From Chrysoperla carnea (Eukaryota > Arthropoda > Insecta > Neuroptera > Chrysopidae), in NCBI RefSeq assembly GCF_905475395.1, contig NC_058341.1, positions 74,645,597 through 74,709,596 of the forward strand: a stretch of 64,000 nucleotides of DNA. Direction: 5' to 3'. The stretch's first letter is position 1. Each line of letters starts with the position of its first letter. Shown here piece after piece: positions 1 through 64,000 of this stretch. A program made the translations under genes and the position numbers. The notes below the pieces were generated by a model. It made no database searches, had not been told where the DNA came from, and worked only from the letters and a program-made list of their open reading frames with translations.

Positions 1-1160
1 CGATTTTCTACTAAAGGAGTGAAAAATTTATAGATTTTTTCATCCAAATCCATTCAAAATCGTAGGACCACTTTTGACCACCCACAATTTTCGTTTGACC
101 ACCATCAGTTCGAAAAATATTTCCAAAAAACGAATTTTTTTTTAACGAAAAAAAATGAAAAATGAATTTTTATATAAGCAGCAGGAATTCTGAGGTGTTT
201 TTGATGTCAATTGTTAGTGAATCGTAGGACCACCCCAAAATATTCACAAAAATCGTTTGACCACCCTTCGTCCGAAAAATATTTAGAAAAAACAATTTTT
301 TTTTTAACGAAAAACAAAAAAGGCTGGATTCTAATGAATTACAACAAATTCTGGGGTGTTTTTGTGCTCAATCGTTCGAGAATCGTAGGACCACCTAGGA
401 ATATTAACAAAAAACGTTAGACCACCCTCCGTTCGAAAAATATTTAGAAAAAACAAATTTTTTTTAACGAAAAAACGTTCCCTCCACCATCCAAAGATTG
501 TAATAACGACAAAAACAAAAAAATCGATTTTCTACTAAAGGAGTGAAAAATTTATAGATTTTTTCATCCAAATCCATTCAAAATCGTAGGACCACTTTTG
601 ACCACCCACAATTTTCGTTTGACCACCCTCATTTCGAAAAATATTTCCAAAAAACGAATTTTTTTTTAACGAAAAAAAATGAATTTTTATATAAGCAGCA
701 GGAATTTTGAGTTGTTTTTGATGTCAATTGTTAGCGAATCGTAGGACCACCCCAAAATATTCACAAAAATCGTTTGACCACCCTTCGTTCGAAAAATATT
801 TAGAAAAAACAATTTTTTTTTAACGAAAAACAAAAAAGGCTGGATTCTAATGAATTACTACAAATTCTGGGGTGTTTTTGTGCTCAATCGTTCGAGAATC
901 GTAGGACCACCTAGGAATATTATCAAAAAACGTTAGACCACCCTTCGTTCGAAAAATATTTAGAAAAAACTAATTTTTTTTCAACGAAAAAACGTTCCCT
1001 CCACCATCCAAAGATTGTAATAAGGACAAAAACAAAAAAAATCGATTTTCTACTAAAGGAGTGAAAAATTTATAGATTTTTTCATCTAAATCCATTCAAA
1101 ATCGTAGGACCACTTTTGACCACTCACAATTTTCGTTTGACCACCCTCAGTTCGAAAGAT
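1..1160. repeat. ~520-bp satellite units, left arm of a large inverted repeat
   Basis: Direct repeats begin with the same block (CGATTTTCTACTAAAGGAG) at 1, 525 and 1043, giving a period near 520 bp and about 2.2 copies. The first copy starts at the window edge, so the array probably continues upstream. Each unit contains about three sub-repeats of ~165 bp built on GTAGGACCACC, TTCGAAAAATATTT and TTTTTAACGAAAAA. The same units recur in inverse orientation at 2263-3420. No coding capacity; the short open frames here are repeat sequence. Confidence 0.85.
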
Positions 1161-2262
1161 ATATAAATATTAAATTCATAATCATCTAATCGTTTGACCA
1201 TCGTTGGACCAGTGTAGAAAACCTCAAAATTTGTTACCACAAACCACAAACTTTATTGGACCACTCTTAGTTTGAAGAATTCTGGTGGTGAAAATTGATA
1301 CTTTATATTCTTATATTTTATTTATATCATATGCAGGGATGTTAATGAATACAGTTTAGATTCATTAATCAGTGAAAAAATAATGTTCGGAAAAACTAGT
1401 TATACTTTTTTACACTTATTATCTATATTACGATAAAAGCTAAGCAACAGCGATAATTAGTGTTAAAAATTTGGTTTTATGGTGGTTTTTATTATTACTT
1501 TTTACAATTATATCAACCAATGTATTTCATAAACGAAAGACTATAAGAATTACTTTTTATAAAATCCATTAAGTTAACAGGAAAAAGATAAGCTTTTGCA
1601 ATTAAATTATCAAGAATGCTTTATAAACGCAAGAATTTTTGAATGATTTCTTTAAAAAAATTTTAAAAAGAAGGTTCCAGTTTGTTAGTCATTTCCACAC
1701 CACCTTCGAGGTAGACTTATTGGCGCGAAGGATCCAATTTGATCCTTTGTTGCCCATAACAACGTTTTTTTTCTTCTGAAATGTTATTTTGTTAGTTAGC
1801 GTTCTTATTTAAAATTTTAAATAAATGTCTAAATTTTTTTTTAAAAGCGGATTTTGAGAATGTGTTTTAGATTTGTCATTTTCTGATTTCAAATTTTGTT
1901 TTGATGTCAATGTTTAAATAAAAATTTCTTTGTTGAACAAATTTTCATTTTTTGGCCTATTATTGCACACATGTTAAAAAACTTAATAAAATTTTAATTT
2001 ATTGTGCGTACACTTAACATAGTGGTGTACGGTTTTCTAGCAAATACTTTAAAAGTTTTTAAATAATTTAATACTGGAACTTGATAAATGTGTTCGATTT
2101 TTTAAACTTCTCTAATTTATTAGAAATAGTGCAACACTGATATTCAACATTCTTTACACTTTACAGGGTATTACAACAAATAACTCAGTTAATTGCTTAT
2201 TTTCACTTGTTTTTAATATTATTTGAGTTGTTTATTCGTATGTGAGGCCTACTTCAGAAAAA
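1161..2262. other. Unique spacer between the inverted satellite arms
   Basis: AT-rich sequence with no recognisable gene or transposase, lying between the two arms. It could be the core of a foldback element or simply the host sequence at a satellite inversion point. I see no internal terminal repeats. Confidence 0.5.
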
Positions 2263-3420
2263 AAATTCGTTTTTTGGAAATATTTTTCGAACTGAGGGTG
2301 GTCAAACGAAAATTGTGGGTGGTCAAAAGTGGTCCTACGATTTTGAATGGATTTGGATGAAAAAATCTATAAATTTTTCACTCCTTTAGTAGAAAATCGA
2401 TTTTTTTGTTTTTGTCGTTATTACAATCTTTGGATGGTGGAGGGAACGTTTTTTCGTTAAAAAAAATTTGTTTTTTCTAAATATTTTTCGAACGGAGGGT
2501 GGTCTAACGTTTTTTGTTAATATTCCTAGGTGGTCCTACGATTCTCGAACGATTGAGCACAAAAACACCCCAGAATTTGTTGTAATTCATTAGAATCCAG
2601 CCTTTTTTGTTTTTCGTTAAAAAAAAATTGTTTTTTCTAAATATTTTTCGAACGAAGGGTGGTCAAACGATTTTTGTGAATATTTTGGGGTGGTCCTACG
2701 ATTCGCTAACAATTGACATCAAAAACAACTCAAAATTCCTGCTGCTTATATAAAAATTCATTTTTTTTCGTTAAAAAAAAATTCGTTTTTTGGAAATATT
2801 TTTCGAAATGAGGGTGGTCAAACGAAAATTGTGGGTGGTCAAAAGTGGTCCTACGATTTTGAATGGATTTGGATGAAAAAATCTATAAATTTTTCACTCC
2901 TTTAGTAGAAAATCGATTTTTTTGTTTTTGTCGTTATTACAATCTTTGGATGGTGGAGGGAACGTTCTTTCGTTAAAAAAAAATTTGTTTTTTCTAAATA
3001 TTTTTCGAACGGAGGGTAGTCTAACGTTTTTTGTTAATATTCCTAGGTGGTCCTACGATTCGCGAACGATTGAGCACAAAAACACCCCAGAATTTGTTGT
3101 AATTCATTAGAATCCAACCTTTTTTGTTTTTCGTTAAAAAAAAAATTGTTTTTTCTAAATATTTTTGAACGAAGGGTGGTCCAACGAAAATTGTGAGTGG
3201 TCAAAAGTGGGCCTACGATTTAGAATCGATTGAGCTCACAATTAAATTAAATTTCGTTCATGGGGGTGCTACCATGTTATTTTCCCTATGCTGGTTATGG
3301 TGGAGGCTACGAGAAATAAAATTTTGAATCGTGAATATTTTCCGAACGGAGGGTGGTCAAACGAAAATTGAGGGTGGTCAAAAGTGGTCCTACGATGGTC
3401 AAACGATTAAGCTCACAAAG
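2263..3420. repeat. Satellite units in inverse orientation, right arm
   Basis: Reverse complement of the left-arm units. The CGATTTTCTACT block reads on the minus strand from 2399 and 2915 (period 516). A decayed third unit follows, with an outlying partial copy at about 3335-3400. Similarity to the left arm is high through the first two units and fades outward. Confidence 0.85.
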
Positions 3421-3553
3421 AACGTAAAATTCGGTCATGGGGGTGCCATCTTCATAAACCTGATGGGAACCCCACCTGTAAACAAATGAATCAGTTAATT
3501 AATGCACGTGCATTGTATATGTTGTTACGAGAATATTTAAAAAAAATACCTAC

Positions 3554-3709
3554 CTTGTTTGGTAAACTTTCGTCCCCATTAAGAAGGATAATGCTGATGG
3601 CTTTCTTGGTTTCCCATCCACGCCTGTACTTGACAGTACAGTCAAGTTCTGTATGAGTAGTACTTGGCAGCATCTCTAGTTGATGGTAATCTGACAAGCC
3701 GACATTTCA
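3554..3709 (-). other. Possible exon fragment with splice donor, unrecognised product
   Basis: A minus-strand open frame of about 50 codons, containing the stretches DYHQLEMLPS and KAISIILLNGDESLPNK, ends at AACAAG followed by a good donor (GTAGGT at 3553-3548). There is no ATG in frame before an upstream stop, and no clear acceptor. It could be a piece of a transposon-encoded gene or a relic host exon. I do not recognise the protein. Confidence 0.2.
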
Positions 3710-4859
3710 TTTTGAATGTTTTTTCAACTAACATCAATAAAAATTTGTGGGAAATTCGATAAAATGGAAAATGTTATCCCAATAATGGATGCCCTTTTTT
3801 TATTTTTAATCAATCAATTATTATTTAAATACAAGATGGTAAACTTGATTTACAAAGAAAGAGAATATATTAAAAACTTGGTTTTTTATTACTGAATATT
3901 ATATACAATCAGTAGAATAATGTAGTTGTTTACATTTTTCCACAAATTTTCCAAACTTTTCCAATTTTTTTGAATGTATAATGTTTTAAATAAATAAAAG
4001 CATTCCGAAATCATAAAACAAAATTATTTTGAATGAAAATAATTAACAATAAAAAAATTATTATCCTGAAAAAATAATAATGAAAATATGGAAACTGCAA
4101 ATCACAACAATAATATTAGTCAGCGGTACCTCCCCACCCTGTGACATTACATTGTGTGTACAACGTAAGAGTATTTAGTGTGGGTGAAGGTTTCTAAAAA
4201 TGCACTTCTTACACTATAATGAGACAACTTCACGTTTGGGGATGGAATAAAGTTGGGGAAGGGGTATTGTTTTAGGGCCAAAACCTTCATTTTCGGCTAC
4301 TTTTTTACTTATCTTTGATCGGCTGTATCTCGGTTATTATTGAGTCTAGAAAATCGTTTAATATACCAAAGCTATACAAATTTAATGTTCTACAACTTTG
4401 TAATGAATTATAGAACACAAAATGGGATTAAGTAACGAGAAATAGCCTGTAAAAATTGCATTAACTTCGGAGTACTTTCCAGGTAAAAAGTAAATATCTA
4501 CTGGCATATGTACGATGTATCATATTACGTACAATGAAGGCTGTCAAAACCACACGCATCTTTTGTAATGCGTATAGTTCAAAAACTAGAGTATTTCTTA
4601 CTCAGTTTTTTTTACTCAACGGATAGTAAAGCTATTTTTTTATTTTGAAGCTAATAGTACCAAGTTTAATTTATATAAAAAAATATGTGACCATATCATA
4701 AGATATTAAGTTGTTATTTTCACTAGAATGAAAAAATCAATTGAAAAATTACACTCTTTTAAATGGTTTATTTTTTATTCGATTGGAGTCAATAAAAAGT
4801 GATTAACACCCCAATCACTTAAATAGTTGCAACCGTTTTGAGTTTATAAATTTTTTAAA
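3710..4859. other. No gene seen
   Basis: AT-rich intergenic sequence. The stretch 4290-4600 has the somewhat higher complexity typical of a degraded mobile element, but no protein similarity can be read in six frames. Confidence 0.4.
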
Positions 4860-5057
4860 TTATGCAGCCGTCATTTTGGAAAAGGTCCGCCATCTTGAAT
4901 TCCAGTGGATGAAATTTTCGTTCACACGGATGAAATCATTCGTATTGGTCCCTAGTACCGGGCAAAGTGGCTTGCTTTCTGCATAAAATGCAGCTTCCGA
5001 TGAAAATATCCCCGTAAGCCCTAAAACTATAAAGATATTTATTATAGATAGCTTCAT
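4860..5057 (-). CDS. Possible small secreted protein, 65 aa
   Basis: A minus-strand frame of 65 codons from the ATG at 5057; a second in-frame ATG lies at 5072. It opens with MKLSIINIFIVLGLTGIFSS, a textbook signal peptide: one basic residue, a long hydrophobic core, then a small-residue region suggesting cleavage near SEA-AF. The mature part is about 43 residues with a single Cys and two Trp, so it is not a disulfide-rich toxin or defensin pattern. I do not recognise a family. The signal-like start is real in the sequence. That this is an expressed single-exon gene is inference, and it could be the first exon of a longer gene or chance. Confidence 0.35.
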   Translation of the reverse strand: MKLSIINIFIVLGLTGIFSSEAAFYAESKPLCPVLGTNTNDFIRVNENFIHWNSRWRTFSKMTAA

Positions 5058-5389
5058 ATTGTGGAAGTCCATAATGATGATTTTATCTACGCCAGTGAGA
5101 TAAGAGCTACTTTTCTCACTCAGTATGCGTGGGAAACATAGTTCATTATCACCCTAGTGTCGTAATTAATTCATAAGCACTTGTATCGTTATGAATTCAT
5201 TACCACTCTCTAAATTACTGTCAAAATGGCTACAAGCTACAACAGGCTACTTTATTAAGTATTTAAATGTTATATTTTTATACACTGTGTATATGAAAAA
5301 TATATCAAGGTATACTAATTTTAGTCCCAAGTTTGTAATGTTTAGAAATATTGATGCTATTAACAAATTTTGGTATAGGTGTACATATA

Positions 5390-5655
5390 ATCACCTAACT
5401 AGTCCATTTCCGGTTGTCTGTCTGTCTTCACGATAACTCAAAAACGAAAAGGACTAAAAAAGTGAGGCTGAGTTCGGAAATGAGCAACATAGGTCAATTG
5501 GGTCTTGGGTACGTCCATCTTGTAAACTGTTAGATAGAACCAAAGTTTAAATGTAAAAAATGTTCCTTATAAAAAATAATTAACTTTTGTTTGAAACATT
5601 TTTTCCTAAACATGAATGTTTATCCGTGAGGGCGCAAATTAGGACCAAATTTTGG
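5390..5655 (-). repeat. Dispersed repeat family R1, reverse copy
   Basis: First of about ten copies of a ~350-bp interspersed repeat. In its forward orientation it contains the order AACGGTTTAC, ACGAACTCGACCTCACTTTT, GCACGCTATAAAAATTTCAG, TTTTGAGTTATCGTG, then a run of ACAGACGG motifs and CCGGAAATGGACTAAT. Here it reads on the minus strand. It is non-coding. It is probably a non-autonomous mobile element, since copies occur in both orientations and at variable length. Confidence 0.7.
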
Positions 5656-6600
5656 TGTTCATTTTCTCCAAACCTATATAATATAGGGAGTTGAAAATTT
5701 GCAGGAAGCTTTAAATAGTATTCTTGTAAAACATTCTTCAAAAACAAAACAAAAATTCTAGAAAGTTATTTCGAAAATTTTCGAAATTTTCGAAAAACAA
5801 ATAAATAAAAGCCGAGTAAAAAGCCTGGTCGTGTTAGTTTTTTAAACTCTTCTAATTTATAAAAACTTTGAACAGGAGGGCCATATCAAAAAAGTTTCAA
5901 GACAAAGTTGTAGCTAGGGTACATACGCACAATTTTCTAAATATAGCCCCTTATGCCCATTTTTACCGTTTTGTTTTTAATAATTTGTTTCGAGTAGAAG
6001 GTTGACTCTAAAATTAATATGTGTGCCGTGACATCAAGTGATAGTGGTTTGTGAATATCACCACTTCCGGTGCCAAACCATTTCCGGAAAATCTTAAAAT
6101 TGGTTAAGTCCAAACAATGCAGTTACTTAAAAAAATTAAAATAGATCTTGTAGATTTAGGTCAATGTTACCTAAAAATACTATTGTAAGTTTGGTTATTA
6201 TTCCAACTTCTGAGCTAACTTGTCGTCGGTGGATTTATTTTTTCTCATATAGAGCCGGAGAAATTGATCAAAGAACCGGAGAAATTGAGGATTGAAATTG
6301 AGTTAATTGTTGAAATAACCTAAAATGTGTGTGTGTTAGATTAAAAATAAAAATTTTTTTTCAAGGTAAAACCCCTGTAGACGCGTTAGACAATTTGTAA
6401 TATATGTATAATAAATAATATTTGGTGGGATAAATTTTATGATTTCGCGTCATCAACATGCTATGAATATAGTTACAGATATATCGCAACCTAGGAAACT
6501 AAAACTTTTTACAATCGATAAAACGATACCTATGTAATAATTAATTAAAGATGTACGCCTAATTATTAACTAAATGATTCTGTTCGTTGGTAACTAACTA
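5656..6600. other. No gene seen
   Basis: AT-rich intergenic sequence; scattered motifs resemble decayed copies of the dispersed repeats, but no boundaries can be set. Confidence 0.4.
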
Positions 6601-7090
6601 GTAGTTTACTACATAGCCACAGTGGGAGTGGGTTTCTTGGAAAGATTTGTGCCGGTCTATATTTTAATTTGTCTCGGCTACGTTAAAGTTGCTACTTAAA
6701 CTACTGGATTGGTTTTTATTTAACGCAGTTGTATTTTTTGATTTTTAAATTTTTATTTTACATTTTTTAGTTAGGATTTTTAAATACCTATTTAATGAGA
6801 CTCCACTTAATATAGTTCACAGACTTTCGTTTTCAGCCCATGCGCCCATGTATGTTTGGTCTTTGTGGCACTCTAGAGATCAAATGCGTGGACCGATTAA
6901 TAGGTTTATCTCTTTAATACCACCTAATCAATAGTACCCGACTTAACATAATTCGTCGACTTTCATTTTTTTCTTAAAAAATATGGCGTATTGAATTTTC
7001 ATTACTGTCATGTTTTTAATGATCCTCGCAAGATTAAGATGAATCGACTCACGTAAAAATAATCAAAATCGTCCTGGGCGCTTAAAATAA
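6600..7090. repeat. Repeat-rich 3' flank shared by the gene array (unit A)
   Basis: Contains the block 'gttaaagttgctacttaaac' and a piece related to the 157-bp repeat at 24.6-25.4 kb (ATATGGCGT, ATTGAATTTTCATTACTGTC, AATCGACTCACGT). Equivalent blocks lie just downstream of the last exon of the other array members (24.6-25.4, 48.4-49.0 and 61.95-62.2 kb), so this flank was copied with the gene. Confidence 0.6.
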
Positions 7091-7173
7091 AATAAAAACC
7101 AAACACAATTTAACAATTTTTTTTATAAAAATAAATCACTCAAAATAATAATTTAAATCACACAATTTCGATT

Positions 7174-7278
7174 TCAACCGATGTAACCACCAACTTGGTT
7201 ACCTACAAGTCTTTGTTGTCCACCTTCTGAACCATATCTTTTTTGTCCTGCACTTCCTTTGTTACCTCTATTTCCATG
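7174..7278 (-). pseudogene. Gene A: out-of-frame Gly/Gln-rich tail relic
   Basis: Overlapping and beyond the exon-3 stop, the +1 frame is open for 34 codons between TAA (7281-7279) and TGA (7176-7174). It reads as a Gly/Gln/Asn-rich peptide with [16 protein letters not shown] and GNQVGGYIG. The equivalent frame is open in gene C and broken in D. One extra base in GTTGG(N)TAAC would explain why it is no longer in frame with the exon start. See the finding on the shared frameshift. Confidence 0.5.
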
Positions 7279-10200
7279 TTAGCCAACGTCCTTGTTGTCC
7301 TCCTCGTCTTTGGCCGCCTATCTGAAAATTATTAATTAGAGAAAAAAAATATACCATAAATTACAGATTTCTGTAAAAATAGTCAATATAAAATATTTCA
7401 CGGCTATCTTTTCTGATATACTCAATAATTACGACTATTATACATTTAAACAAAATAGAAAACCATACATATATTTTACCTGTGTAAAACAACCATACCA
7501 ATATTTCGGGTGTTATAGAAAGGGGACAAGCGAGAGCAATCTTTATCAATCTTTACGTTTAAACCTAGCGAAGCGGGTGGGTATCACTCTAGTTAAAAAT
7601 AAAGAATGAAATTCATGACTATAACACTCGACAAAATAATGATTAACGTATTGCAAACTACAGTTTGCAAAAATACAATAACTCTACGGAAATTATTGGG
7701 ATTGAATTGTACAATGCCAAAATTCAAACGCAAGCACATTATAATGAATTGACTTCCAAAGAAAATTTTTTTTTTTCCGTTTTTTTTTTTTGTTTTGAAA
7801 GTTAGTTAAAGTTCAAAAAATGCCATCTAAGCTATCGAAACCGATTTTTAATCGTGCATTTAATTAAAACTTTAATGTTAAATTTCAAATTTTTGTAATA
7901 TATACAATTATTAATGGTTTGAATCCAAAGAGTTTATATACATAGAAAAGGATCTGCTAGAGAAGGATACATCGCGAAGGATCTGCTAGCCTGAAAATGA
8001 GTTTCCCTATGTCCCTGCCATAGTCATATGTCATAATTATATGATGCATAGAGATTTTGTGTCTACTATTGTATTTGTTTTGTACAAAAAGAGGTTATAT
8101 AAAGTTTTGTATTATTTTTTCTGGAAAATGAAAAATGTTTAATATGCAGATTTGAATATTCTCCAATATGCGGCCGTAGTTTATACTAAGTAAACAATAT
8201 ACTAAGTTAAATAATTAAAGTCAATAAAACTTTTAGTTAGTTTTATTAAAAATTAAACTGTTTATATTGTGTTTGTTATGTAAATAAAGTTTCTTTTAAC
8301 GTTTCTACTTTTTGAATACCCTTTAATGTATTATATAATATTCCATAAATCGTTTTTTAATTATTTACTTAATAGCAATAATGTAAACAATATGTAGCCA
8401 ATGACATATAGATTATACAAGGACACAGGGGAACTCACTGACAGCCTCTCATTCATCATATCGCCAGTTTTGGGCTCTGATGTTCTCCTGTTGTATAAAC
8501 TTTTGGGTACACTATGAAATGTCAAAGCAGATGACGTCATGAATCATGGCGCACGATTCTGAAGTGTTTTAATATCACAATTTTTTTAACCGAGTATATT
8601 TATTACAAAACACTTTTAAAAGTAAATATTTTATTATAGGAATCATTTTTTTGGTCCCTTCAATCGATTCGACGTGTTTTTGGAACATGGAAAAATTTAC
8701 TGGAAGTGTCTATTGTTTTAATATTTTTTATATTACCATACTAATGGACTTATTTTTGTATCTTATTGTAAAATAAATAAGAATAATAATTATTATGATA
8801 GAAAACACAGTATACGATATACCTGATTGGCTGCTGCAGCCGCAGTAGCTGGAGTAGCTGGTGTAGCTGGAGTTGCTGGAGTAGCTGGAGTAGCGGGTGT
8901 GGCGGGTGTGGCGGGTGTAGCTGGAGTAGCTGGAGTAGCTGGAGTAGCCGGAGTAGCCGGAGTAGCTGGAGTAGCTGGAGTAGCTGGTGTAGCTTGTGTA
9001 GCAGGAGTAGCCGGGGTAGCAGGAGTAGCTGGAGTAGCTGGTGTAGCTGGTGTAGCTGGAGTAGCTGGAGTAGCTGGTGTAGCTGGGGTAGCAGGTGTAG
9101 CTGGAGTAGCTGGAGTAACTGGAGTAGCTGCAGAAAACTATAAAAAGAATAATAAATTGAAATTGATTTAAGAAAATTGTTGATAATTGATTGGTGATAA
9201 ATAAAATATTTATATGAAATATTAAAATATTTCAAATAAAAAAGATGTCAAAATGTTCTTTTTTTGGTCTCTTTGTATTGTGTTAATATATATTAAATTT
9301 TACGCACCAGTTATTTACATATTCACGGCAACTTAAAAAATAAATAACAAACTCTATATTATTTATCATTTTAAAATGAATCAAATGCACTTCAATATAA
9401 ATATCATCGTATCAATATATAGCTTATGGAAATATACAGAATGTTCGACTTACATCTAGGCATATAAATATCACGAGTATGACAGAGTACACGCGTTAAG
9501 CAATGCATCTAAGTAAGAGGTATTATAGGTGTTATATGAAATTGCAAAAGTAACTTGTATCGTGGCTTGTCTGTTGTAGTTAAACTATTCAACTAAGAAA
9601 CTTCCGCTCTCCAAGCATCTTACAACTATCTCAACGCATATCGAAGCTTCAAAACATGTAGATAATAGCTCTCACTTAGATGCATTGCTTAACGCATGTA
9701 TTCTGTCATACTCGTGATATTTATATGCCTAGATGTAAATCGAACATTCTGTATAGCTTTAGTTTCAATATTTAGCTTATAGAAATTAATGAAAAAAGTA
9801 CACTGTTTTTGAAAAAAATGTTTATAGAAAAAACAATGTTGAAAACTATCTATTTTAGCATCCTTAAAAACATATTTAAATAGTAAGATTTTAAACGCAT
9901 GGCTTACGAAAACGTTCATTTTTTCGATTTTTCCTATTTATCTCAAAAACTGAAGGTTCTGTGAAAAAACTTCCATACAAAAGTTGAACCCTATATCGCG
10001 TTTATTATTTCATACATTCACTTCTTACTAGTACATCTGTCTCAGCATCTTCCCATAAAAAAGTACGAGCTGCTACACATAGGTCGAAATTTTTTTGTAA
10101 TAGTTTGATTAACTTTTATTTTCCCTTCCCATAAAAGCGCGAATCATAACCGGTTCATGCATGTACAACTGGAATGATACCTCTGGGTTTTTTACGTTCA

Positions 10201-12592
10201 AAACTAAAACAATCATACACCGAATTACTTTCGAATTTGACCTCGGCTTATAAAAATAAATATTTCTACCGTATGGTGGAACTTTGTCTACTATAACGAC
10301 TATTATGTATTTTCAGATACTGTGACTGCACTTTGCACGATTAATGCGTCGGAATCTTTGACAGCTTGGCCCATCTTAATTCCACGAACTTGCACTTTCG
10401 CATCAGTATTTCGATTATAATTGCTTTTTATTTTTTTTTTTTATAAAATAAAATTAAAGAATCTTGTTTCATCGGAATTTTACTATCGATATTGAAAACG
10501 AAAATGAGGATGAAAATGAAAATAATGTTGATGAAAATGATGTCAATGATGACGATGCTGACAACGACGGTGTGATTGATGACTATTTAGGTAAATGCGA
10601 TGCAGAAATACGCAATGAAAGTGATTTAGAAAAAAACGAAGATTGAATTATTGTTAAATTGTATTATTGTATAAATATTCTGATCATAAAAAGCAATTAA
10701 TCTGATAAATATTTTACACAATAATGAAAGAAAAAATCAAAATATACAGTTTTGGTCATTTTTCGCTAAAAATAGGATAAAAAAAAATTATATATCGAAA
10801 ACTAAAGGTTGAAAAAAAAGTTGCCCACAAAATTGTATGTATTTCAATTGTCTACAGCTTTTGTACGAAGCTTTTTTTCATTGAACCTTCAGTTTTGGAG
10901 ATAAATAGGAAAACCCAAAAAAGTGAGGTTCTAGAGCTATCTTAAAAATGTAATGAGCTTTATATTACGGCGCATAAAGTGCACTAATAAGGTATTTGAT
11001 TTGATAGTTAAGGGTGCGACAGGTTTTCTATGGGTCGCATAAAGTTAATGAGCATTAGGCTAAGATAATATAACCAACGTGACAGTATATATTTTCTCCT
11101 CTCACTCTTATATGAGAAAAACGCGCACTTTAATAGTGTAGTTGTTGCGTCTTAGATCATACCCATTTCTAGGATTTCGTAAGAAAGCGTGCTTCACGTT
11201 GCGCGCTCTATAATGACGTTTAACGTCGTATTATTGTTAGACAATGAGCACAAATCGCGGTATTAATTATTGTAGTCTAATGTTACATACGTTATACTGC
11301 ATTTGTTTATTTTGTTTAAGTAGGCAATTTACTTAAATTGCTTTACTGTATAAGCCATGTGCCTACTCTGAAATCGTTTCCCACTCTGAAAACTTATTAG
11401 CTTCTCAATTGATGTAAATTGATTTTTAAACTTAAAATAATACAAACAATTGATGATAAACATTGTATATACAGGCTATTTCAACAATTAACAACTAAGT
11501 CAATTGTTTTTTTCTCTTGTTTTAATGTAATTTTAAAAAAGAGGATTGCGCGCGTGCTTGAATAACTTAAAAATATACGATCTTAAAATAAACATCTGGG
11601 TCAATTTGAAAGCTAGGAAGTCGAATAAAAAACGATGTACAAATGTGCACAATTACTGCAACTACAACTTTTATTATTTTATATTTTTTTATTTGTTGCA
11701 CAACGTTTTTGTAATTTATGATATGTTTTTAAACAACCAAAAATGCTTTTTCGTATAGATATATAATATTATTTTACTATTCAAATTAAGATGAGCATTT
11801 CTGTGGGCTGTATTATGCATTTTGTTAAAATATATCCCCTTAAGGACCCACAATACCCAGTTTATTGCTTAATTATACTTGTGGTGTACACTTTTTACCT
11901 GTTTTATTTGAATGGTGATCGAAAAACAACACAATTTGGGCAGTGTTTCTTTTAGTTACCTGTTTCATTTATGTTGTGTCGAGATACGATATTTTATTCT
12001 ATTTTTCACCTTTTTATTTATCTTTCCTATTATTATTTTTTGATTTAATTTTTATTTTTTATTTTTGCTTATTATTTTTACTTAATTTGATTTTTTGTTT
12101 GTTTCAGTTTGTCATTTGGTAAAATTTTTTATTTTGTTTTAGGTGAAAGCAGGCAGTTACATTGTTTTAGAGGGTGTAACATAAAGATTTATTATTATTA
12201 TAATCGGGTAAATAATTTTATTTTTATTTTAAGGGTAATATTTTATTATTATTTGTTTCAGTGTGATGCGGTCTCTTTCGGATTTGTAAATATTTTTTAA
12301 TTTTAAGATTGTTTTAATTTTAAGAGGTTTAATGCTACTGAAGAGGATTGCCAAAGCAATCGAAACCGGTCTAGCTAATTAATAATTTTATAATCTAGCT
12401 AAATATTTTTATTGTGGGTCCTTAAGGGGATATATTTTAACAAAATGCGTTATTTTACTAAATGACCCCAAGTGATTCATAAAAAAGTTAAATAGTAAAA
12501 ATGAAAAATAAATAATAATAGTTTGTACTTACTTGAACTGTTGCTAACGCAACTAATGAAACGATAATGATTAAAAATACGTTAAAATTCAT
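7268..12592 (-). CDS. Gene A: secreted (Ala-Thr-Pro)31 repeat protein, ~142 aa, three exons
   Basis: Predicted exons on the minus strand are 12592-12533 (20 codons, ATG to a GTAAGT donor), 9137-8823 (105 codons, acceptor TTTTTATAG, donor CAG|GTATAT) and 7321-7268 (17 codons plus TAG, acceptor TTTTCAG). All junctions are phase 0 and the frame stays open throughout. Exon 1 is a signal peptide (MNFNVFL, then a hydrophobic core, cleavage likely after ALA). Exon 2 reads FSA, 31 Ala-Thr-Pro units (one Val-Thr-Pro, one Ala-Thr-Gln), then ATAAAAANQ. Exon 3 is basic and Gly/Gln-rich ([17 protein letters not shown]). The product should be secreted. Regular Thr beside Pro and Ala is a good substrate for mucin-type O-glycosylation, and the repeat matches fish antifreeze glycoproteins in composition. 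The same DNA also gives open Leu/Gln and Gly-Val-Ala frames in other readings, but only this one joins the signal exon. Function is unproven; a mucin, silk or antimicrobial role is also possible. Confidence 0.6.
7350..7590 (+). mobile_element. Helitron-like 3' part in intron 2 of gene A
   Basis: Matches 61090-61285 (TTCTGATATACTCAAT, a CGAAGCGGGTGGGTATCA block, ending CTAGTT). A GC-rich short hairpin followed by a CTAG-type terminus is what Helitron 3' ends look like. No Rep/helicase is present, so it is at most a non-autonomous piece. Confidence 0.4.
7640..7750 (+). pseudogene. LINE reverse transcriptase C-terminal relic (intron 2 of gene A)
   Basis: Plus-strand frame reads [23 protein letters not shown], then after a deletion [12 protein letters not shown] and a stop. 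This is the C-terminal tail seen in full at 22.05-22.26 kb and again at 27.3 and 51.5 kb. The downstream LINE 3' end (TTTTTGTATCTTATTGTAAA with an ATT-rich tail, 8755-8800) lies right beside the exon-2 donor of gene A; the part in between is displaced by later insertions. Confidence 0.65.
7930..8500. repeat. Dispersed repeat family R2 (AGGACACAGGGGAACTTACT type)
   Basis: Two partial blocks, about 7960-8030 and 8395-8490, share CGAAGGATCTGCTAG / AAGGACACAGGGGAACTCAC and CAGCCTCTCATTCATCATAT. Related copies lie at 38.69-38.82 kb and 41.86-41.98 kb, in either orientation. Non-coding, intronic in gene A. Confidence 0.5.
8850..9128 (-). repeat. 9-bp coding minisatellite of gene A exon 2
   Basis: Tandem 9-bp units GCT-ACT-CCA with variation almost only at third codon positions (GCT/GCC, ACT/ACA/ACC, CCA/CCC/CCT). 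It is a GC-rich island in very AT-rich surroundings. It encodes 31 tripeptides, with two amino-acid replacements in 93 codons. Confidence 0.85.
9434..9754. mobile_element. Foldback/MITE-like element in intron 1 of gene A
   Basis: Arms of about 80 bp (9434-9517 and 9674-9754) are nearly perfect reverse complements, including CATCTAGGCATATAAATATC and GTTAAGCAATGCATCTAAGT, around a ~155-bp centre. No coding capacity. The outer edges may extend to AGCTTAT motifs at about 9421 and 9779. Confidence 0.7.
9913..10930. mobile_element. ~1-kb element with ~75-bp imperfect terminal inverted repeats
   Basis: 9913-9990 and 10845-10930 are imperfect inverted repeats sharing TTTCCTATTTATCTC, AAAACTGAAGGTTC and TACAAAAG. 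The interior carries the acidic frame at 10464-10646 but no recognisable transposase. A further partial repeat of the terminus lies near 10780-10830. Likely a non-autonomous DNA element within intron 1 of gene A. Confidence 0.5.
10464..10646 (+). CDS. Acidic Asp/Glu/Asn-rich short frame, unrecognised
   Basis: A 60-codon frame from ATG whose middle is almost all D, E and N ([19 protein letters not shown]) and which ends LEKNED. It sits inside the inverted-repeat element. Acidic tails like this occur at the ends of some transposon and chromatin proteins, but low complexity makes any assignment unsafe. It could be the last exon of a lost transposase or chance. Confidence 0.2.
   Translation: MFHRNFTIDIENENEDENENNVDENDVNDDDADNDGVIDDYLGKCDAEIRNESDLEKNED
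10940..11816. other. Intron 1 of gene A, no further gene seen
   Basis: The stretch 10980-11330 is of higher complexity and lower A/T than its surroundings but has no readable protein or known RNA motif. Confidence 0.4.
11817..12452. mobile_element. MITE with ~38-bp terminal inverted repeats
   Basis: The ends are near-perfect inverted repeats: GCATTTTGTTAAAATATATC followed by CCCTTAAGGACCCACAAT on the left, and its complement at 12413-12452. The 636-bp element is AT-rich with no transposase. It lies in intron 1 of gene A, about 80 bp downstream of the signal-exon donor. Confidence 0.75.
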
Positions 12593-12673
12593 TGTAGTTT
12601 ATTTTTGATTGTTTGTTTTCGATAAAACTTTGTTTGTTGTCTAAAACTATAAACCATAAAAGAATTTTCTTTG

Positions 12674-12790
12674 TTTTTGTACAAAAGTTTATTAACAAAT
12701 GGAATTTTTTTCAGAAATTTTTTTATACTAGTTTTTCATACATTTTTTTATACTAGAAAAATTGCTTGCAAATATAAAATTCAGACTTCT
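12674..12790 (-). promoter_or_regulatory. Gene A upstream region: conserved block, decayed TATA
   Basis: 12764-12790 matches blocks upstream of genes B and C (AGAAGTCTGAATTTTATATT then TGCAAGC on the minus strand), about 172 bp before the ATG. At the place where B and C have TATAAATA / TATATAAA (82-90 bp before the ATG), gene A reads GTACAAAAACAA. If that box is the true core promoter, gene A has lost it; the upstream TTTATAT may serve instead. Confidence 0.45.
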
Positions 12791-12876
12791 TATTATTTAA
12801 ACCTCAGCTCAGTAAACTTGCAACACTTAACCTTCTTAAAAAATTGGTAATGGCCTAGCTCTGATCTTAAAAGGGT

Positions 12877-12923
12877 ATACTTCTAACAAACCAAAGTGAC
12901 ACTGAGCAAGATAGAGTGTACAC

Positions 12924-13016
<93 letters not shown>

Positions 13017-13050
13017 GCTCAGTAGTGGCACTTTGGTTTGATAGAATACT
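12877..13050. mobile_element. Small inverted-repeat element with a (TA)n core
   Basis: Inverted flanks (AACAAACCAAAGTG.CACT at left and its complement AGTGGCACTTTGGTTTGATA at right) enclose a long pure TA run at about 12936-13012. The paired flanks make this look like a tiny TIR element whose core has expanded, not a chance microsatellite. Confidence 0.6.
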
Positions 13051-14200
13051 AACATCGTAAAATGAAAACGAAATCCATTTAAATGGAATTAGTTTTCAAT
13101 CACATTGTTTCAATTGAATTCAATCATAATGTTTGTTGGGTAATAATTATTACTCATAAAAAATTATGATGTCCTTATGATCTCCTCAACCAGATTCAGG
13201 AATAAAGTTGTTAAAAAAGAAAATTGAGTTTTCATCCTTGATCTGCCCGTTTATAGTTAACCAATCAAAAATAAATTAAACAAAAGTAGCAGAGTTTGAT
13301 GGGGACATCATGTTCTGACGTCAGTTTGGCCTAATTTTCCGAGTTGCTTTAATTGTCAATTTAGATCATAAACGGTAATAGGTAGAATAAAACTTTAAAT
13401 TAGAAATTTGATCCTCATATAAAAACTAATATGATTTATTTAAAACCTTGTTTTCGAAAATCGTTGGCTTTCGGATGAAATACGACTTAAAAAAATGCCA
13501 TTGCATTTAATCACTACTCAAATGTCAAGTTGTTTTATCAATTAAAATAATCAGATTAATTTAATCGTATTTTTCGATTTTGGGCTATTTGCTTGATAGT
13601 TAATATAATTACATAGTCATTCAACTTTTGAGAGCCTACTTAAAAAAAATCTTGTCTTATTTCAAAATACCCATAAATGGTCTATAAAATAACCAGTTAC
13701 ATTTATTTAAATATTAATGAATAAGCCAATTTTTCGGATGGTTGTTATTATTATGTTATTCGCTCCGTGCATGTTTTATTTCACAGAGTTACCATAGTAA
13801 CGATAGAATCTTTTTTAATACTGCTTTATTACTATAATTGTATGGATGGAAATATAAGTCTATGGATTATACATTTAAAAAATCTTATTTGTGCAATTTC
13901 TTTATTTTCAGAATTTCTAATGCAACAATTTTAACTTTAAATTTGACATTTACTTTACCATTTCCAAATTTTATAACAGCGCTGCGGTCGATTTAGCTTT
14001 CCTCACTACCTAATCTACTGTGCTCCCTACCAATACTTTGCACTTATTTCACACTGTGAGCTCGAACAAACAGAAGTAATAAAACAGGACAGTTGAAAAT
14101 CTGTAAAGAGTACCTATTTGTATAAATAACAAATATTTACAAATTTTCCTTTCATCATTGTCCTTGGTGTTAAACAAGTGGTAGTGTAATAACTATTTAC
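13051..14200. other. No gene seen
   Basis: AT-rich sequence upstream of gene A. No open frame of note, no splice-linked exon, no repeat with clear ends. Confidence 0.5.
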
Positions 14201-14590
14201 AAAATTAATTGAAAAAAAGCGCGAGAAAACTGATTGTTTCAAAGTCAAAGATGAACTAAAATTAAGTTGGGACTAAGTTCATCAGCTGCTATACATGGTC
14301 TCTAGGAACTTATTCTGGACAATTGGAGCTTTCTTTGGGGCGTTGAAGGCTGTAAGCTGTATCTGTTAAGGAAATTTGATCGAAATCCGATTAACGATAG
14401 CGGATAATTAACTATAGTATCCCATAACAAGCAATTGTAGCAGATTTTTGTTGAATGCATAAGCAGATTTTTGCCAAGCCAGTTAAACGCGCGTTTAAAC
14501 ACTCTGATAAGGACTATGGTTAATTTGAATTGAGATCGAATAACGTAACAGGGTGTAGATTTATCTAAAAGGAACAAGAATTTAAAGAAA
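14200..14590. repeat. Dispersed repeat family R3, copy 1
   Basis: Shares GAACTAAGTTCATCAG-type, TACATGGTCTCTAGGAA and TGGAGCTTTCTTTGG blocks with 57770-58200 and, more loosely, with 38330-38640. A second part of the family (TGATGTCTGAATATTATACT, CTCAAAATATTGTTGATAT) follows at 15005-15110, and again at 42240-42320 and 58420-58480, so the full element is probably about 1 kb. Non-coding. Confidence 0.55.
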
Positions 14591-14828
14591 CCTGACTACT
14601 CTCAAGCACGTCTGAATATGGGAGATCCCAGATTTCAGAATCTAAAAAGGACTTCAGAAATTAAAAAGGACTGTCCCAGTATTGACACCTTATATTGCTA
14701 GTGAGAGTTTTGGGCTCAGCGCTCTCGTATAGAACCAGATTCTGCTGCCATTAATGAAATATCAACACCAAGAATTGTATTCTATTCAATTGCAAGTTGA
14801 ATACAACCCTCAGTAAAAACATATTTAC

Positions 14829-14953
14829 ACAATTTGGGATTAGAAAAATTTAACTCGTTTGCGATAGGTGCACAAGATTATATTGTGCACCTAAGTTTAT
14901 AAGACTGGTATTGTTGAGAGCAAACGAGTTAAATTTGTCTAATCCCAAATTAG
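14829..14953. repeat. Nested hairpin
   Basis: AATTTGGGATTAGA...TTTAACTCGTTTGC pairs with GCAAACGAGTTAAATTTGTC...AATCCCAAATT. Inside it, GGTGCACAA pairs with TTGTGCACC. Looks like a compact foldback element or a potential small-RNA hairpin. It lies inside R3-like sequence. Confidence 0.6.
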
Positions 14954-15299
14954 AAGTCCCTAGTCCCAAATTAGCAGGGAAACCCCGATAGTAAAGTTAA
15001 TTAGTTATCAGTATAAAAACTTGTATGATGTCTGAATATTATACTCAAAATATTGTTGATATAAAATGGAAAATTTCACAATGTGCAATGCGCCCTTGGC
15101 TATAGATAGTACTGTGCTATCTGTGTTAATATTATTTTTCGATCTATTAAAAAAATGCACAATAAATTTTTGAGTAATTGGTATCTTTGCGTCTATGTTA
15201 TTAGCGAATTTCCAAAGGAAATGGAGTTAGCGAATTTCCAAAGGAAATGTAATTTTGTACTGATTATGAAAAAATTTCTTCATATATATACAGGATGTC

Positions 15300-15560
15300 T
15301 CCTTAAGTTGGCTACATATGAGAAAATATTTTATTTTAAGGTTTAGGAAAATTTTATTATTATTTCAAAAATCCCTGTCTGTAGACCATATAGAACATAT
15401 AATAAGGAAAATGATTCAGGAAACCACTACCGAGATGGTGGTAGATGTAGGAGTTTATTTGAAAAAACAATTGTGAAAGAACATTACACGAAGGTGGATA
15501 CGTTGAGGCAAAAACGAACTGAGGGTAACTGTTTAGGAATGAATTTTTAACGATGTGAAT
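15300..15560 (+). pseudogene. Possible transposase C-terminal fragment (IS630/mariner-like)
   Basis: The plus strand reads, with a frame break, a helical segment of the kind DHIEHIIRK...ETTTEMVVDV followed by basic residues. An inverted, better related copy at 15770-15915 reads VDHLEQVIRK, VQGITPEICR, SVFKEF. This resembles the C-terminal end of IS630-Tc1-mariner type transposases, which end after a short helical region beyond the catalytic core. No catalytic DDE/D motif is present, so the call rests on a general pattern. Confidence 0.3.
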
Positions 15561-15769
15561 GTTTTGACCATTTCAATTTGAAATTAAATTTTGAAAATCC
15601 TACTTATAAAACACGTTATCTGATATCCAAATTAACCAGTCATCGTAATTTAAATGTTTAATTACTAATTTGAAACATTTGTAACAAAATAATTAATACA
15701 GACTATTTATTTTTCATACATTACGATACAATTATAATTGTTGACGTAAGTAAAAATAGTTATTTTCAG

Positions 15770-15915
15770 TTCATTTTTGCCGCAAGATATCCACCTTCGC
15801 GCCCAATACATGCAATTGTTCTTTAACAAAATTCTTTAAATACACTCCTGCATATCTCAGGAGTGATTCCTTGAACCGTTTTCCTTATTACCTGTTCTAA
15901 ATGGTCTACATTTGT
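15770..15915 (-). pseudogene. Inverted copy of the transposase-like fragment
   Basis: Minus-strand relative of 15370-15535. Shared landmarks are GTAGACCAT.TAGAAC, TAATAAGGAAAA and a CGAAGGTGGATA block. Together the two copies form an imperfect inverted repeat of ~600 bp, which could be the two ends of one rearranged element. Confidence 0.35.
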
Positions 15916-16109
15916 AAACGACACCCTTCAATTTGTGAACATCCTGTATATTCGATGTCAAGAGTGAATAGCAGAATGTTAATATTTTCGAAAGCAGGTT
16001 TGCGCAAAGTACAACCTTTTGAATTTGTTCAAAATAAAAAATATATTTGTATTTTTTTATCAGTTTCAAGCAAAAATCAGTTTCAATCTATGAGGGAATT
16101 CGCTTAGTC

Positions 16110-16780
16110 TACGCAGCTCCAGCGCTACGAATGTTTTTATTTTTGTTATCATCATATTTTATGTTTTTATTTAACCCTGCGTTTCCTTGTGTGTTTTTTC
16201 TAGATTTATTTATTATTGTGTACCATAATCAATAAGATTTTTTTGGTAAATATTTTCTCGTAAAATGTTGATGACATTATTTTTAATTTTTTTTCAAAAA
16301 GTTTAATGCTCTTTTAATAAGACTTTTAGCCGTATCGATTATTAAGGTGATTGGAAAAAGAGTTTAGTAGTAGATTTCTACTTATTTCTTTTAATCCAAT
16401 TCATAGTGATAACGTTATTATTGAGAGTTATTTCCATATGTTCTAATGTGATTCGATTGTTTTCTAAATTTTTAACGGTGAAATTAATTCTTTTGTGATA
16501 ATTATTAAAAACTTCAAAATCATTCTTTTCTATAATTATTAAATAATAATCTACATATTTCTTAATGAGTAAAGGTAAATTTGCGATTTATTTAATTTTC
16601 TTGCGGTAAGCTTTTTTCAGAAAATTCCTCTAAGGTTAACAGACCTTTCCCCATCGGTAGTCCAAATAATTGCCTGTTGGCAACATAGTTAAAATATGAC
16701 AAATTTTCAACTGTTTACATATAAATGGTATAATAAATGTCAAATTTAAATTATTGAAAATAAATAACAATTAATTGCTA
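16110..16780. other. No gene seen
   Basis: AT-rich; may hold the 5' region of the LINE that follows, but nothing specific can be read. Confidence 0.4.
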
Positions 16781-17760
16781 AAGAAACTGTCACGAAACTG
16801 AAAGACAATATAAACAATTATACGAGTCAAACTGAAAATTTTGAGATTGAGAAACATAATGTTATCTGTAGACCAAGTGCATCTTCCCAATCATTTCTGC
16901 CAAAAAGTCTAGAAATGGCTCAAACAACGCCAAAAAAAGAAAATCCTAGTTCTAATATACTAGAAAATCATATTTGCGGAAATAAATTCAGGAAAAAGTA
17001 ACCATCCAATGACAAGGTAATGACTTAACCATTGTCGAGTCTAAGCTCTGAAAAATCTTTCTTAACCGCCAGGAAAAAAGCTCCGACACCCGTAAACAAG
17101 AAAATAGATCAAGTACCTACAACCAATTTTCGTGTGCAGTATTTTCTCTTGAAAAGGACTTGACATCAGCTGGCTTTATAAAGAAGTATACTTGCAAGGT
17201 TTTGAACAACCAAATCAAGATAATCCCTCTCGACACGTACCACAACTAAGGAGGGTATAATAACCGAATTTGCGGATTTGGGTTATGTTTTTGAAAACGT
17301 GGCAAATATTAAACATGCCAACCAAAGCACCTCTACTAATGTTTTTCATCGATTTAAAGCCGAATGAAAACAAGTAAACAAGTCAAGTTTGAGTATCTAA
17401 ACAAAAAAAGAGAACTTCTTCAATTTAAAGTGCCAAAGATTCGGACACACTCAGAATATTTTTTGCACGTATCGGTGTGTTAAGTGTACCGAAACCAGCC
17501 CACTAGTGCGTGTAATAAAACTCGTGATGTGCCAACCGAATTATTTGGACTGTTTCTGTGAACTGTGGTGCGAAGTCACTCAACAAATTATAGGGGTTGT
17601 GAAATATATTAAAAAACTCTTGCACAAAAAACAAGGAGACTCCAATTCTCTTGATCCACCTCGCAAATACATCAGACATAAGTTTAGTTATACAGAAGTA
17701 GCCCGTAGCCAATATTCCACTATAAGTGTTGATGCCGCCACTGATAACGGAAAAAGTTCT
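16780..17760 (+). pseudogene. Jockey-like LINE ORF1 (gag-like) relic
   Basis: Pieces in several plus-strand frames read in the right order for a non-LTR retrotransposon ORF1. There is an N-terminal polar region, then FADLGYVFENVANIKH, then a zinc-knuckle region CQRFGHTQNIFCTYRCVKC followed by a decayed second knuckle, then the tail KYIKKLLHKKQ...SYTEVARSQY. In jockey-type ORF1 proteins this is the nucleic-acid-binding CCHC region. At least three stops or frameshifts make it non-functional. No ORF2 follows directly. Confidence 0.65.
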
Positions 17761-17940
17761 AATGACAATTTTACTATTTTTAAGAATTATTATTTTTTAA
17801 ATTATATATCAATTATAAGCGAAGAGACCATGATGTAAATAAATATCGTATGCATGATTAAAAGTAAACAAAAACAAAAAGTAGTACTACAAAAACTTTA
17901 TAAAGAGTTATAATGAAAAGTAAATTTCTCGTACCATTTC

Positions 17941-19105
17941 TTACTTTATTATATTATAAATATAATAAAGTATTGTGATCGAAAAAAAAATCGATATCGG
18001 GTATTCAACGGAAAGTGGTTTTTAAAAAATGTTGCGTCCGTCGGTATGTCGGTCTGTCGGTATGTCCATCGGTACATAGGTTCAGTTTGGTCATAATTCC
18101 AGACGATTTTTTCATTTTTCCTTAGGCCTTTTTTAAGGGTACTTCCCTCTAGGCCAAAACAGGATTTTTGGGGTTTTCTCAAAAACGGCTCTAACCATTT
18201 CGATTAAACTGGGCACAAGGCTAGACCTTAAGGTGTTCCTAGGATTGGTATAAGCCACATATCCGGGAAAATTCAAGAAGGCCTACATCCTTGGGAAAAA
18301 CTCTTTTTTTTGGGTTTTCGCACAAATGGCTCTAATGATTTCGATTAAACTAGGCACAATGCTAGACCTTAAGGTGTTCCTAGGATTGGTATAAGCCACA
18401 TATCCAGGAAAATTCAAGAAGGCCCACACTCTTGGGAAAAACTTTTTTTTGGGTTTTTTCTCAAAGACGGCTCTAACGATTTCGATTAAACTAGGCACAA
18501 GGCTAGACCTTAAGGTGTTCCTAGGATTGTTATAAGCCACATATCCGGGAAAATTCGAGAAGGCCCACACTCTTGGGTAAAATTTTTTTGGGTTTTCTCA
18601 AAGACGGCACTAACAATTTCGATTAAACTGGGCACAAGGCTAGACCTTAAGGTGTTTCTAGGATAGGTATAGGCAACATATCAGGAAAATTCGATAAGGC
18701 CCACACCCTTGGGAAAACCTTTTTTTTTGGGCTTTTCTCAAAAATGGTTCCAACGATTTCAATTTAACTTGGCACAAGGCTAAACCAAAAGGTGTTCCTA
18801 GGATTGGTATAAGTAACATATCCGGGAAAATTCTAGAAGGCCACACCCTAGGGAAAACATTTCAAAATACAGGAAAATGGGATTTTCTAGGGAGTGAAAG
18901 TTATATCAACAAGGTCCTAGGTTTGATATAACTACCCTCTGGGACCCTTTCCCCTGGAGCCCAGGAGCTGGAGAAAAAAACTTAATTAAGCCAAATTAGT
19001 GAAGTTACGAAACTAAAGCTTTTCCTTGTTTTTAAATAATTCTTACAATAATATATCAATTTTATAATATAATAAAGTCTTGTCCGATGTTTACGACCGT
19101 TTATT
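17941..19105. mobile_element. Composite element R4, copy 1, with five ~140-bp internal tandem repeats
   Basis: One end is CTTTATTATATTATAAATATAATAAAGTATTGTGATCG (itself a palindrome); the other is TTTTATAATATAATAAAGTC, then TTGTCCGATGTTTACGACCG. Inside, 18165-18845 holds about five ~140-bp tandem units (ACGATTTCGATTAAACTAGG, CTAGACCTTAAGGTGTTCCT, ATATCCGGGAAAATTC). A run of GTCGGTATGTCGGTCTGTCG lies near 18040. Other copies are at 22.4-23.1, 23.15-24.39 and 45.2-45.7 kb. The open frames here are the tandem repeats read through, not genes. Confidence 0.65.
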
Positions 19106-19740
19106 TATATTTTGTGCACTGATGAATTTACTAGGAGAACTAAACTTAATGCTTGCCACTTTCCAATTTACTTTATTTAGGTGCTGAAAACATGCTTAAA
19201 AAGTTCTAGCAGATTCGGATTCATATTTTTTGAAATGTTGCAAATTAAATGTGAAAAAATTTTTCGAAAAAAAAGATTTTGTTAAATAACTTTTTTAATA
19301 AAATTACAAAAGAAGTTTGTAAGGTAAAATATTCTGCGGAAAAAGAGCTAAATTTTTTCCCTGTAAACCTTTTAGTAATTATTTTTCGAGTTATTTAACG
19401 ATAAAGACAATAATGACAACAAGGAAGAGGCCTATAGTATATATCGCACTTATCATCTTGGTTATAAACAAACAGGTTTTTTACCGTTATTTTAACACAA
19501 TTATTAAGAATTTTATTGAGCAGAAAGTTATGGCCTTAAAACTAAATACCTTAACAGGAGCATACAATCGGAAAGAGTTCATTTTTCATTTGATAATTTC
19601 ATTATTACGTGTAAAGCATCAACGTGTTGTTTTTGAAGTTCAATGAAGTTCAATCTATTATTTTTGATCTTATATTCGTTCAAAGAAGAGTAAAATAGCG
19701 AAATAATAACACAAGAAACAAACACAAGAAATAATTCTGA
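19106..19740. other. No gene seen
   Basis: AT-rich sequence; the frame at 19413-19646 has no recognisable similarity and is probably chance. Confidence 0.4.
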
Positions 19741-20500
19741 GGGATTACAAAAACTTGTGGCTCACTAGAGATAAACAAAGAATTTTAGAGTCCAGGTTTA
19801 GCACCTTATACCAAAACATGATAACTAATGATTCAGTAGAGCCATACCTAAATTACAATATAAACTTTGCAAAGATAAGACTAATTAGCCAATTGAGAAT
19901 GGCAGGCATTTTAAAAATAAAAATCACCGCCAATAGTCTCACACATAAAAGGCTTCAACACCAAATATGTGACATTTGTAACAGAGAGCAGCCAGAAACC
20001 ATTACTCATTTGATCTTAACTTGCCCGATCTATAATTCCTTAAGAAAACACTATTTAGAAAAATACTTAGTCTCAAACCTCAATTTAGAAAACCAAATAA
20101 TTAACCTTCTGACGATCCCTACAACTAACAAACTAAATGACATATATTATTATGTCTGCAACGCATTAAAAATGAGAAGCTTTATCCAGTTCGGATAACC
20201 AAAAAAGAAAAAAGAAATAAATAAAATAAATGATGTACAAATTTAGAAATTTAAACAATTTTTTTTTACCAATTAACAAATAGAACTGTTCAATTATTTT
20301 CTTAAACTAAAAGTCTGTATAAAATTTAGATAATTTAATTAATGTGTAAAATAAATAAAACTACTTAGTAATAAGGATAATACTAATAATTTAATTATAA
20401 GATTAGTGCTAAGCAAATTTGTAAAAGACATCTGTAGCTACCCCTGTAAAGCTTAATTGCAAAATACAGAAAAAATTATTATTATTATTATTATATAAAT
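19740..20500 (+). pseudogene. LINE 3' end: ORF2 C-terminal region with CCHC motif
   Basis: A 147-codon plus-strand frame (19755-20198) is intact. It contains the region after the reverse transcriptase: RLISQLRMAG and then CDICNREQPETITHLILTCP, a C-x2-C-x9-H-x4-C cluster found at the C-terminus of many LINE ORF2 proteins. About 280 bp of 3' UTR follows and ends in a (ATT)n tail near 20476-20493, typical for these elements. The upstream ORF2 is missing, as expected for 5'-truncated LINE insertion. Clade cannot be fixed by eye (I, jockey and R1-like elements are possible). Confidence 0.7.
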
Positions 20501-20875
20501 TCGTTCAAATATCGAATTTTTGATTTATCCCAACAGTCATCAATATTTTCTTGGCTGTCAAGTTCTTTATTCAATAAAAAATAATGAAATTTATATTTTC
20601 TCCGCTAAACTGTCTGGTATTAAATATACATATTAGCGTTACATGTGAATTTTGGATATTACTGATTTGGATTGCTTATATTTTCCCGCTAGTGCTACAA
20701 GTTGGATTCGTTCACTCAAGATTTTTACATCGCTGTAATTAGATTACACAGGTCTGCAAAAAAAATTTTTTTGTCAGCTGCATGAGATATTTTTACTAAA
20801 TTGTATGTTTTAGAATGCGCTGATTTCAGAAGTGATGGCCTTTTTTTTCTATCACGTAAGGTTTTTTTTGCAAAT
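20501..20875. other. No gene seen
   Basis: AT-rich sequence between the LINE tail and the pseudogene on the opposite strand. Confidence 0.4.
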
Positions 20876-21677
20876 TTAAACACAAAAAACTGGTAAAAGC
20901 ACTCGTTTATTCAAAATTATACAGTAGCCTGCAATCATAGTGACATCCCATTTTCCTTGGTACCGTCTCTCGATATCGCGGATATCCTGGTGAAACCGCT
21001 CCCTCTGTTCTTCACTGTATGCTCCCAGGTTTTCAGAAAATATTCTATGTGGGAGTGTAAAAATGGACATTCAGGCTTATCATGATTGAGAAGGAAAAAA
21101 AAGCTTGGGTATCGTACAAAACCATTGTTCAACTAGCAGCATACGAAGCTCAAGGCTGCAATTGAGCTTCGTATGCTGCTAGTTGAACAATGGTTTTGTA
21201 CGATACCCAAGCTTCTTTTTCCTTCTCAATCATACTTTCCACAAAGAGGGTGTCAGTTAAAAGCCTTCTTATGTCGGGGCCAGTGAAAACTCCCTCTTTC
21301 AACTTTGCTTCTGATAGCTTCGGGAATTTTGTACGTAGATATTTAAAACAGACTCCACCCTTTTGCAGTGATTTTACAAATTGTTTCGTCAACCCCAATT
21401 TGATATGGAGAGGTGGCAACAAAACTTTTTCTGGCGGCACCAAAGTAGTATTGATAACATTTTTCTCCCCAGGTTTTAAAGTTTCTCCGGGTGGCCAATC
21501 ACTTTTAGTCCAGTGCTGTTTTCTGGCTCTACTATTCCATAAGCATAAGAAGCAAGAGTATTTAGTATAGTCTGCTTGCTGACCCAAAAGCATCGTGAGT
21601 ATTTTCCAACAAACGAAGTCCCCACAAACCATCCATTGATGGTCCTGATATTTGATTATTTCCAGGGCAATGGCCAA
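20876..21677 (-). pseudogene. Broken copy of a multicopy, probably transposon-borne gene
   Basis: Minus-strand frame 21677-21150 reads KYQDHQWMVCGDF, LTMLLGQQ.DYTKYSCFLC, WTKSDWPPGE, VLLPPLHIKLGLTKQFVKSL, FPKLSEAKLKEGVFTGPDIR. Then, after a rearrangement, frame 21070-20876 reads FSENLGAYSEEQRERFHQDI and ERRYQGKWDVTMIAGYC. I recognise this as a highly repeated uncharacterised protein family found in many copies in arthropod and cnidarian genomes, thought to travel with a mobile element. The role of the protein is not known to me. Sequence between the two parts is replaced by an inverted duplication, so this copy is dead. Confidence 0.7.
21079..21235. repeat. Near-perfect inverted duplication within the pseudogene
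   Basis: About 72 bp (ending CGAAGCTCAA) is followed, after 7 bp (GGCTGCA), by its reverse complement starting TTGAGCTTCGTATGCTGC; only a poly-A length and single-base differences separate the arms. This looks like a template-switch event and would form a strong hairpin. Confidence 0.85.
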
Positions 21678-22049
21678 ATTGTTATAGTTAGTTTTCTTCC
21701 ATATTCACAGAATAACTCATTGGAAGCGAAGCTAATTTATTTTTACTGTGCAGTAATACTACTTTAAGACTAGTTTTATATAATATTACTATAAAATACT
21801 ATATAATACTACTATAAGACTAGTTTATGTTGTTACTAATATCAATGAAAACCTATATGATAGAATGTTTTGAATAGTTTTCCTGTTTTTGGGAGGTCAA
21901 AATCTATAAGAAAATGTAAAAAATTTCTATGCAGTTTTTTATTCGCAGACCTGTGTTATTATTATTATTATTATTATTTATTTTCACCATAAGATACAAA
22001 CGTACATAGGTATAGTCAACATGAAAATTAAATAAATTAAATTAAACTA

Positions 22050-22260
22050 TATGGGCACGACGTTACAATATGCTTCTTCAGCTCACGTTTAAATTTTGGC
22101 ATGCTCTCTATGTTTTTTAACTCTCCGGGAAGATTATTGTACAATTCACTTCCAATAATTTCCGGAGAGTTTTTGAACTTTTGCAATCTATAGTTTGCAA
22201 TATGCAAATCATTATTATGACGGGTGTTATAATCATGTATTTCATTTCTAAGTGATAGGT
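22050..22260 (-). pseudogene. LINE reverse transcriptase C-terminus, best preserved copy
   Basis: The minus-strand frame is open: HNNDLHIANYRLQKFKNS, PEIIGSELYNNLPGELKNIE, SMPKFKRELKKHIVT, then a stop. A 3' end TTGTATCTTATGGTGAAAAT with an (ATA)n tail follows at about 21955-21990. This Y-R...LYN.LP..LK....FK..LK pattern is the standard C-terminus of CR1/jockey-like ORF2. It is the master reference for the three shorter relics in the introns of the gene array. Confidence 0.75.
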
Positions 22261-22364
22261 TTTGATATTTTTTTTTTTTTATTATTTATTATCACATATT
22301 TACTTGGTCAATAAAAATAATAAGTTCTGGTATAGTATTTTGACACTAGAAGAAGTAAGAATAA

Positions 22365-23130
22365 ACGGTCCGAAACATCGGACAAGACTTTATTATATTA
22401 TAAAATTGATATATTATTCTTGTAATATTTTGATTAAAAGCAGCCAATTGTAAGTGTGGGCCTTCCCGAATTTTCCCGGATATGTGGGTTATACCAATCC
22501 TAGAAACACCTTAAGGTCTACCCTTGTGCGCAGTTTAATCGAAATCGTTAGAGCCATCTTTGAGAAAACCCAAAAAAAAGTTTTCCCAAAAATGTGAGCC
22601 TTCTCGAATTTTCCCGGATATGTGGCTTATAAAAATTCTAGGAACACCTTAAGGTCTAGCCTTGTGTCAAGTTTAATCGAAATTGTTAGAGCCATTTTTG
22701 AGAAAACCCAAAAAAAAGTTTTTCCCAAGAGTGTGGGCCTTCTCGAATTTTTCCAGATATGCGGCTTATACCAATTCTAGGAACACCTTAAGGTCTAGCC
22801 TTGTGCCTAGTATAATCGAAATCGATTGAGCCATTTTGGAGAAAACCCCAAAAATCCTGTTTTGGCCTAGAGGGAAGTACCCTTAAAAAAGGCCTAGGGA
22901 AAAAATGAAAAAATCGTCTGGAATTATGACCAAACGGAACCTATGTACCGAGTTTGAGAAAAATCGGTTGAAAATTGAAGGCTACAGCTTAGTAACAGAC
23001 ATACCGACATACCGAAGGACGCAACATTTTTTAAAACCACTTTTTTGGAATCAGGGATCCTCAAAACGTGTATTTCCGTTGAAACCCGGATTTTTTTATT
23101 TTATTTTATTATATTTATAATATAATAAAG
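22365..23130. mobile_element. Composite element R4, copy 2
   Basis: Starts AAACGGTCCGAAACATCGGAC-type, CAAGACTTTATTATATTATA and ends TATTATATTTATAATATAATAAAG. It contains about three 140-bp tandem units (22450-22850) in the opposite orientation to copy 1, then GACATACCGACATACCGAAG. Confidence 0.65.
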
Positions 23131-23149
23131 AAAAAACATTTAAAAATTC

Positions 23150-24390
23150 ATAAAAAAACGGTCCGAGACATCGGACAAGACTTTATTATTTCTTGTAATA
23201 TTTTTATTGAAAGCAGCCAATTGTAAGAATTATTTAAAAACAAGGAAAAGCTTCAGTTTCTTAACTTCACTAATTTGGCTTAGTTAAGTTTTATTTATTT
23301 CTTTATTTGATTTATTTGATTATGTGAACAATATAGCATAGCGGTATATTTGGAATCATATGGTAATGAGGAACAGACTTAGGTATTTTTTGGATTTAAT
23401 ATAATATTTAGAAAGATGTAGTTTGGTAAGGGTGAGGCTAAGCAAAGATTATCAAGTTACAAAAATTACTTAAAAAGACATTTTAAATAATATTTTATCA
23501 ATTTTGGGTAGAGTTGATTTGACCACATTTGACGATTTCATTCCCTCCAGCTTCAGGGCTCCAGGGGAAGGGGTCCCTGAGTTTAGTTATATCAAACCTA
23601 GGACCTTGTTGATATAAACCCTGATACGAAGTTTCACAGCTGTCCCCTCAGCTTCTCCCTAGAAAATCCCATTTTCCTGTATTTTGAAATGTTTTCCCTA
23701 TGGCGTGGCTTCTCGAATTTTCCTGGATATGTAGCCTATACCAATCCTAAGAATACCTTAAGGTCTAGCCTTGTGTCAAGTTTAATCGAAATGGATAGAG
23801 CCATTTTTGAGAAAACCCAAAAAAAAGTTTTTCCTAATAGTGTGGGTCTTGTCGAATTTCCCCGGATATGTGGCTTACACCAATCCTAGGAACATCTTTA
23901 GGTCTAGCCTTGTGCCTTGTTTAATCGAAATCATTTAAGCCATTTTTGAGAAAACCCCAAAAAAAAATATTTTTCCCAAGGATGTGGGCCTTCTTGAATT
24001 TTCCCGGATATGTGGCTTATACCAATCCTAAGAACACCTTAAGGTCTAGCCTTGCGCCCAGTTTAATCGAAATGGCTAGAGCCGTTTATGTGAAATCCCA
24101 AAAATCCTCTTTTGGCCCAAAGGAAAAAATGAAAAAATCATCTGGAATTATGACCAAACTGAACCTATGTACCGAGTTTGAGAAAAATTGGTTGAAAATT
24201 GAAGGCTCCAGCTTGGTAACAGACATGCCGACATACCGACAGACCGACATACCGACGAACGCAACATTTTTTAAAAACCACATTTTTGGAATCATGGACC
24301 CTTAAAACGTGTATTTCCGTTGAAACACCGATGTCGATTTTTTTTTCGATCACAATACTTTATTATATTTATAATATAATAAAGTAAAAA
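23150..24390. mobile_element. Composite element R4, copy 3
   Basis: Begins CGGTCCGAGACATCGGACAAG and ends CGATCACAATACTTTATTAT. It contains three 140-bp tandem units (23690-24110) and a run of CCGACATACCGACAGACC. An extra ~350 bp near 23280-23620 is absent from copy 2. The open frames are repeat sequence. Confidence 0.65.
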
Positions 24391-24629
24391 AGAAAGTAAA
24401 AAAAAAATTAAAATCTTCGTAGCGGATTGTTTTCATTGGGGTATCCATTTTTATGGGGACCTGTATACTCTTGTTCATAATGCCCAGTTATTATCCACAT
24501 TTAGACTTAAAAAAAATAAATTTAAAAAATCAAAAACCCGACTGAATAAAAAGTGAACCAAACTTCATAATTAGGTAGCTTATCGTTTATTAAGTAGGTT
24601 ATTAATAAGTTTCTTTCATCTTTTTCACA
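24391..24629. other. No gene seen
   Basis: AT-rich; includes an ACCCGACTGAATAAAAAG block related to the flanks of the gene array. Confidence 0.4.
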
Positions 24630-25440
24630 ATATGGATTCTGGTGGGCGTCATATTGAATTTACATTACTTCCATATCTTCAGTAGCACTTACGAAGTTCA
24701 AATAAATCGATTGACGTCAAAATCGGACTACGCGTTTGGTCTCTGGTGTGCCACATAGGAACACATGTATAGTCTTTTCACTTTATCGCATCTGGTGATC
24801 GCCATATTGAATTTTCATTATTACCATATTTTCAGTTGCACTTCCAAGGTTAAGAAAAACCGATTGACGTCTGAATCATCAAAATCGACACACGCGTTTG
24901 GCCTCTAGTGTGCCACGTGGGAACATAAATGAATTTTTTTTCACAATATAGCGTCTTATGGTAGCCATATTGAATTTTCATTACTGCCATATCTTCAATA
25001 GCACTCGCAAAGTTAAAACAAATCGATTGACGTCATAATTATCAAAATCGGACCACGCGTGTTGTCTCTTTTACGCCACATAGGAACACACATACATTCT
25101 TTACACAATATGGCGTCTGATGGTCGCCATATTGAATTTTCTTGACTGTCATATCTTCACTAGCACTCAAAAAGTTAAAACAAATCGATTGACGTCAAAA
25201 TCATCGAAATCGGACTACGAGTTTGGTCTACAGTGTGCCACATAGGAACACACACTTTCATAATATGGCATCTGGTGGTCGCCATATTGAATTTTCATTA
25301 TTACCATATCTTCAGTAGCACTTCCAAGGTTTAAAAAAATCGATTGACGTCTGAATTATCAAAATCGGCCCACACGTTTGGACTCTAGTGAGCTATATAG
25401 GAACACACATATATAGATGATAAACACATTACCACTCCTT
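24630..25440. repeat. Five ~157-bp tandem repeats downstream of gene B
   Basis: Units begin near 24630, 24788, 24945, 25105 and 25262. They share GGTCGCCATATTGAATTTTC, TTACCATATCTTCAGTAGCA, AATCGATTGACGTCAAAATC, ACGCGTTTGGTCTCTAGTGT and GCCACATAGGAACACACA. Single decayed units occur at the same position relative to genes A (6.96-7.07 kb) and C (48.60-48.92 kb), so the unit predates the duplications and expanded only beside gene B. Confidence 0.8.
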
Positions 25441-26040
25441 TGCGTTGCTCAGTCGGGTAATAACAAACCTTCCTCTGTACCCGTGGTTATAATAAACAAA
25501 CAACAACAAATTTCGTAGAAGCTTGGGAAAAAATTAAAAGTTTTGCTTAAATATTATGAAATGATTTAAAAATAATTTAATTTGAAATATCCTTAACAGT
25601 TGTTGATTTAATTCTTAATGAAGCCTTCAGTATTAGGAGAACATCTATAAAACTCTTACCTACATTCGAAATATGTTTTCTTAAATACACTTATTATTTT
25701 TTAAACGATTTAAATTTATGATATTTTTTTGTAAAATTATTATTTATCTGGCCTGTTTTTTTGGTGGTACATTTTTAGCCCGTGAATCTATTTTTTCGTG
25801 ATAATTAGCTTGAAAATTAATTGAAAATCATGGAATTTCATAAAGAAATGAGTAAGATAAGGTATGGACAGTAAAAAAACAAATTAAAAAATATTTTCAA
25901 AATTGTTTAATTTTTTCTCATTGCTAACAATGTTGACATAATTTTTATAATACTAAAAAAATGTCTATCAAGTACAATTAAACAAAAATAAAAATAAAAC
26001 TCTCAAAATAATTAATAAAATTATATAATTTCGATATCAA
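25441..26040. other. 3' flank of gene B, no gene seen
   Basis: AT-rich. It ends with the AATTTCGATATCAATCGATG block, which is homologous to the corresponding position after genes A, C and D. Confidence 0.5.
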
Positions 26041-26140
26041 TCGATGTAACCACCTTGGTTGCCAATCTCCTAATCCATTTCTTTGATATCCTCCACTTCT
26101 TTAGTTACCTTTAGTTCCTTGTTATACAACGGTTTGTAGT

Positions 26141-29100
26141 CTAACTCGCCTTTACCCCCATCTGAAAATGAGTAATTTAAAACAATTATTGGCGTTACAA
26201 TCAAATTTTGGTACACTAATTGGATGGAAGTATAGGTAGCACTGGAGATATTGCGTAACCCAAGAGATATTAGATAACCCAAAAAAGTAAGTATTTGAAA
26301 ATTTTAATTTCGTGAAAATATTTACCCGCATATTTTCATTAACGTGACGTTGCTCATATTCATACTCTTGTTTACATTGGGCCCTGAGATACAAGGGTGT
26401 AAAAGACAGCGATTTTACAGCCTGTATTTTCAATTTTCTAACAACATATTACGGATATACAGTTAGTGTCTCTATATGATACAGACGGTGATGAATATCA
26501 GTACTTTAATTATTTTCATAAATAAAGTTTAAAAAAAGTGCAAACAAACAATTGACTGAGATAACTGTTGAAATATCATGTATAGACAGTGTTGATGACG
26601 CAATCGTTTGTTTTTTGATGTCATGTTAGTAAAGAAAGACATCAACTCTTAAATAGCCACACACACATAACTAATATTCCCATATTAATACATACTGCAA
26701 AATTTGCACGTAATTTACGCCCTTGTGGCTAAACAGTAATGTTAACAAGAAAATATTTCAAACAAAAGTTGTTTATTTTTTTATAAGGAACACTTTTTAT
26801 ATTTAAACTTTTTTCACTTTTTACGTTCTAAGCCGCTATAATTCAGAACTGCAGCTTGATATCTTATTTTTGAGTTATCGTACTTACAGACAGACAGACG
26901 GACATACGGACGGACAACCGGAAATGGACTAATAAGTTGATTCTATGAACAATCAATACTAAAATATTTTTGTTCGTGGCATCAATATTGGTATAATAAC
27001 ATGGTATAAAAAAATTTTTTACGCCACGAAAATTTATCTAGCCACCAACTATTGGTAGCTTTCGAAAAATTTTCAACTCTATCTTCTGTAGTTTTTGAGA
27101 AAATAAAAATTCTTTGACTTAATTTGGACCGGCATGGAAAAACAAAGATATTTACGAAAAATGTTTAAAACAAAAGTTGTTTTTCAAAAAGGATTTTTTT
27201 TTAAATTTTTGTTCCATCTGTTGTGGTTTTAAATATAGGTCTTTAGGACCCAAAGGACCAAACTGCAGGTCCTTAGGACTTGCAGTTTGCATATTGCAAA
27301 CTGCAGGTTGCAAAAATACAAAAACTCTCCGGAAATGATTGGGAGTGAATTGTAAAATGTTCTTCCTGAAGACCTTAAAAACATAGAAAGTATGCCAATA
27401 TTAAAAAGCACATTATAATGAATTGTCTTTACATTTTGACTTAATTTTTTTAATATTTTTTATATTACCATACTAATAGTCTTATTTTTGTATCTTATGG
27501 TAAAATAAAAAACAATAATAATTATAATAGAAAACAGAGCATAACATTTACCTGTTTTGCAGAAGCTGGAGTAGCCGCAGTAGCCGGAGTAGCTGCAGTA
27601 GCCGGAGTAGCTGCAGCAGCTAGACGACCCCTAGCACCCTCAGCAGCCGCAAGAGCTGGTGTTGCCGCCGTGGCTGGAGTAGCCATAGTAGCTGGAGTAG
27701 ATGCAGAAATCTATAAAAAATAAAATTAATTGATTTTACGATATTGAAAGCAAAAAAAGTAAGACTTAAGAATTAAAATTAAAAAGTTCATTTTTCTTCA
27801 CAGAATATTATGCAGTATTTTCCATCAAATTTATCTTAAATTTTTCGCAGAATTTAGGATCACGCCCACGGTCACAGCAAATAAACAAGCCGTGGGTAGA
27901 GTCTGGTGCGACCCCTGAGGTTCACACGAAATTCTCAGCATAATAAAAAGTTATGAAATAAAGTTCAAAATTAAAACTCCGAAGATTACAAAATCACGCG
28001 CTTAAAAGTATTGAAACAAGAAAATATTTTCATCTGAAATTGAAACGATATGTAAACTCGTCGTTACAGCCGGGGGACTTCTAAGATTAAACAGTTTTCC
28101 ACAGGACGGAAAAGAGGTTCCCCGACTGTAATGACGATTTTACTTAGCATAACGGGTAAACAGAGATTTTTACGAAAAAGTTTTTATCATAGGAACATTT
28201 TTTACATTTGAACTTTTGTTCTATCTCTAACGGTTTACAACACGGGTTATTCGAACACAAGACCCAATTGACCTTTGCTGCTCATTTACGAACTCGACCT
28301 CACTTTTTATGCCCTGAGCACGCTATAAGAATTTCAGCTTGATATCTTTTTTCGTTTTTAGTTATCCTGTTAACAGACAGACGACAAACACAAACAGGCA
28401 ACCGAAAAAGGACTAATTACTTATGAAAACCTATACCAAAATTTTGTTGGTAGCATCGATACTTTTAAGAGTTACAAACTTGGGACTAAACTTAATGTAC
28501 GTCGATATATTTCATGTATACATGGTATACAGAAATAATTAATTATTCATATATTATTCGTATTCAGATATAAAAATAAATTAAACTCAAGATCCTTGGT
28601 AATGGTGGAATGGGGATTGAATTTAGGGGATTTTTTAAAATTTCAATTTTCTTGAAACTTGGTGGAAGTGTTTTTTTTTTCTTTTTTTTTTATTAATTTT
28701 TTGATTAAACATGAAATATATTAATTATATAACCGAGGATTTTTTCAGGCTTTTCAAATCTTCCATTAAAATAGGCCAATTTTTACCGAAACACTCTCTT
28801 GATGTTTTTTTCGCTTTTCATACTCTGCCCAGGCTCATTTTATCCGTTGAAATGTTAGCTTTAAAACCGTTCATTTGTAAATACGATAACTCAAAAACGA
28901 AAAGATATATCAAGCTGTAACTTTTATAGCGTGCTTAGAGCGCAAAAAGTGAGTTTGAGTTCGCAAACGAGCAACATAGGTCAATTAGATCTTGGGTCCG
29001 TAATATCCATCTTGTAAACTGCTAGAGATACAAGTTTATGAGTTTATAAGTTATAGAATAAAAGTTTATTACTTAAAAATGTTCCTTATAAAAAATAATC

Positions 29101-31654
29101 AACTTTTGTTTAAAACGTTTTTTCATGAAAGTCACTGTTTGCCCGTGAGAGCGCAAATTAGATTAAAACATTATGTAGTATGACACATGTATTGCATTGT
29201 ATCAAGTGTACATACATTGTTTATATTTTAAAGCATATGTTTGTTTAAAGCATATACTGAGTCCACTGAGAAAATGAGAAGAAATATATCCTAATTATTT
29301 ACAAACACTTAAAGTTGAAAGTGACTTAGAAAACATTTTTGAAGAGCCAGCAATTCGTCTAGAGGAAAATAACGAATTGGAATGCGATGATTTAAATTGA
29401 CCAAATACGATATATTGAGAAATTGTGCTCCGAAAATTCATTTTTTTCCGGATTTTAAACGTTTTAATGAAAAACAACGCCCAAACATATATAGGTCAAA
29501 CATAATGTAATGCATAAATTCAAAATATATACATTTATACTTGATATCACTGGAAACAGTGATGTTAATGAGAAAGTGTAAAACAAAAGTTGTTTATTTT
29601 ATTTATAAGAACATTTTTTACTTTGATGTTTTTGTTCTATATCTAACGGTTTACAATATGTTATCATTTACGAGCTCACACTCACTTTTTACATCCTGAG
29701 CACGCTATAAAAATTTCAGCTTGATATCTCTTTTTTCGTTTTTAAGTTCAAACGAAAAATCGTTTTATTTTTCTGGATTTTAAGAGGTTTAATGAAAAAT
29801 AAAGCTTATACATAGATCTAGACCATTTTAATGTTGGTATTTCAACGGTTCATGAGGCAAAGCATGAAAATCTCAAAAAATATCACGAAAGTTTTCTTTT
29901 AAAAATGACCAATGTTAACGGAAAATTTGAAAAATCTCAAAAAATATATTTTTCTGGGTTTTATAAAAATTCGCGCTCATTTAATAATACAAAATAAACA
30001 CTTCCACCAAAACAAAGTTTAAGGTTATGTTGAAAAATTTGAGGTTATGCCGAAAAAAGACCCATATAAAATTTTTTTAATTTTTTTAATTTTCTAGAAC
30101 TTTTCTGTAACACTTTTAACTAGCAGATCATTTGCCGCCCTAAATCACAAAAAAAAAAAAACGGTCTTAACCTCTAAAAGCAACTTCCGTTTCATCATTT
30201 CCAAGGGTCTGTAATTTAATGGACTATGTTACTGTCACCCTAAACTAATATTTCTATCAAGTTAGTAATTTGTAAAAAGAAGAAGAACAATCAAAATAAC
30301 GCTAGTGTATAAGATCACAGATATACGGTATTCATATTAAAAATTTAAAAAAATTTCAAATCGGCAAGTATTGTTATTTTGAAAATTAATATTTTCAGTT
30401 TTTATTCAGAGATTATAATAAATAATGAAAAGCATTATAAAAATTTTCAACCCTCGCTTTTAAAATGCTTTATCATTTATTTATCCGTTAATGAATGAAG
30501 AAGTTTTACTATTTTTTTTAATATAAAGTTGCCTGTAGAAGATTTCAATCAGAAAGTCAATTTTGAACATGTGTACCTACAATTACTTCAGGTAAGACTT
30601 TTATTCGTTGCATAGTTTTTTTGTTATTTGAAAATACTGATTCTAGAATATTGAACCCACTTTTTGGTACGAAATTGTTACAAACTTTTTAAATATTCAA
30701 TTTTATTGTACTAAATGACTCCAACTGGTTAATAAACCAAAGTGAAAGTGAAAATAAACAATTGACTTAGTTACTTGCTGAAATAGCCTGTATACACAAT
30801 ATTGAATATCAGTGCTTCCATTATTTTTAATAGGTAAGAAAATTTAAAAAAAAAATCTATTTTATGGCGGCTTAAGGTTTTCATTTGTTCTATTTCGAAA
30901 ATTTTTCGAAGTACTTTTTATACTTACTCTAGAAAACTTCTTTCGTTTTCTTTCATAAGACTTACTATTTGAAGTTACAAACAAATTTAACCTTCTGTTT
31001 TTGGACAAAATAAATCCCAAAATATTATCCTAATTTTCGTCTTCATGGGAAAGCAACTTTAATATTTACAAAAATATTTTTTAAATAAAAGTTTTCTATA
31101 AAAGTATTTTTTATAGGAAACATGTATTACATTTAAAATTTTGTTCGATCTCTTACGGATTACGTAAAAACCTAAGGACAGACGTAAGAACATAAATGGA
31201 CTAATTAGGTGATTTTTGGAACATCTATAACAAAGTTTGTTTCATATTATTAATAAGCGTTTAAAAATCGAGGCTAAAATCAGTATATCTTGATGTATTA
31301 TATTACACTACCCGTTTCACTGGGCAACTTCAATTTTATAACCTCTAAAATTATCAGTGTTTTTCTAATATATTATGCATGTATTATACATAAAAATCTT
31401 CCTCTTGTATAACTCTAACTATTAGAAAAACCACATCAAAATCCGTTGCGTAGTTTTGAAAGCTAAGCATACATAAGGACATAGGGCCAGGCAGTGGAAA
31501 GCGATTTTGTTTTATACTATGTATTGGTGATGTTAAGGGGATATAAAAACTTAAAATTATAAATAATTTAATAAAATAATAATAATTTACTTACTTGAAC
31601 TGTTGCTAATGCAACTAAAATAAGTAACATGGACAAAAATACTTTAAAATTCAT
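26141..31654 (-). CDS. Gene B: secreted mixed Ala-Ala-Thr / Thr-Pro-Ala repeat protein, ~79 aa
   Basis: Predicted exons on the minus strand are 31654-31595 (20 codons, MNFKVFL start, GTAAGT donor), 27710-27552 (53 codons, acceptor ATTTTTTATAG, donor CAG|GTAAAT) and 26161-26141 (six codons plus TAG, acceptor ATTTTCAG). All are phase 0. Exon 2 reads ISASTPATMATPATAATPAL, then a non-repetitive AAAEGARGRL, then a second run of alternating AATPAT ending ASAKQ. That alternation is like the short Pro-containing fish antifreeze glycoproteins. The middle EGARGRL could be a proteolytic processing site (Arg-Gly-Arg). Exon 3 ends early (MGVKAS) because of a TAG where genes A and D keep coding. Spacing and exon sizes match gene A. 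It is either a short functional paralog or a decaying one. Confidence 0.5.
26690..27010 (+). repeat. R1 dispersed repeat (intron 2 of gene B)
   Basis: Forward copy, ending with CAGACAGACGGACATACGGACGGACAACCGG and the AATACTAAAATATTTTTGTTC block. Confidence 0.6.
27270..27425 (+). pseudogene. LINE reverse transcriptase C-terminal relic (intron 2 of gene B)
   Basis: Plus frame HIANCRLQKYKNSPEMIGSE, a stop, NVLPEDLKNIESMPILK. The LINE 3' end TTTTTGTATCTTATGGTAAA with an ATT-rich tail reaches to within about 20 bp of the exon-2 donor (27551), exactly as in gene A. The insertion therefore predates the gene duplication. Confidence 0.7.
28140..28530 (+). repeat. R1 dispersed repeat, forward copy (intron 1 of gene B)
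   Basis: Full-length-looking copy from TAAACAGAGATTTTTACGAA to ACTTGGGACTAAACTTAATG. Confidence 0.65.
28860..29170 (-). repeat. R1 dispersed repeat, reverse copy (intron 1 of gene B)
   Basis: Opposite orientation to its neighbour at 28.14 kb, so the two could pair in an intronic transcript. Confidence 0.6.
29560..30320 (+). repeat. R1 copy fused to a ~560-bp repeat (family R5)
   Basis: 29560-29755 is R1. From 29757 it continues into a block (GGATTTTAAGAGGTTTAATG, TTTCAACGGTTCATGAGG, ACGGAAAATTTGAAAAATCT) that recurs at 59930-60560, also directly after R1. R1 plus R5 is therefore probably one longer element. Confidence 0.55.
30321..31590. other. Intron 1 of gene B, 5' part, with one repeat
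   Basis: No gene. 31310-31530 carries a block with ATCAAAATCCGTTGCGTAGT and AAGCGATTTTGTTTTATACT. I recognise this as a common type of short interspersed repeat in insect genomes; class uncertain. Confidence 0.4.
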
Positions 31655-31734
31655 TGTAGGTTATTTTTGATTGTTTGTTTTGGATTTAAAATTGTTGTCT
31701 TCTCAAACTTTAAACCATAAAATTATGTTCGTTG

Positions 31735-31880
31735 TATTTATACAAAAATGTATCAACAAATGGAATTTTTTAATACATTTTTGTGTACTGGAAATATTTT
31801 TTTTGATACTGGAATTTTTTTTTTTTGATATTGAAAATATTTTCAAAAATAGCTTGCAAATATATAAAACTCAGACTTCT
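31735..31880 (-). promoter_or_regulatory. Gene B promoter: TATA box and conserved upstream block
   Basis: TATAAATA lies at 31742-31735, 81-88 bp before the ATG; transcription starting ~30 bp below it would give a 5' UTR of roughly 50 bp. The block 31852-31880 (AGAAGTCTGAGTTTTATATA then TTTGCAAGC, minus strand) is shared with genes A and C. Confidence 0.5.
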
Positions 31881-31984
31881 AATAATTATAACCAGGACAA
31901 AATTACAATACACTTAACCTATGAGATATTTTATTCGTCTTGTTAAAAATGTTGGCCTAATGACTTAGCCTTGATCTTCAGATT

Positions 31985-32270
31985 GAAAGATTGTAAAGTG
32001 TAGACTAATTCTATTACAATCTAGACGGGGAGACAGAGCCGAATTTCTCATGATCTGTAGTCTTTCGAATGTAGTTGTTATTACGTTAGCGAGGGAGAAA
32101 GTGAAAATCTGGTTTTTCTCCCTCATTAACAGTTTTTATTCACTTTAACGTAGGAATTATTTAATTTAACTCGACGTTGTGATTAAAGTTGTGTCGGGGT
32201 TTGAACGGGAGGCTATTGGATTGCGAAACTAAGCTTTTAACCGTTACACCACGGGTGATTGTTACTACCT
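31985..32270 (-). mobile_element. SINE-like sequence with tRNA-derived head
   Basis: On the minus strand, 32265-32190 reads like a degenerate tRNA: GTGGTGTAACGGTTAAAAG resembles an A box and CGTTCAAACCCC fits a B box, spaced as in tRNA-derived SINEs, with TTCGCAATCC in the anticodon region. The acceptor stem does not pair, so it is not a working tRNA. The body, including CTCCCTC repeats and AATTCGGCTCTGTCTCCCCG, continues to about 31985. Confidence 0.45.
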
Positions 32271-32610
32271 GTCCCTTTTTAGTAATTATATTATATAAGT
32301 ACGGTTTATGATTATAAAACATTTTTTAGACGCAGATCTACTAGTACGACATATATTTACATTTCTTTACATGCAATTAATGACTATCATCAGAAATTTT
32401 TTTTAACGAGTTTCCAGTTCTAGGGCTTACAAAAAAGGTATAGAAGCAAAACTGATATAATACTTCAAAGATTTTAGAACTGGGCGGTGTTCCCAGGCAA
32501 ATCCTACTGTGCAAAAAATTACATATTATATAATATATTAAACGTTGGCCTGTCCAAATGAGTTCTCGCCCATGTTCCAATGTGAGAAAACTCATAGTGG
32601 TTTAAAATAA
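32271..32610. other. No gene seen
   Basis: AT-rich sequence between the SINE-like head and the minisatellite. Confidence 0.4.
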
Positions 32611-32611
32611 A

Positions 32612-33050
32612 AGTTCATTGGGTGATTCCAACAAGTTACCATCCGAGTTCCAACTGGTTAAGCACAATATCGAGCCATTAATTTTCACATTGGATTATTC
32701 CAATTGATTCCCATCCATGTCCAACTGGGCAAGCCCAATATCGAATCAGTTATTTACCTTGGGTATTTCCAACAAGTTCCCACCCGTTTCTCAACTGAGA
32801 AAGCTTAAGTAAGAGTCATTATTTTTTACCTTAGATATTTCCAATCGGTTCCCAACCAGGCCCCAACCGGGCAAGCTCAAAGTCAAAGCATTTATTTTAA
32901 CATTGGATATTCCCAACAGGTTCCCATACAGGTCCTAACTGGGCAAGCCCCATATTGAGTTACTTATTTTTCGTTGGGCTATCCCTACAGGTTCCCAATC
33001 GAATTCCACCGGGCACGCCTAATTTCGAGTCTTTCGCATCACAGCTAATA
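32612..33050. repeat. ~72-bp minisatellite, six diverged units
   Basis: Units share TTGG.TATTCCCAACAGGTTC, CCAACTGGGCAAGC and AATATCGAGTCATT. It lies directly 5' of the gypsy gag relic and may be part of that element's 5' untranslated region. Confidence 0.65.
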
Positions 33051-33099
33051 TCCAAGTTTCTTAATAAAATAAATTACCCATGTCAAACGTACTTACAAA

Positions 33100-33615
33100 T
33101 TCTCTATGCAATTTTCATTTTATCGTGCATTTGAATTTGCACATTGCAGACATTCGAAGAAAATAAATTACCTTTACTGTACAATTACGTAAGTTTGAAT
33201 ATTTATCAATTCATTTACGATTGTACAACCTATACTGAAGCCATTACTACATTGGACGCACTCTACATAAAGAAACGTAATATCATATTCGCTAGACATT
33301 GCTTATCCACGCGAAATCAACAAAGGGGAGAAACCGTTACTGAATACTTGCATGTGCTACATCAACTAAATACAGTCTGTAACTTTAATAATGTACAAGC
33401 CGACGATTATCGGAAGAAATATATTAGAGTTGTTTTTTCTACGAGGATTAAAATGTAATCGTATTTATCAACGATTTTTAGAAAATGCAACGTTGAATCT
33501 AAATGAAGCTTTCAAACAAGCTAGAACACTGGAATCATCTGAAATGCATACAGCTTCCTATGCGGGAAATCCTATCGTGACACCTGTAGCTGTAATAGAA
33601 AACCTTGGAAAATAA
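33100..33615 (+). pseudogene. Ty3/gypsy retrotransposon gag relic
   Basis: Frame 1 reads LPLLYNYVSLNIYQFIYDCT, TTLDALYIKKRNIIFARHCL, RGETVTEYLHVLHQLNTVCN. It shifts near 33425 into LFFLRGLKCNRIYQRFLENA, TLNLNEAFKQARTLESSEMH. This order (gag capsid-like region with the GETV.EYL.VLHQL and F..GL....I.QRLLE motifs) is that of Ty3/gypsy gag proteins in insects. At least one frameshift. Followed directly by the protease domain. Confidence 0.7.
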
Positions 33616-34186
33616 GAACAATCTATATCGGCAAAATACTTCAAATGTATCAACTTCTTCAGATACACTGGCAGCTATCCCAGGAGCTAGCCACTGCCTC
33701 CAGAAATCAATCACTAATGTCTCCGTGAATAATATCAAACTCAAATCATTGATCGATACAGGTACTTCTCTTAGTTTTCTCAATGCAAAACACGTAGAGA
33801 AGTGTAAAGTGAAAATACAACCATATTTGGGAAAAAATTTTATGGCAAATTCTTCTATGATTGTGGAAACAGTAGGATGCTTTAAGATAAATTTAATAGT
33901 TAAAAACTTCACATACCAAAACGTGGATCCATTAATAATGAAAAATCATTGTTGTGATGTACTGATTGGTCACAACATCCTAAAACGACATGCATCTGTG
34001 GAGATCGGATTTGATGGGGATAAACTCCCACTATCAATCTGCTCTTTAGCTATAGCACAAGTACCTCCTGTTTCACTGTTTGGTAACCTAAACCCAGATT
34101 GTAAGCCCGTTATAACAAAGTATAATAATAATGGGGTTTTTCTGACATACGCCTATAACAGAGGCCACCCACATCATTATTTGTAA
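33605..34186 (+). pseudogene. Ty3/gypsy aspartic protease relic
   Basis: The frame includes LKSLIDTGTSLSFLNAKHVE, in which DTG-T-S is the retroviral-type aspartic protease active site, followed by VLIGHNILKRHASVEIGFDG, the second conserved (hydrophobic-GxDIL-like) region, here with H for D. The domain is intact over about 150 codons. A short insertion or duplication containing CACATCATTATTTGTAAATA interrupts the path to the reverse transcriptase. Confidence 0.7.
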
Positions 34187-34254
34187 ATATTTATTTATTA
34201 AATTACATTCATATTTTACAATTACATTTATGATGTGGGTGGAATCGGTTACTT

Positions 34255-34900
34255 CGTTCTTACATCGTTTACTTCGTTTATAAAAAAGTCAAGACGCCAT
34301 ACAGATGAAGTTTACAATTTTATGGTAAAAGAACTTCTCCAAGAAGACGTCATTGAACCAAGCAACTGACCGTGGAGGGCCCAAGCATTCGTTATCAGAG
34401 GAGAAAGTCACAAGTCAAGAATGGTAGTAGACTACTTCTAACCATTTGACAAGTACACCTTACTCGATGCCTATCCTTTCGAAAATCGAAAAAATTATTC
34501 TAAAAATTACAATAAATAAAATATAAAGCAAATTCAAAAACCTACTCTGGACAGCGAAAAATTATACGGTTTTTGAAGCTGGAGGAAAACTGTATCAACT
34601 TTTGCGAGAACCTTTCGTATTTACCAACGGCGTAGCGTGTTTTAAAAGAGTAATCGACAAAATTATTGAAGACGAAGGACTTGTTCTTACTTACCCATTC
34701 ATCGAAAAAACGAGTTATATTTCGAACGAGGATATGACAGATGAAACGCAACGTGAAAGAAAAGAATTCTTACCAACGATGATGAAATACCGGCAAAATG
34801 GCCACAAAACTTTCGTTGGCGAACAAGTAAACGATTTGTTAGAGAAGATGAAAAGAAAAAAAGAGAACTTTTTCGGATTCAACCACTTCGGTTACTAAAA
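34255..34900 (+). pseudogene. Ty3/gypsy reverse transcriptase relic
   Basis: Reads SRRHTDEVYNFMVKELLQED, VIEPSN, stop, PWRAQAFVI, SRMVVDYF, KYTLLDAYPF, then after a deletion YTVFEAGGKLYQLLREPFVF, TNGVACFKRVIDKIIEDEGL. These match the fingers and palm of gypsy RT, but the YxDD catalytic box is missing and there are several stops. No RNase H, integrase or LTR pair can be seen, so the element is truncated at 34.9 kb, where LINE sequence begins. Confidence 0.7.
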
Positions 34901-34959
34901 AACCAATTCATGAAAGTCTTGGAAATACAACCACCATTGAAATCTTCCACATTTATAAA

Positions 34960-37080
34960 TTTATGCGCCTGTGAGCATTCCTTGAATCAAAGCGATATAT
35001 CTTCGGAATACAAAGTAGTCGTCAGCAATAGAAATAAAATAGATTTGGGATTTAAAAACTTGGACTGGAAATGGAATATTTTATACTGGAGTTGAACGAT
35101 TTTCACATGACCAAAAATTTGCAAAGTTTGATTTTATATGTATTTGTGAAACGTGATATATGTGAACGCCTTTTCGACTTCGAAAATTATCAAATGTTTA
35201 TTGTAAAAGCCACTAAAATGAAAATTTAAATATTATTCAATATACCAATGTGATCATTGAGTGTCACTCAAGCTAACGTTATAGAATTTAATTCATTTGT
35301 TATAATTTTTGTTTATTTCAAACCTTTTCTAGATATTTACTTCATTGGTGATTCACTAAACGATCTCATTCTATTGGTTCTTAATAATCTCGAAAATTCA
35401 TGTACTGATAGGGGATATGAATTGTGGAGTCGGTTTATTGAGCCAAACCAATAAAGAAATTTTTGAACTTGCCCACCAAAATGAGGTAAAAATTTCTAAA
35501 TACGGTTGAAGATAGAAAAGGAAAGCAACTAAGTGATTATCTAGGGGATGTTGGTTTTATTATTATAAACGGCAGTTCAGAACCCGATACTAGGCAACTG
35601 CTTACATTCCACAATTCCAATGAACACAGTATGATAGACCATAGATGGGCGATTTAACTGGCATTATTGGAAGTACTGGATTTTAAGGTAAGCGTGTTTA
35701 AATTAACGTCACTTGCCTTGTATAGTAACATTAAACAATACTAATAAAAAACAATCGCACAGCGTAGTAAGTCATGTCCCTCACACTTATACTTTGAAGA
35801 ACCTGAGTAGCATGATGATCATTCTCAAGCATGTGTACTTGATAAATATTTAGCCAGTGATATTGGCAATGCGATAGTTCAAAATATTACAAATTCAGCT
35901 CAAAACTGCGACATCGTTCAGATGAAAAGTGCTCACCATGGTTTTATGAAAAGTATAAAGCCCATAAATCGAAGTTTAAAGATGCGTTCAGACAGTCAAA
36001 GCTTTCCTTTCCCAGTTCGATATGACAAAAAGCTACTCTAAAAAAGCTACTAAAAAAACTTCACACTTTGGAGCAAAATTTGGAAACGACCAAATAAAAA
36101 AATATACACTTAAATCTGATAAAATATCTCTCGAAACGTGGCAAACTTATTTTAATATCCTATTTCAGAGCAAAATTTTCACAGACTTTGCCTTCTTAGA
36201 TTTTCTTCATCAACATTACTTACTCCAAGTCCTACAGCATATAAAAGTAGGTAAAGCCGCGGGAGTAGATTTAATTTCAAAGAATTTTTTAAAAAATTTA
36301 CCAATCACATGGCAAAGGCAAAACAGAGCTATTCTCAGTTTTACATTGAAAATAACCATATTGAAATAGTTAGAGCTTTAAACTATTTAGGTGTTCTATA
36401 TATTAGCTCAGGCACTTTCACAGCGACAAATATTGCGAAAAAAAGGGAATGTTGCTGTGTCAGGCAAGTATTTGTGAAACCCAGATGCAAATAGAACAAG
36501 CTATCTAGAACTAGTCTTTTTTATGCAATTGTCAAATCAACTACGTTATACGACGTAGAAGTATGGATTTTAAGACACCTAAGTGAATTGGATAGTTTGC
36601 AAAGTTGTGTTGTAAAAAATATTTTACGTAATACGCGACACTACATGATTTTCAAAGAACGTAAGAAAGGCAACTTGGGAGCATATACTCTTGCTATGAT
36701 TTTGAGCTACACCTGTCAACTATAACTGGGAATATCTCAATTGAGACACATTGTTTTAAATCTAGGGTTTGAGTCAGTCTGGGCTAGTCAAAGTTTAAGT
36801 AACTTAAAGAAAACAACAAGCCATGGTCCAGAAATATGTGCAATTTATAAGAGCACAGTATGATTGGAGGATTCTTGAGTTTTCTTTTCTCTTTTTAGTA
36901 CAAATATCTCCTGCAAAAGTCATGTGAATATCTGAGTTTGCTACTTAACAAAGAACGCATTAGCTTCATTACCTAATTGCGTTTGATGGGAAATTTACAT
37001 ATCAGGCTCCTATTTAGAGGAATAATTCACAAAAAGGGCAGTCAAGAGAAGATGTAAGATATGTAAGATTAGAGAAAAAA
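34960..37080 (+). pseudogene. Decayed LINE (endonuclease to RT C-terminus)
   Basis: In order, in shifting plus frames: CEHSLNQSDISSEYKVVVSN and the VYFKPFLDIYFIGDSLNDLI stretch (AP-endonuclease-like part), TVEDRKGKQLSDYLGDVGFI then IINGSSEPDTRQLLTFHNSN (endonuclease C-terminal part), HIKVGKAAGVDLISKNFLKN (start of the RT domain), ALNYLGVLYISSG (late RT), then CSTTLYDVEVW-like and HYMIFKERKKGNLGAYTLAM toward the C-terminus. The RT palm is deleted. Many stops; inactive. Confidence 0.65.
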
Positions 37081-37950
37081 AGATGCCAGGGAATTTTATT
37101 CTAAGCTCATTATGGATCTACGTAGTTTAGTAATACTACAGTAATTTATTTTTATTATTATTTAAGATTGAAAAATGAACGTATTCATGCCTACCTGCAG
37201 AGTGGATATAGGATGTGCATCCTAGAGCCATCTATCTCTCTTCGAGAAATAAATCTTCACATAGAGGAGGATATAAATGGAAAACATATTAGTGACTTGG
37301 GCCGTATATGTCCCCGACAATTCTGATTCCCAGATTTGTTTAAGACGGTGTCTGTACCTGCCGCGAAAAACTTATATGTGTCTGCATGTTAGTCAGGTGC
37401 CCGTTTAAAATGAATGGCAGCACATTTTTCAAGACCTAATTCTATGGCAATGGCCTTTAAGAGCTTTAGATAAACGGCTCTCAGAAGATGCATAGTGTTT
37501 CAGATCATCCATATAACATAAATGATCTACCTTATGCTTCGTATCTGTCTGGGGGCCACAGCGATAACCACGAACTTCTAGCAAGCACAAGGTAAGGGGC
37601 GTTAGAGAGATGCAGAATAGAAGCTAGCTCAGCCTGTCGCCTTAACAGACACCACGCTTATACGTTACCGTTTGGTGTTCGAAATAAAATGAAACATTTT
37701 GAAAAGTTATAAATTAAATATTCGATTTTATGCAAAAGTCTTTTTTTTTAACCTCTGAAGTAATTTGTTTAGCTAACGCAGCTCCTGCGCTACAAATTTT
37801 TTCATATATGAGAAAGGGTTATCGCATACGTGAAAGATACTATGAGTTAAGATTTACGTACAGTTTAAGGTTCTACGAGATAGATTATCGCATTTCTAAC
37901 AGACATACGTAAAGGGAACTATGACATAGACTTTATTTATTTTCTTACCT
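37081..37950. other. No gene seen
   Basis: Higher-complexity sequence from 37160 to 37680 may be another decayed LINE segment in antisense, but I could not read a convincing motif. A short ATG frame at 37730-37912 is unrecognised. Confidence 0.35.
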
Positions 37951-38320
37951 ACTTAGGTCCTCACGGTTGAATAATGAGCTTAACGAAAAAAGTTTTTATT
38001 TTTTGTTAAACATTTTTTACATTTTAATTTACCTGTTACGGTTTACAAGATGGGCTCTGCGGACGCAATTAATTTATGTTGCTCATTTACGATCTCAACC
38101 TAACTTTTTATATTCCGAGTCACTATAAAAATTTCAGCGCGATATTTTTTTGCTTTTTCAGTTATCGTAATCACCTACGGACAAAAGGCAATAGACTATC
38201 TGGTAATTTCAAGAATATCTGTACCAAAATTTTTTTCGAAACATCAATATTTTTAAGCGTTATCAACTTGGGGTTAAATTTATATACCTTAATACTTATA
38301 TATTTCATATATACATATAA
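37951..38320 (+). repeat. R1 dispersed repeat, forward copy
   Basis: Runs from TCACGGTTGAATAATG to ACTTGGGGTTAAATTTATAT; the ACAGACGG run is reduced to a single ACGGAC. Confidence 0.55.
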
Positions 38321-38329
38321 CGCATTTTT

Positions 38330-38827
38330 GCGTGTTACAGTAGAATAAAACTGACTGTTTCAACTAAGTTACTGATGAACTAAGTTCATCAGTTGGTGAG
38401 TTAAAGATTGGAAGTTGTATTTGTTACAAAATTTGTTCGGAATCTAAGATACGGAACGATAAAGGATAATTGACTGCAGCGCACCAACGCGTTGTATTAA
38501 GGTGTGTAAAATATTGCATGAGCGGAACCAAATTAAATGGATATTACGTTTGTCAAAATGAATGAACACTTTGCTTACCATTTTTTCCTAAAAAATAATA
38601 AAAATTAAATCTATGATGTAATTTAGATCAGAAAAATTTAACTCGCTTACTCTCCATATCAGTCTCAACAACAGTTGAAATCATAAAATATTATACATAG
38701 AGAACGCGAAGGATCTATTACCTGTAAGTGCATGCGATATGATGAATGAGAGAGAAGACTGTCAGTAAGTTCCCCTGTGTCCTTGTCATACTCCTATGTA
38801 CATATTTACCTATTATATGTATTAATA
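38330..38827. repeat. R3 dispersed repeat, copy 2, followed by an R2 block
   Basis: 38330-38690 matches 57770-58200 (CCAACGCGTTGTATTAAGGT, AAAATATTGCATGAGCGGAA, TTTAACTCGCTTACTCTCC). 38695-38820 matches the R2 blocks of 8.0, 8.4 and 41.9 kb. Confidence 0.5.
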
Positions 38828-39828
38828 AATATCCCACCAAAAACATAAATGTGTAAATAGGCGTAGGTGTTACAGAATCACAATAAACTCAATTACGTCA
38901 GCCCAAAAAAGTTGTGAAATCCCGTAGAGAAAAAAAATCTTCGAAAAAAATTTATAAAAATGACATAAATTTATTGAGTAACTTTTCCGTAAAGAAGCAT
39001 TTAAGTATTACATTAGCAAATTTTCGGTGACTTCATACCTACACGCATCTGTATAGGAGAACAAAAGAAAATCGTTAACCCCCTACTACCTCCCTCCTCC
39101 CCTCTAATGTTATGACGTTATAATTTTTTCACAACTGTTTTTAAACATCAAAATTTAAATTTAAACAATCAAAGTATTCTTCAGATAAAAGTCAAGCACC
39201 TACTTAAGAAAGGCCTAATTTTTTTTTACTAAAGTACTAAAATTATTGGTTTAAATTTCTTGTGTAAGTTTCTCCTTAGTACGTATTTATTATATATTTT
39301 TCTTCGCAAGTTTTTATTTTTGGATTCGTTTTTTTATTCCGAAAACTTGCGAAGTAAAATATAAAATAAATACGTACTAAGGAGAAACTTACACAAGAAA
39401 TTTAAACCAATAATTTTCGTACTTTAGTAAAAAAAAATTAGGCCTTTGTTAAGTAGGTACTTGACTTTAATCTAAAGAATACTTTGATTGTATAAATTTA
39501 AATTTTGATGTTTAAAAAAAGTTGTGAAAAAATTATAACGTCATAACATTAGAGGGGAGGGGGAGGTAGTAGGGGGTTAACGATTTTCTTTTGTTCTCCT
39601 ATACAGGTGCGTGTAGGTATGAAGTCACCGAAAATTTGCCAATGTAATACTTAAATGCTTCTTTACGGAAAAGTTACTCAATAAATTTATGTCATTTTTA
39701 TAAATTTTTTTCGAAGAATTCTTTCTCTACGGGATTTTACAACTTTTTTGGGCAGACGTAATTGAGTTTATTGGGATTCTGTGACATCTACGCCTTTTTA
39801 CACATTTATGTTTTTGGTGGGATATCAC
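38828..39828. mobile_element. ~1-kb near-perfect palindrome (foldback element)
   Basis: Two arms of about 485 bp (38828-39315 and 39342-39828) are reverse complements with few mismatches. Landmarks are ATATCCCACCAAAAACATAA at the outer ends, CGTTAACCCCCTACTACCTC mid-arm, and CTTCGCAAG / CTTGCGAAG at the centre, with only ~26 bp between arms. No coding capacity. The high arm identity means it is either young or kept alike by gene conversion. Confidence 0.85.
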
Positions 39829-40049
39829 TTCTTTTTGCAAGGCAATAGTATTTGGTTTGAAACAAGTGTTTGTAACAATTTTAACTGACCATTATGAATA
39901 CATTGAATTACTGTTGAATACTGAGCCTCGTACGTCAAGAGAGATGCCGGACAAGATGTCATCAAAATTGTGTTATTTATAAATATTGTAATGAAAATTT
40001 CATTTTCATATAACTGATATTGATTATTATATAATACATTCTATATAAT
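39829..40049. other. No gene seen
   Basis: AT-rich link between the palindrome and the next R1 copy. Confidence 0.4.
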
Positions 40050-40335
40050 TTACGCCTAATTTGCGTCTTCATGGGTAAACAGTCATGTTTTCGAAAAAAT
40101 GTGTCATACAAAAGTTGGTTATTTCTTTATAAGGAATATATTTTACATTAAAACTTTTGTTCTATCTCTAACGGTTTACAAGATGTGTCCTACAGACCCA
40201 GGACTCATTTACGAATATTGCCAATTTACGAACTCGACCTTCCTTTTTACGTACTGAGTACGCTATAAAAATTTCATCTTGATATCTCTTTTCGTTTTTG
40301 AGTTATCGTGTTGGCAGACAGACAGATATTATGTA
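40050..40335 (+). repeat. R1 dispersed repeat, forward copy
   Basis: Contains AACGGTTTACAAGATG, ACTCGACCTTCCTTTTTACG and GTTTTTGAGTTATCGTG; ends at GGCAGACAGACAGATATT. Confidence 0.65.
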
Positions 40336-40369
40336 ACTGAAAATAATTAGGCCTTATTCATGGGTAATA

Positions 40370-40710
40370 CGCACAGCTTGATTTCATATAATAGTTCTGC
40401 ACATGGATTGATCGTCAATATTACAATGGCTCATACAGGGGCCTTATATTTTGTAAGTGCGTATCCTAAATATTACAACTGCGCATACAGGGATATTTTA
40501 TAAATGGGCATATTTGGTCCTTAAATATTGAAAGTGCGCATAAATTAATCACAAATTATAGTTCTGCGCATGCATTTAACCTGAATCCTAGAACTGCGCA
40601 TTAGCTTAATTTATATTTTGTTACTGCGCACATGTAGGCCTTAAATATTGCTAGTGCGCACATGAGGATTACATGGAATAGTACTGCGCATGGGTTGACC
40701 CTGAATTCCA
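40370..40710. repeat. ~38-bp minisatellite with a TGCGCA core
   Basis: About nine diverged units alternate a GTGCGCA / CTGCGCA core with AT-rich spacers such as CCTTAAATATTGAAAG and CCTGAATCCTAGAA. A related array lies at 52.19-52.45 kb. Confidence 0.65.
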
Positions 40711-42235
40711 GCAAGTCTCTGTCGAATGTCCAAAATCGCATCTTTCTATAATTTAGAAGTCTCTTAGAATTGGTATAGCTTAATCATTCCCTTTATAGAT
40801 AAATCAATTATAGTGGAAGTGATGGAAAAATAATTACGCCACTAACCTTACCATGTTTTGTTATCAAATCTAAACGTGTATACAAAATTTCAACTCAATC
40901 GGTTGAAGATATCTGCTTTAAAATTGGGCTGTAAGATTCCGCCCATTTAACAAAATATGGCGGAAGCGACGGGAAAATTCGGTCAACCATAAAAATTCAA
41001 TGTCATTCAAATTGAGCGTACTTACAAAATTTCAACGCAATCGGTTGAGGGTGTCGGCTTCAAAATTGGGTTGCAAGATTATTTATTGTTGAACATAACA
41101 ATACCATTGTTTTTAAGAAAATAAAATTCGTTGCCATAGCAACGGTTAGTTGTGAACGCTACAAGAGACATGATCAAAATGGTTTAAAACTTCTTGTGCG
41201 AGTATATTTATACTTTTTTTAAATTTAAGGACAAAAATAGTATGCTTTTGCATTAATGAAAAAAACAGGACTGATTTACTTTCTCGAGGGAAAATGATTG
41301 TTTTTTCGAAAAAATGTTTCACACAAAAGTTGTTTAATTTTATGCAAGGAACATTTCTTACATTTAAGCTTTTGTTCTCTACAGTTTTTGCTATAAAGGC
41401 AAATTAAAATTTTCCATGTGACAAAATCTGTTTTCTACATGGTACTTTAAATTTGATAGGGTATTATTTTTTCGAAATATTTTATTTAATTTTTATAATA
41501 TTTTAAAAAGAAAACTGCATCTTTATACCATTTCTCAGTTTTGCTGTGAATTTATATGAGTGAGTAACAAAATTTCGGGGCGTGGCCGTTTTTTGACGCG
41601 TTATTGCTCGGAAACGATGAGAGCCGTGAACGCGCGAATTTGATTTACGGCGTCCCAGAGTATATATCTACTTAAGTTGAAAATTTCAACATTATAGCTC
41701 AAGTAGTTTCTAAGATATAAGGGTGTGAAAAAGGGCTATTTTACGTCGTGTATATATAGTCACAGCAAAAGCATACACATTTCACATATACATCATCATA
41801 CATTACACTTTCAATTTTCGATTTTCCATTTTAAACTAATCTACGCTTCGCACTGCTGTGCTATATGATAAGTATATGGTATTAGACAAGGACACAGGGG
41901 AACTTACTGGCAGTCCTTTTCTCTCGCTTCGCATATAGCATTCACTTACAGTCTAGCGTTCTCTATGTATAATATTCTATGGTTGAAACTGTTTCAACAA
42001 GATGTTCGCTACGAGCCATACAACGGTTCAAAATAATGAATTTTTTCACGATAAATCTCATGTTTGAGTGACGTTAATAAGTCAACAAAATTGAAAGCTA
42101 CGTGCCACTCAGCTAAACCGCGAAAGAAATTTAACAAATAGAATATGCATCATGCTATCGAATTCTTTTTAAAAATTTGATGATATTCCAAATAAAACTT
42201 GTTTTATTTTTTAAATATTGAGCGTATAAGTGATG
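40711..42235. other. Degenerate repeats, no gene seen
   Basis: 40840-41080 holds two diverged direct copies of a block with ATTTCAACTCAATCGGTTGA and TTCAAAATTGGGTTGCAAGA. 41860-41980 is an R2 copy. Nothing coding. Confidence 0.45.
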
Positions 42236-42440
42236 TAGGTATCAGTCTAAAAATTTTTATGATGTCTGAATATTATACTCAAAATATTGTTAATATGAAA
42301 TGGAAATTTTTAATTCAAGTTATCAATTGTAAGTTTTTCCACGAAAGTAATACCCATTAACTGTCTTTTATTATTTTACGATCTATTAAAACAATCCGTT
42401 ATAAATTTTTGGTTAATTACTGTCTTTGCGTTTTGTTAAT
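42236..42440. repeat. R3 family, second half
   Basis: GATGTCTGAATATTATACTC and CTCAAAATATTGTTAATATG match 15005-15110 and 58420-58480. Confidence 0.5.
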
Positions 42441-45175
42441 TTTATTTTTGTATGCATTTTATCATTTTGACCTACTTTATTTCTCCAGACGTTTATCCAT
42501 GATCCAACACAAATTTTACTGACTATTTTATTATATTAATTTTTAAGCAGTCATTCATGACAAGTTGTTAAATTTTTAGGCTCGCAAAAGACGAATTACA
42601 AACAAAATTAATAGTCTGTGTTTTCGTTGATTTTTTTCTCTTGTATTTTATTCAAAGCTCAGCAAAGTCCCAATTCGATCATTTTTCGCTCTTTTCCACT
42701 AATTTGAGAAAGCTGAAAAAACTTTCGCAGGCGACTTGGGTGAATGATAGGGTCAATGCGTATTTCAAATCAAGGCCTACATTTGGGTTACTACTCGTAA
42801 AAAGATTATACTGCTATAATTGTCTATAACAGCCAGCAAAGCATTTTTAGTAGGATGGGTGTTTTCCTTTGCTTTTATTGGCACTTTCATCGACTTCGTT
42901 GCCGTCATCTTTGTTAAAACCGTATACTTTACACAAACATGGTGTCTTTTTTAACTTGACATATGCGTGTAACTCGAAAAATAACGAACACTTTAAATTA
43001 GAAAGAAATTGTTTAGACAGTAATTTATAGCAAAAATACCCTATAAGGCACTTTACGAAACTGCATTTCAAAGCTTTAGGCGCTTTTCTTCATTAAATTT
43101 AAACAAAAATAGCCTTTAAAATCATTTTATTGGAAAAATTTTTTGAAAACGATTCGTTTTTGCAAGTGTTCTTCCTATGTCTCTTAGCAGTTATCGAATA
43201 GATTCAGCTTTTTATTGTGTCAGAAACCCTGGGTCAAGTTTAATGTCTGCGGAACATGTTCGCCTTTAGACCCAATATGTTTTGGTTGAAGCATTTTTAT
43301 CGATAGTACTTATTTTGTCAAATTTCAAGCATGTGTCAACTTAAAAAAGAAACCTTGTATATTTAAAAATGTTTCTTAAAATCTATATCCAAATTATGAA
43401 ATCAAACCAATTATCCAATACGCATATATTTTTCAGTTATCAAAATTAAGTTCGAATTATTTAACTTTATTGGCTTCAAAAACAACCAATTGCATATAAC
43501 CTGTAACTTTCAAGGAGAAAAGCGACCAGTGGCGGTATTGGGTAAGGTTCGTGTTAACAAGTATTTCTCATATAACTTAAATAATAACACTGAACATATT
43601 TTGTAAAGAATTCATACATTTGAAATTCAGCAGATTTACTTAAAACAGTAAATTTTTAATTAGTGTTAATGTTTAGTATAGCTTCTATTTACCTGCAAAT
43701 CTTGTATCTTATTCTATTTACCATTGTATTGCAAAAATGTACAACTTATTTTAAAGGTTTTACAACTTTATTATCCCTAATCATATAATATACATGATAG
43801 ACTGCAGTCTATAATTGGGATTAAGAACCAATTTTTTTGTTGGCAAAATGGAAAGATTATATATGAGTTTCATATTTTTATTTTTTCATGATAATTTATA
43901 GACAGTTTTAAAAGAACTTTTCAAAAGAGAAACGAAAACGCCCGACAAAAAAATGTACGTAAAGGGTAATGTTCGTAACGTCGTTGTGACGTAATAATGT
44001 TAATTGAATTGTATACACTATATACAAATATTAATTAACACTATGACGGTACACAATCTTTTACGAACATTTTTTATCATGAAAAAGTAAAAATGAAAAC
44101 AGTTTTGCTATAAAACTTATATATGATCTTCCCATTTTTGTCAAATAACATCTTAATTGCAGATATTTTTCGTTTACACAACGTTATGTTGAAATATTAA
44201 GGTAGAGACGCAACGAACGCTTGATAAAATAATTAATAGTAATTATAATCAAATAAATACATGTATAAATTTTAATTTTAAGAAAATCTGTCTCCAATTT
44301 TGCCCGTTTTTCATTTCTGAGGCTACCGGCCCACCAGGAATTCGGGAGATTTTAGCTAGTCCAACCCTGATAGTAATTACCTTTATATTTATAATATCCA
44401 AATTTTGTGTATAATTTTAACCCTCCAATTTTATACCATATATATTATTAATATTAATTTATTATTTGATGTACCCTTTGGGCTATTCAATCTACATATT
44501 TTCACTACAAATTCTATAACTATGTAGTACGTAACATGAAAAAAACAAAATTTAAAAAATAAATAAATAATTCTCACAATAAAGAAAAATTAAATAAAAA
44601 TAAAAAACTCTTTAAAATAAACGGCGTTATCCTTACAAACGTGGTTCTAACACACTAAATCATTCATATCATTATTAAGTAATCATTTTTATAATAACCT
44701 AATTTGAAATATTGTAATATCGTAATAATTGAATTGAGGTCTAATTTGTGATAGCAGCATGGCTATGATTATATTTACTTGTCAGCAAAATTAATATTTA
44801 ATATTTTAATTTTTACGTCACAATATTTAATATTTTGACCTAAAAGTTTTGTATTTAAAGACATTGGAAATTGATCATAACAAATCATACAGTAAGTATA
44901 CAAACTTAAACGTCAACTTGATTATACAGTCGTTAAAATACTAATCGTTAAAATACTCAAGCAAATTTCAATACCACTGATAACTTTGAATAATATATTC
45001 AAACACATCGAATTAATAAAAATCATACGAAATATCAATAGCAGTATATCAATGTTTATTTTGTAAGACTTCGTATTCATCCCCAAGGATTCTCAAAGTC
45101 TTCCCTTATCAAATATTAAAACCTTGTGGTGGCAGCAAAGACCTTTTGGTACACAACAATATTCATACAATAATC
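42441..45175. other. No gene seen
   Basis: Long AT-rich stretch. A minus-strand frame at 43071-42847 ends KDDGNEVDESANKSKGKHPS and has a coding-like composition, but it is unrecognised. The remainder shows no motif or repeat with clear ends. Confidence 0.4.
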
Positions 45176-45179
45176 CTTT

Positions 45180-45730
45180 AGGGCCCACAACCCAGGGAAA
45201 ACCTTTTTTTTGGGATTTTCTCAAAAATGGCTCTAACAATTTCGATTTAACTTGACACAAGGCTAGACCTTAAGGTGTTCCTAGGATTGGTATAGGCTAC
45301 ATATCCAGGAAAATTCGAGAAGGCCCACACCCTTGGGAAAACTTTTTTTTGGGCTTTTCTTAAAAATGGCTCCAACGATTTCGATTAAACTAGGCTCATG
45401 AATAGACCTTAAGGTGTTTCTAGGATTGGTATAAGCCACATATCCGGGAAAATTCGAGAAGGCCCACATCCTTGGGAAAACATTTCAAAATACAGGAAAT
45501 TGGATTTTCTAGGGAGAGGCTGAGGGGACAGCAGTGAAGCTTCGTTTCAGAGTTTATATCAACAAGGTCCTAGGTTTGATATAACTACCCTCTGGGACCT
45601 CTTCCTCTGGAGCCGTGGAGCCAAAATGAAATAATAGAATTGGCTGCTTTCAATCAAAATATTTTAAGAATAATATATCAATTTTATAATATAATAAAGT
45701 ATTGTCCGATGTTTCGGACCGTTTATTAAA
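45180..45730. mobile_element. Composite element R4, copy 4 (short)
   Basis: Two 140-bp units (45190-45475) are followed by the conserved tail CAACAAGGTCCTAGGTTTGA, TTTTATAATATAATAAAGTA and TTGTCCGATGTTTCGGACCG. The other end is missing. Confidence 0.6.
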
Positions 45731-45734
45731 AGTT

Positions 45735-46300
45735 AATTACCATGTATATATGGCACGCCATTTTACTATTTAATGTCCGAAAAAACATGATCGTAATAAT
45801 AATACATTATTATTATGTTATCATCATAATAATAATCATTTTCATTATGTACATAATTTTAATTCAATCATTTTTATTATGTACATAATTTTAATTCTCT
45901 ATTTCCATTATGTACATAATTTTAATTCAATCATTTTTTTAATCTAATTCAAATAAAATTAACTGATTTATTATTATGTATCATCATAATGATAATACAT
46001 TTTTATTATGATGATAACATAATAAAAATGTATTATTATTATGATGATACATAATAATAATACATTTTTATTATGTTATCATCATAATTTTAATTCTCAT
46101 CTCTCTTTTCTCATCTTATCTTATATCAATTCTCTTTTACTAAGATTTATTTTACAAAATATAAAATATAAAATATAAAATTTCTGATTGAAAAAAAAAA
46201 ATTAATTAATTTTTTTTCTCGATAAAAATTAGCCTATTAAATAGTAAAATGGCGTGCCATAATGTATACGTATATAATTACCATGTTAATTACCATGTCC
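45735..46300. mobile_element. MITE with ~28-bp terminal inverted repeats and palindromic ATTATTATG core
   Basis: TATGGCACGCCATTTTACTATTTAAT at 45749 is inverted at 46235-46261. The inside is made of mutually inverted ATTATTATGTTATCATCATA and CATTATGTACATAATTTTAA blocks. The direct repeat TTAATTACCATG occurs on both sides (45738 and 46290), longer than usual target duplications. Confidence 0.7.
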
Positions 46301-46329
46301 CAAAGTAACACTTAAAAACATTGATGGTA

Positions 46330-46640
46330 CGAACAAAATTTTTTACAGGTGTTCATGAAATCACCTTAAGGGTCCATTTCCGATTGTCTGCCTGTCTGTC
46401 AATACGGTAACTCAAAAACAAAAAGAGATATCAACCTGAAATTTAAATAGCGTGCTTTGGACGTAAAAAGTTAGCTAGAGTTCGTAAATGACCAACGAAG
46501 GTCAATTGGGCCTTGTAAACCGTAACAGGCAGAAAAAAAGTTTAAATGTAAAAATTCTTTTTATAAAAAAAGAAACAATTTTTGCTTGAAACATTTTTTC
46601 GTAAACATCGTGTGTATACATGTTTGTATATATGTATGTC
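46330..46640 (-). repeat. R1 dispersed repeat, reverse copy
   Basis: Begins GTCCATTTCCGATTGTCTGC and ends in the AAACATTTTTTCGTAAACAT block. Confidence 0.6.
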
Positions 46641-48420
46641 TTTGTTTATTATTATGTATATTGAGGAAGTGAGAAGAAAGACACTCTTTTTGGGGAAGAG
46701 TCAATATCTTTTTTTACTTACATTACGTAAAAAAAAAAAGATTGTGTAATCAACACTGTCGATAGATGGTATTTCAACAATTTACTCAGCCAATTGTTGG
46801 TTTTCACTTTTTTATCTTTAATTTCGAAACTATCTACGATGCATTTCCTGCAATTCTATAATTTTAAGACATTCCTCTACCGGCAATTGAATCTTTTAAA
46901 ATTGTTTTAAGCTCAAAGAAATTTTCAACATCAAAATCGTCATTTTACCTAAAATTGTTCAAAGCTTGTCTAAGAAATTTTGACAGTTCATCAGTTAGTC
47001 CATTAATTTTATTTATTATGGGTCTTAAAGTCAAAGTATGAATTTTCTTATCGGATTCATTATTTCATGGTTACATTACAAGTAACAATGTCAACAAAAT
47101 AGAAGCAACATTCATTAATATGACATACCATAAAATGGTAGGCCATACATACGATTAAGGACGTTTGTTCATGAGACTTTTTAATAGATAATAACAAAAA
47201 AATTATGATAGTATAAAATTTATAAATGATTTTGAATGATACTGTTGATGAATTAATTTCGTTGAATTTTTAGTTTAAAAAAGACAGTAAGCAACGTTAT
47301 ACATAAGACTAAATGGAAAATATAAATCGATATTTCTTAAAAATAATTGCATCAATTATACTTTTACCATTTAATAATTATTTACACTTTAAACAGAATT
47401 TCACAAAATTTTTCTATTTTCTATTCATTTAAAATTTACAATATTGGATAAAATGTGTATTTAAGTTTCCGATTTTTGATTTATGAAGAAACATTCCTAA
47501 CATACTGCTTGTGAGAAGAATAATTATAATTATCTTTTGTAAATATTATAAACCACCTGAGGTTAAGAAAACCTTATAATTACTTTAAATAACAACATTG
47601 ATATTTTAGCAAATATTGATCCATGTTTGTCCATAAAATTATTTATGTCGGGTTTGCATATGAAAACTCTCATTCTCTCTTTTATCATCGTAGAGTAGGG
47701 GTGCGAGGATGAGAAATACCTTACAACCTATTCTCATACCTACCGGATGTACAAAAAAAACATGTAATTATAATTGGTCATGTCGTTTTAGAGAAGTTCA
47801 AACACAAACACCGTGACACGAGATTTTTATTTATTAGATTATATCCCTATATATATTATAAATGTGAAAGTAGGGATGTTTGTTTGTTTGTTCAGTGAAG
47901 CGGAAGGGTATCAAGCTAGTGTTATATACAAAGATGAATCAATCAGATTTAATATTAATTGATTCACGAGATCTCTTAGTACACACCGGATGGAATTGAA
48001 AATTAGCATAGCTACTCGTTGTGAGTTTTGGAAATTTAACTTCTACAATAGTGAAAAAGACGAGGATAGTTTGTATATGGAAATCAGTTGTAAATAATTT
48101 TCTGGAAAAATATAGTTGATTATCAAAAGTTATTTACAATATTCATTTGGGTTTTTTTTTATTAAAAAATTTTGTTTTACAATATTAATGAATAATTAAT
48201 TTTTATAAACAACAATCAAAGTAATTTTTATAAACAATAATTAATCCGATTACAAAAAAAGTATTTGCTTTATTTGCATATTGTGGTGTTCAAATTATGG
48301 AAATGGTATTAATTTTTTATTTATAAACATTCGGACTATTTGGTTGGTTTCTCATAACACGCGCTTCAAATAAATAAGTTTTGTTGTTCAGTTTTTTATT
48401 TCAAATCTCTTATTTTTTGC
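46641..48420. other. No gene seen; mini Helitron-like remnant at 47850-47930
   Basis: AT-rich. At 47850-47930 a 5' end like that of the 60.8-kb element (TATATATTATAAATGTGAAA) is joined almost directly to its 3' end (CAGTGAAGCGGAAGGGTATC, then AAGCTAGT), suggesting an internally deleted copy. Confidence 0.45.
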
Positions 48421-48985
48421 CAGGGTACATTTTAATGGGTTCCGACTGTTAAAGTCGCAATTTAAACTACTAGACTTGTTTTGTTGTTTTAAGTTTCCCT
48501 CTCATTTTCTTATTATTTTACGCAGTCGGGTTTTTAAATTTTTTTAAATTATTATTTTTAGTTTTATACTTTATAGTAAAGGTTTTCAAATACCTATTCA
48601 ATGACACCCCACTTAATATAGTTCGTCGACTTTTATTTTCAGCATATATATGTATGTTTGGTCTTTTGTGGTGCTCTAAATACCAAACGCGTGAGCCGAT
48701 TTTACAAATTCTTACGTTAATCGATTTGTCTATTTAATACCTATTCATATCGCTGGATTTAACTACTTAGCACAGTTCGTTGACTTTCATTTTTTTCACA
48801 ATCTGGCGTCGATTGTCGCCATATAAAGACAATTCGATTAATATCATAATCATCTTAATCGGCCCCCACGTTTGGTCCCTTAAGTCCGCAATCCACAAAG
48901 CAAGAAACATACATACATACAAACATAGACTGATAAACTCAATACCACTCCTTTGTGTCGCGCATTCGGGTAAAAAATAAAATGA
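48420..48985. repeat. Repeat-rich 3' flank of the gene array (unit C)
   Basis: TTCCGACTGTTAAAGTCGCA, ACGCAGTCGGG and CACTTAATATAGTTCGTCGA match the flanks of A and D. It ends with one decayed 157-bp-type unit (48790-48920). Confidence 0.6.
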
Positions 48986-49062
48986 GTACCAAATTCAATT
49001 TAACATTTTTTAAATAAAATTAAAATTTTCTAAATTATTATTTAAATAATATAATTTTGATT

Positions 49063-49201
49063 TCAACCGATGCAACCACCAGCTTGGTTACCTCTATTTC
49101 TTTGTTGTCCACCTTCTGTTCCATATTTGTGTTGTCCTATACTTCCTTGGTTACCTATTCTATTTCCTTGTTATCCAACGTCCTTGAAGTCCTCCTCCTC
49201 T
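49063..49201 (-). pseudogene. Gene C third exon, orphaned, with Gly/Gln-rich tail relic
   Basis: Acceptor TTTTCAG then AGA: frame 0 reads RGGGLQGRWITRK and stops at 49162-49160, close to genes A and D. In the +1 frame, 35 codons are open from after TAA (49173-49171) to TGA (49065-49063): QGNRIGNQGSIGQHKYG, EGGQQ, NRGNQAGGCIG. It should be gene C's last exon, but exon 2 of gene C has lost its donor and reaches its own stop, so this exon is probably unused. Confidence 0.5.
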
Positions 49202-49219
49202 CTGAAAATTAGTTTTTGA

Positions 49220-50585
49220 AAAAAGAGTTAGTGGTGTTAAACTCAAATGTATGAACACCGAACCCTCTTTATTAAATGGGAAGTTTAGGTAGCACTTGAG
49301 ACACTGTGTAAAATAAATCAAAACGCCACCTTGGCGCTTCAGCTTGAATAAAATTGTTTCAAGATTACTTCTTTTAAGTTTGCCCACCATGTTATAATTT
49401 TTCAACATGTTTAGGTATTCGGAAAGCTAAATCTAAAGACGAGGCAAAAATTACTTAAGATTGTTATAAAAGTGGAAGGAGATTTCATTGCCCTTCTCAC
49501 TCTGTCGCATGCATAATACTTAGAATGATGTATCTCCTGCCAACTTTGAATAAAAAAATTATGTAATTTTTAAATTGATGAAAATATATATATTTGCCTA
49601 TTAGATCTGTACAATTTTTGTATACGATTGTCTTCAAATTGTCCTAATGATGGTACAAATGCATTTTACCAGGTCGGAAAAGTAGCCGGAAAATTTTAAA
49701 CAATTTTCCTTAATTTAATTGCGAAAACTATTTATTCTGCTAAAGGTAATAGAGATATGAATTATTTAAAGTACGAAAACAGGCGAAAATGACCACTTTC
49801 AATTCTGAAAATCTCTTAAAAAAGTTACAAGGTGTTTTAGCCTATTATTTTATCGTAAACCCTTCTAATAAATAAGTGCCTACATTTAATATATATTCTG
49901 CGTGAGTGGAAGAGAGACTGATTGCATTTTGTCGAACTTTAAATAATTAATACCTCTGAAACTATTAGTTTTAGAGAAAATTGCCTAGAATCCTTTTTTG
50001 TTTTATATTGTCCAAGTAACCTTAAAATCTTTTCCCGAAGCATAATAAATAATTTTCACAATATTATTGATGAAAATTGTTTTAGTTTTCCGACCAGTTT
50101 TCCAGCCTGGCATCATGCATTTATATCATCATTAGGGAAATTTGAAGACAATCGTATAAAAAAATTGAGGTGGAATAGTTGTTTGAAGTCATGCGCTGAT
50201 TTGTACTGTACTATATTTTTTTACATTATTTTTGTATTACGAACTATAGTCTCGCAATCTGTGAGTAAATTAAAAAGTTATCAGAAATCTTAGTTTGTAA
50301 TGTAGGTGAAAAGAAATGCTTATGTATGTATAGAAATATATGAATGTATGGGTAAAAATGAGTATGTATATTTGAATGTATGGGTAAAATATATGAAATA
50401 TGTGAAAATACTTGTTTTTTGAGTTTGAAAAAAATTTCATCATGAAAAAAGCAAAAAATTTTTCAATGCCAAAATTATGGCTAAGGCTATGTAAGAGTAC
50501 ATTTTGTACATTTTGACTAAATGCCTACATGAATTTTGACCCAAACACTCACTTGCTCTGGAAGGAATGTATTTTCTCATTATTT
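49220..50585. other. No gene seen
   Basis: The start (49202-49330) is homologous to the intron next to the last exon of B and D (GGTAGCACTTGAGA, CTTGAATAAA). The rest is AT-rich without motifs. Confidence 0.45.
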
Positions 50586-50589
50586 TCTA

Positions 50590-51660
50590 GGATAGCTTAA
50601 TAAAGAATTTATGCTCACTTTCCTCTGTGTGAACCTTGGAGTTCCACAGGTTTCAAATCTTGGACCATTATTGTTCTTAACATATGTTCTACCGGTCTAT
50701 TTTCTGCATGGGCAATTGCTACTGTATGCAGATAACCCGTCTGTGATATTATCTTCAGATAATTTACATGGTTTGGTGAATGAAATGAGTATAATAATGG
50801 AATAATTTGCTGATAGTACAGAAATAACTAAATAATCATAAATATGACCAAGGCAATGTTTTTTTTCTCTTTTTAAATAAAGTTATTGATTCATCTATTA
50901 TTACAACATCAATAATATATTCGATTAAGCAAGTAAGCGAAATGCATTTTTAGGAATGATATTAGATGAAGATATGAAATGGTAGTGGCATGTTGACATT
51001 TTGTGTAAGTACGAATTATTTTTATATCAAAAAATTAAAAATGAGTTATTAATGTCTGTGTATTATACGTTTGTGTACATTTCCATGCAGTATTGTGCAA
51101 TATTAGGGGGATAATTGTCAAATTGTTCACAAATATGTATTCTACAAAACATAATTATTCGGCTCATGTTAAATCTTGATTATCGACAATCATTTAGTGG
51201 ACAGTTAGTGGTTGAAGGTATACCTTACAACGGGTACAATGTTGGATTTATCCAATGGAAAAAACGTGTAAAAGCCCGTGTGGAAGGTTGCTATAGAGAT
51301 AATATGCTGAAAATATGCTAAAGATAATATGCTGTAACAAATGGTCTCTACAAACTTTTAACATGATCGGAAAATTTGGGAAAGTGATGTGATGTGATAA
51401 TTTTTGATAGTTTTTTAATAAATAAATCAAAGTAACAACTTAGTAATGAAATTCATGAATATATCACTCTCCAAAATAATAATTTGTACATTGCAAACTA
51501 CAGGTTACTAAAATACATAATTTGTCCGGAGGAAGTATTGTGGCTGAATTGTACAATAATTTTCCTGGAGATCTTAAAAACATAAAAAGTATGTCAAAAT
51601 TTAAACGTGAGATGAAAAGGCGCATTTTAATGAATGATCAATAGGTTCCTTCTTTACACA
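50590..51660 (+). pseudogene. LINE reverse transcriptase relic (intron region of gene C)
   Basis: The plus frame at 50611 reads LGVPQVSNLGPLLFLTYVLP, then LLLYADNPSVI. These are RT motifs B and C with the catalytic YADD changed to YADN. Further on come ILQNIIIRLMLNLDYRQS and, at 51481-51645, LYIANYRLLKY then AELYNNFPGDLKNIKS and SKFKREMKRRILMND. This is the longest of the intronic relics and shows that the tails in genes A and B came from the same LINE. Confidence 0.75.
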
Positions 51661-51720
51661 GTTTAACTTAATTGTTTTAATTTTTTTATATTAACATACC
51701 TATGTACTAATTTTTGTATT

Positions 51721-52782
51721 TTAAGCCGCAGTAGCTGCTGTAGCCGCAGTAGCTGCAGTAGCTGCAGTAGCTGCAGTGGCCGCAGTAGCTGCAGTAGCCG
51801 CAGTAGCTGCAGTAGCTGCAGTAGCCGCAGTAGCCGCAGTAGCTGCAGTCGCCGCAGTAGCCGCTGTAGCTGCAGTTGCTGCAGTAGCCGCCGTAGCTGC
51901 AGTCGCTGCAGTAGCCGCAGTAGCTGCAGTCGCTGCAGTAGCCGCAGTAGCTGCTGTAGCTGCGGGAGCTGCAGATATCTATGAAAAATAAAATAAAATG
52001 ATAAATAAAATTGTTGATAATTTATTGAAACATAAAATATTTTGACTCAGTCACTTAGAAAATAAATAACAAACTCAACCGTTTTAAAATGAATTAAATG
52101 CACTTGTATCAATATTCACCTGTAACTTGCTTTGTTCGCAAAGGAATTCCTCTGCGTGACAGAAAAATCTTTACATGAGTTGAAAACTACCGAATCTTTA
52201 TGGTTTGTAAGTGCGAACATTTTGACCTTGCATTTTAGTAGTGCGCACAGGTTGATCTCGTATAACATTTCTGCAGATGGATCGATCCTGAATATTGCAA
52301 TTGCGCCTTCCTTTTATTTTGAAAGTGCGCACATTTAGACCTTATATATTAGTAGTGCGTACAAGTTGATCTGTTTTCATAGATCTGCTCATGGATTCAT
52401 ACTGATTATTACAACTGCGCATAGATAAGTCTTAAATATTATCATTTTCTAATGGCAGCGGTGAATAAATTGAGTTTTTCGAATTAAGCTCTTAATTTGC
52501 AGGTATTCTGCGTTGATTGCAAAAAATCGCACCTTTCTTTCTAGCATGTAAAGTGGTGGTTTTGGGGTAGGTGGTTTCGAGGTGTTTTTTTCCATTTTCA
52601 AGTGGGGTGGAGAAAAATTTAACGAATAATCTCACTAGTTCTAAGAAATGTCCCACCAAATACAATAAATCCCGTCTTTCAAATATAGATAGAAGTTAAA
52701 AGGGTAACTAAGTGAGGCTAAGTGGCGTTGCTCATATTTAGAAGGTAACCTTGTGTTGCACACTTACATAGTTATCAGTCCT

Positions 52783-52861
<79 letters not shown>

Positions 52862-55164
52862 CAAATCGGAAGGGAACAACTAAATATTCGTTATATCAAG
52901 TAACTCGTGAAGCTGAGGCTTGTTACATTGAGTTTAGGTTGGTCTAAACTTTGTTATAGACAGGTAGTTAATGATGTTTCTCTTTTCTGCGACTTATAAA
53001 GAACACCTTTTAGTTTCTGAGCCATTGCAACATGACTTTTTAACAATAGTGACGACTCGCAGTATTTACATTACTTTCCATCCAACAGCAATTATTGTTA
53101 AAAAAAAAAAAAAACGGGTCGGAACTTTCGCGACATAAATCACATACTATGGGATTAAGGGGATTGGTGGGTATGTTATATAAAGGTTTTGGGTTGACAA
53201 AATTCGTAAATTAGAGGTATTTACACATCTTTTTTATAGTTGAAAATTCGTTATAAAGAGGTTGTTCGCAATGTAAAGGTATATTTTACATTGACCCTTA
53301 TGGGCAATTTAAGGGGGCTACGAAAAATTTGTTAAATCGAGGAATTCGTTACATTGAAAAACATGTTTACTTGATACAATACAATACCTGTATGCATACT
53401 AAATAATGTTTTTAACCTAATTTGCGCCCTGACGGATAAACAGTAATGTTTACGAAAAAATGCTTCAAACAATAGTTGTCGAGGAACATTTTTACAACTA
53501 AATTTTTGTCTCTAACGGTTTACGAGAACAGTTTACGACGACCCAATTGACCTATCTTGCTCATAAATGAACTCGACCTCACTTTTTACGTTCTAAGCAC
53601 GCTATAAAACTTTCAGCTGAATTTACCTTTTCGTTTTTGAGTTATCGTGTTCACAGACGGAGAGATGGATAGTCGGAAATCGACTATATAGGTGATTTTA
53701 TGAACACCTATACCCAAATTTTGTTCGTAGCATCAATATACGTTAAAAACTTGGGACTAAATTATTTATTCATAAAATGTTTTATGTATGTTTTAAAAAG
53801 AAATTACTTAGTGGGCTGAGTTGAAAAATGTGTATTAAATTTTGATGTTGTTGGTATCCTAATATTCTATTATAAGTTCCAAATTCAGTAACTACCTGGT
53901 AGTCAACTAATCGAAGTTATAGTAGGTATGTAAACTATAATTAAAACTATTTACGTAAATCTAAATCTTAAATCTTGTAAACTTTGTCTATTTAGTCCAT
54001 TAACTTTTCCACTATTGTCTAAGAGACCACTCCAACGTCTGTGAGCCGTTCAAGACAAGTTAACTATCTATCACTGAAACGTGCAATTTCTTCACGCACT
54101 GTGAGCACTTCGAGACTACGTTATATCGTCATTACGCACATAATATGGATATTCACTAATTGCTTGTAACACTTTTGATTGAAACCGTTGAAGGATTTCA
54201 ATGATACTGTTGCTAGCAGTTCCTCATAGTTGGATCCAACAAGTCCGCACAGATTATAGGATGGTTTTATAAACTACCACTTTATTGTCTAATGATAACT
54301 TTTGTTTATGGCCTTACAGCCAGTAAAGTATTGAAAATTTTAAAGTTAATTGTTTTCTCTGAGACCAGATGTATTTCCGCCAAGTTAGCCTTCTAACTAA
54401 GTGAATTCTCAGATATTTCACTTCGTTTGCCTTTATGGAAAACTGACACTGTTCATTTTTACAGATGGGAAAGTTTCTCTTCTCATAGTTTTACTTGAAC
54501 GGATTTTTGTTTATTTTCTTGAATACGTCACTTTTGTTACCAGTTTTTTACCTTATTTATACTATTTTGTAGCCTTTGAGAAGCTGCATTTAGGTCCAAA
54601 TCTATGGATAATATCATCTGCAATAGTAGCTGTGGTTTTTTTTCTGTCCACTAGTAAGTAGACAGTTGGGCCCAGAAGCTACCCTGAAGTACACCAAATT
54701 GAATAGAAAAGAAGTCAAAAAACTCCTCATGAACTTTGACCTGGAAATGTCGGTCTTCTAAATATGATTTTAAAATACACTAATATTTACTTGAGAGAGT
54801 AGTACTTAATTTGTAAAGCAAGCCGGGGTGCCATACTTTATTGAAGGCCTTGTTGGCAAATTGGTTAGCTACAAATTTTATTCGATTTTTTTTTGCATAA
54901 TTTTTTTGTAATTCGTAAAAACTGATTTTTTATAACCCCCAAAACCTCTCCCATAGTAATCGATTTGTCAGAACGAAGTTTTTGTAACCTTCTAAACAAC
55001 TGCCAAATTTCAAAGATGCAACTCTTTTTTCCTCAAACATTTTTAATTTTATTGTACTAAAAAGTTAGAAGTGGTAAATATCAATATTAATAGTTTTTAC
55101 TTACTTGAGTTATTGCTAACGCAACTAATGTAACGAATATGAACAAAAATACTTTAAAATTCAT
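51721..55164 (-). CDS. Gene C: secreted (Ala-Ala-Thr)26 repeat protein, ~105 aa, two exons
   Basis: Predicted exons on the minus strand are 55164-55105 (20 codons, MNFKVFL start, long hydrophobic core, likely cleavage after ALA, GTAAGT donor) and 51978-51721 (85 codons plus TAA, acceptor ATTTTTCATAG), joined in phase 0. Exon 2 reads ISAAP, then 26 uninterrupted Ala-Ala-Thr units, then AA and stop. Every difference between units is at a third codon position. (Ala-Ala-Thr)n is the backbone of fish antifreeze glycoproteins, where each Thr carries a disaccharide; glycosylation here is inferred. Compared with A and B, the end of exon 2 with its CAG|GT donor has been deleted, so the protein stops at the repeat. 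Intron 1 holds a LINE relic on the same strand. The frame is fully open and the promoter has a good TATA box, so expression is plausible. Confidence 0.55.
51724..51972 (-). repeat. 9-bp coding minisatellite of gene C
   Basis: 27 nine-base units GCN-GCN-CCN/ACN. All Ala codons are GCA/GCG/GCT/GCC and all Thr codons ACT/ACA/ACG, with no change at first or second codon positions across the 26 Thr units. Confidence 0.9.
52190..52450. repeat. TGCGCA minisatellite, second array
   Basis: Shares GTAGTGCGCACAGGTTGATC and ATATTACAACTGCGCAT type units with 40.37-40.71 kb. Intron 1 of gene C. Confidence 0.6.
52785..52860. repeat. (TA)n microsatellite
   Basis: Pure TA run; unlike the one at 12.9 kb I see no paired inverted flanks. 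Confidence 0.85.
53410..53770 (+). repeat. R1 dispersed repeat, forward copy
   Basis: Among the most complete copies, from TTTGCGCCCTGACGGATAAA to ACTTGGGACTAAATTAT. Confidence 0.7.
53950..54880 (-). pseudogene. Jockey-like LINE reverse transcriptase relic (intron 1 of gene C)
   Basis: On the minus strand, from 54865 down: [48 protein letters not shown] (RT motif B region, from GVPQGS), then a decayed catalytic box region, then [35 protein letters not shown] and a decayed C-terminal stretch near 54050 ([11 protein letters not shown]). The order matches jockey-type ORF2 from RT palm to C-terminus. Many stops and frameshifts. The long plus-strand frame at 54401-54661 is its antisense shadow. 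Confidence 0.7.
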
Positions 55165-55242
55165 TGTAGTTTATTTTTGATTGTTTATTTTGGATAAAAG
55201 TTGTTATTTTCTCAAACTATAATCATAAAATAATTTTCATTG

Positions 55243-55370
55243 TTTATATACAAAAATGTATTAACAAATGCAAGATGATGCATGACGAATACTGGGTTTT
55301 TCGAAGTTTTTTTGTTTTCTTCTGAGAATATTTTAAAAAGTAGCTTGCAAATATAAAATTCAGACTTCTT
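55243..55370 (-). promoter_or_regulatory. Gene C promoter: TATA box and conserved upstream block
   Basis: TATATAAA at 55250-55243, 79-86 bp before the ATG. The shared block 55343-55370 (AGAAGTCTGAATTTTATATT then TGCAAGC) lies 179 bp before the ATG, nearly the same offset as in gene A. Confidence 0.5.
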
Positions 55371-55389
55371 ATTATTCAAACCTCGGTAA

Positions 55390-57765
55390 AATGGCTATAC
55401 ACTAAATTTTTAAGATATTTCATTCGCGTTGTTAAAAAATTTGGTAGTGACCTAGCCTTGATCTTAAAACTGTAAGATTGTAAAATGAAAATTATTCTAT
55501 TATAATGAACTGTGTCTCTAATATTATTGCTGGATAATAATTATTACCCTGCAAACAAATGGAAAATCTTTTGCACCTTTGTTTCCACAATATTAATTAA
55601 TTGGATAATTGGTTGTGTCATGAAATTCTATATCCTCAGTTTTGTGCCCTGTAACTTTAATTTAGCATAAATATCTGTTAATTTAGTCAACATAGAATGA
55701 TTCTAAACGCAAAAAACAAATCGATCGTAATCCCTCGAATTGAAAATTCGTTGGACATTTTTACTACTTTTGAATGATTTAGGAGATAAATTGAATTGTT
55801 AACATGTAGCATTAATACGCGAAATACTCAATTTATCTCCTAAATCCTTCCCTCATTCGAGTTTTTCGATTTGAGAGTTTTTGGAGACTTTTTTGTTGCT
55901 ATGTTTATGTAAGATCAGAAGAAGAGTCATAAATAACACAACACATGTACAAAAATAGCAATTTTTAATTGTCGCAAGGTTTGAAACATGTTTTTTTTGC
56001 ACAAGTGTCCTCAATTTAAAGTCCTTTCGACAATTGTAATCGTTATTATAATATTGTCACGCTTCGTATTGTACTTGACATAGTTTTAACACAAACGATT
56101 CGGGATAAGCAGAATTTTCTTAACAACAAACTTGAACGACCCGATTTCCATTAAACGTATACTTTACCTGATTGCATTCAACAATCACTACTCCAACAAT
56201 TAAAATTAAACACCAATGAAAGTTAATTGTTACCTGTGAAGATTTCAGTCACTACTCAAATATTCCGTTATTCTTTAAACATAATATACAAAGTTGTTAA
56301 CAAATGATTTGATAAATTTTATTGAAAATAATAAACCATTTTTGGGCTGTTTGATAGTTAACGTAATTACTTAGTTAATCAACTTTTGAGTGCCCTTATT
56401 TAGAAAATTTCTTGTCTTATTTCTAAATAAATGTTTCAAAATTAATTACTAAGCCATTATTTTTTTGTGTGGTTGTTTTTTTACAGTTATTTCACACCAT
56501 GATCACATCAAATTCGATTTAATTAATGATTTACTGAAGTTTTGGAGGCAGCAATGTCCTATCCTTGACATCTATGTCAAGTTTAGATTGTTCTGTAAAA
56601 ATAAAAAAACAAATAAAAAAAATGTCCAAAAAAAACAGGATGATTTCGGAAAAATGAATGATTTTCATGTTTTTACACCATTTTTTGAAATTCACTAGAA
56701 AACTATACAGTTGAGAGACAAAACAGGTTGGTCCAAAGTTATCGGGCGTAAATTTTTTTATCGATTTATGTGTATGTATAAACCTTTTCTTATCAATATT
56801 GCTTTGGTAACAGGAATGTGGACGAAAAAAATTATGTTAATTTTTTCGGTATATTTTTTTTATTTTAGCTGCGTTTCGATCAACATTTGATTTTCATCAG
56901 ACATCATAAAAAGTACCTCACAATAAACATTAAACTATTATCTATTTGACAAATCAATAACAATTAACGGAATTTGTTAAACTCCATTGATATTAAATTT
57001 GAAACAATTTTATATTAAAATCTTTTTTATACAAACAAAAAATAAAATAAATATTTCAGCAACTAAATTATATAACAGTAACACGTAAACTGACTTTCGG
57101 TTTTTCTAAGTATATGTCAAAAAGTCTTAGTATATGCTTTTTCTTATTTTTCATATTTTCTGTGAAATTTACATCAATGTACAATTTTCCATGTTTATGG
57201 TGGTTTTTTATAATTTTTCTTTAAAACTGTGTACTTTAGGAAAATAATACTTCGAATAAAAACGCAAAATTGCCAACCGATTTGTATATTTCGAATGTTC
57301 CCAATCGTTCGCTATAAAATATTCGTTCGTTATTAAAGTAAAATTTTCCGCGTTTTTCAGTTTTTATAATTTCATTCAAAAACTATGCATTTTAGGGAAA
57401 AAACACTCTGGCCCAAACTTGAAGAGCGTAAAATTTTCCATCTATTAGAAAACTGCGGAAAAATGAGTAGTTTTCGGGGAAATCGCAAAAAATTGTGAAG
57501 AAACGTAGAAAATCGTTGAATCGATCATCCTTTTATGTGCATAGCAAAATTTGTATTCTGCAGGTAAAAATTTGGAAAAGGTGGTATTACTGCCTGCAAA
57601 TTTTCTGTAAATGTTACCTAATTTGATTGCAGTACTGTAAGCTCGGAAAACAGAAGTCATAAAACGGTTGCAAAACTAAAAGGACTACCTATCAGAACTA
57701 GAAACAAATCCAAGGAAAATATTTTCAGGTGGCAGTGTGATAACTGCTCACAAAATTAATTTAAA
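55390..57765. other. No gene seen; imperfect palindrome at 55730-55885
   Basis: AT-rich upstream sequence of gene C. At 55774-55850 GATTTAGGAGATAAATTGA pairs with TCAATTTATCTCCTAAATC, and weaker pairing (CTCGAATTG / CGATTTGAG) extends outward. No coding signal was seen in the rest. Confidence 0.45.
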
Positions 57766-57769
57766 AGAA

Positions 57770-58480
57770 AAATTTTGCGTGTTACAGTACGAGAAAACTA
57801 ACTGTTTCAACAAAGTCACTGATGAACTAAGTGTGAACCAAGTTCATCAGTTGCTTTACATGGTCTCCAGGAATTTTTTCCGGACATATGGAGCTTTCTT
57901 TGGTGAGTTGAATCAATTAAAAATGATTTGATTGATTCTGTTAAATCAACCTGATCGAAACCTGAGTAACGATAGAGAATAGTTGTAGGTAGCATCCCAA
58001 CGCGTTGTATTGAGGTGAGTAAAATATTGCATTAGCAGAATCTAGTTAAATGGATAGTATTACTGATTGTAAAAAATGAATGAACAACTTGCTAATTTTG
58101 CATTAAAAAGAGTAAAAATTAAATCTGTGATGTACCTTGGATCAAAAAATTTTACTCGCTTGCTGTCAATATCAGTCTGAACAACAGTTGAGACTACAGT
58201 CCACAATAATGAATCTCACTAAAAATTGTGCACTACAAACTGAATCTGGCACTACAAACTGAAGGTGCCGCTTAGCGGAACCATGGCAGAAATTTGACAG
58301 ATTTAATTAGAAATTTGACAGAACATGCATAATGCTATAGACTTCTTTTTAAAAAAAAATCTTGATGATATTTCACAACTTTTTTTTTCTTCTACATATC
58401 GAGCGTATAAGTGATTTAGGTATCAGTAAAACTTGTATGATGTCTGTATAATATACTCAAAATATTGTTTATATCAAATG
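57770..58480. repeat. R3 dispersed repeat, copy 3
   Basis: The most complete copy: CACTGATGAACTAAG, TACATGGTCTCCAGGAA, TGGAGCTTTCTTTGGTGAG, CCAACGCGTTGTATTGAGGT, TTTACTCGCTTGCTGTCAAT, then TGATGTCTGTATAATATACT. Confidence 0.6.
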
Positions 58481-58749
58481 GAAAAATTGTGCTTTTTTCA
58501 ATAATCAATAAATTTTTAGTTAATAATTATTTATGTTTAAATGATTCTTTACTAATTAGTCATATGAATACATAAAAAGGCAGAAGTCCTCGAGAGCAGC
58601 TTCGATTTTCATGATTCTTCTCTTTTCTTTTTTTTTTTTTTTTTTAATTTCTGTTTTTAAATTTTTTTAAATCAGGGACAAATATTATTTATATTTATTT
58701 TAATTATCACAATAATATAATAATAAAAATAATTAAAAAAATTTATCAT

Positions 58750-59131
58750 AATTTTAAGATTTCAAGATACTGTTTTCGTCAAGTAGTGGATGATTATCGC
58801 AGTCACTTTCACTACATATAGTGCAGGCAGTTAAGCAATGTTGCGTCATTTTAATTGATTGCGTCATTTCAAATATTTTTCCTTTTGCCAAGCCCATTTT
58901 TCAGGAGGTATTAATGATAATGCCATTGTTTGTAAGTACACTATTCTTATATGTAGTTTGGCTATATCCTCTGGCGGAAGTAACGAGCTGAGTTGTATGT
59001 ACTTGTGCTTTGCAGCTAATGCTGCAAAACGTTTGTAGTGTAGTCCATTTGAGTTTTTTGGCAGTTTTGCAACCAATAATCGAGAGAATGCAGTTAATGC
59101 CTTCCTTAAACAGTACATCTTTGTTCTTCAA
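58750..59131 (-). pseudogene. Fragment of a multicopy transposon-borne gene with Cys-rich tail
   Basis: The minus frame from 59118 reads KALTAFSRLLVAKLPKNSNG, LHYKRFAALAAKHKYIQLSS, LLPPEDIAKLHIRIVYLQTM, PPEKWAWQKE. Past a stop, 58855-58765 reads TQHCLTACTICSESDCDNHP. I recognise this as a repeated uncharacterised family in insects whose C-terminus is a Cys-rich CxCRKxGLxC domain; the first half of that domain is missing here. A detached piece with RCGCRKHGLKC lies upstream at 59290-59460. Confidence 0.6.
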
Positions 59132-59248
59132 TCTTAAATAAATAATTTATTTATTGATGCAAAATGTCGCTGTTCACTTTGATTACAAAAAAATGTATTT
59201 ATAAACAATCTAAATCGACAAAAACCACTTAAAAGATGAAAATATTAT

Positions 59249-59294
59249 ATCATTATTTGAAACTATATTTTACACTATAGTTTCAAATAATGAT
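59249..59294. repeat. Perfect 19-bp hairpin
   Basis: ATCATTATTTGAAACTATA, an 8-base loop (TTTTACAC), then the exact complement. It sits between the two pieces of the Cys-rich pseudogene and may mark the rearrangement or a tiny foldback insertion. Confidence 0.75.
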
Positions 59295-59470
59295 ACACAA
59301 AGTACATTTCAAGCCATGTTTCCTACATCCACACCTGTTATTACAGTCAGAAATTTGAGCATGGTTGACACCACATTTCGATAACATCGATAACATTGAC
59401 ATAGCTTACATGAGCAAGCAATTGTTCTTCCAAACCGTATACGTTGCAAGGCCCGACTACATGGCTCTGA
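59295..59470 (-). pseudogene. Detached CxCRK-type Cys-rich domain fragment
   Basis: The minus strand reads, with one frame change, ACSCKLCQCYRC-like Cys pairs, then CSNF.L..NNRCGCRKHGLKCTL. On the minus strand this lies before the 58.75-59.13 kb fragment, the reverse of the order expected within one protein, so the copy is rearranged or two copies overlap. Confidence 0.45.
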
Positions 59471-59659
59471 ACATCGTAATAAAAATTTTTAAATGTATAA
59501 TTTGACCGAAGACGAAACTAATTTTTAACAATTATTTAAAATCATCTTCCAAGGAATTAGGCATTGCAAAAAAATTTTTAAATGTACAAATTTGCACATT
59601 TTAAATTTTAAAATGTACAAATTGACCAAAGTTGAGCTTTTCTTTTTTTTAAATGTTTC

Positions 59660-60560
59660 CAACGTAATTTTCACCCTCACGGGTAAACGGTGATATTTAC
59701 TAAAAAATGTTTCAAACAAAAGTTGTTAATTTTTTTATAAGGAACATTTTTTACGCTTAAACTTTTGTTCTATCTCTAACAGTTTCCAAGATGGGTCCTA
59801 CGGATAAAAGTCCCAAATGACCGATGTTGCACATTTACTATATTTAACTCACTTTTTACGTCCTGAGCACGCCATAAAAACTTCAGCTTGATATCTCTTT
59901 TCGTTTTGAAGTAATCGTGTTTACAGACGAAAAATAGTTTTTTTCGGTTTTTGAGGATTTTAAGCGGTTGAATGAAAAGTAAACCATACACATAGATAAA
60001 CCATTTTAAAATAGACATTTCAACGACTTAAATAAGCCCAAGCAGAATATGAACATCGAAAAAAAACATCAAGAGACTTTGTCGTTGAAAAATGACCAAT
60101 TTTATCGGAAAATTTGAAAAATCTCACAGAAAAAATTATTTTTCGGTTTCATAAAAATTCATGAATTTTTTGTAGTTAAAAAGAAACACTTTCACAAAGG
60201 TTCATGAAAATTAAATTTGTTTTGACCGAGAAAAAAAAACAGTTTTTTGCGATTTTGTCGCGGAATTTGAGGTTATGTTGAAAAAATTGCCTTGCAAAAG
60301 TTTTACAATTCATTATTATCAAGAACTTTTCTCTTGATCATTTTCCGCTACGACGTCATTTTTTGCCCTAAATCGCACAATAACTTTTTCAACTCCTAAA
60401 AGGAACCCCCATTTCGTAATTTCCAAGGGTCTCGAGTTTAATTGTTGTTTACTATGTTACTTACACCCCAAAGTCACATTCCCACCTAGTCACTACCTGT
60501 TAAAAATTTAATAAATTAGGACTAGAAACAAAATTTTAATAACGCTAGACTATAATGCAC
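59660..60560 (+). repeat. R1 copy fused to R5
   Basis: R1 from CACCCTCACGGGTAAACGGT to about 59930, then R5 (GGATTTTAAGCGGTTGAATG, ATTTCAACGACTTAAATAAG, TCGGAAAATTTGAAAAATCT) to about 60560. Same junction as at 29.76 kb. Confidence 0.55.
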
Positions 60561-60809
60561 TCGTGAAATTTCAACAGATTCGCGACTACAGTTCTCGGTT
60601 AGAAAAATTTCAAAGGTTAGCACTTTTAACATAGGCTTATATTATGGTAGCTAGCTTAAATCATATAGAAAAACGTTTCTTGATAATTATAAACTTTTTC
60701 AATACAAATTACCTTTAGTAGTAAACTAATCTCAGCTTCTAACCCTTTATATGAAAAAATTAAGCCTTACAAAAAATAAATGTATTTGTTCTAAATCATT
60801 TTGTTTCCG

Positions 60810-61290
60810 AAACCCTATATATTATAAATGTGAAAGTAAGGATGTGTGTTTGTTTGTTTGTTAGTTTATTTGTTTGTTACGCTTTCACACAAAAACTAAT
60901 GAATGGATTTGAATGGAACTGGACAATAATGTAGCTCATACATCGGAACAATAAATGAGCTATAATTTATAAAGAAAATAAATATAGATATCTGTCATTT
61001 TACTGCTCCATCTATGGTTATAATTTTGAACCATAAATTAAAGATTTCTGTTAAAATTTAAAATAGTAAATGTCAAACAATTCATGGAAATCTTTTCTGA
61101 TATACTCAATGAATTATGACTATTTTATACTTTAAAAAAATTTAAACCTACATATATTTGAGCTGTGTAAAACAATCCCTTCGAGTGTTATGGAAGGAAG
61201 ATATGTAAAATCAAGAGAGGTGGAGGCTATAAAGCGGTGATTTTTACTTTTAAGCCCAGTGAAGCGGGCGGGTATCAAGCTTGTATAATA
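60810..61290 (+). mobile_element. Helitron-like non-autonomous element
   Basis: Starts near CCTATATATTATAAATGTGA, followed by GGATGTGTGTTTGTTTGTTT and ACAAAAACTAATGAATGGAT. It ends AAGCCCAGTGAAGCGGGCGG, GTATCAAGCTTGT, where GCCC...GGGC forms a short hairpin before the end. Related ends at 7.59 and 47.9 kb terminate in CTAGT, the usual Helitron 3' form. No RepHel gene. Confidence 0.5.
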
Positions 61291-62235
61291 TAATTTATGA
61301 ACTAGCATACATTAACGTTTTATCACAAATAACCACTTTTGAACTTATTTAAACTTCTTTTTTCGATTTTAAATTTGATTTAGTTTCTTGCAAACTTCAC
61401 TTTGACACATTTTCTTATATCGAAACATTTTTTAAAATATGAATTTGCTGTAGAGTTGGTTCAATTTGTATTAGATCTTACCGAGAGAACGAATGATATG
61501 CATATTTAACGTGGAATGAGCTAACTCTATATGATTTGTCTCATATTTTGAAAACTTATGCCAACCTTGATATTCGACATTGCAATGTTACCAGATTATT
61601 TTATCCAAAATAGTACTACAAAGAAAACCAAATAAAATAAAATTAAAATAAATATAATTCAATTATTATCACGCAATATTTATTAAATTTTTCACAATAT
61701 TAAAGGGTTTTTATTTATGCTTGTGTGATTATTATTATTAAAATTTAACTCGATGACTTTTTTTTTAAAGATGGTAGTGGTAAAGGAGCTCTGTACATTT
61801 TGCATTGGATGCTTCCTCTCGCCCCCTTTCCTCAAGTGCATAATTTTACTCCCTTAAATAATAATTCAAAGAAAAAAAAAACGGAAGAAAAATGTTCAAT
61901 AGTTTACATAGAGTATTTAGAGTCGAGATCCATAATTGGAAATATTTCAGCCAGGCTACATTTTAATGGTTCCCGACTGTTAAAGTCGCTATGTAAACTA
62001 CTGACCTTTTTTCTTTTAAGTTTTTATTTTACGCTGTCAGGTTTTATTTGATTTTGAAAAATTATTATTGTTATTATACTGCAGACTTTTAAGATTTTTA
62101 TTTTTATTTTATTTTTTTTAAATTTATAGTTCGTTGACTTTCATTTTCAGTTAATTTATGTATGTTCATAGACTGGTAAACACATTATCTTTTACTCCTT
62201 TACATCGCGAACTCGGAGAAAAAATATAAAAAGTA
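61291..62235. other. 3' flank of gene D, no gene seen
   Basis: From 61955 the sequence TTCCCGACTGTTAAAGTCGC ... ACGCTGTCAGG ... TAGTTCGTTGACTTTCATTT matches the array flanks of units A and C. The frame at 61800-62051 is therefore not a gene. Confidence 0.5.
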
Positions 62236-62427
62236 TCAAGAACAATTTAACAATTTTTTAATAAAAGTAAAAACTCAAATTAATATAAAAATAACATAAT
62301 TTCGATTTCTACCAATGCCACCAATTTGGTTACGTCTCTTTCTTCAGTAGTACACCTCCTTTTCCATATCCTTGTTGTCCACCTCCTGTTCCATGTCTTT
62401 GTTGTACTCCATTTCCTTATGTTATCA

Positions 62428-62481
62428 CTATTTCCTTGTTATCCAACGTCCTTGTAGTCCACATCGTTTTCGCCCGCCGAT
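62428..62481 (-). CDS. Gene D: last exon of a fourth array member (partial)
   Basis: Acceptor TTTTTCAG then ATC: frame 0 reads IGGRKRCGLQGRWITRK and TAG (62430-62428), 17 codons as in gene A, with the same GRW.T.K ending. Exons 1 and 2 should lie upstream on the minus strand; none is found before 64000, so they must be beyond the window. Downstream, 62425-62340 retains a Gly/Gln-rich relic (GVQQRHGTGGGQQGYGKGG) in another frame. Flanking intron sequence (GGTAGCACTAAATTTG, CTTGAATAAA) matches that of B and C. Confidence 0.5.
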   Translation of the reverse strand: MGGRKRCGLQGRWITRK

Positions 62482-62727
62482 CTGAAAAATAGTAATTTAA
62501 AAATAGTTATTGGCATTTCACTCAAATCTTTGTACACCGAATCCTCTGGAGTAATTGGGAAGTTAGGTAGCACTAAATTTGGTGCTTCGTCTTGAATAAA
62601 TTCTTTTAAAATTATTTAAAGATTAATTTATTAAATATTGTTGACTGTACATCGGTGTGTTTATTTTAATAAAGCTTACTATGCCTTCTGTCAAATATTT
62701 AATTTTATTAGTATATTAATAATAAAA

Positions 62728-62775
62728 AAAAAACAAAAAACAAACAAACAAACAAACAAACAAACAAACAAACAA
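62728..62775. repeat. (CAAA)n microsatellite
   Basis: About ten CAAA units following an A-rich run; the Phe/Cys/Leu/Val frame on the minus strand is this repeat. Confidence 0.85.
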
Positions 62776-62789
62776 AATTATAAAAAACT

Positions 62790-64000
62790 GATTTGATCAA
62801 TCCAGACATAGTACAAGTAAGTGAAAGCTTAAAAAATGTATACGATTTAACAATGACTAGTAATGATAGCGTTTTGATGCAAGCATACAGCAGAAGAATG
62901 AGTATAATAAGGTATTCCACTATTTTTGAAAAAGTACTTAAAAATGTTGATTTTGCTAATAAAAAGCCGCCAAAATATTATTTCGGAAAAATACACATGT
63001 TTTTTTGCCAAAAACTACAATTAAATTTTAAACCATTTTTAAACTGTCAAAAACGCGGGCATCCAATTTGATGACGTAATATGGGTATCACTATATGAAA
63101 TAACACAAATAACTTTGACAGATATATTTATAGACATCTGATTATAATAAATATAAATACTTATTATCTATGTATACATTATATCCAGCTGTCTACACTG
63201 AACTAATTGATGGTCTATGACTCATACCGCTATGTCATCACAGCAGGGCTTACCCGCGTTTTAGATCACGTGATATACAGTTTAAAAATTACGATTTTTA
63301 ATTTTAATATTTTACAAGAAAAATTTGCTTTTATGACTCGAAATCAGAATATTTAAGTATATTTTTACATAAATTTTAACTTTTCAAATTTCATGATTTA
63401 TTTTTGACTAACGATAATACCGTTTTAAAAATACAAAATCTAAACTCTGAGCTCTTTAAGCATAACTATCTTTTGATTATCGAACATTTCAACAACAAGT
63501 TTGTGTTTAGTCTGTGTTTTTGAAGTTATACTTCTTTTGGCGCGTTTTGATGAGAGTGAATTTGTGAGCTGCGCGCGCACGAACGACATGGTGAAGTTAG
63601 CCACAGAATTGAAATAATAAAAAAATATATCAACACTGAATATAGTTACAGTACTGAGTCTTCATACTATACAGTACACAGTACTTATATCCCTGAGCCA
63701 GTTCAAGTCAATGGTTGTGAAATATAGTATTCATATGAATAATTAATTTTGAATATTAATTTTATATAATTATTCATTTTTCTTCAATTTATTACATATA
63801 TAAATATTATTTGTAAACTTTTGACATTGTGTTGTGAAAAAACTGTAAAAACTTTAAGTGTTTTCAAATATTAGAGGTTAATTTTGTAAGTATAATATAT
63901 AGATATATTTCTAAAGAACTTATTATTTTTCTAACAAATAATCAAATAATAATAAAATTTAATTATTTATTATTTATTATTTATTACTTTAGATAATAAT
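62790..64000. other. No recognised gene; part of gene D intron 2
   Basis: A 92-codon plus-strand frame (62793-63071) has mixed composition (SESLKNVYDLT, KKPPKYYFGKI), but no similarity that I recognise and no supporting signals. The rest is AT-rich. No Ala/Thr repeat exon or signal exon occurs here. Confidence 0.4.

Follow-up and report, generated by a model that had tools for sequence, protein, structure and literature searches.

A tandem family of three putative secreted proteins built from Ala-Ala-Thr and Ala-Thr-Pro triplets resembles antifreeze glycoproteins in insect DNA

Our analysis of a 64-kb stretch of insect DNA (here, the window) identified three genes, A, B, and C, each of which joins a short signal-peptide exon to an array of Ala/Thr/Pro triplets. 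Together, these genes spell the code of the fish antifreeze glycoproteins (AFGPs), Thr-(Ala/Pro)-Ala, with gene A composed entirely of Ala-Ala-Thr (AAT), gene B nearly all Ala-Thr-Pro (ATP), and gene C mixed. They very probably constitute a real secreted gene family, and the best reading, to which we assign a probability of roughly 0.4, is that they form a tandem set of AFGP-like cold protectants that are secreted and densely O-glycosylated. The family offers a testable case, outside fishes, of the design of their antifreeze glycoproteins; a tick example had already been described. The sequence itself establishes how the genes are built, that they are homologous to one another, and that the encoded triplets are under constraint.

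Gene A is the gene that had been reported in the initial annotation of this DNA. The coordinates and frame of its signal exon, described as having a clean GTAAGT donor, proved correct, as did the phase-0 acceptor of the repeat exon. This is an ATAG acceptor (TTTTATTTTTCATAG/ATA), from which the joined frame stays open to a TAA stop at positions 51723-51721 (-). Translation bears out the count of 26 perfect AAT repeats in exon 2, and the broader proposal that the gene encodes a secreted (Ala-Ala-Thr)n protein whose backbone is that of AFGPs is supported, with the paralogues contributing Thr-Pro-Ala as well. Spliced in phase 0, the gene A product is 105 amino acids long (20 + 85) and runs from the signal peptide through ISAAP to the 26 repeat units. 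If cleaved after ISA, the mature chain would comprise 82 amino acids (6.65 kDa), 26 of them Thr; its mass would rise to about 16 kDa if every Thr bore the disaccharide.

TABLE 1 Predicted features of genes A, B, and C, in coordinates of the 64-kb window
Feature	Position	Strand	Description
Gene A exon 1	55105..55164	(-)	Predicted signal peptide; donor CAA/GTAAGT
Gene A intron 1	51979..55104	(-)	GT...AG, phase 0, 3126 bp
Gene A exon 2	51721..51978	(-)	ISAAP + (AAT)26 + AA + TAA stop
Gene A putative 5' UTR and core promoter	55165..55270	(-)	TATATAAA, then ~28 bp later conserved TTATAGTTTGAG
Gene A AATATA hexamer	51687..51692	(-)	Candidate variant poly(A) signal
Gene B exon 1	12533..12592	(-)	Predicted signal exon; donor CAA/GTAAGT
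Gene B exon 2	8793..9137	(-)	FSAATPVTP + 29 ATP units + ATAAAAANQ + read-through tail VYRILCFLS, stop
Gene B donor-like CAG/GTATAT	8823/8822	(-)	Could lead to a third exon
Gene C exon 1	31595..31654	(-)	Predicted signal exon; donor CAA/GTAAGT
Gene C exon 2	27522..27710	(-)	ISASTPATMATPATAATPALAAAEGARGRLAAAATPATAATPATAATPASAKQ + read-through tail VNVMLCFLL, stop
Gene C donor-like CAG/GTAAAT	27552/27551	(-)	

Two paralogues of gene A lie in the same window and in the same orientation; they were missed by the initial annotation and are the strongest evidence presented here. Gene B spans positions 12592 to 8793 (-) and encodes a run of (Ala-Thr-Pro)n with almost no deviation, 1 of the 29 units having Q in place of P. 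Gene C spans positions 31654 to 27522 (-), and its repeat frame on the minus strand is a mixture of AAT and PAT (TPATAATPATAATPA) that contains PATAAT and has one non-repeat interruption, AAAEGARGRLAAA. Arrays with 9-bp units of the gene A kind were identified by Tandem Repeats Finder at 8844-9130 (gene B) and 27558-27621 (gene C). Two exons per gene are sequence-based models for all three.

We scanned both strands of the 64 kb for hydrophobic Met exons of 16 to 27 amino acids followed by a phase-0 GT donor. Seven hits were obtained, and three of these are the homologous exons of A, B, and C. As predicted for the AFGP class, an N-terminal signal peptide is thus encoded by three homologous Met exons, the call being based on hydropathy and the donor scan rather than on a dedicated signal-peptide predictor. 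A six-frame scan for Ala/Thr/Pro-rich stretches returned exactly three, one downstream of each signal exon at a distance of 3.1 to 3.9 kb; the introns are 3126 (A), 3884 (C), and 3395 (B) bp long, in the order of exons 55164-55105, 31654-31595, and 12592-12533. With up to three mismatches allowed, a 25-base start-codon pattern has three matches in the window, all at the A, B, and C exons (shuffled expectation, 0.00), and it has no exact match in viral_contigs. The presence of three homologous exons, each with its own array, indicates a tandem family rather than a single gene. We also considered the coincidence of a lone repeat, which is ruled out by the three homologous copies.

In each gene, joining the two exons gives a frame that stays open from the ATG to the stop, and the GTAAGT donors and ATAG acceptors are common to the three genes. 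The 100 bp upstream of the ATG and exon 1 are 80 to 87% identical between pairs, with gaps left out of this and all following identities (-100 to -1: A-C, 84/97; A-B, 83/97; B-C, 81/99; exon 1: A-C, 50/60; A-B, 51/60; B-C, 48/60). The first 60 intron bases are 59 to 74% identical (A-C, 33/56; A-B, 38/56; B-C, 40/54). Further upstream, conservation is uneven, being low at 100 to 200 bp before the ATG (A-C, 54/82; A-B, 39/59; B-C, 51/71, with many gaps) and higher again at 200 to 350 bp (A-C, 116/146; A-B, 95/124; B-C, 83/124). The identity in this last interval indicates that the conservation is in part a result of recent common descent. By eye, a TATA-like element is located approximately 80 to 90 bp before the ATG (TATATAAA in A, TATAAATA in C, and a weaker, degenerate TACAAAAA in B), and the TTATAGTTTGAG stretch of gene A, also read by eye, is a possible transcription start.

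Within the intron interiors, compared on both strands at an E value of ≤1e-3, the common pieces are only short or repeat-like. The A and B introns align only at their ends, over 29 bp on the donor side and over 65 and 74 bp close to the acceptor. Six pieces (23 to 354 bp) are common to the introns of A and C, and the longest of them (354 and 340 bp) are repeat-like; four of the six lie in a stretch of A at approximately 53363-53770 that matches several places and so looks like a dispersed repeat. Between the B and C introns there are three common pieces (18, 62, and 86 bp), and the 86-bp piece is inverted. Long (TA)n microsatellites are present within the gene A intron (52785-52860) and upstream of gene B (12924-13013).

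Homology among the three genes restarts at the acceptor and continues beyond the stop to an AATATA at 51692 (A), 27466 (C), and 8734 (B). Gene A stops at once and apparently lacks the tail stretch of the other two, a seeming deletion relative to B and C. The ...NQ of gene B runs into GTATAT and the ...KQ of gene C into GTAAAT, each a donor or read-through. The donor-like sites could lead to a third exon or be read through to a near stop followed by AATATA, and the two fit equally. A shared 3' flank at 51540-51640 (+) is also found at 7605-7715 and 27286-27359. Read by eye in the + frame, the gene A 3' flank is similar to the terminal part of a retroelement protein and to an open reading frame (ORF) at 22037-22285, for which there was no Pfam match.

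To what extent the encoded triplets are constrained can be read from the positions of substitutions within the arrays. Scored against the unit consensus GCAGCTACT over 26 units, the gene A array has all 19 of its substitutions at third codon positions (10, 5, and 4 by codon) and none at the 156 first and second positions. Across the 29 units of gene B, 24 of 25 substitutions are at third positions and 1 is at a second position. An even fall of substitutions would give the gene A pattern with a chance of about (1/3)^19 = 1e-9, a figure that exaggerates the case, since slippage spreads substitutions from unit to unit and they are not fully independent. Judged by this exclusive third-position pattern, the (AAT)26 of gene A is not due to chance.

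In all three arrays, the antisense (+) frame likewise contains no stop, encoding Ala-Ala-Val or Val-Ala-Gly (Ala-Ala-Val in A). We therefore rejected inference of the strand from the array alone: since both strands are open with identical synonymous sites, the array reveals triplet constraint only, and the exon anatomy fixes the strand. On the gene models presented here, the minus strand is settled by the exon/intron anatomy common to the three copies. The differences in exon 1 number 4/2/3 (A-B), 2/4/4 (A-C), and 4/2/6 (B-C) by codon position and change 6, 7, and 6 amino acids, respectively, mostly hydrophobic for hydrophobic. No codon-position bias was detected in these three pairwise comparisons; the differences are spread over positions, so exon 1 alone carries no codon-position signal of selection.

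The genes of notothenioid AFGPs share with the gene models described here the architecture of a signal exon, an intron, and a repeat exon, and likewise encode a secreted AAT polymer. They are described as encoding a trypsinogen-derived polyprotein with Leu-Ile/Asn-Phe linkers (PMC8622921), and linkers of this description have no counterpart in A, B, or C. Gadid AFGP is described as (Thr-Ala/Pro-Ala)n, the product of a family of genes with imperfect 9-nt repeats (PMC8622921), so that repeat code, unit length, and family organization are all shared with A, B, and C. By the same account, the gadid repeat starts in exon 3, after the 5' UTR, signal peptide, and propeptide, and the genes encode large polyproteins with Arg/Lys cleavage sites (PMC8622921), whereas A and B each encode one uncut repeat block and only C has Arg (GARGR). 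Four triplets are said to be sufficient in an AFGP, with up to 55 in fishes (PMC4340617), which places the 26 of gene A well within range. Cleavable LI/NF or Arg/Lys linkers, as in the fish lineages, are absent from the repeats of A and B, and C has one Arg insert. Beetle and budworm antifreeze proteins are beta-solenoids, and we know of no beetle, budworm, or springtail antifreeze protein built of AAT or ATP. The insect and springtail proteins are, like A, B, and C, secreted repeat proteins, those of springtails being described as Gly-rich polyproline II helices with GXX repeats (PMC10235112).

The initial annotation had proposed, as one of two readings, that gene A represents a third, convergent origin of an AFGP-like protein. 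The novelty that this implies, a first case outside fishes, is too strong a claim, as tick IAFGP is an already published arthropod AFGP-like protein with AAT/PAT repeats. This protein of Ixodes scapularis is described as a 23.2-kDa product in which a signal peptide is accompanied by Ala-Ala-Thr repeats and by sites predicted to be O-glycosylated (PMC3302814), and it was presented as the first AFGP of this species by those who described it (PMC4340617). It is reported to be cold-induced and protective (PMC4340617, PMC3302814), and its gene (GenBank DS704943) to have a TATA box and two putative coding exons (PMC6065373). In these descriptions, it resembles A, B, and C as an arthropod protein with a signal peptide, AAT repeats, and predicted O-glycosylation; its two putative coding exons may correspond to the two-exon models of A, B, and C, and the TATA box has possible counterparts, by eye, in A and C and a degenerate one in B. 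The PATAAT repeat reported in full-length IAFGP (PMC5364132) also occurs in gene C. The tick protein differs in its size from the three smaller paralogues, in which AAT and ATP are mostly in different genes, and peptides with a PARKAR head were designed after its repeat (PMC5364132). The design common to IAFGP and A, B, and C, a likeness judged from descriptions, does not show shared descent.

In the best reading, the signal peptide would be cut after [I/F]SA, leaving a mature chain that begins at the repeat. The Thr residues, one at every third position, would gain mucin-type O-glycans, and the chain would become an extended rod bearing sugars and methyl groups. The most likely use of such a rod would be as an extracellular cold protectant, via ice adsorption or recrystallization inhibition. 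Heavy O-glycosylation of the three proteins is likely, and ice activity can be proposed only tentatively. Ice activity is plausible as the most specific hypothesis, with a mucin-like structural role nearly as likely. The main mucin-type O-glycans of Drosophila are reported to be three, Tn, T (core 1), and glucuronylated T (PMC8558370). As core 1 (Gal-GalNAc, the AFGP sugar) is among the structures that Drosophila makes, an insect could in principle produce the AFGP disaccharide; sugars left as bare Tn, or glucuronylated, would not be of the AFGP type. Native AFGP activity is reported to depend both on the hydroxyls of the disaccharide and on the methyl groups of Thr and Ala (PMC8207503). Tick IAFGP indicates that such a protein can serve an arthropod. 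Against the AFGP-like reading, gene B is without the AAT repeat and could as easily be mucin-like, and the repeat of gene C is interrupted.

More doubtful is the further proposal that an insect lineage evolved AFGPs independently of fishes and ticks, with a fish-type mixed repeat split into all-AAT, nearly all-ATP, and mixed genes and with core 1 supplying the sugar. AFGPs are a classic example of convergence at the molecular level, and the Ala-only and Pro-rich genes would be a natural experiment on the role of each triplet. An arthropod family of this kind would also support the idea that, in animals with core-1 O-glycosylation, a slipping 9-bp repeat behind a signal peptide is enough to make such a protein.

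Repeat proteins of insect cuticle, silk, and mucins can resemble A, B, and C, and secretion combined with Thr/Ala/Pro repeats is the design of a mucin too. One possible alternative, which we hold to be a serious one, is that the family encodes secreted mucin-like or structural low-complexity proteins (salivary glue, peritrophic or egg coat, cuticle, or silk) whose role would lie in lubrication, adhesion, or hydration and not in any ice activity, such that the AFGP resemblance would be convergent backbone chemistry only. The nearly pure ATP run of gene B is in keeping with this possibility, and the full Ala/Pro exchange tolerated among the paralogues suggests that composition and O-glycan density outweigh exact ice-facing geometry. 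Yet the triplet register is exact, A and B have almost no other residues, the proteins are small for mucins, and a Pfam search at an E value of 0.01 returned no family for A, B, or C.

An improbable alternative is that these are antimicrobial or anti-biofilm secreted peptides that bind bacterial cell walls. IAFGP and the derived peptide P1, described as six AAT units behind the cationic PARKAR head, are both reported to bind peptidoglycan, and P1 to lower biofilm (PMC5364132). However, the A and B repeats are without a charged residue and only C has a short Arg insert, while P1 variants with changed repeats, including P0 with the native PATAAT, are reported to have left biofilm unreduced (PMC5364132). 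Least probable of all is a pseudogene reading, in which the arrays would be 9-bp minisatellites, decaying or without coding function, beside relic signal exons, or one in which the + strand is transcribed. The open + frame in all three arrays, the degraded array of gene C, the C terminus of gene A with its seeming deletion, and the degenerate TATA-like element of gene B each lean in that direction, but three joined frames that are open throughout, common donors and acceptors, a conserved upstream block, and array variation almost solely at third positions argue against it.

Protein searches with A, B, and C, weakened by the low complexity of the queries, returned compositional matches only and no informative homologue. 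The gene A query, at 111 residues two AAT units longer than the genomic 105, had one match at an E value of ≤0.01 (E = 3.8e-3) among 7989 scored candidates, a Thr/Ala/Val-rich protein of 84 amino acids with a different N terminus. Gene C had no match at an E value of ≤1 among 1470 candidates, and gene B had 652 at an E value of ≤10 of 7991 scored. In the gene A match and the best 120 of the 652 gene B matches, no unbroken triplet run exceeded 6, and neither MNF.VF nor LVALA[IT] occurred in the first 30 residues. We found no insect AFGP in the open-access literature, although this is limited evidence, as coverage was mainly at the title and abstract level with subscription papers mostly outside it.

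The DNA of the window is AT-rich (27 to 35% GC) and includes retroelement pieces, in keeping with an insect source. Those at 33599-34186 (+) and 19710-20198 (+) comprise a gag-type aspartyl protease (PF13975, E = 3.4e-9) and a weak zf-RVT match below the Pfam cut-off. An ORF at 4860-5153 (-) containing MKLSIINIFIVLGLTGIFSSEAAFYAES, with no Pfam match, looks like another secreted-protein exon. A tandem unit of approximately 140 bp (consensus by eye) occurs as dispersed short arrays in both orientations, at 18165-18862, 22452-22854, 23709-24104, and 45182-45485. Arrays of 161/160 bp are found at 91-475 and, in the opposite orientation, at 2449-2825.
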